From Scenedesmus sp. ARA3 (Eukaryota; Chlorophyta; Chlorophyceae; Sphaeropleales; Scenedesmaceae), in the NCBI GenBank assembly GCA_004335835.1, contig RWJK01000253.1, forward strand, positions 23,793-87,792: a stretch of 64,000 bases of DNA, given 5' to 3'. Positions within the stretch are counted from its first letter, which is position 1. Each line of letters begins with the position of its first letter. The notes under the pieces were generated by a model that worked only from the letters and a program-made list of their open reading frames with translations, did not search any database and was not told the DNA's origin. This document shows positions 1 through 64,000 of the stretch, one piece after another. The translations under genes were made by a program, and so were the position numbers.

Positions 1-143
1 TGGCAGTGCAGCAGGTGCTGCTCAGATGCTAAGCAGTCAACAGGCTGGTACCTGCATCCGCAGAACTGTGGTGTGCTTGCTGCCAGCAATGTGCTGAATG
101 CAAAGCCGCTACTCCTGACTACCAGCTGGTTGCTGTCTTACAG

Positions 144-836
144 GAGAAAGGCAGCTACAAGGCGGCTTTCAGCCAACTGCGTGACTTGAAGGGCGAGATT
201 GAGCACCTGCAGCTGCTGCTGGAGCAGAGCAGGCAGAGGCTGCAGCGGGACTTCCAGCAGTGGCTGGGCATGGTGGCACGGCAGCAGCAGGAGCACCAGC
301 AGCAGCAGCAAGGGCAGCAGCAGCCGCTGCTGCCGCACCAGCAGCAGCAGGGCATTGCACAGCAGGCCTTTGAGCCACAAGCTGACCAACAGCAGCTGTC
401 AAGCCTCAGGCAAGCAGGGCAGCAGCAGCAGCAGGACGCTGGCAGCAAGCCAGTCAGCATCGCGAGCAACAGACCAAGCAGTGCTAGGCTGCGCGAATCC
501 AGCAGCAGCAGGGGCGGTGGACCTCGCTCTGACAGCGCTGCTGGCAGCCTGCACAGGTCAGTCAGCCAGCGGCAGACACCCAGCAGCAACGGAGCTGTGC
601 TCGGCTCTGTGCTCGGCTCTGAGAAGAGCACAGGGCCTGGCAGTGCTGCTGCTGTGCTTTTGGGGCGGTCAAGCAGCCTAGCTGGGCGGCCTGGCAAATC
701 CCTGGACCTGTCGCAGGTTGACCCCCAGGTGCTGCAGGCTGCCGCACCGCACCTCACAGGCAACGCTGCAGCTGATGAAGACATCATCAAATTTTACGAG
801 GCACGAGCGAAATTGCTGCAAAAACTGGGACAGTAG
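144..836 (+). CDS. Kinesin-9-like protein, C-terminal exon (5' part outside window)
   Basis: Last exon of a plus-strand gene that begins before the window. It starts after a pyrimidine-rich acceptor ending TTACAG at 143 and runs open to TAG at 834-836, giving 230 residues. The first ~40 residues form a helical segment with the pattern L-x-x-LK-x-EI-x-x-LQ-LLLE-x-x-R-x-RLQ-x-DF-x-x-W. The last 20 end in DEDIIKFYEARAKLLQKL. Both patterns resemble, from memory, the tail of kinesin-9 (KIF6/KIF9) motors, which act in the axoneme. The middle is Gln- and Ser-rich low complexity built on CAG repeats (about 285-440). No motor domain lies in the window, so the family call rests on the tail alone. It could instead be another axonemal coiled-coil protein. 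That this is a genuine coding exon is more certain than its name. Confidence 0.5.
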   Translation, partial: EKGSYKAAFSQLRDLKGEIEHLQLLLEQSRQRLQRDFQQWLGMVARQQQEHQQQQQGQQQPLLPHQQQQGIAQQAFEPQADQQQLSSLRQAGQQQQQDAGSKPVSIASNRPSSARLRESSSSRGGGPRSDSAAGSLHRSVSQRQTPSSNGAVLGSVLGSEKSTGPGSAAAVLLGRSSSLAGRPGKSLDLSQVDPQVLQAAAPHLTGNAAADEDIIKFYEARAKLLQKLGQ

Positions 837-1668
837 TGATGCACAAGTAGGCCTGGGAACAGCATGTTGACGTTGGCCATGCATGACCCCAGTTGTGACA
901 AAATGGGATGATCCTTGGGTCAGGCCTGTGCATCTGCATCTCATCAGGCTGTGCTGCCCAATCAAACAATATACCTGTTTTCTTCTCATCAAAAGGGTGC
1001 TCGCGTTGTGGTCTGCCCTTTTACAACTTCTTGCTAAGCAGGGGCTCAGGTCTTGACTGAGTTCCATGGATCGTCACCAGTGAACTTGTGCCGTGCACTG
1101 TTGCTTTGCTGCTCGCGTTGATTGTCTTGCTGTTCATTCTGTTCTTTGAGGCGATTCCACGGCTTTGTACGCACAGCCGCAGCAGCATGTCACTCACACA
1201 GAAGAACCTGCTGCAGAGGCACAGCACCCCTGTCGTGCAAAGCCGTGTCTCTAGGCCCCTGTCCGTTCGGTGCAGAAGTGCAGCAGTGGACCAGGCCTCT
1301 TCCGGCAAGGTGCGCACCAGGAAGGCACATAATGTTTGCTGATCAAGTGCACAGCAAGCAGTGTTGTGCATCTTGTACAACTTCGAGAGTTTCCTGTAAT
1401 AATAATGGCAATGATCAGCAATAGTGTGCGCCAGCACATCATAGGCTGCTGCTGCTGCCCCGAAACCAGCACTGTCTGGGCCCAGCAAGCCTTGCTGTGA
1501 TGCATCTCATTCCGGAGCGGCCTTACATTGTTTTAGCAATGACTGAACTGCCGGCTGCGATGGCCAGCTGGCAGCTGCTGGCCAGGGGCATCGTTCTTGC
1601 TTGCAACTGCCATGTGATTTGCTGCCTGCTTCCTGTTGCCACTGCTGTTGCTGCTCATGTCTTGTTAG
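837..1668. other. 3'UTR of the kinesin-like gene and 5' region of 6PGL
   Basis: No convincing coding exon was seen here. A TGTAA signal at 1395-1399 on the plus strand would end the upstream transcript near 1415. The rest holds the promoter and 5' exon(s) of the 6-phosphogluconolactonase gene. The tract ending TCTTGTTAG at 1668 looks like a 3' splice site, so a 5' exon probably lies within 1416-1650, but I could not fix it. Confidence 0.5.
1395..1399 (+). terminator. TGTAA poly(A) signal for the kinesin-like gene
   Basis: TGTAA is the usual green-algal polyadenylation signal. It lies about 560 bases after the stop at 836 and before the next gene on the same strand. Confidence 0.45.
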
Positions 1669-3151
1669 GTCAAGTTCAACGTCATCCCTAACAACGGGCA
1701 GTGGGAGACTGGTGTCCCCCCTGTTATGGGAGCTCACCTCATGGCGTCAGGAACAGTTGCACCCATCTCAACCTCGTCAGGTACTGCCAACAGCAGCAGC
1801 AGCAGCAGCAGGCAACTGCAACACAACCACCTGCCTCCCAACCTTGCAGTATTTCAGCAGCAGTATTTCAGCAGCTTATGACATCAGGTAGTACCATGCT
1901 GCAGCCGCTGCTGCTGCAGCAGCAATAGCACAAGCTGTGTTCAACAGCTTGGGTTCAACAGCTGCACCTGCACAGCACGTACAGCACAACATGAAAACTG
2001 GTGCGCCTCAACACTGCATTGCTCCTGCCCCTCATGCACCATGCAGGTGCTGGCGTTGGCGTTGAGCCGCACCAGTTCCAGTACCCTGGGGAGAGCAATG
2101 CACAGGTTGTGGTGTACGCCACAGGCAAGAACGCAGCAGCTGGCCTGGCCAAGTCTGTGACGGAGGCAGCAGCAGCAGCCATCAAGGAGAAGGGCAGCTT
2201 CACACTGGTGCTGTCAGGTGGGCGCACGGCAGGCGGCCAGCAGCAGCTGCCACAGCACTTGCACAGCAGCAACGCATGCGGGGGCTGTTACTGGAACATG
2301 TGAGAGCCATGCAGCAGCAGTTGCAGTTGGGGGAGTGGCACACATGATTTACACCACTCCAGCAACCGTGTCAGTGCAGCAACGCCTTGTCCTGTCCTGC
2401 TCTTGCTGTGGCCTTGCTGCACTTTCGTCTGTTGTAAACCTTCTGGCGCTCCGCCGCCCGCGCTGCTGTCGCCCCTCACCCAACCCCAGGCGGCTCCTTG
2501 ATCGGCATGCTGTCCAGCATCGCCGACGTGCGCGGCATCGACTTTAGCAAGTGGTGGGTCTTCTTCGTGGACGAGCGCAACGTGCCGCTCTCCAGCGCAG
2601 ACAGCAACTACAAAGGCGCACAGGAGGCGCTGCTTGGCCGCGTGGGCATCCCAGCAGACCAGGTCTTTGCCATCCAGGAAGGGCTCACTGTCAGCCAGGC
2701 AGCCACCAACTATGAGGGCAGGCTGCTGAGCCTGCCTGCTTCCGTGCTGCCCCGCACAGCAGATGGATCCATGCCGGTGTTTGACCTCATCCTGCTGGGC
2801 ATAGGGCCAGATGGTCATGTGGCATCACTCTTCCCCAATGCGCCGGAGGCAGCTGTTACTAGCGGCTGGGTGCTGCCAGTGAGCAACTCGCCCAAGCCGC
2901 CACCCGAGCGCATCACCTTCTCGCTGCCGGCTATTAATGCGGCCAAGGAGGTGGCGGTGGTGGCGGTGGGCGAGAGCAAGGCGGAGATTGTGCAGCGCGC
3001 GCTGGAGGTGCAGGCGCTGCCTGGAGCGCTGCCGGCGCAGCTGGTGCGCCCCAGCAGCGGCAAGCTGCGGTGGGTGCTGGACAGCATGTCGGCGCAGCAC
3101 CTGGCGCTGGAGGAGTGGGAGAGCGGCAAGGGCTTCCCCCGCAACAAGTGA
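1669..3151 (+). CDS. PGL: 6-phosphogluconolactonase
   Basis: Hydrolyses 6-phosphoglucono-lactone to 6-phosphogluconate, step two of the oxidative pentose phosphate pathway. Exons: 1669-1780 (coding at least from ATG 1726), 2047-2217 and 2490-3151; phases close (1,1) and give 295 residues from ATG 1726. Family marks are the phosphate-binding LSGGSLIGML split across the second intron, then WWVFFVDERNVP, then GIGPDGHVASLFPN, then the C-terminal KLRWVLD region. Length fits the single-domain DevB/SOL family. The reading frame stays open upstream of ATG 1726 to an apparent acceptor at 1668, so a longer N-terminus, perhaps a plastid transit peptide, is possible; I could not place its exon. The downstream neighbour on the opposite strand converges on it. 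Confidence 0.92.
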
Positions 3152-4158
3152 TCGGTGAAGTTGCAAGGGTGTGGCGGTTGGGTTGCTGGAGTTGTGTCGG
3201 GCGGCGGCGGCAGCGGCGCAAGTGGCGGCAGCGGCAGCTGCAGTGTGGCTGCACTGCGTGCATTTCTTGGCTGTTGTATCTATCTATGACGTGGTGCTGA
3301 TGTCATGCATGGTTGCTTTGCAGCGCAAGTTGCAGTGCTGGATCTTACCTGAAAGTATTGCGTCTGCGCAAGTACAGATGGCATGCCTGCGCAGGCTGTG
3401 CAGTTTCTAGTGCGGTGTCACATCTCTTGATTGACAGCTGCAGCTATCAGCTGCTAGTGGCTGCGGCAGGGGTCGTGTTTGGCAGGCACTGCGACTGTTT
3501 ACGATGTTGTAGTGTTCCAGGACCACAACATACCAGGAGATTGCTGCTGGCATGATGCCGTTGAATGGCAAGTTGCTGCATGTGGGTTGTTCGCTTCCTT
3601 TGTATTCTACTGCTTGCCTCCATGCTGATGCCAGAACAGCGCAGGTGGTGCGTGGCTTAGCTTGCACGCTGCCCGATTGGGGTACCCCGGTGTACCACTC
3701 GTGGCATTCCTAGCAGTGTGTGCCATGAGCTGCAGTGCATTGCCGGGTGTTGCTTGACGTCATGTGGCTTTGTGTAAACATGTAATCGGTTGTTGTGAAG
3801 CCTTTACAACTAGGGTGCCTATAAACACCAACCAAATAGCACGGATATCTGAAATGGGCAGCGTCTGCATCACTTGCTACAGCCCTTCGCCAAGCTGAGC
3901 AGCTTACTGTCTATTGAACTCCATGCTGTGAAGTGCTTTGTGAGTGACACCAGGGTCGATTGACAGGGCCTGCAACTCCTTACTAGGGGGCTGTTGTGAG
4001 CAGCAAGTGTCTAGCAAGACAATATGCAGGAGCAGCTGCAAGCACACCTTTGCTGCACAGCAGATCCTACACAGTGCATCATGTTGACGCCAGCTCTCTT
4101 AGGTCCTCTGCGCACATGTACAATGCAAATATATGTAATCTATCTGTCTACAGCTGCC
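3152..4158. other. Convergent 3'UTRs of 6PGL (+) and the giant protease (-)
   Basis: No coding exon seen. Plus-strand TGTAA motifs at 3773-3777 and 3781-3785 and a minus-strand TGTAA (TTACA at 3804-3808) sit within 36 bases of one another. The two convergent transcripts therefore probably end against or across each other near 3780-3825. Confidence 0.55.
3773..3808. terminator. Abutting bidirectional poly(A) signals
   Basis: Two TGTAA on the plus strand (3773, 3781) and one on the minus strand (3804-3808). They are the natural 3' ends for 6PGL (stop 3151) and the minus-strand protease (stop 4159). Confidence 0.5.
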
Positions 4159-7100
4159 CTACAACAGATCGGAAGGCTGACCGTCCTTGCTGGAACCTGG
4201 CGACTCGCCGCGCCAGGCCCTGAAGGACATCACCCGTGCACCTGATGCTGCCTGCGCCTGCCAGGGGTGCTGCCGCTGCTGCTGCTGCTGTGCTGGCAAC
4301 TGCAGTTGGCTGCTCTGCTCAGCACCCAAACCCTCAACGCCGCTGTGCTGGCGCGACATTTCTAGATCAGACGGCAATGACGGCAGGTGCTCCAGCGAGA
4401 CATGCACGGCACCAGGAGTCCCTGGCTGGGAGGCTGCTGCTGCTGCTGTGTGGCCAGCAGCCACCCCTCGCTGCGCAGCCTGCCAGGCAGCAGCACTGCT
4501 TTGAACATGATGGCTGCCGCCGCCTGTGCTCTGCCACGAGCCTGGCAGCATGCGGGGGCTGCTGCCTGGCGACAGCAGCAGCCCTGTGCCGCTGCCAGCA
4601 CGGGGCCCCAGCCCTGACGCTGCTGCCGTGCTCACTGGCAGGCGTAGCACCATGGACGGTGCTCGGCCAGCAACAGCCTGACCAGGACCTGCACCTGCTG
4701 CAGCTGCAGCGACGGATGAAGAGCCAGCAGGTGCAAAAGGGTTAAATGCTGCTGCTGCTGCTGCTGCTGGTGCTGCAGCCTCGTGCTGTGCCTGTTCCTC
4801 TGCTGCAGCGTCCTCTGGCAGTGCTGCGCTGGAGAGTGCTGCCAGTGGTGCCATGCCGCCAGGTGTGCTGGGGTCCCTGGACCAGCTGCCATCCATGCTG
4901 GTGGGGTTGCTGGGGCTGAACCAGCGCTCCATGCGATGGCCAAAGTGCTCAACAGCGTTCCTGCAGCGCAGAGATATACACCGCTTGTCTGCTCAAGTCA
5001 CAACATGGTATTAGGATCTGTTGATGATCTGTGTCTGCCATGGTGGCAGGTGCTATCTGCACATTGGCCTGCATCAAGCCTGAAGCAGCGCAAGGTGTAC
5101 ATGTCCGCAGCACTTCACATGCCAAAGGATAGCCCTGTAGTGTGCAAATGATGTCAATGCAGTCACAACTGTGTGTCACGCATTGTGCTGCCCACCTGTT
5201 GGTTGCGTCATGGCCTGACAGCGGCGTTGCCACAAACTCCGGCACGCGGCCTGCCTCGCTGCGCTGCTGCAGCGGCCTAGCCCCGGGCTCTGAGGGCGAG
5301 CGCCTGCCCCTGGCCTGCGCCAGCACATGTGCAGGGGCCAAGGGGCTGCTGCTTGACGCAAGTGTTGCCTGGTAGTCTGCGCGCGTGACCCAGCTAGGCA
5401 CTCGTGGCATGCCTGCCGCATCAGCAGAGGCAGGCTGACGCAAGGCAGCACCTGCAGCAAAGGATGCTGCTTGGCCGGGATGGACTGCTGCAGCAGCGCC
5501 ACTGCCGCCGCTGCTGCTGTTGGCGGCTCCTCCAAGCCTGGACAGCCCGCTGCTGCTGCCCTGTGCTGCTCCACCTCTCTGCCAGCCATCCACTGCAGCT
5601 ACAGCGGCAGCTGCTGCTGCGCCTGCGCCGCTGTTGGAGCGCATGTCTGTGCGCGTCTTGATGCGTGCCAGCCGTGGCATACCTGGCATGCCCAAACTCA
5701 AAGGCGAGGCCGCTGCTGCTGCTGCTGCTGCAGCCCCGCTGTCTGACGAAGGCCCTGCCCCAGCCAGCAGTGGTGCTGCATCATCAACAGCAGCCAGCCC
5801 TCCCGCATCCCTTGCGCTGCCTGCTGCCACGCCATCTGCACCAGCCAGCGGCAGCTCAGCATCTGCCCTGCCAAACTCAGGGGTAATCTGGCTGGAGTCC
5901 AGCTCCTCATCAAGGCCTGCAAGCTCCGAGCCTGCCATGCTGCCACGCAGCAGGCCATCGCCCTCATCATCCGCAAACCGCATGCGCTCGTAGCCGCTGC
6001 CCGCACTCGTCAGCCGGCTGACACTGCTGGACACCGCACGTGCAATGCCGCTGCCAGCTTCGGACACGCCTCGCTGGATGCTGCCGTACACCTCTGATAG
6101 CCGCTTAGCAACCGCGCCAGCAGCCGAGGGCCGTGCTGCCTGCTCCACTCCTCCACCAAGGCTGCTGTACACGCTGCCACCTGCAGTGGTGCGTCTCTGC
6201 CCCAGCATCTGGGATAAACGGTTTTTGGTTGGGGAGGGTGGCAGCTCAGGTCCATCAGCCTCCTCAAGCATGTTGGACCTGAGGGCAGTAGCACAGGCGG
6301 CGGCAGCCACGAAAGTAGCAGCACAATCATGAGCTACGAATAGCCATGACAAGCAGCATGCAGGCGCTGGCAACGTGCTGTTTTGGTGGATGAGCTGTCC
6401 CTGCATGCACATCACTGTCGGGAACATTGAAAGCAACCCCACAGCCACAGCAGCAGACAGATCCAGTCTCGAGACTGCCTAGCAGCCAGCTCAACCGGAA
6501 GCGACATGGGAGCTGAAGACAGTTGTCGCGCAGAGGTGCTGCCTCACCTGATGGCCTTGAGCAGGTCCCCATCACCGCCCTCAGCCTCTGCCCCAGCGCC
6601 CCCGAGTGTGTAGCGGTGCCGCAAGGATGGGCGCTGCGCACACCACAACACAGCAGCGGTGGCAGCGGCAACACCGTATTGCAGTAGAGTTTTGTATCAC
6701 CTGGCTACTAACAAACCACTGCAATAGATGCCCCGGCCAGGCAGATTTTGTGCAGCCGTTGATGTCGTCGTTAAGCCACAAGCAGGCAGGCACCGGCCAA
6801 GCAGCAGCCACGTGCTTTGCATCACCCTGCCGAATGCTTATCCGCACCTTGCTCCATGCTGCAGCGTCCTCAATGCCTCCCGCATGGCTCCTGCGCCTGG
6901 GCTTGCCAGTCAGCTCCAGCTCAACATCCAGCAGGTGCTTCTTGCTGACGCTGGTGTCAGGAGGCGCTGCGGCAGCGCTGTCGATTGTTGCAGCACGCAT
7001 GGCATGCGCCAGCCGCCGCAGGGCCACGACTGGCTTTGGCACGCGGCCCAGGGCCAGCCAGCGCCACAGCACCCACACCAAGCTGCCCAGGGCAGCTGCG

Positions 7101-10100
7101 CCAGTCACAGTGCCGATGACTAGGAGGGTGAGGCCTGCAGGAAGGTAGCAAGCCGGCAGCATGTCAGGCATCCAGTTTGGACGACAGAGCAAGGATTGCT
7201 GCTGTGTGGAGTTCTGATTGTGCGGTGGCGCGGCCACAGCAATTGCGGTGTATGCAATGTGTATGGCGCTGTGTTTAGTGGAATGCATAAGCATGTTAAA
7301 CTGGCAGGCAGGCAGCATGCAGGCCGCTGGGACCAGTAGCTTTCTAGCAGCCCTAAGTTCCACTGCACCTGCAAAATTGTCATCTCCCTCGAGGGTGAGA
7401 GGGTCAAAGATGTTGCGGCCCTGCAAGCACAGAGTGCAGCCAACAGCCAGAGCAGCACACCGTTACGCACAAATTGAACATGCAGCAAGCCTCTGCCCCG
7501 CGCCTTTCCAGTGGACCAGTCTGACGCACTGCCAAAACAAGCTGCAGCTACAACACAAATTGCTGCAGCAACAGCCACAGCTCCAGTGCTGTGACGCTGC
7601 CATGAGCTGCTGACAACAACGGCTTGCTTGTCACCTTGATGTATTGCGGCACACAGCGGCCCTTGTGAGGCCAAAAGCCTGCAAGGCACTGCTCACACGC
7701 GTCCCCGCCATACCTGCAGCAAGTGCAGCACACACGTGTCGCACTTGATTGCGGCAGAGCAGCAGTCTAATGCTGGCATGGGAACAAATCTCGTCTCAAG
7801 TCATCGTAGTATTACGAGCAGACAACGCTGCACTGCCTGCAAGCTTCAGCCAGCTTGCCAGCGCTCAGCTCACCCAGTGAAGCAGTCGCAGACGCGCTGG
7901 CTGCGGATGCACCTGCCGTTGCCGCCACACTCGGCTGCCCTGTCACCCACAGGCCCCAGGGGTGCTGGGCACATGGAGAAGCTCAAGGGGCAGTCCTGCA
8001 GGTGAGGTTTAGTGCACACCACTGTTAGCTTGACAGGTTGAGCCAGCACAAGCTGGTACAGCCTGTGTATCTTCATGGGACAGCGCCTGTACAATCGATG
8101 CCATTCTCTTGTCGTGCCATCCTCTTGTCTTGCAGCTGCCGTTGCCACCCTGTGATGACTGGCAAAGGCCAGGCTTTCATGATGGTTGCCGCACCGGCCT
8201 GCAATGCTGTGTGAGCTGGCGATGCTAGTGCTGGCAAGCCGCCTCCCACCCGCCCCGCATCTCACCTGGGGACATGGAGCAGCAGCCTCTTTGATCGCCT
8301 CAGCAGCAGCATTCAGCAATGCCCGCTCCCCAACCTCGCACAGCCCGTTGCCACACACACCCAGCCGCTGCACGAGCAGCACCTCCTGCAGCTGCAGCTC
8401 TGCACTGCCGTCACCAGCCGGTGCCTGCCCTGGATCCGTTTGCAGCAGCAGCTCGGACACTAGGGCATAGCCAAGCTGCAGCACACCCATGCCTTCAGCA
8501 CCAGCATTGGTTCCAAACGAGCTGCCAGCATTGCTGGGCAACGCCACTGACACTTCTACCATAGCGGCTTGCCAACCACTTGCAAGCACTGCTGCTGCCT
8601 GCAGGCGTCTGGCACTGCTAGGTTCAGCAGCGGCTGCATTGTCTGGTGCTGTTTGCTGTCTTGCGCTGCTCTCTGAACTGCAAATACTGCTGCTAATGAA
8701 TAAGCTGTTATCCTCAGACTGCCGTGGGCAGAGGCTGCTGTGTTCTGGCGGTGCTGCTGTGCTGGGGTCAACCTCATCAACTGACAGCAAATGCCTGCTT
8801 GGCAGCAGCTGGTTTGCTGCTGCGGCTGTCAGAGCCCACTTTGCGGACACTTGCAGCACCTGCAACTGCTGCTGCATGGCTGCTGCTGCCTGCACTTGCT
8901 GGTATGCTGACTGCAGCATTGTCACCAAGCCTGCACGCCAAGTGCTCGATGCAGCTGCTCCAGGGGTGATGTCTGTGTTGTTCGGCAGCTGCATCAGCAG
9001 GCGCAGGTGCAAGCTGCAGCTGGTGCTGTCACCATCACAGACACCACACTCGTCAACGGCGCCAGACAGGCAACACGTGCCAAGCGCATCCAGCACAGAG
9101 CTGCAACAGGCCCCCTGCACAGCAGCAGCAGAAGCAGCAGCAGCGACTTTCTCAGACTGAGCAGATGCAATGCAGAGAACTCCCATTAAGCACAGCACCG
9201 CCATGGCATGAAGTTACTGCTCCGTACTGCATGAGACTGCCTCAGCACACAGGCACACAAAGTGCATGCATCGCTGCGCCACTGTCTAACGTTTCGAGCG
9301 CCCAGATGCCGCCGCCCTGCCAGCCAGCAGAACTCAATCATCATCATCATGTCCACATTTAGCCAGCAGCACTCACTGTGATGTCCACCGTCCAGCTGCT
9401 GCCGCCACACTTGCCGCACTTGTCCACCCGCCCCGCTGCACACCAGGCTCCCCAGCTGTCAAGCACAGCCCCATCATCGCAGCAGGCGCCTTGCACATCC
9501 AGCACGCCGCTGGCACAGCACTTATCTGACTTTGTCATGACGCCAGCACAGCTGTCGGGCACCTCGCAGAACTGCCCATGCCAGCCAGCCTCACATTGGC
9601 AGCCGTTCATGGTGCAGCTGCCGTGGCCAGCGCAGTCCTGTGCTGCAAACGCTGTGTCGGCTACAAAGCCGGGCCTGCAGATTGCCGACTGTGAGAGCTG
9701 CAAGCAGGTGACTGACTTTGCGGGCGGCGCTGACTTGCAGCGTGACTCATCTACTGGGGATGTGCTGGTGCCATGGCTGCTGACGCAGTGGACGGACCTG
9801 CTGGCATGGCCAAAGCTGGCATCGCCACCACAAGTGCTCCAAGCAGACACCTGGTACAGCAGCAGTGGTGCATTGCAATAAAGGCACATCCCAGAGTTTG
9901 CCGCTCACAGCGTAACAGTGTACCATGCACAGGAAACAGCGGCTGCTGGCTGAGGCATTGGAAGGTAGCCATGGCAGGTAGGGCGGTGATAACAACCCAG
10001 CAAGAGTGTTGTATGTCATTGCCGCAGCGGGCAGCACCCCACCTTCCAGGTGTGCAGGAGGCACGGCCGGCTGGCGCACTCTGCTGTCAGCAGCTCGCTT

Positions 10101-10151
10101 GGCACACCACCCAGGCTCTTGATGCACTGCTGCTCTGACACAGCGTCCCCT

Positions 10152-10187
<36 letters not shown>

Positions 10188-13100
10188 CAAGCAAATCATA
10201 TGTGCTCAGCTACAGGCGTGACGGCATAATGGAAATGCATATAATAACTGATGCTGTGGCAGCACACCATGGCAGCGCACAGTGCGCACCCACCTGTGAC
10301 GCTGACGCACGTAGCTGACCTCCTCTTGTAGCCACCACCACATGACGTGCTGCAAGGAGACCACCCGCCCAGCTGCCAGCGCACCCCGTCACTGCACTTG
10401 TCGCGTGCCTGACATACATTGGACAAACCGCCCTGCATCACCACAGTGGCCAGTGATGCGTTGCGTGGCACTTTGCCAGCTGGCTGCAAGGCCCGCACGC
10501 CGCTACCTAAGCTAGCACTGCTGAATGGGGGCAGTGAGCTGGCACTGCTGCTCCACTGGATGCTTGTCCAGTCTGTGCTGCTGCTGCAGGACTCGCAGCA
10601 TTGGGCCAGAGGTTGCACTTGCCTGCATGCATGGTTAACAAGGGTGCAGCCGCCTGAGTGCTTTGGAGTGCTACCACAGCAATGCCAGGCATTTGGAGGA
10701 CAGTGGTTTTGTCTTTAGCAAGAGGCGTGTTGCCGCCTGATTCCACAGAGCCTGGACAGCCAGTAATGCAACAGGCCATTGATAGTACAGGAGTTGGCGT
10801 TGTGTGACCCGCAGCCAACAACGCCTCTGACTGCAGGCTGCATGCAGATGGCAGCAGCTGGCTCACCCCAGGGAGTTGATGCACACGAGCTGGCCGCCAT
10901 CTGCCTCCGAGCCAAGCACCGTGCAGCCCCTGCCGCAGCTGCTGTGCTCGCTGGCCAGCACATGCAGGGCTTGCGTGGGGCAGGCCGCAGTGTTGCACTG
11001 CCTCGAGCCAACAGGCACCTCCTCGGCTGCAACGCAGTGAAGCATGGCGCCAGTGAAAGTTTGAAATCAGTAGCAGCAGCAGCAGTCACACGGCTTTCAG
11101 AGACACAGGCAGTGCCTGCAGCTACCTGTATCATCAACTGAAGCTTACACCATTTGAGTTTACACCGTCTGAGTTTACAGCCATGGCTGGGCAAGGTGCA
11201 GATCTGGTGGTACTCTATAAAGACAGACCACACCTCGCTGCACATCTCCACGCCACTCACCCAGTGGGCACTCCTCCAGCGGCACCTGTGCAGGCGGGGA
11301 GCCGCGGCCGCCCACCCGCATGCAGCGCACCTCCCGGCTGGCCCAGCCGCCGCCACACCTGGCTGAGCAGTTGCTCCAGGGCCCCACCTGCAGCACAGCA
11401 GGCGGGGTCGCCACAGGAGGCAGCACACAACACAGGATGGGCACTCAAAGACTCCCGCATGCACTACAGGAGGTGGCGCAACAGAACGCGCTTCTGTACG
11501 TGCAAGCAGATATGCATGCACCAGCTGCAGCACCATGTAGTGCATGCCTGCATGGTGCTGCAAGCTTGCATGCCTGCACACGCTACCCCTTTTCTTTATC
11601 TACGCTCAGAATTGTCAGCCAGATGCACAGCCACCCAGCACACCCCCTCACCAGCAGGTAGTAGGCGTTGCTGTTGAGCCTGATGGGTGTGCTTGCAACT
11701 GACGGAACTGCTCCCTGCCTGTCAATGCTGCCAGGCGGCACCTCTGCTGCAGCTGGCAGTGGCCAGCCTGCCACCAGGAAGCGGCCGCAGCTGCTGTCCT
11801 GCACGCAGGTCGATTCCTTTGCCAGGCTGAGGCGAGGCAGCGCGTAGTTGTATGCCCTGGCAGAGGTGACGCTGATGCCACTGCTGCTGGCTGCACTGCC
11901 AAGCCTACGGAGAGCAGCACGGGGGAGTGGTGGCCAGGAACAACAGACAACAACTGCGGTGAGCATCTTGCAGCAGCTACCCAGGCAAACCCAACACACA
12001 CAGTACAGCGGATAGCATATGCATCGTTCAGGCTTGCAGCTTGCGCCTTCTGTTACCTGAGTGCTCTAAAGGTTGACTCTGTGGGGGGCCGTGCACTGCT
12101 GCAGTAGCTCGCGTACTGGCTGCTTGGCACGCACCACACGTTGTCCAGCAGCCAGCTGCCCTGGCTGTTCACCCACAACCCTGCAAGCAGGTGCACATGT
12201 AGAAAACTTAATCCAGGTTATGCACTGAACATCACAGCCAAGCTCAGCGAGTGCAACTGCTGTTTGTGCTGCATCCTGCTTGCACTGCCCGCTACTGCTC
12301 TCCTACCTAGCCTGTCTTTGTCTCGGACGATGGCCAGATGGTTGTGTCCAGCTGACAGCCTGACCATTTGCTCCCTGCTGTTGGCTGCGCCGTCACCCCA
12401 CTGCACCAGCAGGGTGGCAGCTGCCTGTGACACTCTGAGGTGCACTGTGGGCCAGCCCAGAGCAGCAGCGCCACTCAGCGCAGTGCCGTCACCAGCATAC
12501 ACCTTCAGCAGCTGCGTGAGTCTGGTGCTGCTGTCACTGGGCGCCTCTAAGGCTGATGCAGGCACGTCAAGGTTGAGGGACAGCGACCACTGCTTGCTGC
12601 ACGTGCTGTCAGGTATCACATTGGCACCAAACACCTGCAGTGCAGCGCACAGGCGAGCAAAGCAGCATTGACTTGTACACATTAAAACACGACAGTATCA
12701 TGTCTGTATACTATTGCCACAATTGCATTAAAGCGAGTGACATGTTGTTGCTTTGCGCTTAGGCTGCGATGCTGTGATGTCGAATATGGAATGCTGCAAC
12801 GCTGTCAAAGCTGTTGCTCCTAGCAGTAATGGGTCCCACCTGCTGGGCCAGGGCATCCAGTGTTGCAGGCTGGGACAGCAGCTGCTGGCCCTGTGATGAT
12901 GTGGTGCGCTGAGGCGGCTGCCGCACCACAGGGATGCTGTGCAGCTCCCTGGCCTGCAGTATGCTGCGCTTGAGGTAGTAGGAGTAGGTGGCAGTCATCT
13001 GCAGCGCGCTGAGCGACGCGCTGCTGAAGGACATGTCGATCTGCGTCTGAGCACCATCAGCTGCCAGAATCTTCACCTGCACCAGACAACAAACCAGCTG

Positions 13101-16100
13101 TACAGTCAGAAGTTGCCGTCTGCGCCACAAGTTGGAGTGGGGATGCCTTCGCAGGAGCATGACAGCCCCAGCATCTCACGCAGCACACATGACCAGACCA
13201 TTGCCCAATACCATGACCAAGCAACTGCATTATATCATGCCCCTGCTGCTCCCACAGCTCACATGGTAGCTCCAGTCACAGCCTGAGTTGCACTGCTCCG
13301 TGTTGACCACGGATGCCTCCATCAGGGGAGCCAGGGGAGGCAGCTGCACTGCCGTGGTGTCCAGCGCAACGGTCCTGTTCAGGTTGTCCCTCCACACGAT
13401 GATGATGACCTCAACGCCATCTGGCAGCACCAGCTGGAGACTGGGGGTAACAGGGAAGCCACACTGCAGTGCAGGGCGACAGCAGGGAAACTCGCCCGTT
13501 TCACACCTGCTGTTTCCAGCCTTACGTTGGATGTTTGGCACTCAAGAGATTCCGCCTTGTGAGCACTTGAGCTGCAACAGGCTTGTTGCATGAGCTGTGT
13601 TTACTGTGTGTAGCAGTGTGTTGGACGTTCAGCTGCCTCCCATGCCCTGTAAGCAACGCAGCAGCATGCCCGGCGGGGCAATCAGCCATGCAGCAGCACT
13701 GCTGCACGGCATGCACATCTCACCTGGTCCCCGCCCAGCACCAGGCGCTGCTGCTCGTCCAGGCCCTGCAGCTGCACGCGCGCGTCCAGCGTGCCTGGCG
13801 ATGCCATGACGCCCGTCACCACGCGCAGCTGCAAGCACTTGATGCCCGCGGCGTAGCCCGAATAATCGGCGCGCCTGCTGGCCTCCTCGCCGGGGTTCTC
13901 GCCTCGGAAGCCGTAGAAGTTGGGCACGCTGTAGCTGTACACTGGCACCTGCCGGCAGAATGCCCGCAGCATACAGTAGAGAGTGTGAAAGTGTGCATTA
14001 TCACTACGGAGCTCAGCAACAGCAACATGCTCAGCAAGACTGAGGTGCCGCAACAGCACCTCTGCACCAACAGCACTTGGCCTTGCTTTCCCACGTGCTC
14101 CAGCAAGACACACGCATGAGGAGCCGCGGCTCACCAGGGGCTGCTCTGCACACTGCGCGATCCTCTCCACCGCCAGCAGCAGGTTGTGCTCCTCATCCAG
14201 GAAGGCATCTCCCTCACGCAGCAGCGTGAACACAGCACCAGGTGGGTTGGGCGGGTAGGCCCCGGGTGTGGGCGGCAGCGCGTCAGGGAAGCGCGCAAAA
14301 GCCATGTTGAAGTCCAGCAGGCCCCTGATGCTCCATGCCATGTTGCCTGGTGACAGCGGGCACATGGACACGCAGCTCATGGAGAGGAAGCAGCACGCAA
14401 GCATGCTGTTTGGCCACGCAGCAACAATTAAGCTGCTTGTATGTTCGTGCATGTGCTGTGGTGCCCAATCATAGCACATCTGACACAAGAGAAGCAGGGC
14501 CCCACGCAGCAAGCTGCTATGGATGTTGCAATCCCCTTTTTTGTAAACAGCACGGTGTGCTGGCACATTACAAGACAACCATGACCTCTGCTGCAGTCCT
14601 TGGCAACCGTAACTGCTTGTGCGGCTGAGGCAGCTCTGCCTACAGCCCACCTGGTGCGTCCAGGTAGCGCTTGCTGTACTCTACTGACAGGCCCTGCACG
14701 TTGCTGCGCATGTGCTCCGGCGCCAGCGGGCGCTCCTCTGAGTAGGGGTTGCTGGCGTTGGCCTTGATGCGCACGTCCTGCCAGAAGGGTGTGGACCTGA
14801 ACAGCATGCAGCCAGAGCAGCAGCATGGCGTTGCTCTCAATGCTAGCCAAGCACTGCCAGTAGCCTATGGACAACCAACAGCATTTGCATGGCTCACACG
14901 ATCAGCATTTTCCTTCGAGTACCTGACCATCCACAATGCAATTATCGCGTCTATGCTCTGCAGTTAGTATCGTTGCAATCTATGCCAGGGCTCAATTAAG
15001 CCCTGCGCACCTGAAGCCCAGCACCAGCACCTTGCCATCCTCCAGCCGCAGGCTCGCGCCCTTCAGCTGCCCCTTGGACTCAGGCCTGTCAAACGGCCAC
15101 AAGCTGTAGCGCCGCACACGCGGCGTGGCAGCAGCTCCATTGGCTGGTTGTGCCGCAGGTGTGAGGTCGGCCAGTGACAGTGTGACTCGTTCACGAGCCG
15201 GCACCCAGCCGCTGAGAATGCGGTTGTGCAGGCTGTAGTCGCCCTTGCAGCAGGCCATCATGTCCAGGCGGTCGGAGTAGGTGTCCTCCATCACGCCAGG
15301 ACCCAGCGGGGAGGTGGGCGGCTGCAGCGCGACAGCGCCCGGGCCAGCCAGAATGTGATGTGATTCATCATAACATTATCATTATGATGCAACAGCAGGC
15401 AGACACGGGTGTTGGGCGCATAAATGTGATTGGTACCTGGAGGAGGTGGTGCCACTGCAGCAGTGGTAGTGCAGCACATACCTGTGTGGTGCGTTCAAGC
15501 TTTTTGCAGGTGTGCAAGCAGCTGCCTGAAGAACAGGGGATTGCTGATGCATGCGAGCTGCTGCACTTGCTACACGCACCTTGGCATCAGCGCTGTCGTT
15601 TAACCTGTAGACAGTGGCGTGTGCCATGCCGACGCGGTGGCCAAACTCATGCACCTGCACAGCAGCGGCTGCATTGCTCAAACAAGAGTAGACACCATGT
15701 GAGGTTGCCAGCACTGCTGGCAATTGGGCTTGCATGACAGACTGCTGCGCACCAATAAAAAAGCATGGCTGAGCACCACAGCAGCAGCTGCAAAAGCTGG
15801 TGGCAGCTGTCGCGCTGGATGTGCGCGGCGGCGTACCAGGTAGTAGTGCTGGGGGTTGCAGCGCATCACAAACATCAGCGGCGAGCCGCCTGCATTCGCC
15901 CATGCCGTGAACCCAGTGTTGATGAACCGCGGTAGGGGTGACAGCACCTGCAGTCAGCATGTGCGCAACTTGATCCTTACAGAGCAGTGTATGTGGGCAC
16001 AGGACTATCCTGTTTTCTGTCGCAATTGGCCTCTCTTTCAGAGAAAGGTGTGGCCCCAACAAGCAATCAAAACAGAGCAAGAGGATCCTATGCCAGGTGC

Positions 16101-19100
16101 GCATGTCTGTCACCACGCCTGGTGTCATTGCAGCAGCATCTCATAATTCACAGGATGAGCAACAACTGCGCACTCACCAGCACAGTATGGAAGTCACTCG
16201 ACATATCGTAGCCCTGCGCCTGCACGTGCCCGCTGACAGGTGTTTCGCTGTACGCAAAAGCATTCTGGCCGGCTGCTGCGCCTTGTGGCATGTACAGCGT
16301 TGGCAGCACCACAGGGTCTGGCAGCAGCGACAGCCTGCCATACGAATTCTCAATGACAGCTTCCGCCCATCTATCGTACGTGCCGGTGTGTGTCACCAGC
16401 TGCTGCACTCCCTCAGGCGTGCATGTGAATGAGCAGCTGGCAGCGCCAGTGGCAGGGTTCACCTGGATGCAGCACAAAATGAAGCAGCAGCAACGCAATG
16501 TCAGTACATGCATCAGACTGCTTTGTTGCTTCATTGCATCAGCTTGGGCTAGCTCAGCCCAGCTGCGAGATGCAGTAAACCCAGCGCACTCCAGGGCAAC
16601 AAAAAGTGCAGCTGCTCTGCTGCCGAGCCGCCTCACCCTGCCATACGGGGTTGATGCCACCCAGCTGGACCAGTGTGTGACACATGAGGGCAGCGGGCCC
16701 CAGCCAGCAGCAGTAGTCGCCCAGCTGAAGCCCTCAGGCACAACTGCTACCCTCTTGTTCCTGCCCTGGTTGGTGGCAGCCCCAATGCCATTGCCACTGG
16801 CTGTGCCCCATGCTTGCGGTGAGCCTGGGCCAGCCAGGTACTTGTCGGCACAGGTGAAGCGCCGCCAAGGACCTGCGACAACAACAGCAAATCAGCAGTA
16901 ATGGCCACTAAATTGAGGCGCGGCTGCGGCTGCCCATACATCTGCTGCTGCTGCTGCTGCCGGAGTTGGTGCACAGTGGCCCGCCATGGGTTCTTGCAGG
17001 TTGCAACAGCTCCTGGATGCACGAAATCCCACTACAAGCCGCTACAGTGGCAACAGCCTGAAACACTGAACATGCTGCTGCTGCTGTTGTGGCGGCAGAG
17101 CCGGTGATGGCGGCGCACCTGTGTCCACTGGCGCCAGCAGGCCGTAGTCAAACAGTCGCTCGGCCTCCAGGTCCTCGGGGCCCTGCAGGTAGTCCCAGTC
17201 CCAGCCGGCAGCCATGGCGCTCACGTTGAGCCAGGCAGGCCGGAAGCGCTTTGGATCTATGGGCCGCCCCAGCTGCAGGGCCACAATGTTGGCAGTCGTC
17301 CTGCAGCAAGCGACAGGCAGCACCCATTGCTGGGTTTTAACCTCCAGGAAGTCCACTGCTGCAGTGATGCTGTGGTGTGTTGCCGTCCGTGATGCAATGC
17401 GTCTGCCATTCCACACCCAGTGAGCCACGCCTGTTGCGCAGTGCCCACCTGCAACAGGGTGCCCTGGCCTGTGTGTCTCCCGCCTTGCGCACCAGCAGCT
17501 CAAAGTCCCGGGTGGACCAGCCAGACATCATGTCGCTCGCCTGCGCACGCACAATGTACCTGCCGCACCAAGGAGAGCACACCAGGGCATATGTAATATC
17601 CAAGTCAGCAGTGTTGCACTCAGCAAACCGCTGCTTGTGCTGCTTGCCAGAGAGTGCCCGCTGCCAGCAGACAAGGCGAATCTGTTTGGTTGGAGTCTCT
17701 GTTGAGGTCAGTCTGCTCAAGATGCGAGCAACTCACCTGCCTGCTCTGCTGTACTGTACTGTTGCTGCGCCTTGCACAGTCCCTCCAACAGCCTGGAACT
17801 CTGACACAACATCACCGCAGTTGCTCTGCTTGCAGCTGCTGGGAAAACAAAGTGCAGCAGATGCAGGGCAGCAGGGCACACAAAAGGTGATCAGCACAGT
17901 CGAACACCGCTGCTACTGCTGCACACACCATAGACATGGCTCCTATTGCTGTTGGCACAACTTGTGGCATACATGGCATGGACTGGACCTGGCCTTACAT
18001 TGGGTTTGCACCAAAGAAGGTGAGGCGTAGCTTCAACCCCAGAGCTGTGGTGTTGCTGCTGCCTGCGATTGCGTTCACTGCTACCCTGACTGGCACATCC
18101 ACCACCAGGCCAGCGAGAGCAGTGCTGGGGTCAAGCGTTATAGCTGGCGGACTGGGTACAATTGCCATTGCCGTCAGAGTAGCATCCAGGCTTGTGTTCC
18201 CACTGTCTGCTGCAAGTCTGTCCATGGCCACCGCATTGGGAAGCATCCAAATGCTGTGCACGCTGAAAGGCATGCCTGCCCCTGCTCTATTGCCAAGAGC
18301 AAAACTGCTGAGCCCCAGCGCACCATCCGCAGCAGCTGACAGGCGCACCCAGCCCTCACCAACGATATCAAAGCCAGCAACCTGCAGTGTGCCAGCATTG
18401 CCAGATGTGCTTGAAGGAAACGTGGTGTTACAGTGCTCTGTTGCTACACATACCAACAGCTGAATCATAACCTGGCTCGGCAGCAGGTGAAGCAATACAC
18501 TTCAAGCACATGCGGCCAGTACATTTTGAGTCTAGCTGTACAGCTGTGGCATGGTGGTGCAGCTCACACTGGATGGTGTTGGGCAGGTTGTATTGAGGCA
18601 CAGGCGGAGTCTGCTGCTGTCGCCTGCCACAGCCACTGACACCAGAAAGCTGGCAGCACTGTTGCCGCCTAACAAGCCTGCTACTGTGTACTGTGCATAG
18701 TTTCCATTTGAACGAGATATGAGCAACCATCCTGCAAGAAGTTAAGTAAAGGGACAGGAGGGAGGATTGTGCTGCAGTGTGCTTTTGCTTTGGGTACCAG
18801 AGATAGTGCCGCTGTGATCAGCTGCTGCATAGCTCAGTCTACATGTGACAATACAGCGTGTGATACTAGGTGTGCATACCTGCTGGCCTGTTGACTGTCA
18901 CCGCAAAGCCACCGAGAGTGAACAAGAGCGTATCTGCCTGTGCCTGTGAGGCCTGTGCTTGCAGTCCTACTGCCACTGTGTAGTTGATTGCCAAGGTAGG
19001 CAATGCCAAGCTGTCCAAGACAAGCTGGTAAAGTTCTTCATTGCTGCAGTCAGCTGCTGGATTGGTGCCATCTTTGACAAAGTGCCCTGTGCTGGGCAGA

Positions 19101-19231
19101 TACTGTGCTGCTGCTGTTTGCCATGTGGCAGCTGCTGCTGTGGCAGAGACAACCTGACTGTGCACGCCCTTCGCCAAAGCGCTCACAAACACAATTGTGA
19201 GAGCATAGTACACAAGTGCAGAATACGCCAT
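4159..19231 (-). CDS. Giant membrane-anchored M11 metalloprotease with TSP1, EGF-like and Cys-rich modules
   Basis: Predicted 2,904-residue type I protein. Exons 5'->3': 19231-18880, 18731-18568, 18459-17999, 17838-17737, 17559-17449, 17300-17119, 16872-16637, 16462-16178, 15947-15837, 15654-15580, 15321-15011, 14796-14651, 14346-14135, 13948-13724, 13463-13263, 13076-12840, 12634-12307, 12180-12057, 11904-11652, 11387-11261, 11026-10867, 10622-10294, 10149-10043, 9850-9377, 9156-8266, 7995-7874, 7713-7635, 7420-7369, 7134-6848, 6633-6548, 6278-5196, 4960-4159. All 31 junction phases agree. Residues: 1-25 signal peptide; an Ig/PKD-like stretch around 310-370; ~670-680 HEFGHRVGMAH, the metzincin zinc site of gametolysin-type M11 peptidases, followed by CCKGDYSLHN and GWVP; TSP1 repeats at ~1373-1440 and ~1553-1610, and a degenerate one at ~1611-1665; EGF-like modules at ~1680-1705 and ~2085-2130; paired-Cys DxCGxCxG motifs between; membrane span ~2154-2176; Ser/Ala-rich cytoplasmic tail to the TAG. 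Likely role (inference): cleavage of cell-wall or matrix glycoproteins at the surface. Confidence 0.85.
10152..10187. repeat. (GCA)12 microsatellite at a 3' splice site
   Basis: Twelve perfect GCA units. On the minus, coding strand they read CTG and directly form the pyrimidine-containing tract before the acceptor of protease exon 23 (exon starts at 10149). Confidence 0.9.
11142..11181. repeat. Short imperfect tandem repeat in an intron
   Basis: Copies of a TTACACC...TGAGT unit of about 16 bases, the last one partial, lie in the intron between protease exons 20 and 21. No function is apparent. Confidence 0.6.
15580..15654 (-). other. Zinc-binding catalytic exon of the M11 peptidase
   Basis: A 75-base exon in phase 0 at both ends carries HEFGHRVGMAH. 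All three zinc-ligand histidines, the catalytic Glu and the metzincin Gly are present, so the peptidase is expected to be active. It is not a QExxH variant of the kind known in some volvocine paralogues. Confidence 0.85.
19154..19231 (-). other. Signal peptide of the giant protease
   Basis: ATG at 19229-19231 begins MAYSALVYYALTIVFVSALA, a hydrophobic core followed by a polar stretch with a plausible cleavage site near VHS-Q. This makes the large N-terminal part extracellular or lumenal and supports the chosen start. Confidence 0.75.
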
Positions 19232-20810
19232 TGCAAGCTACACCCATGTCCCTCCTCGACATGAACTTGCCAAGTCAGGCGTTTTCAAGTCGATGGCGGA
19301 GCTACGTGGCTAGACATTGTCTAAAAATCTTAGTGCCTATCGTTTTCAGACTATTTCAAACGACATCGTGGCATAAGATTGGAGTTCAGGCACCGGCCAA
19401 ACCCTGGTTGACTGAATGGGACGCAAGGCTACACACCCACTGCAGGCCCCGATCAGAGCGGAGCAGAAGAAATCGACAGCCGGCACAGTATTCAATGGCC
19501 GGCACATGATCGCATACAGCGTGCCTGCAAAAATGTCCAGCCAAGCAGGAGATTACATCCACAACACGCACAGCTGGCACCCTTCACACGCGCCTCACGC
19601 TGAGGCGCAGGCTGCAATGGTGTGGCGAAGTGGTGAATGCGCCGCACTGGCAAGAATGTACTGCAATGGCTGCAATGCCATTGATGCAGGCATTGGCATG
19701 TTACACTTGGTATCACCAACTGGCATAGCAGCAAGTCACTGAACTGCTGGCATGTAGGCTATCCGTCTCGCCCATCCAATTGACGATGATCAAACAAAAG
19801 CAGCACATGCCACCAGCGCAGTACTGTACTACAGTGGATGTTATAAAGGGTGAGTTATGTATAATAGACATTTTGCAAGCATGCAATCCTGAAGGAGTAC
19901 ATCAACTGCGCTCAGTCAGCACGACACATGCTTACTGGCAGTCGTGACTGCTGGATCTGGTGGCATGCATGGCTCAGCATCAACGCTGTTGCGCGCCAAA
20001 GACAATCCACCGCAGTAGCAATGCCCTGCTGACCTGCAGCAACTGCCCTCGTCTTCACGGCTTGATGTGGAAACAGCCACACCACAGTACTCACACAGAA
20101 CTTCAGCAGAGGCGAGGAAAACCAAGTCGCCCTGAACCAGATGCGATGTACCTGCCAGTGCAGCAGACCCTCTATATGCACTGATTCAATCTCTCCTGCA
20201 CTTGAGGCCTCGCTTGGCAGGACAGCAAAGCTGTAGACAAATGATGATCAGTGCTCAAAGCTGCACACCGGGATAGGTGTCAATACCCCAAAGCATCAAC
20301 CTGCACGCAGCATGCTGACTCATGCTGCAGGCACCCCAGCTGTCCATCTGCACGCCAGCAGCATGCAGACCACCAGAGTGCAACAATTGACCGCCCAACA
20401 TGTCAATCAACAGCTGCGGCTGGCCAATCTTGACATGACGTAGGTACAACCAGCAGGTTCTAGCCTGCTGAACACAAAAGGCTACCTGCATACTAATAGC
20501 CGCACCTAAAACCCACTCAGTCGTTGTTAGCAGAGTCTCCACAGATCCACGAGCATGAATGTAACGTCAAGCATGAAAGTACAAGGGCGTCTCACTGAAA
20601 CGTCAACGTGCACACTGAACAAGCACCAGTTGCACGATACATATGCTTTGCGTGCCGAAAGCAAACTGTCAGGAGCCCGCTTCAGGAAGCTGAGTGGCTT
20701 GCACACCCAGGCGACCCATCACATTGCGAAAGCAGCCACACTCACACAGCCTCACCCCTGCCGACACGCCCCAAGTGCACATTTACAGAGCACCCCAGCA
20801 GCATGCATCC
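19232..20810. other. Promoter of the giant protease and 3'UTR of HSF
   Basis: Both flanking genes are on the minus strand. No ORF here shows family features or a consistent splice structure. Minus-strand TGTAA candidates (TTACA at 19701-19705 and 20783-20787) could end the HSF transcript, but the choice is unclear. Confidence 0.4.
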
Positions 20811-23800
20811 TCACTGCAGGGTCGGGCTGGACACAGCTGCGCCTGCAGGGCTGCCTTCTGCTGCGCCCAGCGCTGTCACATCAGGCGCACCCATGTCACC
20901 AGAGTTCACGCCAAAGCTGTGCCCTGACAGCATGGCCCCGCTGCCCTGCTGCTGCCCAAACAGCATGTCCCACAGGTCGTCCTTGTTCATCTCATCTGTC
21001 ATCATCAGGTCGGTGCTGTTCATGGTGCCCAGGTTTGACAGGATGTCATTCATCCCCATGTCCAGGTCACCCTCCGGGCTGTCCACCTTGGGCTGCTGCT
21101 GCACACCCAGGTGCATGCCAGCGCCAGCTGCTGCTGCTGCTGCCGCTGCAGCAGCAGTCGGCGACTCCACTTTCACCTCCAGCGGGCTCAGCACCTGCAC
21201 GCCGCCAGCTGCTGCTGCTGCTGCAGCTGCGCTAGCAGCGTGCATTGTGGTAGTGGTGGCGCCGCCTGGCGTGATGACAGTGGTGGCGCCAGCCGCCATG
21301 GGCACCCGCTGCTGCGAGGGCACGCGCTGCATGCTGCCGCCTGCCCCAGGCGTGGCCATACACGGCACCTCAGTGATGGTGGTGGTCTGCCTGTAATCCC
21401 TGCCAGGGTCAGCAGGCACAGCTGCTGCTGCTGCAGCTGCCGGGTCCAGCTGCTGCTGCTGCTGTTGCTGTACCTGCTGCTGCTGCAGCGGGTCGCCATA
21501 CAGCAGCATGTTTGGCAGGCCTGCTGCTACAGCTGCTGCTACCGCCGGATCTGCTACCAGGCCGTCGTACGCTGCTGCTGCTGCAATGTCTGCTGCTGCG
21601 CTGAAGTCTGCCGCCTCTGCTGCTGACATGCCTGGGTGGGTGATGCCGTCCAGCCCTGCAGCAACAATGCAATGGCAGGCAAAGAAGGCACATGCATCAG
21701 CTGTCAGCAACAAAACAGTCCCAACTACCTCTTGCACTGCTCGACCACCAGCACACCAATGGCGGCACATGACAAGCAATAGGAGCGGCCCTGTGGGAGC
21801 CATTACTGCCACCCAACGGCGGCCAGGCAGCTGTGGTGACTTACCCACAGACGGGATGCCACCGCCAAAAGATGTGTTGGGCTGCTCGTGGATCAGCACA
21901 GAGGGCTCAGCAGCACCGCCACCCTGCAGCACACAGCACAATGCAGCGGCGGTGAGACCATGAGAACGGGCTGGAAAGCAGGCTAGCCTTTCACCTCAAC
22001 GTGCTGCAAAGAGACACAAGAAAGGGGCGCATGAAATCTAGCAAAGAGTTGCTGATGCATACGTTGCAACGTTGTGTCCTGTGAAATTAGCACGATTACA
22101 GCAAAAAAGCACAACAACAACATGTATTCCCATTGTTGTAGCAAGCTGATGCTCCATTTGCGACCTCATGCGCGTCCCGCAATCAACCGACCGTCAGGCT
22201 GGTCGTCACCTGGTGTTGCAGTTGTTGTAGGCGGCCAGAGGGGCCAGCTGCTGCTGCTGCTGCTGCTGCTGCTGCAGGGTCTATGTGGCTGGAAGCCAGG
22301 AGTGCTGCTGCTGCCTCAATGTCTGCTAGGCCTTGCGACGTGGTGCGAGCAAACACTACAGGATAGGCACGAGCGCGCAAAAGCAGCCACACAACACCCA
22401 GGGATGCGCGCGCCACGCAGCAGTTGCAGAGCATACACATGATTAGCAGCGAGGATGTACATGACACTACACGGCAGATTGCTGCTGCAGGCGCTACATG
22501 CAGGCATACCTGACCCAACTGCATGCTGTGAAAGGCAGCCTCAAAGTCAGCCGGCACATCGCCGCCAGGCATGCTCTGCACAAGGCTGCGCAGGAAGGCG
22601 TCAGGGAATTCACCCGCGTTGACGGGCTGGTACTGGATGATCTGGGCGTGGTTCTGCTCCGGCGGCACCGCGCCCGACTCGTCAGACTCGTCGCCGCTGC
22701 GCCCGCGCCGCTTCTTGCGCCCTGCAGGCACGCACAGGAGACGGATGAAGCCTCACATGAGCAAAATGTCCTACTTCCACCGGCCAACAGTAGGTATGCA
22801 TGGCGGATGCTTGGCTGAGCTGCCACACAGAACGCAACAGTACCACCTTCTCTACCTCAGCAACAGCTGCAAAACGCAGGCCACAAATACACACTGCGCC
22901 GCAACTAGTCTGCAAGCCCTTCCGCTGCTGCTGGCTCACCTCCGCGTTGGCTGCTGAGCCGCTGCAGGCCTGCGCTCTGCGCCACCGACACCATCTGCTG
23001 CAGCACAGTCGGGTTCTGCGCCACGCGCGCCAGGAAGTTCACGATGGTGTTCTGCCGCTGCTCCTGGCTCTCCAGCCGCTCGTGCATGTCCCGCATGCGC
23101 TGGTCTGCAGCCTGCAGCACCCACAGCAGCCAAACCATGGCACACAGGTCTTCAGACATGTGCGCAGACAGCACCCATCACAAGTCTGTGCCAGGGTGTT
23201 GCTGACAGGTTGCTGCCAGGTCAGCCGGCTTGCCGCCCTTGCCTGCAACGCCCTCAGATTGAGCAGCCGCTGAGGATAGCTCTCTGCCTGCTGCTGCTGC
23301 CGCGGTGCGCACCTGCTGCTGCTGCCTCAGCCGCACGAGCTCCAGCATCAGCACGTTCTTGTCGCGCTTCAGCGACTCAATCTCATCGTGCACGCCACCA
23401 TAGTGCCCCAGCTGCAGCAGCAGAGCAGCAACAGCAGCAGCAATCAGCATCAGCTCTCTGAGCAGCCTTCTAGCAGGCGCTGTGCTGCTGAGCGTAGTTT
23501 TCAACTACAATGAGTCAGGTGTGCAGAGCATGAGCACAACAAGCAATATACACAAGGCTGCGGCAATTCACTGGCGCTGCAGCTGCGGCTATGATGTGGT
23601 TGGTATCGGCAGGGCTCACCTCGATGGCTGTCTGGCCTGCTGGTGCGAGCGCCTGCTGCTGCCCTGCCTGCTGCGTAGGCTTGCGCCTGTAAATGTCCTT
23701 CAGCAGGTCCCGCCGGCCCCTGATGAAGTTGTCATTCGCAAACTCCCAGCGATCTGGGTCTACTTTGCGGAAGCCCTGCAGGAGGGAAGCACAGCATGCA

Positions 23801-24619
23801 AGTAACAGAACTAAATACCGATCATCAGCAGCAAGCAGCAAACACTGCCAGGGTGTGCTGGCTGTTCGCGGCCATTACTGCAATCTGAAGCCTTTATTCA
23901 CACCTCGTATGCAGGCTGAGCTGCTGATGGGACGTTTTGATGGCTGCTGTGCATGCAAACAACTGCTGCTGCCGCTGCTGCCAAGTGCCATCAGCAACCG
24001 CTGGCATCCGCTAGCCAAGGACAAAGTGTTCGGCGCAGGCTGGTTCCTGACCAACTGCAGCACTGCGCAACACGGCGCTGCCAATAGCTGATGTGATTGC
24101 AGCTGTTCAGTGCTTGCAAGCCTCTAAGTGCATTCCAGGTGACAGCTGCTGTTGCTGGTGGCTCACATAGGTGTTCAACTGCCGCACAAAGCTTGAGAAG
24201 TTGTTGTGCTTGAAGTGCCGCGGCAGCAGGTCTCTGCTGAACTCAGGAGGCTTCCATACAACGAAGCTGCAGGGCAGAGGGATGCACACGTCAGCCAACT
24301 ATCTGCATGACGCACAGGGAGCAACAGGCGCAACACCAACATGCGCTGGTGCAGCTACTTGTGGCCTTGCATGGACGTACCTGCGGCCGTCTGGAGACCA
24401 GGACACTATGGCATCTGTGCTGACATCGTCAACAAGGTCATACCTGCGCGGGTCACACAGGGCGGGCGTCAGTGAGTAGGTGCTGCTGCTGCTGTTGAGT
24501 ACAGCATCGCACGCGGGCAGCTGGCAAGCTGCATGCACTCACGTTTTCGTGAGAAAAGGAGGTGGCTGGTTTGCGCTGCTGCTGCTCTCGCTGCCAGACC
24601 CTCGTCGAGCTCCAGTCAT
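20811..24619 (-). CDS. HSF1: Heat shock transcription factor (class A type)
   Basis: Activates heat-shock genes by binding nGAAn repeats as a trimer in the nucleus. Exons 5'->3': 24619-24543, 24443-24381, 24266-24167, 23775-23620, 23411-23313, 23111-22940, 22721-~22515, 22331-22210, 21923-21845, 21655-20811; about 639 residues. The DNA-binding domain is spread over the first four exons: [14 protein letters not shown], then [20 protein letters not shown], then [20 protein letters not shown] and [16 protein letters not shown] heptads follow ([20 protein letters not shown] and [20 protein letters not shown]). The basic GRKKRRGR is the likely nuclear signal. The C-terminus is Ala/Gln-rich, with acidic hydrophobic patches ([16 protein letters not shown]) typical of class A activation (AHA-like) motifs. 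An in-frame TAG upstream supports the ATG at 24619. The exon 7 donor is the weak point: frame needs GTCAGG rather than the better GTATGC five bases on. Confidence 0.93.
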
Positions 24620-25232
24620 GGAGTCCAGCGCGCCCTTGGCAGCTCCCTAAAGAGCCTGCCTTAGAACTCTGATGGCAGATGCGTCGCTATTTGGCTGCTG
24701 AGCTGCTGCTGCCTGCTGCTGCTCCTGCTCCAGCTGCAGAGTAGCACCGTGCACAGCGGTGCACGCTTGTCTGAATGTCAGCGAACGTCAACAATGATCA
24801 GATAGACGATCTAAACGTGTTTGAACACTATAACCACCGAACGAACGCAGCAAGCAAAAACCAGCTGTCTCAACAAGGGTTGGCCCTCACGTTGCAGGCT
24901 GTCATTATAAGTAGAGACAGCAGAAAAACCGATCGGATGTCTGGTGGGGGACATTGGGCGCCCAAGGCTCCTGCCAAGCCTCGTGTTTAGCACGTTGAAC
25001 AGCTGTTGTCATGACAAGCACAGGAGTTGGATGCTTGACTGGCAACTAGCTGCTCTACCATAGCCCTCCCTCACATCTGCTGGAATTGCCTTGTTTGTGC
25101 GGGCATACTTGGCCGGGTGACTGTGTTGCTTGGCTGGCTGAAGGTGCATTTGCAAACGTGCAGCACTCGGTGTCACTGTTGTTTGTCTCCCACCCTCTGC
25201 GCCTTCTGTAGCTGCAGAAGCTGTCAGCAGAT
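24620..25232. promoter_or_regulatory. Divergent promoter region, HSF (-) / bTHX (+)
   Basis: 613 bases separate the two start codons and hold no supported coding exon. I looked for a canonical triple nGAAn heat shock element and did not find a clear one, so autoregulation is not shown by the sequence. Confidence 0.45.
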
Positions 25233-25808
25233 ATGCAACAACCCACCCTTATCAGTAGCCTATGCAGGTCAATGGCAGCAGCAGCAGGCCGACAGCGACA
25301 GCTGGCAGCAGCAGTCACCCATGCAGCAGCAGCGAGCCAGCAGCAGCAGCAGCAGCAGCAGCAGACAGAGCTGCCAGAAGCATGTGGCCAGTATGACCGA
25401 CGCACCCGCCGCGGCAAGGTAACACACATGATAGTGTCTAGTCAGCAGCGCAAAGACACCCAGCAGTCGTACGTGCATTTGTAGTCCTGGGACCTGAGAT
25501 GCGCTGGAAAGGGTGGTGAATTCTGCTGTTCACAACAGAATCTGCATGCTCAGTGACACCCAGCAGACCGGCTGCAGCTATGTGCTTGACAGTGCTTCTA
25601 CATTAGCGCACTAACCCCTGCGTGTTATGCATTGCCTGTGGTGCAGCTGTTTGCTGGCACAAACGGCCTCAGCCGGCCAAAGCCCAGCCCCAAGCGCAGT
25701 CAGCAGCTGCAAGCTGGCCGCATAGCAGTGCCACAGCCAGGCTGGCAGTCGCCAGCAGGATTGCAGCCATACAGCATCAGCCCGCCAGCACAGCAGATAC
25801 AACAGTAG
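25233..25808 (+). CDS. Small-subunit ribosomal protein bTHX, probably organellar
   Basis: Two exons, 25233-25418 and 25647-25808, join in phase 0 to give 115 residues ending at TAG. Across the junction the protein reads YDRRTRRGKLFAGTNGLSRP, which matches the bacterial Thx pattern GDRRTRRGK-x-x-x-G(T/S)-x-G-x-x-RP, a tiny basic peptide lodged in the 30S head. The first ~35 residues, starting MQQPTLISSLCRSMAAAAGR, are Arg/Ser/Ala-rich without acids and look like a mitochondrial or plastid targeting peptide. A poly-Gln run follows. The ~40-residue Gln/Pro-rich tail after the core is unusual for the family. The plant plastid version is known as PSRP4; which organelle applies here is undecided. 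Confidence 0.72.
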
Positions 25809-27211
25809 CATGCACTGGCACTGCAGAAGTTCATCCTGTACACAGCTTGCTCTGCAGTGCTGTAGCAGCACTCCTTGATGGTGATGTAGCAACTATGCTG
25901 CTGCTGGGAGTACGCCTACTGCTAGCTTGGGTGTCAACATGTTTGTCTGTGCGCTTTCAACTGAGCGGTGGCCATATCATGGTCGAGTGCTTTTAGCACG
26001 CTCCTCGCATGCTGTGTCCTATCACTGCAGGAGCTGTACCGCAAGTCGTGTTGAGCAGGTGCTGCAGGCCCAGCAATGCTGTGTGCCGAGGCCTGTGCTT
26101 GTGCTGTGTGCATGTCAGCTGGTGTCAGGAGGTGCTTGGATTGGATGTTACACGAACTGTGTTCGCATGTCAAACAGAAGAGCAGCCAGTGGTGGCAGGT
26201 TGCCAGAGCATCACACCTGGGACGGCTTCGTGATCCGGTTCAAAAGCAGGACGCTACACTGCCGCATGCGGCATGGCAGGGTGCCTTTGCCAACGCCTAT
26301 GCCGCATGGTGGCGCTGTTGCTGTTTTGGTCCTGTATGCAGCCTGTGCTTGCTCAGGATCAGGCTTCAGCCCACTATGCCTTCGAAGCACCCGCATTTGT
26401 GTCTACTCTTGTCAATCACTTGCCTCAGGTTGTGACTGATGTGCAGGATTGTCTGCACGTAGGAATGCGAGGTTGGCAGAGCGTGTAATCAAGCAGTTCC
26501 ACTAATTGCACACTTTGGCGGTCATGTTTGGCGGTAGTCCGCATGGCTAGGTGTCCACACACTGTGGCAAGGTTGCTGCATCTGCTGCACCAGGTTACTA
26601 AACAGTACCATTTGAGTAGACGTACCCCGCCTACACATGCAGCTGAGCCGCACATTCAAGGCTGGGGGCCGCCCCCAGGTCCGGGACCTGTTGGTAGTAC
26701 CCATGGATACTATTCTTGGCCAAGATGGAGTCGTCCTATGCGACAGTGACTGTCTCAGGTAGATGTGAAGTTTACAAAGTTATGGGCTGACGGCCCTGAG
26801 CGTCAAGCTCAAGCGGTTTCACTGAAGCATTAGCAGAAACCAGCAACCAGCAGCGGCAAATCATCCATGACATGTGTTCACCGTGACGAACGGCGTACTA
26901 GCAACCACAAAACATGTGCGAAGCACTGGGCTGCTGCTGCCGCTGCTGGCCAAGGCATTACACAGCTGCAGCTGGCCGCCCCACAGTGCAATCACACACA
27001 TGAAAGCTGCTGCGCATGACAGTGAGTGTCATGACGCCATGCAACAGAGCTACCAGCACATCACCCGCTTCTTTACAGTGCACTGTGTGCTCAGCATATA
27101 ATTCGTCGCGTTATCAATGTCAGCCATGAAGAAGGTGCCAAGACCCACATGTAAGTACCTCTCCAAAACCATCTTGCTTGCGTCGCATGTGCACAGTGTG
27201 TTAGCCCTGCT
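25809..27211. other. Convergent 3'UTRs of bTHX (+) and the coiled-coil gene (-)
   Basis: No supported exon. A plus-strand TGTAA at 26484-26488 could end the bTHX transcript. Minus-strand TGTAA motifs (TTACA at 26772-26776 and 27073-27077) could end the coiled-coil transcript. The ORFs here lack splice support and family features. Confidence 0.45.
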
Positions 27212-30200
27212 TTACAGGCTTACGGCCACTGCTGCCTCACGCGAGCCATCAACAGAGTCTGCTGCTGCGCCACTCAAGCGTGATGTGCCTGCTGCAGCAT
27301 CAGCATCACTATGCCCCGAGCCATCTGCCGCTGTCACGTGTGGCACCAGTGAGGTCCTTGCATACGGGTTGAACTGCACCAGCAGTGCAGGCCCTGCAGC
27401 TGAGGCCCGACGGCTGACTGCACACACCTCCTGCACGTACGAGAGCACGCAGCATCATGCAACAGCATACAACATCACACAACAGTACATTGTAACTGGT
27501 CGGCTGTGGTGCGGCATGCCGTAGGGACCTGCACCTATCTGACATCATGCCACCGCTTCTGATGATGTGACGGCAGCATGATGATGCGGCAGTGGCACAG
27601 GGCCACTCTGATCATTGGCTGTCGTACAGCAGGCGTACATCCCACGTACAGCGCAATTACACCACTGCAGCCACGTGCAGCCTGCCACTGGGCCAAACTA
27701 TACATGTGTGGGTACAGGATACACCGCACTTGCTGTGGCACGGGGCTGCAAGCTAACACCCCTCAGCTGCACCCACACCTCCGCCAGCCTGCCAACCCAC
27801 CTGCAGTGCTGCCATGCACTCCTCCACTGCCTCAGTGTTCTCCACAAGCTGCTCCTCCAGCTGCTCCGTGGTGGCAGACATGCTGCCCTGCACGCCAGCA
27901 ACAGCCACAGCCACAGCGCGGCTGTCAGCAGCCACAGGACTGGAGATGGCATTCATGTCACACCTGCGCAGCTTGGACTGCTGTGTCTGCACCTGGCAAA
28001 TCTAGCACTGTGCTCACACAGGCGCACCCTTGCATGTGCTGCACCCTCAACGCTGCAGTCCCTCACCTCAACAGAACCACCCAGCACCAGCACCGGCGGC
28101 GCACAGACACGTTGCTGTGTTTCAGCCCATTTGCAAGATGCGCGCTTGATCCAGGATGCACGCGTTGAATGCTTGAGCAGGTGCAGCAATCCGCCAGCCC
28201 GGCGCAGCTCAGACTGGTTCAGAGCCAGTCACGAGCGCACTCCCAGCTGTCGTATGGCATTGAAGCAATGCAACTGATGCCTGCACTCGACACAGCCTAT
28301 ATGCGCTGTCTTGTAACCTGCTACCTGCCGCAATGTTTCAAGCAGGCACACTAAATCTGGTGCCGGCACTCAGCAGCATTGTGCATGCAACTTACCTGTC
28401 TCATTGCCGCCAGCAGTGCTGCCACAGCTGCACCGAGCTCCCGTAGTTCGCTAGCCGTTGCACTATCACTACTGTCAGCCGGTGTTGCTGACAGCCGCAC
28501 TGCATAGGCCGCTACAGAGCGCGCCAGCTCAGCTGTGGCTGAGGCCGCGCTGTCTGCAGCTGCAAAGTGCTCGTGCAGCTGTTGCTCGCACTGCAGCAAC
28601 GCTTGCCCAAGTTGCTGCAATTGTTGCTGTGTCTGCTGCTCAGTGGCCGAATAGCCCGCCAGCTGCAGCTGTAGCTGCTGCACTTGCTCCAGCATTGGCT
28701 CGGCTAGCTGCTGCGTAGCAAAAGCAGCTTGTTGGCTGCTATCACGTTCTCGCTGTGCAGCCTCAAGCTGCTGCTGTAAGCTGGCAGTGTGCTGCTGCAG
28801 GCCTTGCACCTTTGCCTGGAGTTGCTGTTGCTCTGCTGCAGCCTCTGCTTGTGACACTGCTAGCTGCAGCTGAACATCCGCATTGTGCTGCTGCACTTGC
28901 TGCAGCAGAGCTTGCAGCTGCTGATGCTCCCCAGCTGTCGCCACATTCGCCTCTGTTACCTCCTGCTGCTTTGCTGCCAGCTGCTGCTCGAGCTGGGCAG
29001 CATGCTGCTGCAGCTGCTGCACAGCTTGCTGCAATCGGTAGTGCTCCGCTGCCGCTGCCTGCTGAGATTCTTCCAGCTGCTGCTGCGCTGCCTCAAGCTG
29101 CTGATGTACCTGCTGAGCAAACTCCTGCATCTGCAGGGCCTCCTCTGCTTGCAGCTGCATCTGCTCCTGCTTCTCCTGCAGAAGCACCTGCAGCTGCTGC
29201 ACTGCGCCCTGCAACGCGGCCACCTCACTGCTCCTGCCACTGGCTGGCCTCTTTGCAGGGTAGTTGAGATAGGGACTAAGATCTGGCAGCTGGCGGTGCT
29301 GCTGGGGCTTCTGAGCACTGTGCAGCGTCCTGGGAGCTGACGCAGGTGCAGCAGACGCAGGCCGCACAAGCCGCCCAGCTACCAGCAACGTGTTCAGCAC
29401 ACTGCTGCTGCTGCCCGCTGCTTGAGCACTGCAAGGCCTTGCCCGCAGGGCTGTTGGGCTGCTGCTGCTGTTGTGGCTGTGCTGCTGTGCTGTATGACCA
29501 GCAGCACTACTGCACGCTGCACCAGCTGAAGCCGGGCGTGCACCAGCAACACAGCCGCCAGTGCTGTTGTCAGCTCCCTGCGTCCACTGCTGGCTGGATG
29601 CAGCTGCTGCTCCAGGCAAGCTGTCTAGGGTGGCCTGCAGCCGTGCAACATGTGACCGCAGGAACATGAGCAGCTCAACTGCACTATCAGGCCTACCAGG
29701 CCGGCTGGGGCTGCTGCACCTGCCTGCACTGCCAGGCCGGCCGCGTGCAGCTGCTATGCCTGCAAAGCCTGGTGCTGAAGGTAGCCTGCCCCGAAGCAGC
29801 AGGGCCTGCTGCAGCAGCATGCGGTGGGCGTCTTGTGCTGCTGCTAGCGCCCTGGAGGTGCAGGGGCCTGATGCATCCGGTGCTGCTGCTGCTGCTGGAC
29901 CCACAAAGGCAGCAACGAGGTCCAGCAGGTCCTGCCCCAGCTGACTGCCTGCACAAGGCAGTTGTAGGCAGCCTCAGCAGGGACCCTGATGATCGAGCGT
30001 GCCACTGGCATTTGATGATATGTAGGCTGCCAGTAGGCATGGAACTCCAAGCTTGAGATGCTAGCAGTGATGAATGTCCTTGGCCTCTGCAATTTGCATT
30101 GGTGCATAGCCTATCAGCTGCAAGTGGTGTCAACACTCACCATCTATGTTCCCCTGCACAGCAGCTGCTGCCTGCCCTTGCACCTCCCGCAACGCCATAC

Positions 30201-31248
30201 TGGCCAGCTCAACCTGTGCTGCCGCTGCCTGTGCTGTCTGCTGTGCGTCCTCAGCCCTGCAGGCCAGCTGCTGCACCAGCTGCTGCTGCTGCTGCAGCTG
30301 CCCCAGCACCAGCACCAGCTGCTGCTTCAGGGACCCCAATTGAATGGCAGCGCCATCTGACTGAGCCAGCTGTGTGTATTGCTGCTCCAGCTGGCCGACG
30401 GTTGCTTTCAAGACAGCATTTTGGTCCTTGAGCGCGCCAATTAAGCAGGCTTGCTGTGTGCTGCTCAGCGCTGCTGCTGCCGCCCTGCGTGGTGACAGCT
30501 GCCGCTCACGGTGCGTATTCTGGCTGCTGCTGTCGCCTGCTGCTGTGCTGCTGTAGCATTCCTGTTCAGCCGCAAACTGTATTTGTACGCCATGTGGCTG
30601 CTGCCGTTCCTGCAAGAGGCCCTCAGCTGCCAGCAGTGCCTGCCTGCAGCGCCTGAGCTCAACCTCCTTGTGGCGTGCAGCTGTCAGGGCAAGCTTCTGC
30701 AAGACATATGCATGGAACAGCAGCACTAGGTGCCCATCAGCGCGTTGCTTTCCAGACTGCAACTTGCAGTTTCGCCTTAGCGCAGCGTGTATGAAGAACT
30801 AGGGCCCTTTTTTTGCTACTGCTGCGTACCGCTTGCAGGCACAGCAGTGCAAGCAGCAAGCAGGTGCTTGAGCGACGTTCGACACACGGAGGCAAGGCTA
30901 AGATGCATGAGAGGCTGCTGGAACTCACCAGCTGCTCCTGCAGCTCGTTGTTGTGCTCCTGCTGTGCAAGCAGCTGCTGAGCCAGAGTCTCAGGCTGCCG
31001 AAATGCCAGCAGTGAAGCTACATGGTGTCCACGGTGCTGCAATGGCCTGCTGCTGCCTTTTGCGGCAGCCAGGCCTGAGTTATCAGTGGAGCAGTTGCCT
31101 GCATTGGGCACGAGGTAAGCGGCACAGGCTCAGGTGTTTGTACTGGTGCATGCATGGGCATGTCACTGCATGTGAGACACCAGCCCAGCAAGACCATGCC
31201 CCAGAGGGTACACTCACCAACCAGGTAGTCCGCAGTGCGTCTAGACAT
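27212..31248 (-). CDS. Long coiled-coil protein of unknown function
   Basis: Exons 5'->3': 31248-31218, 31017-30929, 30696-30141, 29948-28396, 27992-27801, 27430-27212; all phases close, giving 879 residues. The short N-terminus (MSRRTADYLV, then ASLLAFRQPETLAQQLL) is a compact helical pair that might be a degenerate LisH-like dimerisation motif. Residues ~45-220 and ~440-690 are Gln/Leu/Ala/Glu heptad-rich coiled coil. Between them is a Ser/Pro/Arg-rich linker of ~200 residues (SAGRCSSPSRPGRPDS). A further short coiled segment (EQLEEQLVENTEAVEECMAA) precedes the tail. The composition fits a centrosomal, basal-body or cytoskeletal scaffold, but I recognise no family. The high Gln content comes partly from CAG codon runs. 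Confidence 0.75.
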
Positions 31249-31626
31249 TGATGTCTGTGACGTCTACACTTGATACATGAGTAGGGCACAAGACAGATGA
31301 TGCAGGTAGATGCCTGTTTTCCCGCGAAGTCCCTGTACAGTCCGTTTGTTCGCGAGCGTAGCAGGCAGAAATAGGTAAGTGAAGAATAAACATTCGACGG
31401 GACCCAAGCTACACCAAGAAAACAGAAAACAGGCTGGCAGTGCCAGGCACGAAGCACAAAGCAGGTAAACACCACAATGCCTGAACCTGGGTCTCTGCAC
31501 CCGCAGCACAGCAGCAGTGCTGAGCCCTGTGTGCCGATGTAAGATCAGGAAGCCAAGACTATTGATAAACCCGAGTCCTGAAACTGACACGCTTCACTCA
31601 CATGGCTATGCAGTGAAAGCGACTTG
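31249..31626. other. Intergenic: 5' region of the coiled-coil gene, 3'UTR of the J-protein gene
   Basis: 378 bases between two minus-strand genes. No ORF with support and no clear minus-strand TGTAA was found. Confidence 0.4.
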
Positions 31627-33686
31627 TCACCACTTTGATCGTAGCCACTGCAGTGCCTGACCAAGCTGCCTGCCCCACTCTTCAGCCCTCTCCTGCAGCG
31701 CACTCATGCCCGGCTCTGCAAACCGCCGCGCCTCCATATCATAGCTGTAGCAGCCAGCGGTCAGCACGAACACTGCTGGGTGCATCCAGCCAGACTTGTG
31801 CTGTGCTTCGTGCCCCTCCCACTCCACCACCCAGCCGCCCCTGTCATGCGTGTCTGTGAGGGGCGGGAACAGCCACGTGCTGCTGGGAGGCATCCAGCGC
31901 CGCTGCAGGCGTGCGATGACGCGCGAGCCCTGCGTGCCTGGCAGGTAGAAGTACACGTGGTGCACGCCAGGGGTGTAGTACCTGCACACACACACACACA
32001 CAGCGGCAGTGGCAGAAGGCAGGATGGAGGACATGCCAGGGAAAGGTGGCTGATAGCAAGTGCATTGCAGCCGGCTCAGCACTACACCAACTCTGGCTGC
32101 TCTTAACCAGCAATTGAAAGCATAGCAACACATCCGCTGCTTTATTGCTGCAGAAAACTCCCCAGCCCTGTTGCCCAGCCAGCCCGGCCTCACTTGTAAA
32201 GCACGCCCATCAGGCGCCCCGTGAGCGGCTCCATCACGATGTCATCCAGCACAGCCGCAGCAAACACGCCGCCTATGTACACCTGTGGCAGCAGCACCAC
32301 AGGCAAACCCTTGGGCAGATGAGCACCGTTGAACAGCACGATGTGTGCTTGGCGTTGGCATTCTACCACTTGTAATAACAAAGATGTGCACCGTTAAACA
32401 CAATTTGGGCGTATGTCATCGCACCTGCTGCAGCCCCACTTGTGGTCGCACTGTCAGGGCCAGCTGTAAGACGATGTTACACAGCAAAAGCAAGGCTGCG
32501 CACCTTCAAGCACAGCTGGAGCAAAGCTGGTGCCAGCTGTATTGGCACCTACTGACGCTTCGTGGCACAGCGCCTGCAGCATGCAGCATGGTTCCTGCAG
32601 CCAACCCCTGCCGCATGCAGTGGTTCTTGGACTCTGGACGCGCCTCAGCCTCCTCACCTTCGTCGGCTTAGCAGCTTGTGTGTCATCCCTCACTGACACT
32701 GCTGCCACCCTGCCATCCGCCATCACCAGCTGCAGCACCAGCACACCCTCGCTGCCATCATCAAAGCTCCAGTCAGCAGCAGCCCAGTCAGCTGTAGGGC
32801 TGCGCAGCCAGCGCATCAAGCGCTGCTGCTTCTGCCGCAGCCAGCTGCTGTGCTGTTGGCTGCCAGGCCCTGCTGATCGCTGCTGCTGCTGCTGCTGCTG
32901 CCTCTGCTGCTGCTGCTGGCTTTGCTCACCGCATGCTTCAGCGGCTGCGCCATTGCTATCCTTTTGCTGCTGCTGCTGCTTCTGCTGTTGGTACATGCCC
33001 ATGAAGGGCTGCCGCTCCTGCTGCAAGTGTCTACTGCCTCCATCCTCCTGCTGCCACCTCAGCTGCCCAGCAGACTCCGCTGCCGACCGCTTCTCTGACC
33101 CACCAGCAGCCACATCCTTGTCGGAACACAATGCAGCGTGCGTGCCACCTGCGCTGTCAGTGCCGCCGCTGCTGCCATCTGCTGAGCCAGCTTGGTCAGC
33201 AGCATGCTGCTCCTGCCAGGCTGCCTCCCACGCTTGCTTCGCTGCACGGCCGCCAAGGCACCCATCATCAAGAGCATCCTGCTCCGCTGCCGCTGGGCCA
33301 CTTCTGCCGGTGCCAGCGGCCTGGCCCATGCTGTGAGCTGCAGAGCTGGCAGCACCTGCCACCTCAGCTGCTGCAGGCAGCTGCAGCGGCTGTGGCGGCT
33401 GCCACTCGTAGGACCCACGCAGCGGGTGCTCTCTCCGCAGCAGCTCCTCCCACTCAGCCTCACTCAAAGCCACATCGTCGCCTGCTGCTGCTTCTACGTC
33501 TGCTGCTGCTGCAGCAGTGCTAGCAGCCGCAGCTGGCGCTGCTGCCGCTGCTGCTGTTGTTGTAGACGAGGGTTCAGCACTTGACGGCCAACGCTGCGGA
33601 GGTGCAGCTGCTGCAGAATGGAGCTCCAGATGCTGGCGGTGCTCTTGCTGCACGCCAGCGCGCTGCTGAGCTGGCTCAGCTGCATG

Positions 33687-33725
<39 letters not shown>

Positions 33726-35546
33726 GTCCACGCCAGCAGGCAGTGCTGGGGCGACATGCGGCAGGGAGCCCTGTTCGCCTTGCTGCGCTGCTCCTGGCAA
33801 TGCTGCTGTCTCCGCTGCTCCACCTGGGATGATGCACGGGACATAGAAGTGCAGCTGTGGTGAGCGTGAAGCGAGAAGTTTAATACATGGCCTGTGACCT
33901 GCCTGAAATCACAAACACAGTACAAAGACATCAGCACAGGACTTGCCTGCCCAGACACTGTACCAACCCTGCTGCAGCACTGCACGGCTTGTAGCTACAA
34001 GCAACAGGACATGGGCCATGTGGTTATGCCTGCAGTCAGCACAGAGCTGATGAGTCCCACCTGCAATCTGCAGCGGCTGCTGCACCCTCACCACCCCCAG
34101 CAGCATCCTGCCATGCACCAGGTGCAGCAGGTCGCTGCTGAGAGAGGGGTGGCCCCGCTCATCAGCCTCAAAGGAGCCGGGCAGCTGCCCAGGCAGCACC
34201 TGCAGCCTGCAGCAACGCCAGATAAACAGGCACAGCAACGGTGCAGCGTTGCTCACGGCTGCTAGCACCAAACACTGCATAGTAGCTGCTGCTGCTGCTG
34301 CTGCTGCGCCTTTGTGCATGGCGCTACCCTGCCGCATGATAAACTGTACGCCTGGCAGGTTTGAGCTGCTGACCACTTGCACACGCAACAGATGCACTAT
34401 CAATCCTCCAGCACTGCTGTTATTTTACACTGCTGCTGGTCATGCATGCTCGCTTACTTGGGCCCCAGGAACGCCTTGAGCAGCGCAGCATGCAGGTCCC
34501 GCTCCAGCTCATGGCGGTGCTTGGCCAGCGCATGCGTCACAGACCAGCGCAGCCTGCTGCTGTTGTCTGCGGTCGCAGGCACGCTGCTTGGGCCATCGCG
34601 GGCCCAGCCAGACATGCCGTACCGCCAGGCAAAGGGGTCTGCGCAGCGCAAACATGTACAGCGCTTTCTGTGCCAGCAGCTGCAACTATCAGCGCTTGTT
34701 GTGCTCGGCTGCAGACCGAGTGCAGCAGCAGTAATGCAGATAAGACCTTATCTAGGCATGCCGCAGCATTTGCAGCCGACGCATGCACATGAAACACTCT
34801 TGTGGCCCTGCAGATACGGACATGATACATGCATGGAACACCTTGCTTGCAGCTGCTTCCACAGCATGAATGAGCCCACCTGCATCACCACCTGGGGCAT
34901 CCTCTGTGCCACTGCTGCTGCCGCCACCACCATCTGCTGCCGCGGCTGCAGCTGCTGCAGCGCGCTTGAGAGCGCCTGGCAGCTTGGAATTGCTGGCTAT
35001 GTCGTACAGCTGGCGCTGCTGAGGGTCACTAAGCACTTCATACGCAGCGACAAGGCGCAAGAAAGCCTCGCCATCTGCTGCATTGAAGCTGGCCTTCAAG
35101 TCTGGATGTAAGTCCTTGGCCCTCTGCAAGGCAGCAGCAGTGGGGGGCATTGTGTCCCAAATGCACGGCGAGGACTTGCAGGAAGTATTGTGCCTGCCTC
35201 TTAAAAACAGCAGCACCTGATGCTGCACACTGAGTGACTGTGCCATATGGAAGGCGGCAGACTGCTGCTACAACTGCAAACAGCAAAGCAAAGGTGACAA
35301 ATACGTGCTATGTAAAAGCGAAACACCAGCCTGCATGCAGTTGCACTCTGGGGTCCTGCTGTTCCTTACCCGTCTGAAAGCACTCTTGATATCCTCTGCT
35401 GTGGCGCTGTGCTGCAGGCCCAGCACCTCGTAGTGTGATGGTGGCTGTGGTTGAGCAGCAAATGCCCTAATCAGTGCCTGCCTGGGCAGCTGGCTTGCGC
35501 ATGTCAGGCGATGGAAGGCTGTCAGCGCCCTCAGCGCAGCCAGCAT
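31627..35546 (-). CDS. J-domain (DnaJ-like, class C) co-chaperone with large C-terminal region
   Basis: Exons 5'->3': 35546-35370, 35123-34880, 34638-34458, 34206-34061, 33823-32658, 32282-32194, 31981-31627; phases close to 785 residues. The N-terminus (MLAALRALTAFHRLTCASQL) is a probable mitochondrial or plastid presequence. The J domain follows at ~40-105: HYEVLGLQHSATAEDIKSAF, then the diagnostic HPD at about residues 65-67, then YEVLSDPQQRQLYD. There is no Gly/Phe or zinc-finger region, so it is class C (type III). Residues ~250-640 are Ala/Gln-rich low complexity with EWEELLRREHPLRGSYEWQP. The last ~150 residues are a folded-looking Trp-rich domain (GGWVVEWEGHEAQHKSGWMH). Plants have J-proteins of similar layout and unknown client. 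It is head-to-head with VPS72, 329 bases apart. Confidence 0.88.
31984..32002. repeat. (CA)n microsatellite beside an acceptor
   Basis: A CA dinucleotide run just outside the last J-protein exon. On the coding strand it reads (TG)n and ends in the acceptor CAG. Confidence 0.8.
33686..33724. repeat. (CTG)13 tract coding for poly-Ala
   Basis: An in-frame triplet run within the big J-protein exon. On the coding strand it is read as GCA and yields a run of about twelve alanines. Confidence 0.85.
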
Positions 35547-35875
35547 GAACACTACACACTCGCGGCAGGAGCAACTGCAAGTTGCACAGCATGCAGAGCA
35601 CGGCGCTGCACAACAAACAATCCTACTGTCAGGCTTGTTTGACCATCATTGATGGGTCCATGCTGGGAACCCAGCACTTCCATCACCCCTCTAGGCATGT
35701 TATGTTACAGCAGGTCACAAGGCAAGGCATAGCATAACTGACTGGGTGTAAATACTCGACCTGCTGGCGCATTCGGGATCACTGCTTTGTCATTGTTTAG
35801 ACAGTCTGCTGCACCTGCTTGATCGACCTTTTGAACTGTCTTCCTGCACGCAAGCATTTCGGCAACAACAGCAGC
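35547..35875. promoter_or_regulatory. Bidirectional promoter, J-protein (-) / VPS72 (+)
   Basis: Only 329 bases separate the two start codons of the divergent genes, so both 5'UTRs and promoters must share this segment. No coding sequence is supported in it. Confidence 0.6.
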
Positions 35876-36204
35876 ATGGCTGAGCACGAGAAAAAGGCCC
35901 TGCCACAGCGCAGCACCCGTGGCAAGCGCATGCGCGCTCAGATAGAAGCTGAGGAAGAGCAGGCAGACAATGAGTTCTGGCAGCAGGAGTTCTTTGCAGA
36001 GGACGAGCGGGATGCTGATTACGCATCAGAAAAGGAAGAGGAGGACGTGCCAGACTCCGATTTCTTTGAATCAGAGTCAGAAGACGACGATGATGAGGAG
36101 GCAGAGCTGCGGCGAGAGCCCAGGAAGAAGACATTGAGGCCTCCTGGTGCTGCTGCTGCCAGGGCCAAGCCTCCCCGACCCCCTACAGCACCCAAGGCAG
36201 CGCC

Positions 36205-36236
<32 letters not shown>

Positions 36237-37939
36237 GCAGCCCAGCAGGTTCTGAGGCGGCTGCAGCAGCAGCCGGTGGCGAGCTCTCGCAGGCGCTGCT
36301 GTTTGAGGTCACCTATGAGGCCCCTACGCTGCGCAAGTCCACGCGTGAGCGCATGGAGGTAGCCCACAAGGAGCGCACAGAGCGTGAGCAGCAGGCCAAG
36401 GCCACCCGGCGGCCCCAGAAGCAGGCAGACTACAGGGTGATGTCGCAGGCGGAGCTGCTGGCAGAGGCAGCACGCACAGAGCTGGAGAACCTGGCTTCGC
36501 TGAAGCAGCTGCTGGCGCAGGAAGAGGAGACCAAGCGCAAGGCCAACATCAAGAAGCAGCGCTTTGGCGGGCCTATGGTCAAGCTGCGCAGCAGGGCCAT
36601 TGAAGTGCTGCTGCCGCCTGAGCTGCTGCCTGCAGCAACATTGCCCGGCCAGCTGGCCAGCATGCAGCAGCAAGAGGGAGGCAGCTCAGTGGCAGCAGTA
36701 GCAGCAGCAGCACCAGCAGCAGCAGCTGATGGCCTGCCAGACGCTGCTGCCGCAGCAGCACCGGCTGCAGATCTTGTTGGCACCGGCCTGGCCGGCTCTG
36801 GCACAGCAGGAGATGTGGTAATGGAGGACTCAGCAGCAACAGCTGCTGCGCCTGCTGGTGTGGCTGCTGCTGCTGCTGCTGCTGCTGGCAGTGTAGCTCA
36901 TGCAGCTGGGCAGCAGGCGGCTGCAGATGCAGCTGCACCTGCAAGCCATGGAGAAGCTACAGCAGAAGTAGCAGCAGGCGGGGTAGGGCCAGCAGAAGCA
37001 GGCGCAGCCACCCCGGCTGATGGTGCAATCAGTGCACCAGCACCGGCAGCAGGGGAAGCTGGTGCTGCGGCACAACCGGCAACAGGTGCAGTGGTTGAGG
37101 CAGCTGCAGATGCAGCAGATCAACCTGAAGCAGCAGCAGCAGCAGTTAACACTCCTGCTGCTGCAGGTGATGCAGGTCAAGCAGTAGCAGAACCCGGTGG
37201 TGATGTGCTGATGGAGGATGCAGAGCCTCAAGCAGCAACAGCAGCAGCAGCAGCAGCAGGGGCACCTGCCCTAACAGCAGAGCCTGCGGCTGTACAGCCA
37301 TCAGCAGGTGCAGTTGCAGATGCAGCTGCTGCATCGCCTGATGAGCTGCAAACAGCAGCAGCTGCTGAGGCAGCTGCACAGCAACAGCAGCAGCCGCAGG
37401 AGCTGCAGCCGCTGCCGCAGCAGCCCACTGGGCCTACACTAGTCAAGCAGGAGCTGACAACGCTGCAGTGCTATGGCATGAAGCCGCCCAAGTGGCTGCT
37501 GCCGCAACGTGTGCGGCCGCCGCCGCCCAAGCCTCTGTGTGCCATCACCGGCGTGCCTGCGCAGTACCGGGACCCCCTCACTGGGCACTACTACGCCTCG
37601 GCAGACGCGTTCAGGGAGCTACGCAGGCGGCTGGGACAGCCACTGCCTGATGCACACAAGCGCAGGCGGTCAGCAGCAGCAGACGGCGCAGCAGACGCGC
37701 TAGGCTTGGATGGAGCAGCAGCTGCTGCTGCAGGCGGGGGCGGTGCTGCTGGTGCGCTGGGTGGCTTCCCGCCAGCGCAGGAGAAGCTGCTGGCGCTGCT
37801 GCAGCAGCAGGTGCAGCAGCACCAGGCTGCAGCTGCCAGCAAGGGGCGCAGCAAGGGAGCATACCAGCAGCCTGCAGTACCAGATGAAGTGGCGTCGCTG
37901 GTGCTGAATGTTTCTCGCATGGTTCACGGCGGCAGCTGA
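35876..37939 (+). CDS. VPS72: YL1/VPS72 (SWC2) subunit of the SWR1 chromatin remodeller
   Basis: Binds the H2A.Z-H2B dimer for SWR1-catalysed histone exchange in the nucleus. Single uninterrupted exon, 687 residues, ATG at 35876-35878. The N-terminal YL1 region opens with RSTRGKRM and then NEFWQQEFFAEDERDADY, followed by an acidic block DSDFFESESEDDDDEEAEL, the H2A.Z-binding type of motif. Residues ~145-245 hold the conserved RKSTRERMEVAHKERTEREQ helix. The YL1-C domain at ~530-590 reads GMKPPKWLLPQ, then CAITGVPAQYRDPLTGHYYA. Between ~255 and ~525 lies an Ala-dominated low-complexity insert with scattered acidic residues (e.g. DVLMEDAEPQ), making the protein nearly twice the usual ~360 residues. 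It is unusual here for having no intron. Confidence 0.93.
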
Positions 37940-38881
37940 TGATGGGCAGTGCTATGGCTTGTCCCGCACATGCATGCTGTGCTGTAGTCATTTTCGTCTG
38001 GGGATTGATCATGCCAACAGAGCTCTGCTGCATGTCCCCAGATGCATGCATGCAGTGCTGTGTCACGGTTTGTGTGTTACACGACTGTGTCATTGTATGT
38101 CCAGGCCCGGCCTGGGGGCCCCACCCAGCCGCAGCGTGCGAGGTGCGTGTTGGCAGGCTGTGGTCCAGCAGTTGATGTAAAGGTCACCGTTTGATGATGC
38201 GGCTGCTGCCTTGTCAGCGTGTTTTGCAGCCCTTCGCACATCAGGATTCTGAGATGTGCCAGCTGGCTGTGAATCAGCTATAGCAGCCAGTGGTAGGTCA
38301 ACCCTGGGCGTTGACCTAGCAGGAAGTGCAGTTTCTCTCTGTAGGTGTTTGCGCTCCAGGACAGTCGTACTTCTCACTATTCAGCTTCCGTCGGCACTTT
38401 TGGCCAGACAAAGCCGCTACTGCGCGCCTGCACCTTGTGTGCCAGGTAGGCAAGGTGCAGCCCACCACAGGAGCCCACCACTGCTTCGAGTCATAGCTCT
38501 GCCGCCCGAAAGACCTGTAACAGCCATTAAAACGTTTTAGCATTACGTACTTGGCGGTTAAAGTTCTCAGCGAAAGACACTGCAGCGAACTAGGTTTGCA
38601 AATCGTCGGTGGTTTGCTCTAACTTTGTCATTCTGTAGCAGCCAGGAACCGGGCCATTAGCCGTAACAACACTTTCTCAGACTGCCTCACACACGGGAAG
38701 CAACGTTGTTCGCTTTCGTTTACCTGCCTAACAAACTACAGAACATCGTGGTGTCCTACCAATTCACGCTACACTAAAAGCTTGATTTCCTTGACGTGGG
38801 TGCCGACAGAGTGCTTTTCAGCAAAGTTTTCAACGAGCACGCCAGCTAGGCGTCGAAAGCTGACCTGCTGCAGCAGCGAAC
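37940..38881. other. 3'UTR of VPS72 and promoter of PSMD10
   Basis: No supported exon. Plus-strand TGTAA signals at 38176-38180 and 38516-38520 could end the VPS72 transcript. The remaining ~350 bases before ATG 38882 are the PSMD10 promoter and 5'UTR, visibly more AT-rich than the surroundings. Confidence 0.5.
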
Positions 38882-40277
38882 ATGTTCGAGGCAGCAGGAC
38901 ATGCGCGTGAAGGGGATGTAGCCTACTTCAAGGCTTTGACGCCTGCTGAGCTTTCTAGCTTGATTGTGGGGCGGGATGAGGACGGGCGGACCCTTTTTCA
39001 CACAGCAGCGGCAAACGGCCACCTGGAGCTGCTGGACCTGCTGGCAGGCTCAGGAGCAACCAAGGTGGCAGAAAAGCAGGACGATGAGGTAGGATGGCTT
39101 CATGGGCGCTTGCATGATTACAGGCTGCTTGTGTGCTTGCATGCAACCATCCAGTACTGCTTTGGTGGTTACCTGCAAGCTGCTGCCCTGCTGATATGCT
39201 TGCCTGATCCTCGCAGGGCTGGACCCCTCTGCATTCAGCAGTGAGCTCGGGGCGGGAGAAGGTCGTGGCAGCACTGCTGACGTATGGCGTCTGCCCTGAC
39301 ACTTCAAACAGCAGGGGCCAAACAGCGCTGCACTATGCAGTGAGTGGCTTCGCGATCTTCATTTGCTGCGAATTACATAATCACATTATGTCAGTGTACC
39401 TTCAGCAGGCGAAGCAAGCATCTTTCTGCAGCACAGAAAGGCTTTGGGCATGCTTCATGCAGGAGTGTCATGCAGGACTGCCAAAACCATGCTGCAGCTG
39501 TGCTGCTGGCAGTTCATTTTGGTTTTGCTGGGCACTGCATGGCAAATAAACTATTCCTTCAGCTAGGCTCGGCAACTGCGCCCCCAACAGATCACACACA
39601 AATGGACTGTTAATAGCAATCCTGCTGCTTCTGCTGCTGTAACTGTGCAGGCCAGCAAAGGCTTCGTCAGCATAATGCGGCTCTTGATCAAGGCAGGCGC
39701 CAAGGTGAACGCCAAGGACAAGACTGGCAGCACGCCGCTGCACCGTGCAGCCAGCGCTGGCAAGTACGACACTGCTGTGGTGCTGGTGGAGGAGGGCCAC
39801 GCACGGCTGGACAGCCACGACAAGACTGGCAGCACGCCGCTGCTGGTGGCAGTGTCCTGCAAGGAGGCCAATATCGCAGTCTACCTGGCTAGCAAGGGCG
39901 CAGACCTGGAGGTACGCCCGTACCACTGCAGCAAATGTGTGCTTCGGCAATGCAGGGAAAGCTGTGCCAAAGCTAAACCATACAATTATGTAGGGAAACG
40001 TTGTAGCTGTGTCACTGTTCGCAGTGCGGCTGCCTTGCTGGCTTGGCAGACTAGTGCTGTCGTGTGCTGCCGCACGCACCCTTTCGCTGGCTGAACAATG
40101 CACAAATGTCAGGCCCTGACGTCTGTTGCTGCTGCTGCTGCTTTGCATGCTTCACAGGCTGCCAACAAGGAGGGCGAGACACCCCTGGCACTTGCAGGCG
40201 AGCTTGCTGCAGCTCTGCAGGCAGCACGCGCAAGTGGCAGCGTCAGCAACGGCACTAATGGTGCTATGGAGCACTGA
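38882..40277 (+). CDS. PSMD10: Gankyrin / 26S proteasome assembly chaperone PSMD10
   Basis: Ankyrin-repeat chaperone (Nas6 in yeast) that binds the C-terminus of the Rpt3 ATPase during assembly of the proteasome base. Exons 38882-39088, 39217-39339, 39651-39911 and 40158-40277, all phase 0, give 236 residues; human gankyrin has 226. The ankyrin repeats run end to end: GRTLFHTAAANGHLELLDLL; GWTPLHSAVSSGREKVVAAL; GQTALHYAASKGFVSIMRLL; GSTPLHRAASAGKYDTAVVL; GSTPLLVAVSCKEANIAVYL; then the closing ANKEGETPLALA, which matches the gankyrin-type last repeat. Co-linearity over the full length favours gankyrin over a generic ankyrin protein, though generic ankyrin similarity is always a risk. Confidence 0.82.
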
Positions 40278-42173
40278 ACTGCAAGCGCTGTCTGAGAGCG
40301 TCTAGCTCTTGACACCCACCTTGTTTCTTGGTGTACAGCGTGTTATGTGTATCAGGTGTTTGCTCTCTTAGGCGGCTTGCCCTCTTAGGGCGGCTAGGTT
40401 GTCACCCTGCCTGGCAGGCTGTTTTGGCTTGTACTGCTAAGGCAGTGCTCCAGTTTCAGAAAGATAATGTTGCTGCAGGGATGTGGCGTTGTCGATGTGT
40501 TTGCATGCGTGCATTGCGTGCCTGCTTGTTGTGCGTCGGCATCTGGTTGTCAGTATGCGCTGCGGCAGTTGGCGTGCTTGCTGCGGGCCACTGTCTGCTG
40601 CTGATGCCTTGCTGCGACGCATACCGCGGTTGCATGTAAATAGTGTGCCTGCCTGCACCCCCTGCACTTGCAGGGAGGGGCAGGGTGAGATTCAGCATCT
40701 GTGCGAGCAGTGGCCAGGGCTCTGCGGTACTTGTGCATGCAGCTGTTGCAAGCATGTAGGGTCCGGCCATGGCGCCGCCGACGTGAGCGTGGTTTCATAG
40801 TGCTTGGGCGTGCTTGGGCGCGAGCTACCTGACAAAAGGTTATGTGGGTGATCTGTTGCAGCGTCAACACCCGGTTGCGCTGCGGGGCATGGGCATCGCT
40901 TGAGCGGCTTTTGGCATGCAGCCAGCTTACGTTCAGGAGTGCACACTGCTGTTTTTGAGTTGAGCATGGGCTGTGGGAGCGTCCCTTGTGCACAGGCTGT
41001 GCCGGGCGTTCACGGGGGACGGGTTACCTTTGCAATGGATGTACATAAGACTGGGATGGTCCGCAAACACAACATTCACCAGTGACACTACGGCAGATGC
41101 CACATGTTGCAACCAGCCCGTTCACACCTGACACACCTGACACAGCAGTGGCTTCGACCACGCTCGCTGTGGCATGGTCGCTTCCCCATGCTGTGTAGCT
41201 CCGCATGTGGCCTGCTGCAGTGGTGTCAGTTGGCAGGGCGACTCGTGTTGCCTCAGAGGGGCAACACTTGCACCATTTCTTTTTTGCAGCAATGGTATCA
41301 GTTAGGTGTGGGGTAGGAGCATGCCAGGCACATACGATGCACATGCTGGGACTGCAGTTGTTTGGTAGGAGGTTGACACATCAAGGTGGCTTGAATGTGA
41401 GCGCAACGCTTGCCTGAGCGCAGCCTGAGCAGCTTTCATCTGCACGCATGCAGCTGTGGTGTGCTGCTGGCTCCATTTCCACTCTCAACCCAGCTGCCAT
41501 GGCCAGTGCCTGGCTGGAAGTGCTGCGTTGCGTGCTTGGGCGCGGCGGCTTGTTTGTGACCTTGGTTTGCCTTCGCCGGGTAAGGGCCCTTGTCGGGCGC
41601 CATAAGCTAAGCGACACTGCGCATGTTGGGTATGCCCTAATCACGGCACACGAGGCTGGTGATCTCTGCTAGCCCGGCAGCTGCTGTTTTGGTGTGGTGC
41701 AGAGGCTGGCAAGGCCTCTGTGATCAGCAGAGCAGCGTTGACTGTTTGCTTTGTCAAGTGTACGTAAAAGTAGAAGGGACAAACTGCGAGGGCAGCATGC
41801 ATGATACCCTGCATAAGTGTTTACAAGTACTGCATCGCACTGCTGGATCCGCACGGCATGCCATGTGGGCATACATGTACATGGCCTCCATATCCACAAT
41901 TTGCTGTTATGATGCCAGCTGTGGATGCAGGTGGCATGTTGCGCTTAGGCACATTGATTATTGTTTACAAGCACAGAAGCGTCTGATGTTGCTTTGACTG
42001 TAACTTTCTGATCCACTTGTTGTGCATGAGCAAGCGCTGGACACGTCCAGGGTTGTTACGTGTGGTTTCATGTTTTGGCATGACAGAATGAGGTGCTTTG
42101 CTCAAATGCATAGTGTGTGCCTGCCTCGTTGCTGTTCGACTTCGTGGACTTGTAGTACTTCAAATTGACAAAC
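40278..42173. other. 3'UTR of PSMD10 and long 5' region of the SWIB gene; no gene recognised
   Basis: A TGTAA at 40635-40639 probably ends the PSMD10 transcript. From there to ATG 42174 about 1.5 kb shows no ORF with splice support or family similarity on either strand. It is rich in TGC-type words but has no clear repeat array. Confidence 0.4.
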
Positions 42174-44512
42174 ATGGAGCCGGATGTCAAACACGAGCAG
42201 CCAGCTGAAGGGGAGCAGCAGCAGCAGCAAGATATGATAGCCGAGCCAGCGGAGGTGACGCAGCAAGAGGAGGTCAAAGAGGAGACGGATGCCGAAGTTA
42301 AAGAAGAGAATGCTCCCAGAGAAGTTACAGACGATGAACTGCGGGAGAGGCTGCTGCAGATGCTACAGGAGAGCGACCTGTCGACAGTCACAGGTGTGGA
42401 AGCCGTTGCACTCTTCCAGACTCCGTGAGGACACCAGCTTGTTCACAGGTATACATCATTGGCTATTTGCAGAAAAGATGCTGCGTAAGCAGCTGGAGGA
42501 GCAGCTGGGCGTGAAGCTGGCGGACAAGAAGCAGCTGATACGGCAGGAGGTGGGTGCAGCAGCAGTAGCACGGCACTGGACTGGGATTGGCAGGCATGCG
42601 GGCTACACACTAGCAGTCTGTGCAAGGATGTCAACGGCTGCCAAGCTGGCGCGAAATTTCATACATTGCTGTGCAGGTGATGGCTTTCCTTGCCAAGCAG
42701 CAGCAGGATCAGGACGGGGGGCAAGACGGCGATGGTGAAGCAGATGAGCAGGAAGGAGAAGGGGAGGAGGACGAGGAAGAGCAGGAGGAGAAGTGAGTGC
42801 TGCGTGCTCTTGTAACAGCTGCAGTTGCACCACCAGCAGATGTGCAACTGAACATGTGCAACTGCTGTGCTGTGGAAGTGGCCAGCCGCAGCACTTGCAG
42901 AATCGCTAGGTTTTTTAACCAGCACTGAGCTCACTGCATGAGTTTGCACTGTAAATAGCCTGTTGTCTGGTATTGCTGGCCTGGGCCTTGTTTGTCCACT
43001 CCTGTTGCATGCTGCCGACCTGCGCGCGCTCCTGCAAGCAGGCCACGCAAGCGGCGCAACAACAGCCACCTGGGCAGTGTGCTGTCGGAGCCCATGCAGG
43101 CGTTCCTGGGTGCAGAGAGCATGCCACGCACGCAGGTGGTGAAGGCCATCTGGGACTACATCAAGGCAAACAACCTGCAGGTGGGGTCAGGGGCTGCAGC
43201 GCAAGCTGAGGGCTGCTGCGCACGGCAGCAGATGCAGGACAGCAGATGCACCGTCTTGTCAGCATGGGTTGAGACATGCAGTGGCTTGCCAGCAACTGGT
43301 GTAACAATGTTCTGCTGGTGAGCGAAGCAAGAATGGTAGTGGCACAGGGTAGCAAGCGCAGCGGGACCTGCTGTGCTGCTGGCGGTGGCCAACTGCATAT
43401 GCTGCCCTGCCCCTAAGCTTGCAGCTGCGCTATGCTTGTTGCTGCACCTCCATTATTTATGTGGATGCTCTGCTGCGCTGGTTGCTTGCAGGACCCCAAG
43501 GACAAGCGCAGCATCATCCCTGATGCGAAGCTGGGCACCATCCTCACGGCGCCAGTGACGATGTTCAGCATGAACAAGCAGATCTCGAAGCACGTCTTCA
43601 ACAGAGGTGCGTTGCGCAGCAACAATGACGCCTGTGTGTGTACTGACTGAATGTGTGGCCATGCAAGCTGAGGGTGCAACAGCGCCTGCCAGTGCCCATC
43701 GCAGGACATGCACGCCCTGGGCAGCGTCCTGATGCTCTTCCACAAATACGGCCGGCAGGTCTGTGGTTAGTGCAGGAGCATCTGCTGGTCAGTTAGCGTT
43801 CGTGGGTAGTGCTACAGTCACCACCGCCGATCGCATTGTTCCTGTTCCTGGTTGTCCACGCAGACTCCATCATGGCTGCTGGCAGCGACGACGACGACGA
43901 TGATGATGCAGAGCAGCAGCCAGCCAAGAAGGCGCGCAACAGCAGCGGCAGCGGCGGCGCAAGCGCCAGCAAACCCAAGCCGAAGCCGCGGGCCAAGTCC
44001 GCAGGCAGCGAGGGTGGCGAGAAGGTGCTCAAGGGCTTTGCCAAGCCGCAGCGCATCTCTGAGGAGCTGGCTGCGGTGACGGGGCAGCCGGAGATGAGCC
44101 GCGGCACGCTCATGAAGTGGCTGTTTGCGTACATCAAGGAGAAGGACCTCTACGTGAGTGCGGGCTGCAGCTAGTGCTGTAATAGCAAAAGGGGTTTGGT
44201 TACGGCTTACTGTGAGCCAAGTGCTGTGGGGCCGAGTAGTCTGGGGCATGGGTGCCATACTCAGCTGTGGCGCGCGTGGATGGTTCATGCACAATCAAAT
44301 ACATGCACCAGCTGTACTGCACTACTCTCAGGCAGCATGGAATTCCAGACATGGTAAACACGTAATCTATCTTGTCTGTCGAATTGCATGTGCAGGACCC
44401 CTCGAACAAGCGCTTCGTCATTGCCGACGATGCGCTGCAGAAGCTGACGGGTGAGAAGCGCTTCATGGCCTTTGGCGCGCAGAAGCTCTTCGGCAAGCAC
44501 TTCCCCAAGTGA
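42174..44512 (+). CDS. DEK-C / tandem SWIB-MDM2 domain protein
   Basis: Exons 42174-42393, 42473-42549, 42677-42792, 43042-43180, 43492-43606, 43705-43758, 43864-44153, 44396-44512; phases close, giving 375 residues. The acidic N-terminus leads into a DEK-C-like helical domain (DDELRERLLQMLQESDLSTV, then MLRKQLEEQLGVKL). After a Glu/Asp-rich linker and the basic KPRKRR comes SWIB domain 1 (PRTQVVKAIWDYIKANNLQD, then MFSMNKQISKHV). A second acidic/basic linker leads to SWIB domain 2 (SRGTLMKWLFAYIKEKDLYD, then FGAQKLFGKHFPK) at the very end. The same layout occurs in plant SWIB/BAF60b-type nuclear proteins thought to act in chromatin or transcription. The 54-base exon 6 is a multiple of three and encodes an unconserved linker, so it could be skipped without a frameshift. 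Confidence 0.88.
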
Positions 44513-46384
44513 GCTGCTGCTGCAGCACATGGCCAGCGCGCGCCAGAGCCGCATGCGGCCGCTGCAAGCATTGTCTGCACAGCTGCTTGCCTGGGCGCGC
44601 GTGTGGCGCTTGAGCAGTGTGGTGTTTGTGCTGTTTTGGGGTATCGTGAATTTAATGGCCTGGCATTGTGGTTGTGTGTTTGTCAGTTGTAGGAGGGTTG
44701 TGTTTGGGGGGTCTCAGTGTTACCTCACACTCTACGCACGGTTTTGACGCTGCGTTGGCAGCTTTTCTGTGGACAGGTACCTATTATGTCGAGCCTGGGG
44801 CTGCAAAAACTACTTAGACCGGGTGTGTTTGCTCTACGCCGAAACTGCCTGGCGTTATGAATGAGAGGGGTGACGTGTTACATGTTGGTGAGGCCATGCC
44901 AGCACCAGCACATGACCGCGTGGGGTGCTTGGTGCTTCGTGCTTTGCCGTTGAATGTTATCTTTTATCTTACCGGACATGCTGTACCTTGAGTGCATCAG
45001 GGCATAGCCATGGTATTCATGTGGCACGCTCCATATGTGTGACGTGCTGCGCTACGCTTGTTACCTGCAGTAATGCGCCCTGGCTGCTGTGGCTGCTGCC
45101 ATGACTGCTGATGTGTAAGGTTGCTTGGTGGCTGCATCATGAGGTCTGTAGAGGTCAAGTTCTGTTGCGCTGTGTGGTCGAATTGCTCGAGTTTCATGGA
45201 GAACGGCCGAACAGGGCATGTGTCACCAGCGCCGCGCTGGTTGCGGCAACCCACATGTGTGTGGGATCCTTGTTGTTTATGCTCGTCAGCACAAGTGCTG
45301 CATGTGAACCGTCGTACTGGCTGCGGCATGCCGGCGAGCATTGTGCATGTCGCAGTGCAGCACGTGTGCACTACGTTTAGGCGTGTCGGCCCCTGCCAGC
45401 CTCTCCTTGGGGTGTGTGGCCAAGTGCTTGCTGATGGGCACTCATGTTTATACGGCAGTGACGCATGCACCTGGAGCACTTGTCAGGTCGGACCCTGCAG
45501 TGCCGTTCTTACAGGGGCCAGTTGCCATACAGGTTCATCGCTGCTGGGGCATGTGTGGAAGGGCGGTGTGTAAGGGCAAGGTGCAGCATGCACTTGATGG
45601 TGCGGTTGCAGCGTGAGAGGCAGCTGGTGCGTTGCATGCCTGCTCCTTCTTCACGCAGCTGGTGCGCTGTCTACGTAGCAGGCTGGTGGGGCCGCTCATG
45701 ATGCGCCGCTTGTGTTGTGAGCTAGTGCTGTGAAGGGTTGATGCAAAGATTGCAACCGGATGCACGCAAGCAGTACAGTACTGTACACTAGTGTTGTACA
45801 CTCAGGCTGGTAGTGTGCTGATTGTAACATCTTACAAGTGAATAAGTGCACATATGGGTGCTCTGCATTGGGGAAGCTATTATGGCAAGCCGGCACTGGA
45901 ATACATCATGGCAGCTCACCAGCCAAAACGTGAGCTGCTAGTATTCAAGAATCTCAAATTATTATGGCAACAGCTGACGGCACACACCCATCATGTGGCC
46001 ATACTGCACACAATAATAACAGCAACACCCTGCTGCAGGGCCGACAGCCTGCAACGCCATGTGGCAAAGTTTTCTGCAAGCAGCTGCACGCCTGCTGGAT
46101 CCAGACAGCAGTTGGCCGTTCCAAGAATTGGCGATGCCTGGTGGCTCAAGATGACAGCAAGCCAATAATGCTGGCTGTGCAGCAAGTGCTTCGTCAGCGC
46201 TACAGCACTACAGCATTGCTGTGCACACATGTGCAAACAAAATACAGCATTGTCATGTGCAACTGCTACATTGGACAACGCCTCCATCATTGTGCTGTGC
46301 ATAGATGGCCTTCTTCACTTGCCGTGCGATCACGCGCGCACCCAGGCTCAGCAGTACTGACCTCATCCGCATGCACTGGGCCTC
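44513..46384. other. Convergent 3'UTRs of the SWIB gene (+) and the carboxypeptidase gene (-)
   Basis: No supported exon. Plus-strand TGTAA occurs at 45114-45118, 45569-45573 and 45823-45827. A minus-strand TGTAA (TTACA, 45832-45836) lies just beyond the last of these, so the two transcripts may meet near 45830. Confidence 0.5.
45823..45836. terminator. Opposed poly(A) signals
   Basis: TGTAA on the plus strand at 45823-45827 and TTACA (TGTAA on minus) at 45832-45836 are four bases apart. They form a compact two-way transcript end between convergent genes. Confidence 0.45.
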
Positions 46385-48654
46385 TCACACTGCAGCAGTA
46401 GCTGCCTGCTGCGCTGCTGCAACATGCCGCTGCGCTTGCTGTGCTGCCTCTGGCGCAAAGTCGCTGTCCCCCTCGGCCTTTGTGGACTCGATCCACGTCT
46501 CAATCATCTTCTGGGATACCACTGGCCTGTCATGCGGGACCTGCAGAGAAGCAGCAGCAGCACAAGTAGGTGGCAAGCGCACCAGGTTACGTCGACTCCA
46601 AAGTATGACGCGATGCTGAAGTGTGTTTGTGTCGGGAAAGTTGCTGCCAATGCTAACAGACAAGGGGCGCAACACTGCAGAGCAATGCAGGCTGCAAACT
46701 AGACATAACCGCTGCCTGCCTGCAGGCGCACGGCCATTGATCCCTGCTGTTGGTCTTGCTGCGTTACAAACGCACCATGTGTCCAGCGTTGCGGATGACC
46801 ACGTGTGTCAGCTTCTTGTGTGACTTGACGTAGCCCAGCACTGCCTGGCCGTACTCGGCATCACGCCAGAACCAGCGCTCAGTCTCGCTGAAGCCGCTGT
46901 GGCCAGGCCTGGCCAAAACAGTCCACCACCAGGCACAAACAGACACAGGCAGCAGCACCACGCGTCTGATAAGCATGGTACTTGATGACACGGCTGTCAC
47001 AAAATTGCAGCAGCAGATGATTCACACAAAGCATCCTGGTTGAGCCTGTTGCAACGTGCAGCACATGCAGCACATGCACAGGCAGACATGCAAGCAGTGC
47101 TTGCATCTTGCGACACGGCTGATCATTCCGTATTCAGCGTATGTACGCTGTGTTTGTGATACGATTAATCGGGTTCAGATCTGCATGCCATACATGCAGT
47201 CATACGCCGCTCACCACGCCAGCTTGCTGATCCACGCCTCATTTGAGGCCACGCCACACTCCGCGTCAAACTGGCCCTGGTACAGCAGCACGTGGCTGCG
47301 CTCCAGCAGGTCAGGTATGAGGTTAGCCACGCTCTTCATCACGTCATGGCCCATGATGCCGTCCACCACCTTGCTGCAGGCCTCATACACGATGTCCCTG
47401 CAGGGGTATGAAGGCAGGTGTTGCAGCAACGGAGCAGTGTGAGCAGGAGTGTGTGAGCACGGGTTGGGTGTTGCACTGGCAACACTGAGACTGCTTTGCA
47501 TTAGTGCAGTGATGATATCAAGCAGGACTGCGGGCCTGGCGGAGCACAGAGACCACTGCAACAGAGGTGGCCGCAACATGCTGGTTGTGCCAAATGACAG
47601 GCGCTGTTAAGCTGTCGGGCCCCAAGTGTTACACACACATGCCATAATCATGCTCAGCCGGCCTGGCGTCACTGCAGCACTCACTCGGGTGCATTGATGT
47701 TTGCCTTCACCGCAGGCATGTTGAGGTAACTGCCCACCCTGTCCTCAGCATCATAGCCCTTGTCGCGCCGGATGTCCTCCAGCGTTGGTGTGGCACTCGC
47801 ATTTGTGATGAATGCTAGCAGCTCATCGCTGCGCTTGCGCGCTGCGGTCCACTGCTTGTTGCGCACCAGCTCAACCACGTCTGTCTGAATCGCCTCTGCC
47901 TGCTGCCGCTGGCGGCTGTCGATCAGGCCCATGTTGTAGGCCACCTCTGCCTGCACCAGCGTCTGCTCCACAGCATCTGCGGGTCACATGCAGCCAGCAC
48001 ACAGGGGCGGAAAGCTAGGTTGCATCGCAGCGACAGCCGGCATGTACCAGGTCTCTGCGACAGGCACGGCTGTGAGCCGGACAGCCAGTCACGGGGGGGA
48101 TAATGACGCACCACAGCCGGCATAGACACAGACTGCCGGCTGACCTGCTGTTGCTGCAGAGTTGCACTACAGCCTTGCTCTGCTTTGCAGTGCCTGCAAG
48201 CCATCGCCAGTATGCTTATGTGCATTTGCTACTCCAGCTGCCATGTTACTGCGCACCGGTGAAGCCGTTTCCAATAGCCAGACCACCCAGCTTGAAGACA
48301 GGCGGCTCCACGTCTGCCGGCAGCGCGCGCGGCTTCTTCAGCAGGTGCGCGGTGCCGTCCGCAATGGCCTGTGCTTGCACGATGTAGTGCGAGATGCTGG
48401 GCACATACTTGCCAGCGTAGCTCTGCAGAGGGTGCAGACCAGGAAGAGTATGCATGAGGAGGCTGCTGGGTAGAGGGTGAGCAGCCAGGCGTAAGCACTG
48501 CTGGGTGGTCACTCAAGCGGAGCTGAAATACTCCTGCCAGTTCCTGTTGCAGCACATGGCGTTGCATACACGGCAGCATGGTATCAAAGCCAACTGCTGG
48601 AGGGCAGCAACAGCCCAGCTGCCATTTCATAGCTACAGCATTGCAGCATGCAGC

Positions 48655-48687
<33 letters not shown>

Positions 48688-49726
48688 GCTGCTGCTGCCG
48701 CTGCGGGCGCACCTCTCCCGTGATGAACAGCGGCCTGTCCTGGTACTGGGCGTGGCTGGTGTAGAAGGCCTGCAGCGCCCGGTACAGGTCGCCAGCCAGT
48801 GACAGCTCCTCCCTGGGGATGGCCTGCTCGCCTGCCAAGGCAAAGCAGCACAGCACGTATGGGGAAACACTTGCAACATGTTATGTAGCCTGTTACATAG
48901 TTGGCTACGCAGCCTGTTATGCAGGCTGTTAGATAGGCTGTTACGCAGCGCATCTGTGGTGGTCAGCTGCAGGCTCCACCGCAGGCTCGCCATCATTCTA
49001 GATGTGTGTTGCGCAAGTGCTGGTAAGTATCAGCTTGAAGCTTCATTTGAAATACACCATGTCTGATGAGCCTGCAGGATACAGGCACCGCATGCCCGGC
49101 ACCAGTGACCAGCTCTGGGGCAGTTGCCAGCGGCCTGTCTGCATCTGCCGCGCACCTGCAATGCTGAAGCCAGTGCCGATGGGCTGGTCCAAGAACAGCA
49201 TGCCATACTGCCTGCTCCACTTGCCAGGGTTGTCCCGCAGCGTCATGTCCACTTGCAGCTGGAAGGGACCATTCAGATAGAACAGGCCAAACAAGCTGCT
49301 GCAGCCAGGGCCACCCTGCAAGAACCATGCAACCAAGCAGGATTATACCAATTACAAACTCAGAATATATGTGTTGGTAAAGGGCTGTTGCTGGCAATGA
49401 TGCTGATGCTGCTGCTGCAGTTGCCAGGCTGACCAGCAGGCCAGGGTGTCCTGCATCACCAAGTAACCTTGCCGTCCGCGTATGCTGACCTGCAGCCACA
49501 GGATTATCGGTGCTGTCTCCTTGTTCGGATATGGGTGTTCGGCCTCAAAGTAGGCGTAATACATGGCGGAGCCAAGGGCATTTTGCACAGGCAGGTACCC
49601 GGCATGTGTTGGGTATGGCAGGTTCGACTCGCGTGACTGCTCTGGAGCGGTCCTGAGTGCTGTCACTGCGGAAAGGCAGCAGGCACAGGCAACGTATGCC
49701 ACCAAGCCTGGCAACGGCGAACGCAT
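46385..49726 (-). CDS. Serine carboxypeptidase (peptidase family S10)
   Basis: Removes C-terminal residues from peptides in the secretory pathway, vacuole or outside. Exons 5'->3': 49726-49490, 49315-49156, 48831-48713, 48422-48257, 47976-47685, 47397-47215, 46908-46776, 46540-46385; phases close to 481 residues, normal for S10. The N-terminus has a hydrophobic signal sequence (GLVAYVACACCLSAVTA). Family marks in order: GGPGCSS oxyanion region across the first junction, LFLDQPIGTGFS, GESYAGKYVP with nucleophile Ser173, QGQFDAECG with Asp369, and NAGHMVPHDRP with His429, so the triad is complete. The sequence is closest in feel to the CPVL/vitellogenic-like branch. The frame is open upstream to 49882, but the signal sequence favours ATG 49726. 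Confidence 0.94.
48874..48950. repeat. 12-base minisatellite in a carboxypeptidase intron
   Basis: Five to six imperfect copies of a GTTAYGYAGGCT-like unit lie in tandem between exons 2 and 3 of the carboxypeptidase gene. Confidence 0.7.
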
Positions 49727-50452
49727 GGTGTTGCCTGGCTCACGGGTCTTGAGCAGATGCCGCAACCCAAACTGTAGAGAGTTTAATACTGCAGGGAGGG
49801 TGGTTGACCAGGCGGCTGGACTGAGTTGGCCGAGTAACTCCCGCACCGGGTGACAACACGCTGTGACAATGACACCTGTCATTCTGGTGCTGGTTTAAAA
49901 TCCCTGCAGACAGCCCATCCCACATGTCCGGTGGTCGCTTTGCGCTGCGCAAGACTTCCAGTACGTAGCAAGAACGAACATGCTCGAACCTGGCATGTGC
50001 TGGTGACAAACTGTGATGCTGTGGGACATGCCTTGGGCAGCCCTCTGGGTTGCGGCGCGCTGTGCGACATTTACCTCCTGCAGGGTTATATTGTTACCCA
50101 CACCAGCCAATTTGTAGAGTCAAGAGACTCCTGAGCTACCCAAGCGTCCCTTCAATGCTACAAGCTGATGGAAAGCGATCTCGTGACTGGCGATTTGCAC
50201 AGCATGCTGTTTCGTAAGTGCGTATGTTAGTAAATTACTGCACCACCCCGCTTGGTGCACACATAGCACTGTACGCAAAAGACCAGCAAACGTCCTGCTT
50301 GCATCGGAAAGTGCATGTATGGCAGAACCAGCGATTCAATACATGTTGAAGAACATTGGACTGCACATACAACCAACAAAGTTGGATTGTCACGTGCTAC
50401 TGCAGCACAATGTAGCGTGTTGTGTTACAACAGTCGCTGCAACCAGCACGAG
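49727..50452. other. Promoter of the carboxypeptidase gene and 3'UTR of the ankyrin gene
   Basis: 726 bases between two minus-strand genes. A minus-strand TGTAA (TTACA at 50425-50429) lies close after the ankyrin stop. No coding exon is supported. Confidence 0.4.
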
Positions 50453-52310
50453 TTACTTCTTCTTGGCTGCGGCTGCTTTTGCCTTCTTTGCAGCTAGCTT
50501 GGCGGCCTTGGCAGCCTCCTCCTGGCAGCAGCAAGCAGCAGCACACAAAGGCGCGGCAAGTATCAGACGAACATCATCATGATGTTGATGATCGATCACA
50601 ATGCTGAGAGGTGCCCACAGCGCCTAGGCAGGCTTGCATGCCGTACAGAGGCAGCCTTGCAGCAAGGTTCGTGGCCCAGCATCAGCAATCACAATATACT
50701 AGCAGTGAGTTCTACCCTGGCTCAGAGCATGTAGACAGTTCCATCCATGCAGGCACATTGTACTGCGGCTGCAACTGCTGCTGCTGCAGCATGCCATTGC
50801 CATCGCCCTTTCACTCCAGCACCTCCTGCTGCCAAAGCACCACGCCGCGCACCTGTTGTCTCCGTGCCTCCTCCTCCGCTGCGCGCCGCTCCTCTTCTGC
50901 CCTGGCTGCTGCCTCAGCTGCTGCTGCTGCTGCCGCCGCTGCTGCTGCCTCGGCCATGTCTTCCGCCTCGTCCTCCTCACGCCGCCGCCTGGCCACTGCT
51001 GCGCGCCGCTCCTCAACCAGCTGCTGCCTGCACACACCAACAAGCAAACTGTACAATGGTGAGTCGCCAAACAGCAGACGGGCAAGAGCTGTTGCAAGCA
51101 TGCAGGCCATGCAGCATGCCTCGATGCCCAGCAGTCAGATGAGGCTGACAAGAAAGCTGCAGGATGCCATGCGCTCACCCTTGCTGCTCGTCAGCAGCCG
51201 CGCTGGCGCGCTGCGCGATGCTGCGCTCGTGCTGCAGGCGCAGCTCCTGCTGCAGCCTGGCCCGCTCCTCAGGGCCGCTGCCTGCCATGCGCGCCAGCAG
51301 CTCCCGCACTTCGCTGCTCTTGGCCAGCTGCAGCGGCGTGTTGCGCAGGTCGTTGCTCACGCGCGTGTCAGCGCCAGCTGTCAGCAGCAGGGCCACCACC
51401 TGCGGCACAGCATTGGCATGAAAAACAGTGTCTGAATTCCACCTTAAGAGGCATTCTCATCACACCCATCAGGTGTAACATGTGTTAGTTGCGTCTGCTG
51501 AGCTCAACGCTGTGGTGTCAACAGCCGCTGTTGAGCTGCATGTGTGCCGCACTCACTTCGTAGTGGTCTGCAGATGCTGCCAGGTGCAGCGGCCCGTTGC
51601 CGAGGCCGCCCATCACGTTGACGTCAGCGCCTGCCCCTATGAGCGCCTGGCACACATCCAGCTGGCCCTTGAAGGCCGCCCACAGCAGCGGCGTGTCTGC
51701 TGCTGCGCTGCGTGCATCCACTGCTGCTCCATTGGCAATGAGTGCCTCTGCGCCCTCTGGCCAGTCTGCTTGTATGGCGCATATTCTGAGAGCAGTGCAT
51801 GAACGGATTCGAGGTGGGTTATGCGGTCAGTGCTTGCAGGACAATAGCCATAGTCTACGGAGGAATGTACCTGCTGTGCTGCATGCACAGGTCCAGCGTG
51901 CTTCAGCAGCACACCGCACGAGCCAATCATTGAGTAGTTGCTGATGCCTCTGCTGCTGTTTGGCCAGGCAGTGGGTGCTGCTTGGTCTCATAGTGTCAAG
52001 TCTGGGTTCCCAAACACTCACAAAGGAGTAACGCCTGCTGATACTGCTTCTAGCTCAGCTCCGCTTTCGATTGCTTCGTTCAGTGCAGAAAGGTCCCGCT
52101 TGCGCATGCACTCAAAGAGCACTGCATGATAGCATCAGCAAGTGAGTCAAAGTTGAATTGGACCTTCCAAAGTTGCAAACGTGGTCATGATGCCTGCTAT
52201 GCTAGACTGTGTTACCTGGCCTCTGTACTACCATGCTGCTGCAGCTGTTCCAAGCAGTACAGCAAAGCCTCCTTGTTGATGGCACAGCAGAGCGGCTGAG
52301 GCAACGTTGT
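50453..52310 (-). CDS. Ankyrin-repeat protein with charged coiled-coil tail
   Basis: Exons 5'->3': ~52300-52232 (uncertain), 52121-52022, 51785-51557, 51399-51179, 51027-50853, 50521-50453. From exon 2 on, phases close; counting from the in-frame ATG at 52107 the product is 259 residues. The first exon, encoding AINKEALLYCLEQLQQH, is plausible coding but I found no start codon for it. Ankyrin repeats: SALNEAIESGAELEAVSAGV; DTPLLWAAFKGQLDVCQALI; GNGPLHLAASADHYEVVALL; NTPLQLAKSSEVRELLARM. The rest is a highly charged helix (QQELRLQHERSIAQ, then VEERRAAVARRRREEDEAED) with an Ala/Glu/Arg run and a Lys-rich end, EEAAKAAKLAAKKAKAAAAK. No specific orthologue is recognised; the tail suggests protein or RNA scaffolding. 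Confidence 0.78.
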
Positions 52311-52371
52311 AACCCTTGAGCGGACGTTGTTTATATGTTTAAAATGTATGCTGATGTGCTCAGGCGCTGCG

Positions 52372-52527
52372 ATGCCTGCCGCTCCCGATTTCAAACAAGG
52401 TCGTGTGGTCAGGCTAGAGGAAGACGGTGAAGCGGATTCCCTGCTCAACCAGCTCGAAATATCCACACCAGATTTACCAGCATTCGCTTCAACAATGAGA
52501 TTCGGAGGCACAGCAAAGGCAGAGTGA
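52372..52527 (+). CDS. Possible 51-residue microprotein
   Basis: ATG at 52372 to TGA at 52525-52527, single exon. An in-frame ATG at 52348 would add eight residues. The peptide looks protein-like and is not low complexity: FKQGRVVRLEEDGEADSLLN, then LEISTPDLPAFASTMRFGG. It has an acidic middle and a short Pro-containing tail. It lies head-to-head with the ankyrin gene, and a TGTAA at 52865-52869 would end its transcript. No family is recognised. It may instead be the last exon of a gene with an undetected upstream exon. Confidence 0.42.
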   Translation: MPAAPDFKQGRVVRLEEDGEADSLLNQLEISTPDLPAFASTMRFGGTAKAE

Positions 52528-53169
52528 CCGAAACCCTAGGCACTACAACGTGCCTGGTGTGACACCTTCTCCATTCCCATGATCTCGAAGATGCGGTGTG
52601 CATAGCAGGGACATCACATTGGTTGTTAGCTATGCCAACTGCCGTATGTGTGCGTGCATCCAAGCATAGATGCAGCTGCTGCTGCTGGCAGCAGTGCTTC
52701 AGCAAAGGCCATTGCAATGCACCTGCAACAGCACCGTCGCAACCTGCCAAGAACATCAGCAAGCCGCCACGCCAACCGGCCAAACCAACAGGCGACCACC
52801 ACCGCCAAAAAAAATCTGTTCTCAAGATGAGTAGACAGGCATATTGTACAACCAGCATACCTGCTGTAATGTACAGGTGCAAGCAACAGGCTGCCAACGG
52901 CATGATCCGTTCTCGAAATGCACCTGTTATGAGGCCGGCCTCATGTGACAGCATCACACCATCAACCGATGTGCCACACCGGCTACGTCGACACAGCCAA
53001 CTGGAGACTGATGCTGCTGCTGCTGCCATGCACCAAATACCCACCACCACAAAGCATGATAACCAACTTCACAGAGCACGACTCATGTGTACATCAAAAG
53101 CAAACATACAACCCATCAACCTGCCAACCCACCCCAACTGTCAACTTTAACAGGCCCAACATGAAGCCT
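52528..53169. other. Intergenic, convergent 3' ends
   Basis: Holds the putative 3'UTR of the microprotein ORF (TGTAA at 52865-52869) and that of the minus-strand OPR gene. No clear exon was seen. Confidence 0.4.
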
Positions 53170-56100
53170 TCAAGCAATTTCAATCCGCAGCTCCTGCTGC
53201 TGCTGCTGCTGCTGGCCCACAGCCGCCGCTGCAGCCAGCTGCTGCAACCGCGCCAGCGCCCAAGCTGCGCTGTGCCGCGTGCTGTCACGCCGCTGCGCCT
53301 GCACCTCCAGCAGCACCGCAACGCTGCCCAGCCAGCCCTCCGGCGCCACAAACCCTAGCCGTGCAAGCGCCCACAGCAGCTGCTGCAGCTGATAGCCATT
53401 CAGCACAGACAGCCGCTCGCTGCTGCCATGCAGCACCATGCCCTGCAGCCACGCCTGGCCTGGCTGCAGCCGCATCTTGGCCACACCCGCCAGCAGGTAC
53501 ACGAGGCTAGACGCGCTGTAGCTGCCACGCAGTTCCCAGGCAGCTGCCAGCACAGACTCGGCAACCTTAGCGCGCCTGTCCAAGACGCGCCTGCGCCGCG
53601 GCGACAGCTCTACGCCGCTGCTGCTACTGCTGGTCTTGCTGATTGGGCTGAGACCTCTGCTGCTATGCGGCGCCGCCGACTGCAGCTGCCGCGCCAGCCG
53701 CAGCTGCAGCAGTCGCCAGCGCACCTGCTGCTGCAAGACGCGCTGTTGCTGTTGCTGCTGCTGCTGCTGCTCCTGGCCCTGCCGGCCACGCCCCTCATCA
53801 GCCGGCTTGGGCACCAGGTGCACCATCAGCCTGCCCCAAGCCCACACCACTGTCGCCAGCGACTGCGCATCAAAGCTGCCCAGCTGCGCAGTGACAGCCG
53901 CCACAGCAGCCATGCGCCAGCGCTCCGGGGGTGTCACCCGCAGCACAGCAAGCGACCAGTGCAGCTGAGCCAGCTGCTGCGGGCCCATGCTAGCCAGCCC
54001 CTGCCCTCCCCTGCCATACGCAGCAGCCAGGAATCCATCCACCCAGCGCCTATTTGGCTGCCAGCGCAGCGCTGCTGCTGCTTGCAGCAGCTGCAGCAGG
54101 TCTGCGGTGCTACAGCCGTTCAGCTCGCCCAGCCTGTCTAGCAAGCTCTGCAGGTACACTGGACTCGGCCTGCAGTGCAGCCGCGAGAGTGCCAGCAGCA
54201 GCGATGCCACATAGCGAGGCCCTATAAGCGGCAGCTGTGCATGCACAGACAGCAGCAGCTGCTTCATCCACCTTGCGCTGACCTGGCCCACCTCGAGGCC
54301 TCCTAACGCCCACAGCAGCTGCAGCACCAGCCGCGCCAGTGCCAGCTTGCCGGTCACAGGCCCAGCGGCAGCTGCTGCTACCTTGCGGTGCGTCGCCATC
54401 ATGAAGCAGCCCAGCCAATCAGCGCAGGGCACATACCCGAGCTTGGCACATGCAGTGATGGCCAGGGCTAGTTCCGGCAGCTCTGCAGACACAAAGCCCG
54501 CCTGCATGCGGCACAGCACTGCCTCCAGCCAGGCAGCTGGCGGCTTCAGCTGCAGCTTTGCACAGGACCACAGCAGCAGGCTCGCCTCGCGCACTGACAG
54601 CTGCGGCAGCAGCAACAGCCCAGCTGCCAGGCAGGCATCCCTGAAGCTGCTGCTGCTGAATGCACTGACACCTGCCCCTGCTGCTGTAGGTGGTCTCCGG
54701 CTTTGCTGGCTGTCGCTTGTGCCTACTAGTGCAGCAGCAGACTCTCTGACAGCTGCAGCAGTGGTAGCATCACGCACATCCGCAACACCAGCCTGCTGCT
54801 GCTGCTGCATGTTGAGGCTGAGGCCAGCATCAGCCAGGCAGCCCAGAACCTGGGGCAGCTCCCCAGGTCCTAGCTGAGCCAGCCGTGGCTGCAGCCCCAG
54901 CGCCAGCTGCTGCAGCCAAGCCTGCGCAACAGCACAGCCAGACTGCCGCAAGCCGCGCAGCAGCCGCACCGTGTGCAGCACTGGCTGCTGCAGCAGCTGC
55001 TGTGTTATGTGGGGCGACTGTATGAGCTGCTGCATGGCGGCAGGCACAGGCCTGCGTGTGGCAGCATATGCCTGCAGCAGCGAGCCCAGGAGATACGCCG
55101 GCAGCTGCTGCTTGCTGCTGACACTGCTGGAAACCCTGCTGCTGCTGCTGCTGCTTGTGCTATCCAGCAGGATATTGTGGGTGGTGCTTGGCTGCAGAGC
55201 TTGTTGCAGCTGCTGCTCAGCCGCTGCCCACCAGCTGTCGCCTGGGTTGAAGTCACACACCCCAGCAGCCCACATCAGACGCACCAGCTCTGCTGCACTG
55301 CAGCTGCACAAGGTGTAACTGCACACCCCCGCCTCTCCTGCTGCTGCTGCTGCTGGCACCTCCTGCTGCTGCTGCTCATCTGGCAGCAGGTACAGCCGCT
55401 GCATCCATGCGCCGGAAGGCACCAGTGACACCACAACGTTATGCTGACTAGGCAGCAGCGCCATGCGCGCCAGCGCCCAGGCCGCACCAGACACCTGGCC
55501 GGCAGACATGCAGTGCAGCTGCGCCTGCAGCGCCCCCAGCAGCTGCTCGTACCAGCTCACTGGAGGCACCAGCTGGCTGCTGGCCAGGCTGCAGGCAGTG
55601 ACGGTCAAGTCTTCAGCACTGAAGCTGCGCAGCTGGCTGCTGCTGTGTGCGAAGAAGCTGTTGAGCCACTGCCGCCAGTAGGTGGCCACGTCAGCTGCAG
55701 CTGCTGCACGCTCAGCAGTACTGCTGATGGTGTCGACGGGGACTGGCTGTGTCAGTGGCGGTGCACTACCTGGCAGCCCTGCTGCAGCTGCTGCGGTTGC
55801 TGGTGGTGGTTCCGACTGAGCCATACTCTGCTGCAGCTGTAGCCAACGCTGCAGCGGCGGCACAGGCCTCGAGGGCTGCGCTGCTGCTGCTTGCTGCTGC
55901 ACTCCACCACGCTGCTGCTGCTGCGGCTGCTGGGTGTCCTCGGGCTGCTGCTGCTGCTCCTGCTGCGCATGCTGCTGGGGTTGCTGCAGGTGCGGCTTGA
56001 TGAGGGTTGCTGCTGCAGATAGGCATGTGGCCTGAGCCCTTGGGTCCAGCTGGGGCAGGCGTGCCTGCACAGCATGGCAGCGTGCAGAGTAAGCGGTGCG

Positions 56101-58060
56101 GTGAGGCACAGCAGTCAAGAGGGCGAGGTTCAAAGACAGCAGATCAGCCACAAGCAGACGCTGATGATAAGCAGCACCATGCAACACCCACAAGATGAGC
56201 GGCTGGACAAGGCGCCATACACATGAGTTGCAGGGCAGTGAACTTGAGGTGATGCCTCACCTCAACGCTCTTCAACACGCGCAGCAGCCACTGCCAGGTG
56301 ACTCCCTGCTGTACCAGCTGCTGCTGCTGCTGCTGTTGCTGGTCATGCTGCTGCTGCTGCCGCCCATGCAGCGATGCGACAGCAAACAGCATAACAGTCA
56401 GGTCCTTGGCTTGGAACCCTGGCAGCTGCTGCAGAGCAGCAGCCATGAGCGAATGCAGCAGCTGCTGCCCTGCCTGCTGCAGTTGTGTTGACGGCTGCTG
56501 ACCTACCGAAGGCAGTACCAGCTGCTGCTGCTGCTGCTGCTGCAGCCGCTGTAGTGCCTGCAGCACCATGGCCAGCTCTGCTGGCTTCAGCTGGCTGCTG
56601 GCCTGGCTCAGGCTGCTCAGCACTGGCAGCAGCCAGGACTGGGGTGGGGTCAGCTGCAAGCTGCTGCCATCCACCTCATCCTGCTGCTGCTGCTGCTGCT
56701 GCCGCTGCAGGTACAGCTGCCGCCAGGCGGTCACCCCATGCAGCATGCGTGCCAGGCTGATAGCTGGAAAAGCCGGCAGCGCTGCTGCTGATGCTGCAAA
56801 GAAGCGCTGCGCCCAGCAGGTGTCCGGCGCGTAGCCCAGCTGGGGCAGGCAGGCAGCCACAGTGGACAGGGCCCTGGGGCAGGCCCACTGCTCCAGCTGC
56901 ATGCTGCTGCTGCATGCTGCCAGCCACGCCTGGCTGGGCTGCTGCTGCAGCTTCACTAGGGCCTGCAGCAGCGTAGCTGTGGATGCAGGTGTCATTTGGC
57001 TGCTGCTGCTGCTGCTGTTGGGGAAGTAGCTGCTGGCTGCTTGAAGCAGGGCAGACAGCCATGCCTGGCTAGGGGGCTGCTGCTCTGCCAGCTGAGCTGC
57101 TGCCCAGGCTGCATGTGCCAAGTGCTCCGGAGCTAGCCTGGGCAGCAAAGGCTGCAGCTGAAGAAGCAGCTGATGCAGCTCAGCTGAATTCAAGTGCTGC
57201 CGCCGCTTGGCAGCAGCAACCAGCCGATACAGCGGCTCGGGCTGTGGTGCTGCTGCGGGATGTTTGTTGTGCTGCTTGCTGTTTTGCCGCTGAGAACTGG
57301 TGCCTTTTCTACTGCTGCTGCTGCTGCTGTCGGTGTTGCTGCTGCTGACGTCAGTGCTGGTGGTGCTGCCAGCAGGCCTGCTGGTGCTGCTGCTGCTGCT
57401 GCTGCTGTCGGTACCGGTGCCGCTGCTGCCGTTCAAGGTAGGCGCTAGAGAGGCTGCTGCATCTGCCACCTGGGTGCTGCTGTTCAGCTGCCCCATGCGT
57501 GTTGCGCTGCACTGCACGACCTGCCATTGCGGCAACTGCCAAAACTGCCCACTTTCGGTTGGCTGTGCACCCACTACGGTACTGGTGTGCTGTGCAGCTC
57601 CCGGCTGTGACAATGCATTTGCCAAGCAGTCGCCGTGCTGCTCCTGTATGAGCAGTTCATGCAACTCCTCGGCGCTGCACTGGATGCTGCTGCTGCTGTG
57701 GTGGTGGAGCTGCTGCCATGATGATGCTGCAGCTGCCTCACCCTCTGCATGTGGCGGCTGATCGAGCTCAGCTTGCTCTCGAAGCAACTGCTGCTGCCGC
57801 TGCAGCACCTCCTCCAGCTGCAGCTGCACTGCATCGTAGGCTGCATTGCCGGTCTGTTGCAGCCGGCTGCGGCTGTCCTGCACAGCAGCTGCAGGATCAG
57901 CTGCGGGCCATGCTGCAGCTACGCTCTTCAAGGGGACATGCTTGCTGCAGGCAACATAAGCAGCAGCAGCAGACTTGTCAACAGCAGCAACAGCCACCCA
58001 TGGCACACTGATGGTTGGAGTGCTACTTTGCCTCTGCCTGGTTAGAAGCCACAGGTGCAT
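53170..58060 (-). CDS. OPR-type (octotricopeptide-like) organelle RNA-binding protein
   Basis: Two exons, 58060-56261 and 56202-53170, joined in phase 0, give 1,610 residues. An alternative acceptor a few codons on also keeps frame. Many degenerate ~38-residue helical repeats carry the algal signature L-x-x-LLWALARLG-x-x-P-x-x-W: e.g. QLQQLLWALARLGFVAPEGW, QLAQLHWSLAVLRVTPPERW, SLATVVWAWGRL, SGAAWALARM, VARMKQ-type spacers, and LAHAAWAAAQLAEQQPPSQ in exon 1. OPR proteins bind chloroplast or mitochondrial transcripts and control their stability, processing or translation. The N-terminus, starting MHLWLLTRQRQSSTPTISVP, is basic/hydroxylated and could be a transit peptide. Ser/Gln low complexity fills the N-terminal third. 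No RAP domain is evident at the C-terminus. The target transcript cannot be read from sequence. Confidence 0.82.
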
Positions 58061-61845
<3,785 letters not shown>

Positions 61846-63010
61846 CCCCGGCAGCAGCAGCAGCAGTCAGCTAGGTCAGCAGCTGGGCGCAACTGTGCAG
61901 CAGCTACAACTGGCTCAAGTGGTCACAGCTGCAGGCAGGCCTGGGCTGCGATGCGCACTCCACGGCATAGGCATCGAGCTGCATATGTGCAGCAGCAGTT
62001 GCCAGGTGGAGCCATGCGCACCGTGCGTCGATGTCAATCGCATGCAGTGGGTGTTTGGCGGTCTGTATGAGTCGCATGCAGGCTTGCGCTGTGGTGGTTA
62101 GCTTCGAGCATAGGCCGAACCATGTTTGCTGGCCAGGGGTTGCGAGCAGACTCTGGTCGGACTTGCTGCTGGATGTGCGGTTATTGTTATCAGCTGCACA
62201 TTTGCAGCACAGCAGCAGCAGCGCATCAGGAGGCACAGCTCAGCACTGTGTGTGGTGCAGTGCCCGTGACCCAGCTGCATTAGCACGCCTGCTGTGGGCT
62301 GGCGGCGGGTGCTAGCCAGCCGAAGAGCTACCCAGGTGCAGCTACCTCTGCTGTGCGCCTCCAGTTTTCGGCATTCTGCAGCTGCTGAGCTTGTATACAT
62401 GTAGCAGCTGGCGTTGGGTGGCTTGGCTTGTTCATTAGGCGTTCAGCAACGTGCTGCACAGCAGAGTGCAGAGGGGTCAGGCTGCAAGGTGGTGGCATCT
62501 GGCAGCTGCGGGTGCCTGCCCTTTCTGCCACCCCACTGGGCTAGTCTGCATTATACAGGCCTGTAAGTTCATGCAGCAGGCTTTAATGTAACTCGATTTT
62601 GCTGCAGGCATTTGGTTCAGGGAGATCTCCCTGTGCAGCTTGTATCTCTTGTCGAGGATGCAGTGATGCACTGCTGATCAGGGAGTAGGGTTGTTTTCTT
62701 GCCTGTTTTGCGAGGCTTGCTGCAGCGTGTATAGCAGCACGCGTCTCCGCAAACATTTATCTAAACTCTGCTGTGCATTTTCTCGCAGCGATGCGCTGCA
62801 TCTGCGTGGAAGACCGCCATGTTCAAACAACGGTTACAAACAAGGCATCATGACACGCGGCAGAACTTGTTGTATGCGAGTTTGCACAGCGCGAACTCGT
62901 CATCAGCTTTTGATGCACTTTCTCTATTGCTTCGCCGTCCGTGTCACGACCATCTAGTGCAGTAGCAGCAGCAGCAGTACACGTCAAGGCGTTCCCACAA
63001 AGCAGCCACA
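61846..63010. other. 3'UTR of VPS4 and promoter of RPE
   Basis: A TGTAA at 62587-62591 probably ends the VPS4 transcript, giving a ~750-base 3'UTR. The remainder up to ATG 63011 is the RPE promoter and 5'UTR. No coding exon is supported. Confidence 0.5.
62587..62591 (+). terminator. TGTAA poly(A) signal for VPS4
   Basis: The only well-placed plus-strand TGTAA between the VPS4 stop and the next start codon. Confidence 0.45.
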
Positions 63011-63956
63011 ATGTCCAGCCTCATCATATCACCATCTATACTTTCTGCAGACTTTGCCACTCTAGCTGATGAGTGTAAAAGAATTGTGGAGCTTGGCGCT
63101 GACTGGCTGCACATCGATGTGATGGTAGGTGAACTTCAGGCCATGCAAGCTGCCGCAGCCAACTGCAATGCATACATAGCTGTAACCGCAGGGCTTCATT
63201 CTGCGTGATTTAGCAGGCAACAATTCAAGCAACAAGCCATGCTGGCAACATCAAAGCAGTTAGTCTGCATTCAGGTGCCATGTGTAGTGTGGCGTGCTGC
63301 TGTGTGGTGCAAGATGCATCACAAACCGCTGCCTTTCCCACTGCAGGACGGCCACTTTGTGCCAAACCTCACTATAGGAGCGCCGGTGGTGCAGTCGCTG
63401 CGCAAGCACTCCAAAGCCTTCTTCGACTGCCACCTGATGGTCACCAACCCGCAGCAGTGGATCAAGGTACAGCAGCCGCAGCAGCAGCACCCACTGGGCA
63501 CGGCAGGTCACAAACAGAACCCCCGGGACGGAACCCCACCGACTGCGTCAAAGCCCTTTGCTGCAGATTATCAGACAGCTAGGCAGCACATTGAGAGCTT
63601 AGGGTGCCGTTCTGGCATGTAACCATTGGCAAACTTTAGGGCTGCATTGCACACACCGCACCTGCCTCGATCTCCAGCCGCCCGCCAGTGTGCATTGCAA
63701 GCACAGCCTAATCTACCCTGCCACACACATGTGCCGCTGCTTGCAGGACTTCGCCAAGGCTGGCGCAGACATGTTCACATTCCACCTTGAAGCAATTGTC
63801 GACCCGCAGCAGCTCAGCAGCTCGCAGGCGCACCCTGCTGTGGTGGAGGCAGCGCAGCAGGTGCGGGCTGCAGGCATGAAGGCTGGCGTGGCGCTGAAGC
63901 CGGACACTCTTGCGGAGCTGCTGCTGCCCTACCTGCAGCAGGGGCTGCTGGACATG
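63011..63956 (+). CDS. RPE: Ribulose-phosphate 3-epimerase, cytosolic type (3' end beyond window)
   Basis: Interconverts ribulose-5-phosphate and xylulose-5-phosphate in the pentose phosphate pathway. Exons 63011-63124, 63347-63466 and 63747-63956, all phase 0, give the first 148 residues; a donor GTGAGG follows at 63957 and the rest lies beyond the window. Family marks of this TIM barrel: [16 protein letters not shown] at the N-terminus with no transit peptide, then [20 protein letters not shown] with the metal ligands (His-x-Asp and the Asp of MDGHF), then [13 protein letters not shown] with the third metal ligand His, then TFHLEA and AGVALKP. About 80 residues are missing. The direct start at MSSLIISPS argues for a cytosolic isoform rather than the plastid one. 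Confidence 0.95.
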
Positions 63957-64000
63957 GTGAGGCTGGGCGCTGTGGGGTCTGGCACTGCTAAGCTAGTGTG

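What the first reader, a model, noticed from the sequence alone, without database searches (positions are those of the whole stretch)
4159..19231. A 32-exon, ~2,900-residue membrane-anchored algal metalloprotease with an ADAMTS-like module set
Seen directly: signal peptide, HEFGHRVGMAH zinc site, TSP1 repeats (WSPCSTSCGGG and WSNCSARCGGG types), EGF-like modules, DxCGxCxG Cys-rich motifs and a single membrane span, in an exon chain whose 31 junction phases all agree. Known: gametolysins (M11) are secreted wall-lysing proteases of about 600 residues in volvocine algae, while a metzincin followed by TSP1 repeats and a DxCGVCGGDxxSC-type motif is the hallmark of animal ADAMTS proteases. Inference: a parallel assembly of a matrix-modifying, surface-tethered protease, perhaps acting in wall remodelling, daughter-cell release or adhesion.
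Basis: partly seen in the sequence, partly recalled or inferred. Interest (0 to 1): 0.78.

Follow-up and report, generated by a model that had tools for sequence, protein, structure and literature searches.

The report
Green-algal membrane-anchored modular zinc protease
One large green-algal gene appears to encode a cell-surface zinc protease tethered to the membrane by animal-style thrombospondin, EGF and cysteine-rich modules; a relative in another green alga has the same design, but it is neither a demonstrated gametolysin nor a true ADAMTS.

Summary
It has a signal-like N-terminus, HEFGHRVGMAH, three TSP1_ADAMTS stretches, EGF modules, two DxCGxCxG motifs, a membrane span and a cysteine-free 729-residue tail. 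Homologous proteins align across 28 of 31 splice junctions. A Chlamydomonas eustigma protein has the same order in one 2,803-residue chain.

The labels need correcting. No Pfam M11 hit appears in the window protein or six relatives scanned. Resemblance to this genome's M11 fragments comes mostly from the zinc motif. ADAMTS is not met beyond TSP1. The catalytic domain looks like a separate metzincin-type family; only Chlorella's triplicated copy just passes M10 and Reprolysin_3 cut-offs.

Beyond the finding: Chlorella has the protease and span without TSP1. Parts of the TSP1-EGF-CysR-span portion occur in other green algae without a detected protease, and in one unnamed metagenomic protein with a subtilase, suggesting a shared chassis. 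Public T. obliquus annotation splits the locus, probably wrongly. No locus-spanning transcript was available; activity and substrate are inferred.

The parts
4159..19231 (-). Whole coding locus, 32 exons, 2,889 aa
   Evidence: Own gene model; homologue alignment across junctions
19157..19231 (-). Signal-peptide-like N-terminus (residues 1-25)
   Evidence: Hydrophobic segment MAYSALVYYALTIVFVSALA; no signal-peptide program run
17449..17835 (-). PKD-like segment before the protease (exons 4-5)
   Evidence: Homologous Chlorella segment matches Pfam PKD, E 3.8e-7; window protein itself has no PKD hit
15011..16462 (-). Metzincin-type catalytic region (exons 8-11)
   Evidence: Conserved in relatives
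15619..15651 (-). Zinc site HEFGHRVGMAH (residues 669-679)
   Evidence: HExGHxxGxxH in 9 of 10 homologous domains that span the region; P0011 lacks the stretch; P0007 and P0008 are truncated and do not reach it
15235..15264 (-). Met-turn candidate DMMACCKGDY (residues 712-721)
   Evidence: Motif present 33-35 residues after the third His in 9 of 9 domains with the zinc site
11652..12634 (-). Conserved region (exons 17-19), LamG-like by eye only
   Evidence: 34% identity to C. eustigma over 213 of 235 aligned residues; no Pfam hit
10867..11387 (-). TSP1 repeat 1 and following Cys region (exons 20-21)
   Evidence: PF19030 best stretch
10043..10372 (-). TSP1 repeat 2 (exons 22-23)
   Evidence: Three PF19030 stretches in all; WSPCSTSCGGG at residues 1554-1564
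9680..9850 (-). TSP1 repeat 3 (start of exon 24)
   Evidence: Three PF19030 stretches in all; WSTCGGD at residues 1616-1622
9563..9634 (-). EGF module 1
   Evidence: PF23106 EGF_Teneurin E 4.3e-6
9010..9550 (-). CC / DxCGxCxG repeats across the exon 24-25 junction (intron 9115-9376)
   Evidence: Continuous in C. eustigma P0003 and in P0011; two DxCG motifs
7635..8355 (-). GVCGNGLCEVGE...CPQDC and EGF-laminin-like stalk (exons 25-27)
   Evidence: 50% identity to C. eustigma over 104 residues; EGF_laminin E 0.004, below cut-off
7067..7132 (-). Transmembrane span (residues 2139-2160)
   Evidence: Top hydropathy windows; position in final model
4159..7066 (-). Presumed cytoplasmic tail, 729 aa, Ala/Ser/Gly-rich, no cysteine
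9202..9204 (-). In-frame ATG followed by signal-peptide-like residues: candidate start of a separate gene (rival reading)
   Evidence: ORF list

Best explanation
The locus is one gene for a type I membrane protein that enters the secretory pathway. It displays a zinc metalloprotease of metzincin type on the cell surface, followed by TSP1, EGF and disulfide-rich modules that probably hold it to wall or matrix glycoproteins, and is anchored by one span with a long cytosolic tail. The catalytic domain belongs to a family found here in green algae and unnamed sources and, on present evidence, not shown to be M11. It most likely cuts extracellular wall or matrix proteins close to the plasma membrane, as in wall remodelling or daughter-cell release. 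Shown: exon chain supported by homology, modules, conserved zinc and Met residues, same order in C. eustigma. Inferred: single transcript, membrane topology in vivo, activity, substrate, biological role.
For: Gene model and homologue alignment at 28 of 31 junctions. C. eustigma P0003 carries the same order in one 2,803-aa protein (its span seen by eye) and Scenedesmus sp. P0001 most of it. HExGHxxGxxH in 9 of 10 homologous domains spanning the region, with D-x-M-[AG]-C-C 33-35 residues on in 9 of 9. TSP1_ADAMTS and EGF hits. 85 cysteines before the span and 0 in 729 tail residues. Only this locus of the genome matched the protease (counts there are lower bounds). P0002 and P0005 keep a hydrophobic span after the protease without TSP1 modules (spans by eye). 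Secreted M11 and S8 proteases are the cell-wall-digesting enzymes described for Chlamydomonas (PMC8643629, passages read).
Against: No transcript spans the locus. The public T. obliquus annotation has two models here (P0004, P0009). No curated protease family matches the window protein above cut-off, only weak zinc-site matches. The structure prediction of the protease region failed (mean pLDDT 32.6). P0011 lacks the zinc stretch, perhaps a missing exon in that model. Other hydrophobic windows score 1.59-1.73 against 1.98 for the span. The window span aligned with no C. eustigma residues in the multiple alignment, although C. eustigma has its own hydrophobic segment nearby by eye. The N-terminal 355 residues are only 18% identical to C. 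eustigma.
Confidence: 0.66

Rival explanations
1. Two adjacent genes: a secreted protease-TSP1 protein ending in intron 24 (stop just after 9377) and a separate membrane protein starting in or before exon 25 (for example at ATG 9204).
For: Public T. obliquus models OEZ86_011660 (P0004, 1,233 aa, ends by reading into intron 24) and OEZ86_011661 (P0009, 821 aa); ATG 9204 is followed by signal-peptide-like residues.
Against: C. eustigma P0003 and P0011 run through the junction with matching CC repeats. P0009 starts at an internal Met of exon 25, not at ATG 9204; P0004 starts inside exon 3 and lacks exon 8, so these models look incomplete.
Confidence: 0.12
2. A gametolysin (M11) with extra modules, too diverged for the Pfam profile.
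For: HExGHxxGxxH, then a Y-x-D...M...GW spacing resembling the own-genome M11 fragments by eye; hhalign probability 83%, score 45.0, reached by 1 of 60 tail-shuffled controls.
Against: No M11 hit in the window protein or six relatives with the threshold at E 10 (HMMER's filters drop most matches above about 0.1). Shuffled controls averaged 40.9, so most of the score is the zinc motif; the tail alone scored 16.9 against shuffles averaging 14.3 with at least five of 60 above 19. Only two partial M11 sequences were used, so the test is weak.
Confidence: 0.25
3. A surface adhesin or receptor whose protease domain is not catalytic.
For: Parts of the TSP1-EGF-CysR-span portion exist with no protease detected: TSP1-bearing in Trebouxia (P0010, P0019) and Coccomyxa (P0016), EGF/CysR/stalk without TSP1 hits in P0017 and P0020 (Tetraselmis by my reading of truncated labels). 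Long cytosolic tail.
Against: The catalytic Glu and zinc ligands are kept in 9 of 10 homologous domains spanning the site, including proteins made of little but this domain (P0005, P0006).
Confidence: 0.15
4. A true ADAMTS homologue, by descent or transfer from animals.
For: TSP1_ADAMTS matches and a DECGVCDGDSTSC motif. The Chlorella protein passes the Reprolysin_3 cut-off (23.6 against 22.4 bits, summed over three copies, no stretch passing alone).
Confidence: 0.03

Closest known systems
Unnamed Chlamydomonas eustigma protein CEUSTIGMA_g12491 (P0003)
   Same: Order: N-terminal hydrophobic segment, protease with HExGHxxGxxH, three TSP1 stretches, EGF, two DxCGxCxG motifs, stalk, span (by eye), tail
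   Different: 34% identity over 2,281 aligned residues; N-terminus, spacer and tail little conserved
Scenedesmus sp. NREL 46B-D3 protein (P0001)
   Same: Ortholog; 76% identity over 2,299 aligned residues
   Different: Public model carries an upstream HSF domain and lacks some exons; one TSP1 stretch found
Chlorella vulgaris protein (P0002)
   Same: Three copies of the protease core, each with zinc site and (by eye) a span
   Different: No TSP1 or EGF hits and no DxCGxCxG motif
Gametolysin, family M11 (PF05548)
   Same: Zinc motif class; algal, extracellular setting
   Different: No profile match; far larger, membrane-anchored, TSP1/EGF modules
Animal ADAMTS proteases
   Same: Zinc motif class followed by TSP1 repeats and a DxCGxCxG motif (ADAMTS layout recalled)
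   Different: No disintegrin-like, ADAMTS cysteine-rich or spacer hit; membrane-anchored; no reprolysin match above cut-off
Subtilase-TSP1-EGF-CysR protein from an unnamed metagenome (P0012)
   Same: Same C-terminal plan: TSP1, EGF, DxCGxCxG, GVCGNGLCEVGE, EGF, span by eye
   Different: Peptidase S8 in place of the metzincin

Membership tests
Peptidase M11 (gametolysin) | Match to PF05548 above curated cut-off | tested here: not met
   No hit in window protein or P0001, P0002, P0003, P0005, P0006, P0007; the same model hits two other loci of this genome
Peptidase M11 (gametolysin) | Similarity to M11 beyond the zinc motif | tested here: inconclusive
   Score 45.0; 1 of 60 tail-shuffled controls reached it, mean 40.9; tail alone unexceptional; only two partial M11 sequences
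Metzincins | HExxHxxGxxH and a downstream Met-turn methionine (definition recalled) | tested here: met
   Both in 9 of 9 domains with the zinc site; a tenth (P0011) lacks the zinc stretch
Metzincins | Metzincin fold | tested here: inconclusive
   Predicted model unusable, mean pLDDT 32.6
ADAMTS | Reprolysin (M12B) catalytic domain | tested here: not met
   Window fragment: Reprolysin_2 E 0.17, below cut-off; C. eustigma fragment: Reprolysin_3 E 0.037, below cut-off. Against this: Chlorella's three copies together pass the Reprolysin_3 cut-off, 23.6 against 22.4 bits, at the zinc site
ADAMTS | Disintegrin-like, ADAMTS cysteine-rich and spacer domains | tested here: not met
   None among the seven Pfam families listed with the threshold at E 10
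ADAMTS | ADAMTS-type TSP1 repeats | tested here: met
   PF19030 E 6.3e-20, three stretches
Type I membrane surface protein | Signal peptide, one span, extracellular disulfide-rich part | tested here: inconclusive
   Hydropathy and cysteine distribution agree, with weaker rival hydrophobic windows; no dedicated predictor or localisation data

The most novel reading that the evidence does not exclude
Green algae built their own class of membrane-tethered matrix proteases from parts also used by animals: a common surface chassis (TSP1 repeats, EGF, CC/DxCGxCxG repeats, a low-confidence SEA/ferredoxin-like spacer, GVCGNGxCEVGE-EGF stalk, span, tail) onto which different catalytic ectodomains were plugged, here a previously undescribed metzincin family, elsewhere a subtilase, echoing the two protease classes known to open Chlamydomonas walls.
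Probability: 0.38. Interest if true: 0.72.

Novelty: new variant of a known kind. Interest (0 to 1): 0.58.

Why it matters
In Chlamydomonas the cell-wall-digesting proteases described are gametolysin and sporangin (PMC8643629, passages). A conserved, membrane-anchored, multi-module protease would put wall cutting under local control at the plasma membrane and join it to a cytosolic tail. It would be an independent parallel to animal matrix-bound proteases, and would add a zinc-protease family that the profile libraries searched here do not name. T. obliquus and Chlorella are cultivated algae whose tough walls are a practical obstacle (recalled).

Tried and rejected
Rejected: M11 assignment as a tested fact. 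Rejected: ADAMTS membership. Disfavoured: two-gene reading. The first gene model had spurious tiny exons and was replaced; a first hand edit of exon 24 was off by two bases and broke the frame, mended; exons 18 and 22 were later lengthened from homologues.

Led nowhere: scans for relatives of the protease in prokaryote contigs (191 pattern matches, none confirmed) and viral contigs (50, none confirmed); solved-structure searches with the protease (none; one irrelevant match at E 0.4); a solved-structure search with the window's TSP1-EGF-CysR part found only weak Reelin matches; NCBIfam on three relatives (none); structure of P0005 with 8 sequences (unusable). The chassis model from P0014 reached mean pLDDT 51.7; its TSP1 part matches solved TSP1 structures, while a low-confidence beta-alpha-beta-beta-alpha spacer had only chance-level matches. 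A LamG-like reading of exons 17-19 is by eye only.

Literature: searches (0 papers; 29, 28 listed; 6; 36, 20 listed; 0; 1); listings and abstract starts seen. None listed appeared, from title and abstract start, to describe a TSP1-bearing algal metalloprotease. PMC8643629 was read in passages only. The library holds open-licence papers only, so this absence is weak.

Full report
WHAT IS THERE. The window lies in an 87.3-Mb, 1,567-contig genome. Its products are nearly identical to Tetradesmus obliquus proteins (P0009, 97%; P0004, 85% over the protease region with an exon missing, 98% over the short TSP1-EGF part), so it is T. obliquus or a very close strain (inference). Four exons were then adjusted: 3 and 24 by eye, and 18 and 22 because homologues carry the extra residues. 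The final CDS is 8,670 nt, 2,889 aa, with 31 introns of 108-304 bp; GT-AG borders and in-phase junctions were requirements of the model.

IS IT MORE THAN CHANCE. I therefore tested junctions against homologous proteins. A junction counted as supported if at least 13 of 16 surrounding residues aligned, with at most three gap columns and at least two identities on each side. Supported: 22 of 31 by C. eustigma, one Chlorella copy, P0011, P0005 and Helicosporidium together; 28 of 31 adding the Scenedesmus protein, P0007 (which itself supported none) and P0008; 29 of 31 adding the two T. obliquus models; junctions 2 and 18 remain without support. Singly: Scenedesmus 23, C. eustigma 16, Chlorella 9, P0011 9, P0005 6, P0008 5, Helicosporidium 3, P0004 14, P0009 7. 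Most of these are predicted proteins; P0008 is labelled as an ORF of a GHUV record, which I take to be an assembled transcript.

ONE GENE OR TWO. The public T. obliquus models split the locus: P0004 ends by reading into intron 24 and P0009 begins at an internal methionine of exon 25. C. eustigma P0003 and P0011 run straight through this junction with the CC repeats in register. I therefore keep one gene, but have no transcript across it. ATG 9204, followed by signal-peptide-like residues, is the main reason for remaining doubt. The Scenedesmus model errs the other way and carries an upstream HSF domain.

THE MODULES. Pfam on the joined protein (before the last two exon corrections) gave TSP1_ADAMTS E 6.3e-20 in three stretches, EGF_Teneurin 4.3e-6, and EGF_2 and EGF_laminin below their cut-offs. 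There are two DxCGxCxG motifs. The highest hydropathy windows are the span at residues 2139-2160 (1.98) and the N-terminus (1.81); lesser ones near residues 286, 134 and 995 (1.73, 1.64, 1.59) mean that hydropathy alone does not prove a single span. All 85 cysteines precede the span and none is in the 729-residue tail, which fits an oxidised outside and a cytosolic tail. Identity to C. eustigma is 44-47% around the protease, 34% in exons 17-19, 41% in TSP1/CysR and 50% in the stalk, but 18% in the N-terminal 355 residues, 15% in the spacer and 20% in the tail.

THE PROTEASE. HExGHxxGxxH is present in 9 of 10 homologous domains that span the region (window, P0001, P0002 three times, P0003, P0004, P0005, P0006); P0011 lacks that stretch, and P0007 and P0008 are truncated outside it. 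D-x-M-[AG]-C-C-x-[GS]-D-Y follows 33-35 residues after the third His in all 9. This is the metzincin signature as I know it (recalled). It is not shown to be M11: PF05548 finds two other loci of this genome but neither the window protein nor six scanned relatives. Profile alignment to two own-genome M11 fragments scored 45.0 (probability 83%); 60 versions with the tail shuffled averaged 40.9 and one reached 45.2. The tail alone scored 16.9, with shuffles averaging 14.3 and the top five from 19.1 to 23.7. So most of the signal is the zinc motif; a weak remainder cannot be excluded. The three Chlorella copies together reach Peptidase_M10 at 24.7 bits (cut-off 24) and Reprolysin_3 at 23.6 (cut-off 22.4), both at the zinc site. 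Predicted structure was unusable.

WHERE IT OCCURS. Two searches with the protease against about 5.8 billion protein sequences (each scored only about 8,000 candidates) found it in Scenedesmus, Tetradesmus, C. eustigma, Chlorella vulgaris (three copies in one model), Helicosporidium and three entries without an organism name; P0011, found with the C-terminal part, is another. No prokaryotic or viral relative was confirmed. Only this locus matched in its own genome (counts are lower bounds).

THE CHASSIS. Searching with the C-terminal part (13 proteins) found related plans. TSP1 hits occur in P0010 and P0019 (Trebouxia), P0016 (Coccomyxa), P0011, P0012 and P0014; P0013 (Volvox reticuliferus, partial), P0015, P0017, P0018 and P0020 have EGF-type hits but no TSP1 hit at E 0.01. 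None of P0010-P0020 has the zinc motif, and the only protease domain hit among them is Peptidase_S8 (E 1.1e-33) in P0012, an unnamed metagenomic 2,200-aa protein with several TSP1 repeats. This genome holds a second such locus on contig C938; no match to the protease or subtilase of my protein set was found in 20 kb there. M11 and S8 are the two wall-digesting protease classes described for Chlamydomonas (PMC8643629, passages). A chassis shared by a metzincin and a subtilase is therefore suggestive, but the subtilase example is one unnamed cluster.

FUNCTION. Best reading: a surface-tethered zinc protease that trims wall or matrix proteins next to the plasma membrane. Architecture is well supported; catalysis is likely from residue conservation; topology, substrate and timing are inferred. 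The alternative that it is an adhesin or receptor is weakened by the conserved active site.

Noticed in passing
window 21843-24445 (-) and 27335-34615 (-): Stretches matching the N-terminal 838 residues of the Scenedesmus NREL 46B-D3 model P0001, which holds an HSF DNA-binding domain: an upstream HSF-type gene and probably a further gene, in the same order.
   Followed up: partly
window about 1995-3151 (+): ORF pieces look like a 6-phosphogluconolactonase gene converging on this locus (recognised from memory, no search run; ORFs).
   Followed up: no
L021 2500-7261 (contig C938): Second chassis locus in the same genome: TSP1-like, CC/DxCGxCxG, EGF-like and hydrophobic segments; no match to my proteases within 20 kb.
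   Followed up: partly
L022, L023 (contigs C1021, C1000): Other TSP1 modules of this genome sit in very Ser-Pro-rich reading frames reminiscent of hydroxyproline-rich wall proteins.
   Followed up: partly
[quoted passage not shown]
   Followed up: partly
P0002, Chlorella vulgaris: One public gene model holds three near-identical protease copies, each followed by a hydrophobic segment; may be a tandem array fused by annotation.
   Followed up: no
P0006, Helicosporidium: The protease domain persists in a parasitic, non-photosynthetic relative of Chlorella (lifestyle recalled).
   Followed up: no
spacer of chassis proteins, window exon 25: A basic RRLL/RRLQ/RHLL motif recurs in the poorly conserved spacer; possible processing site (seen by eye).
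   Followed up: no
window 10150-10188: Run of CAG/CTG triplets at the end of the intron before exon 23.
   Followed up: no
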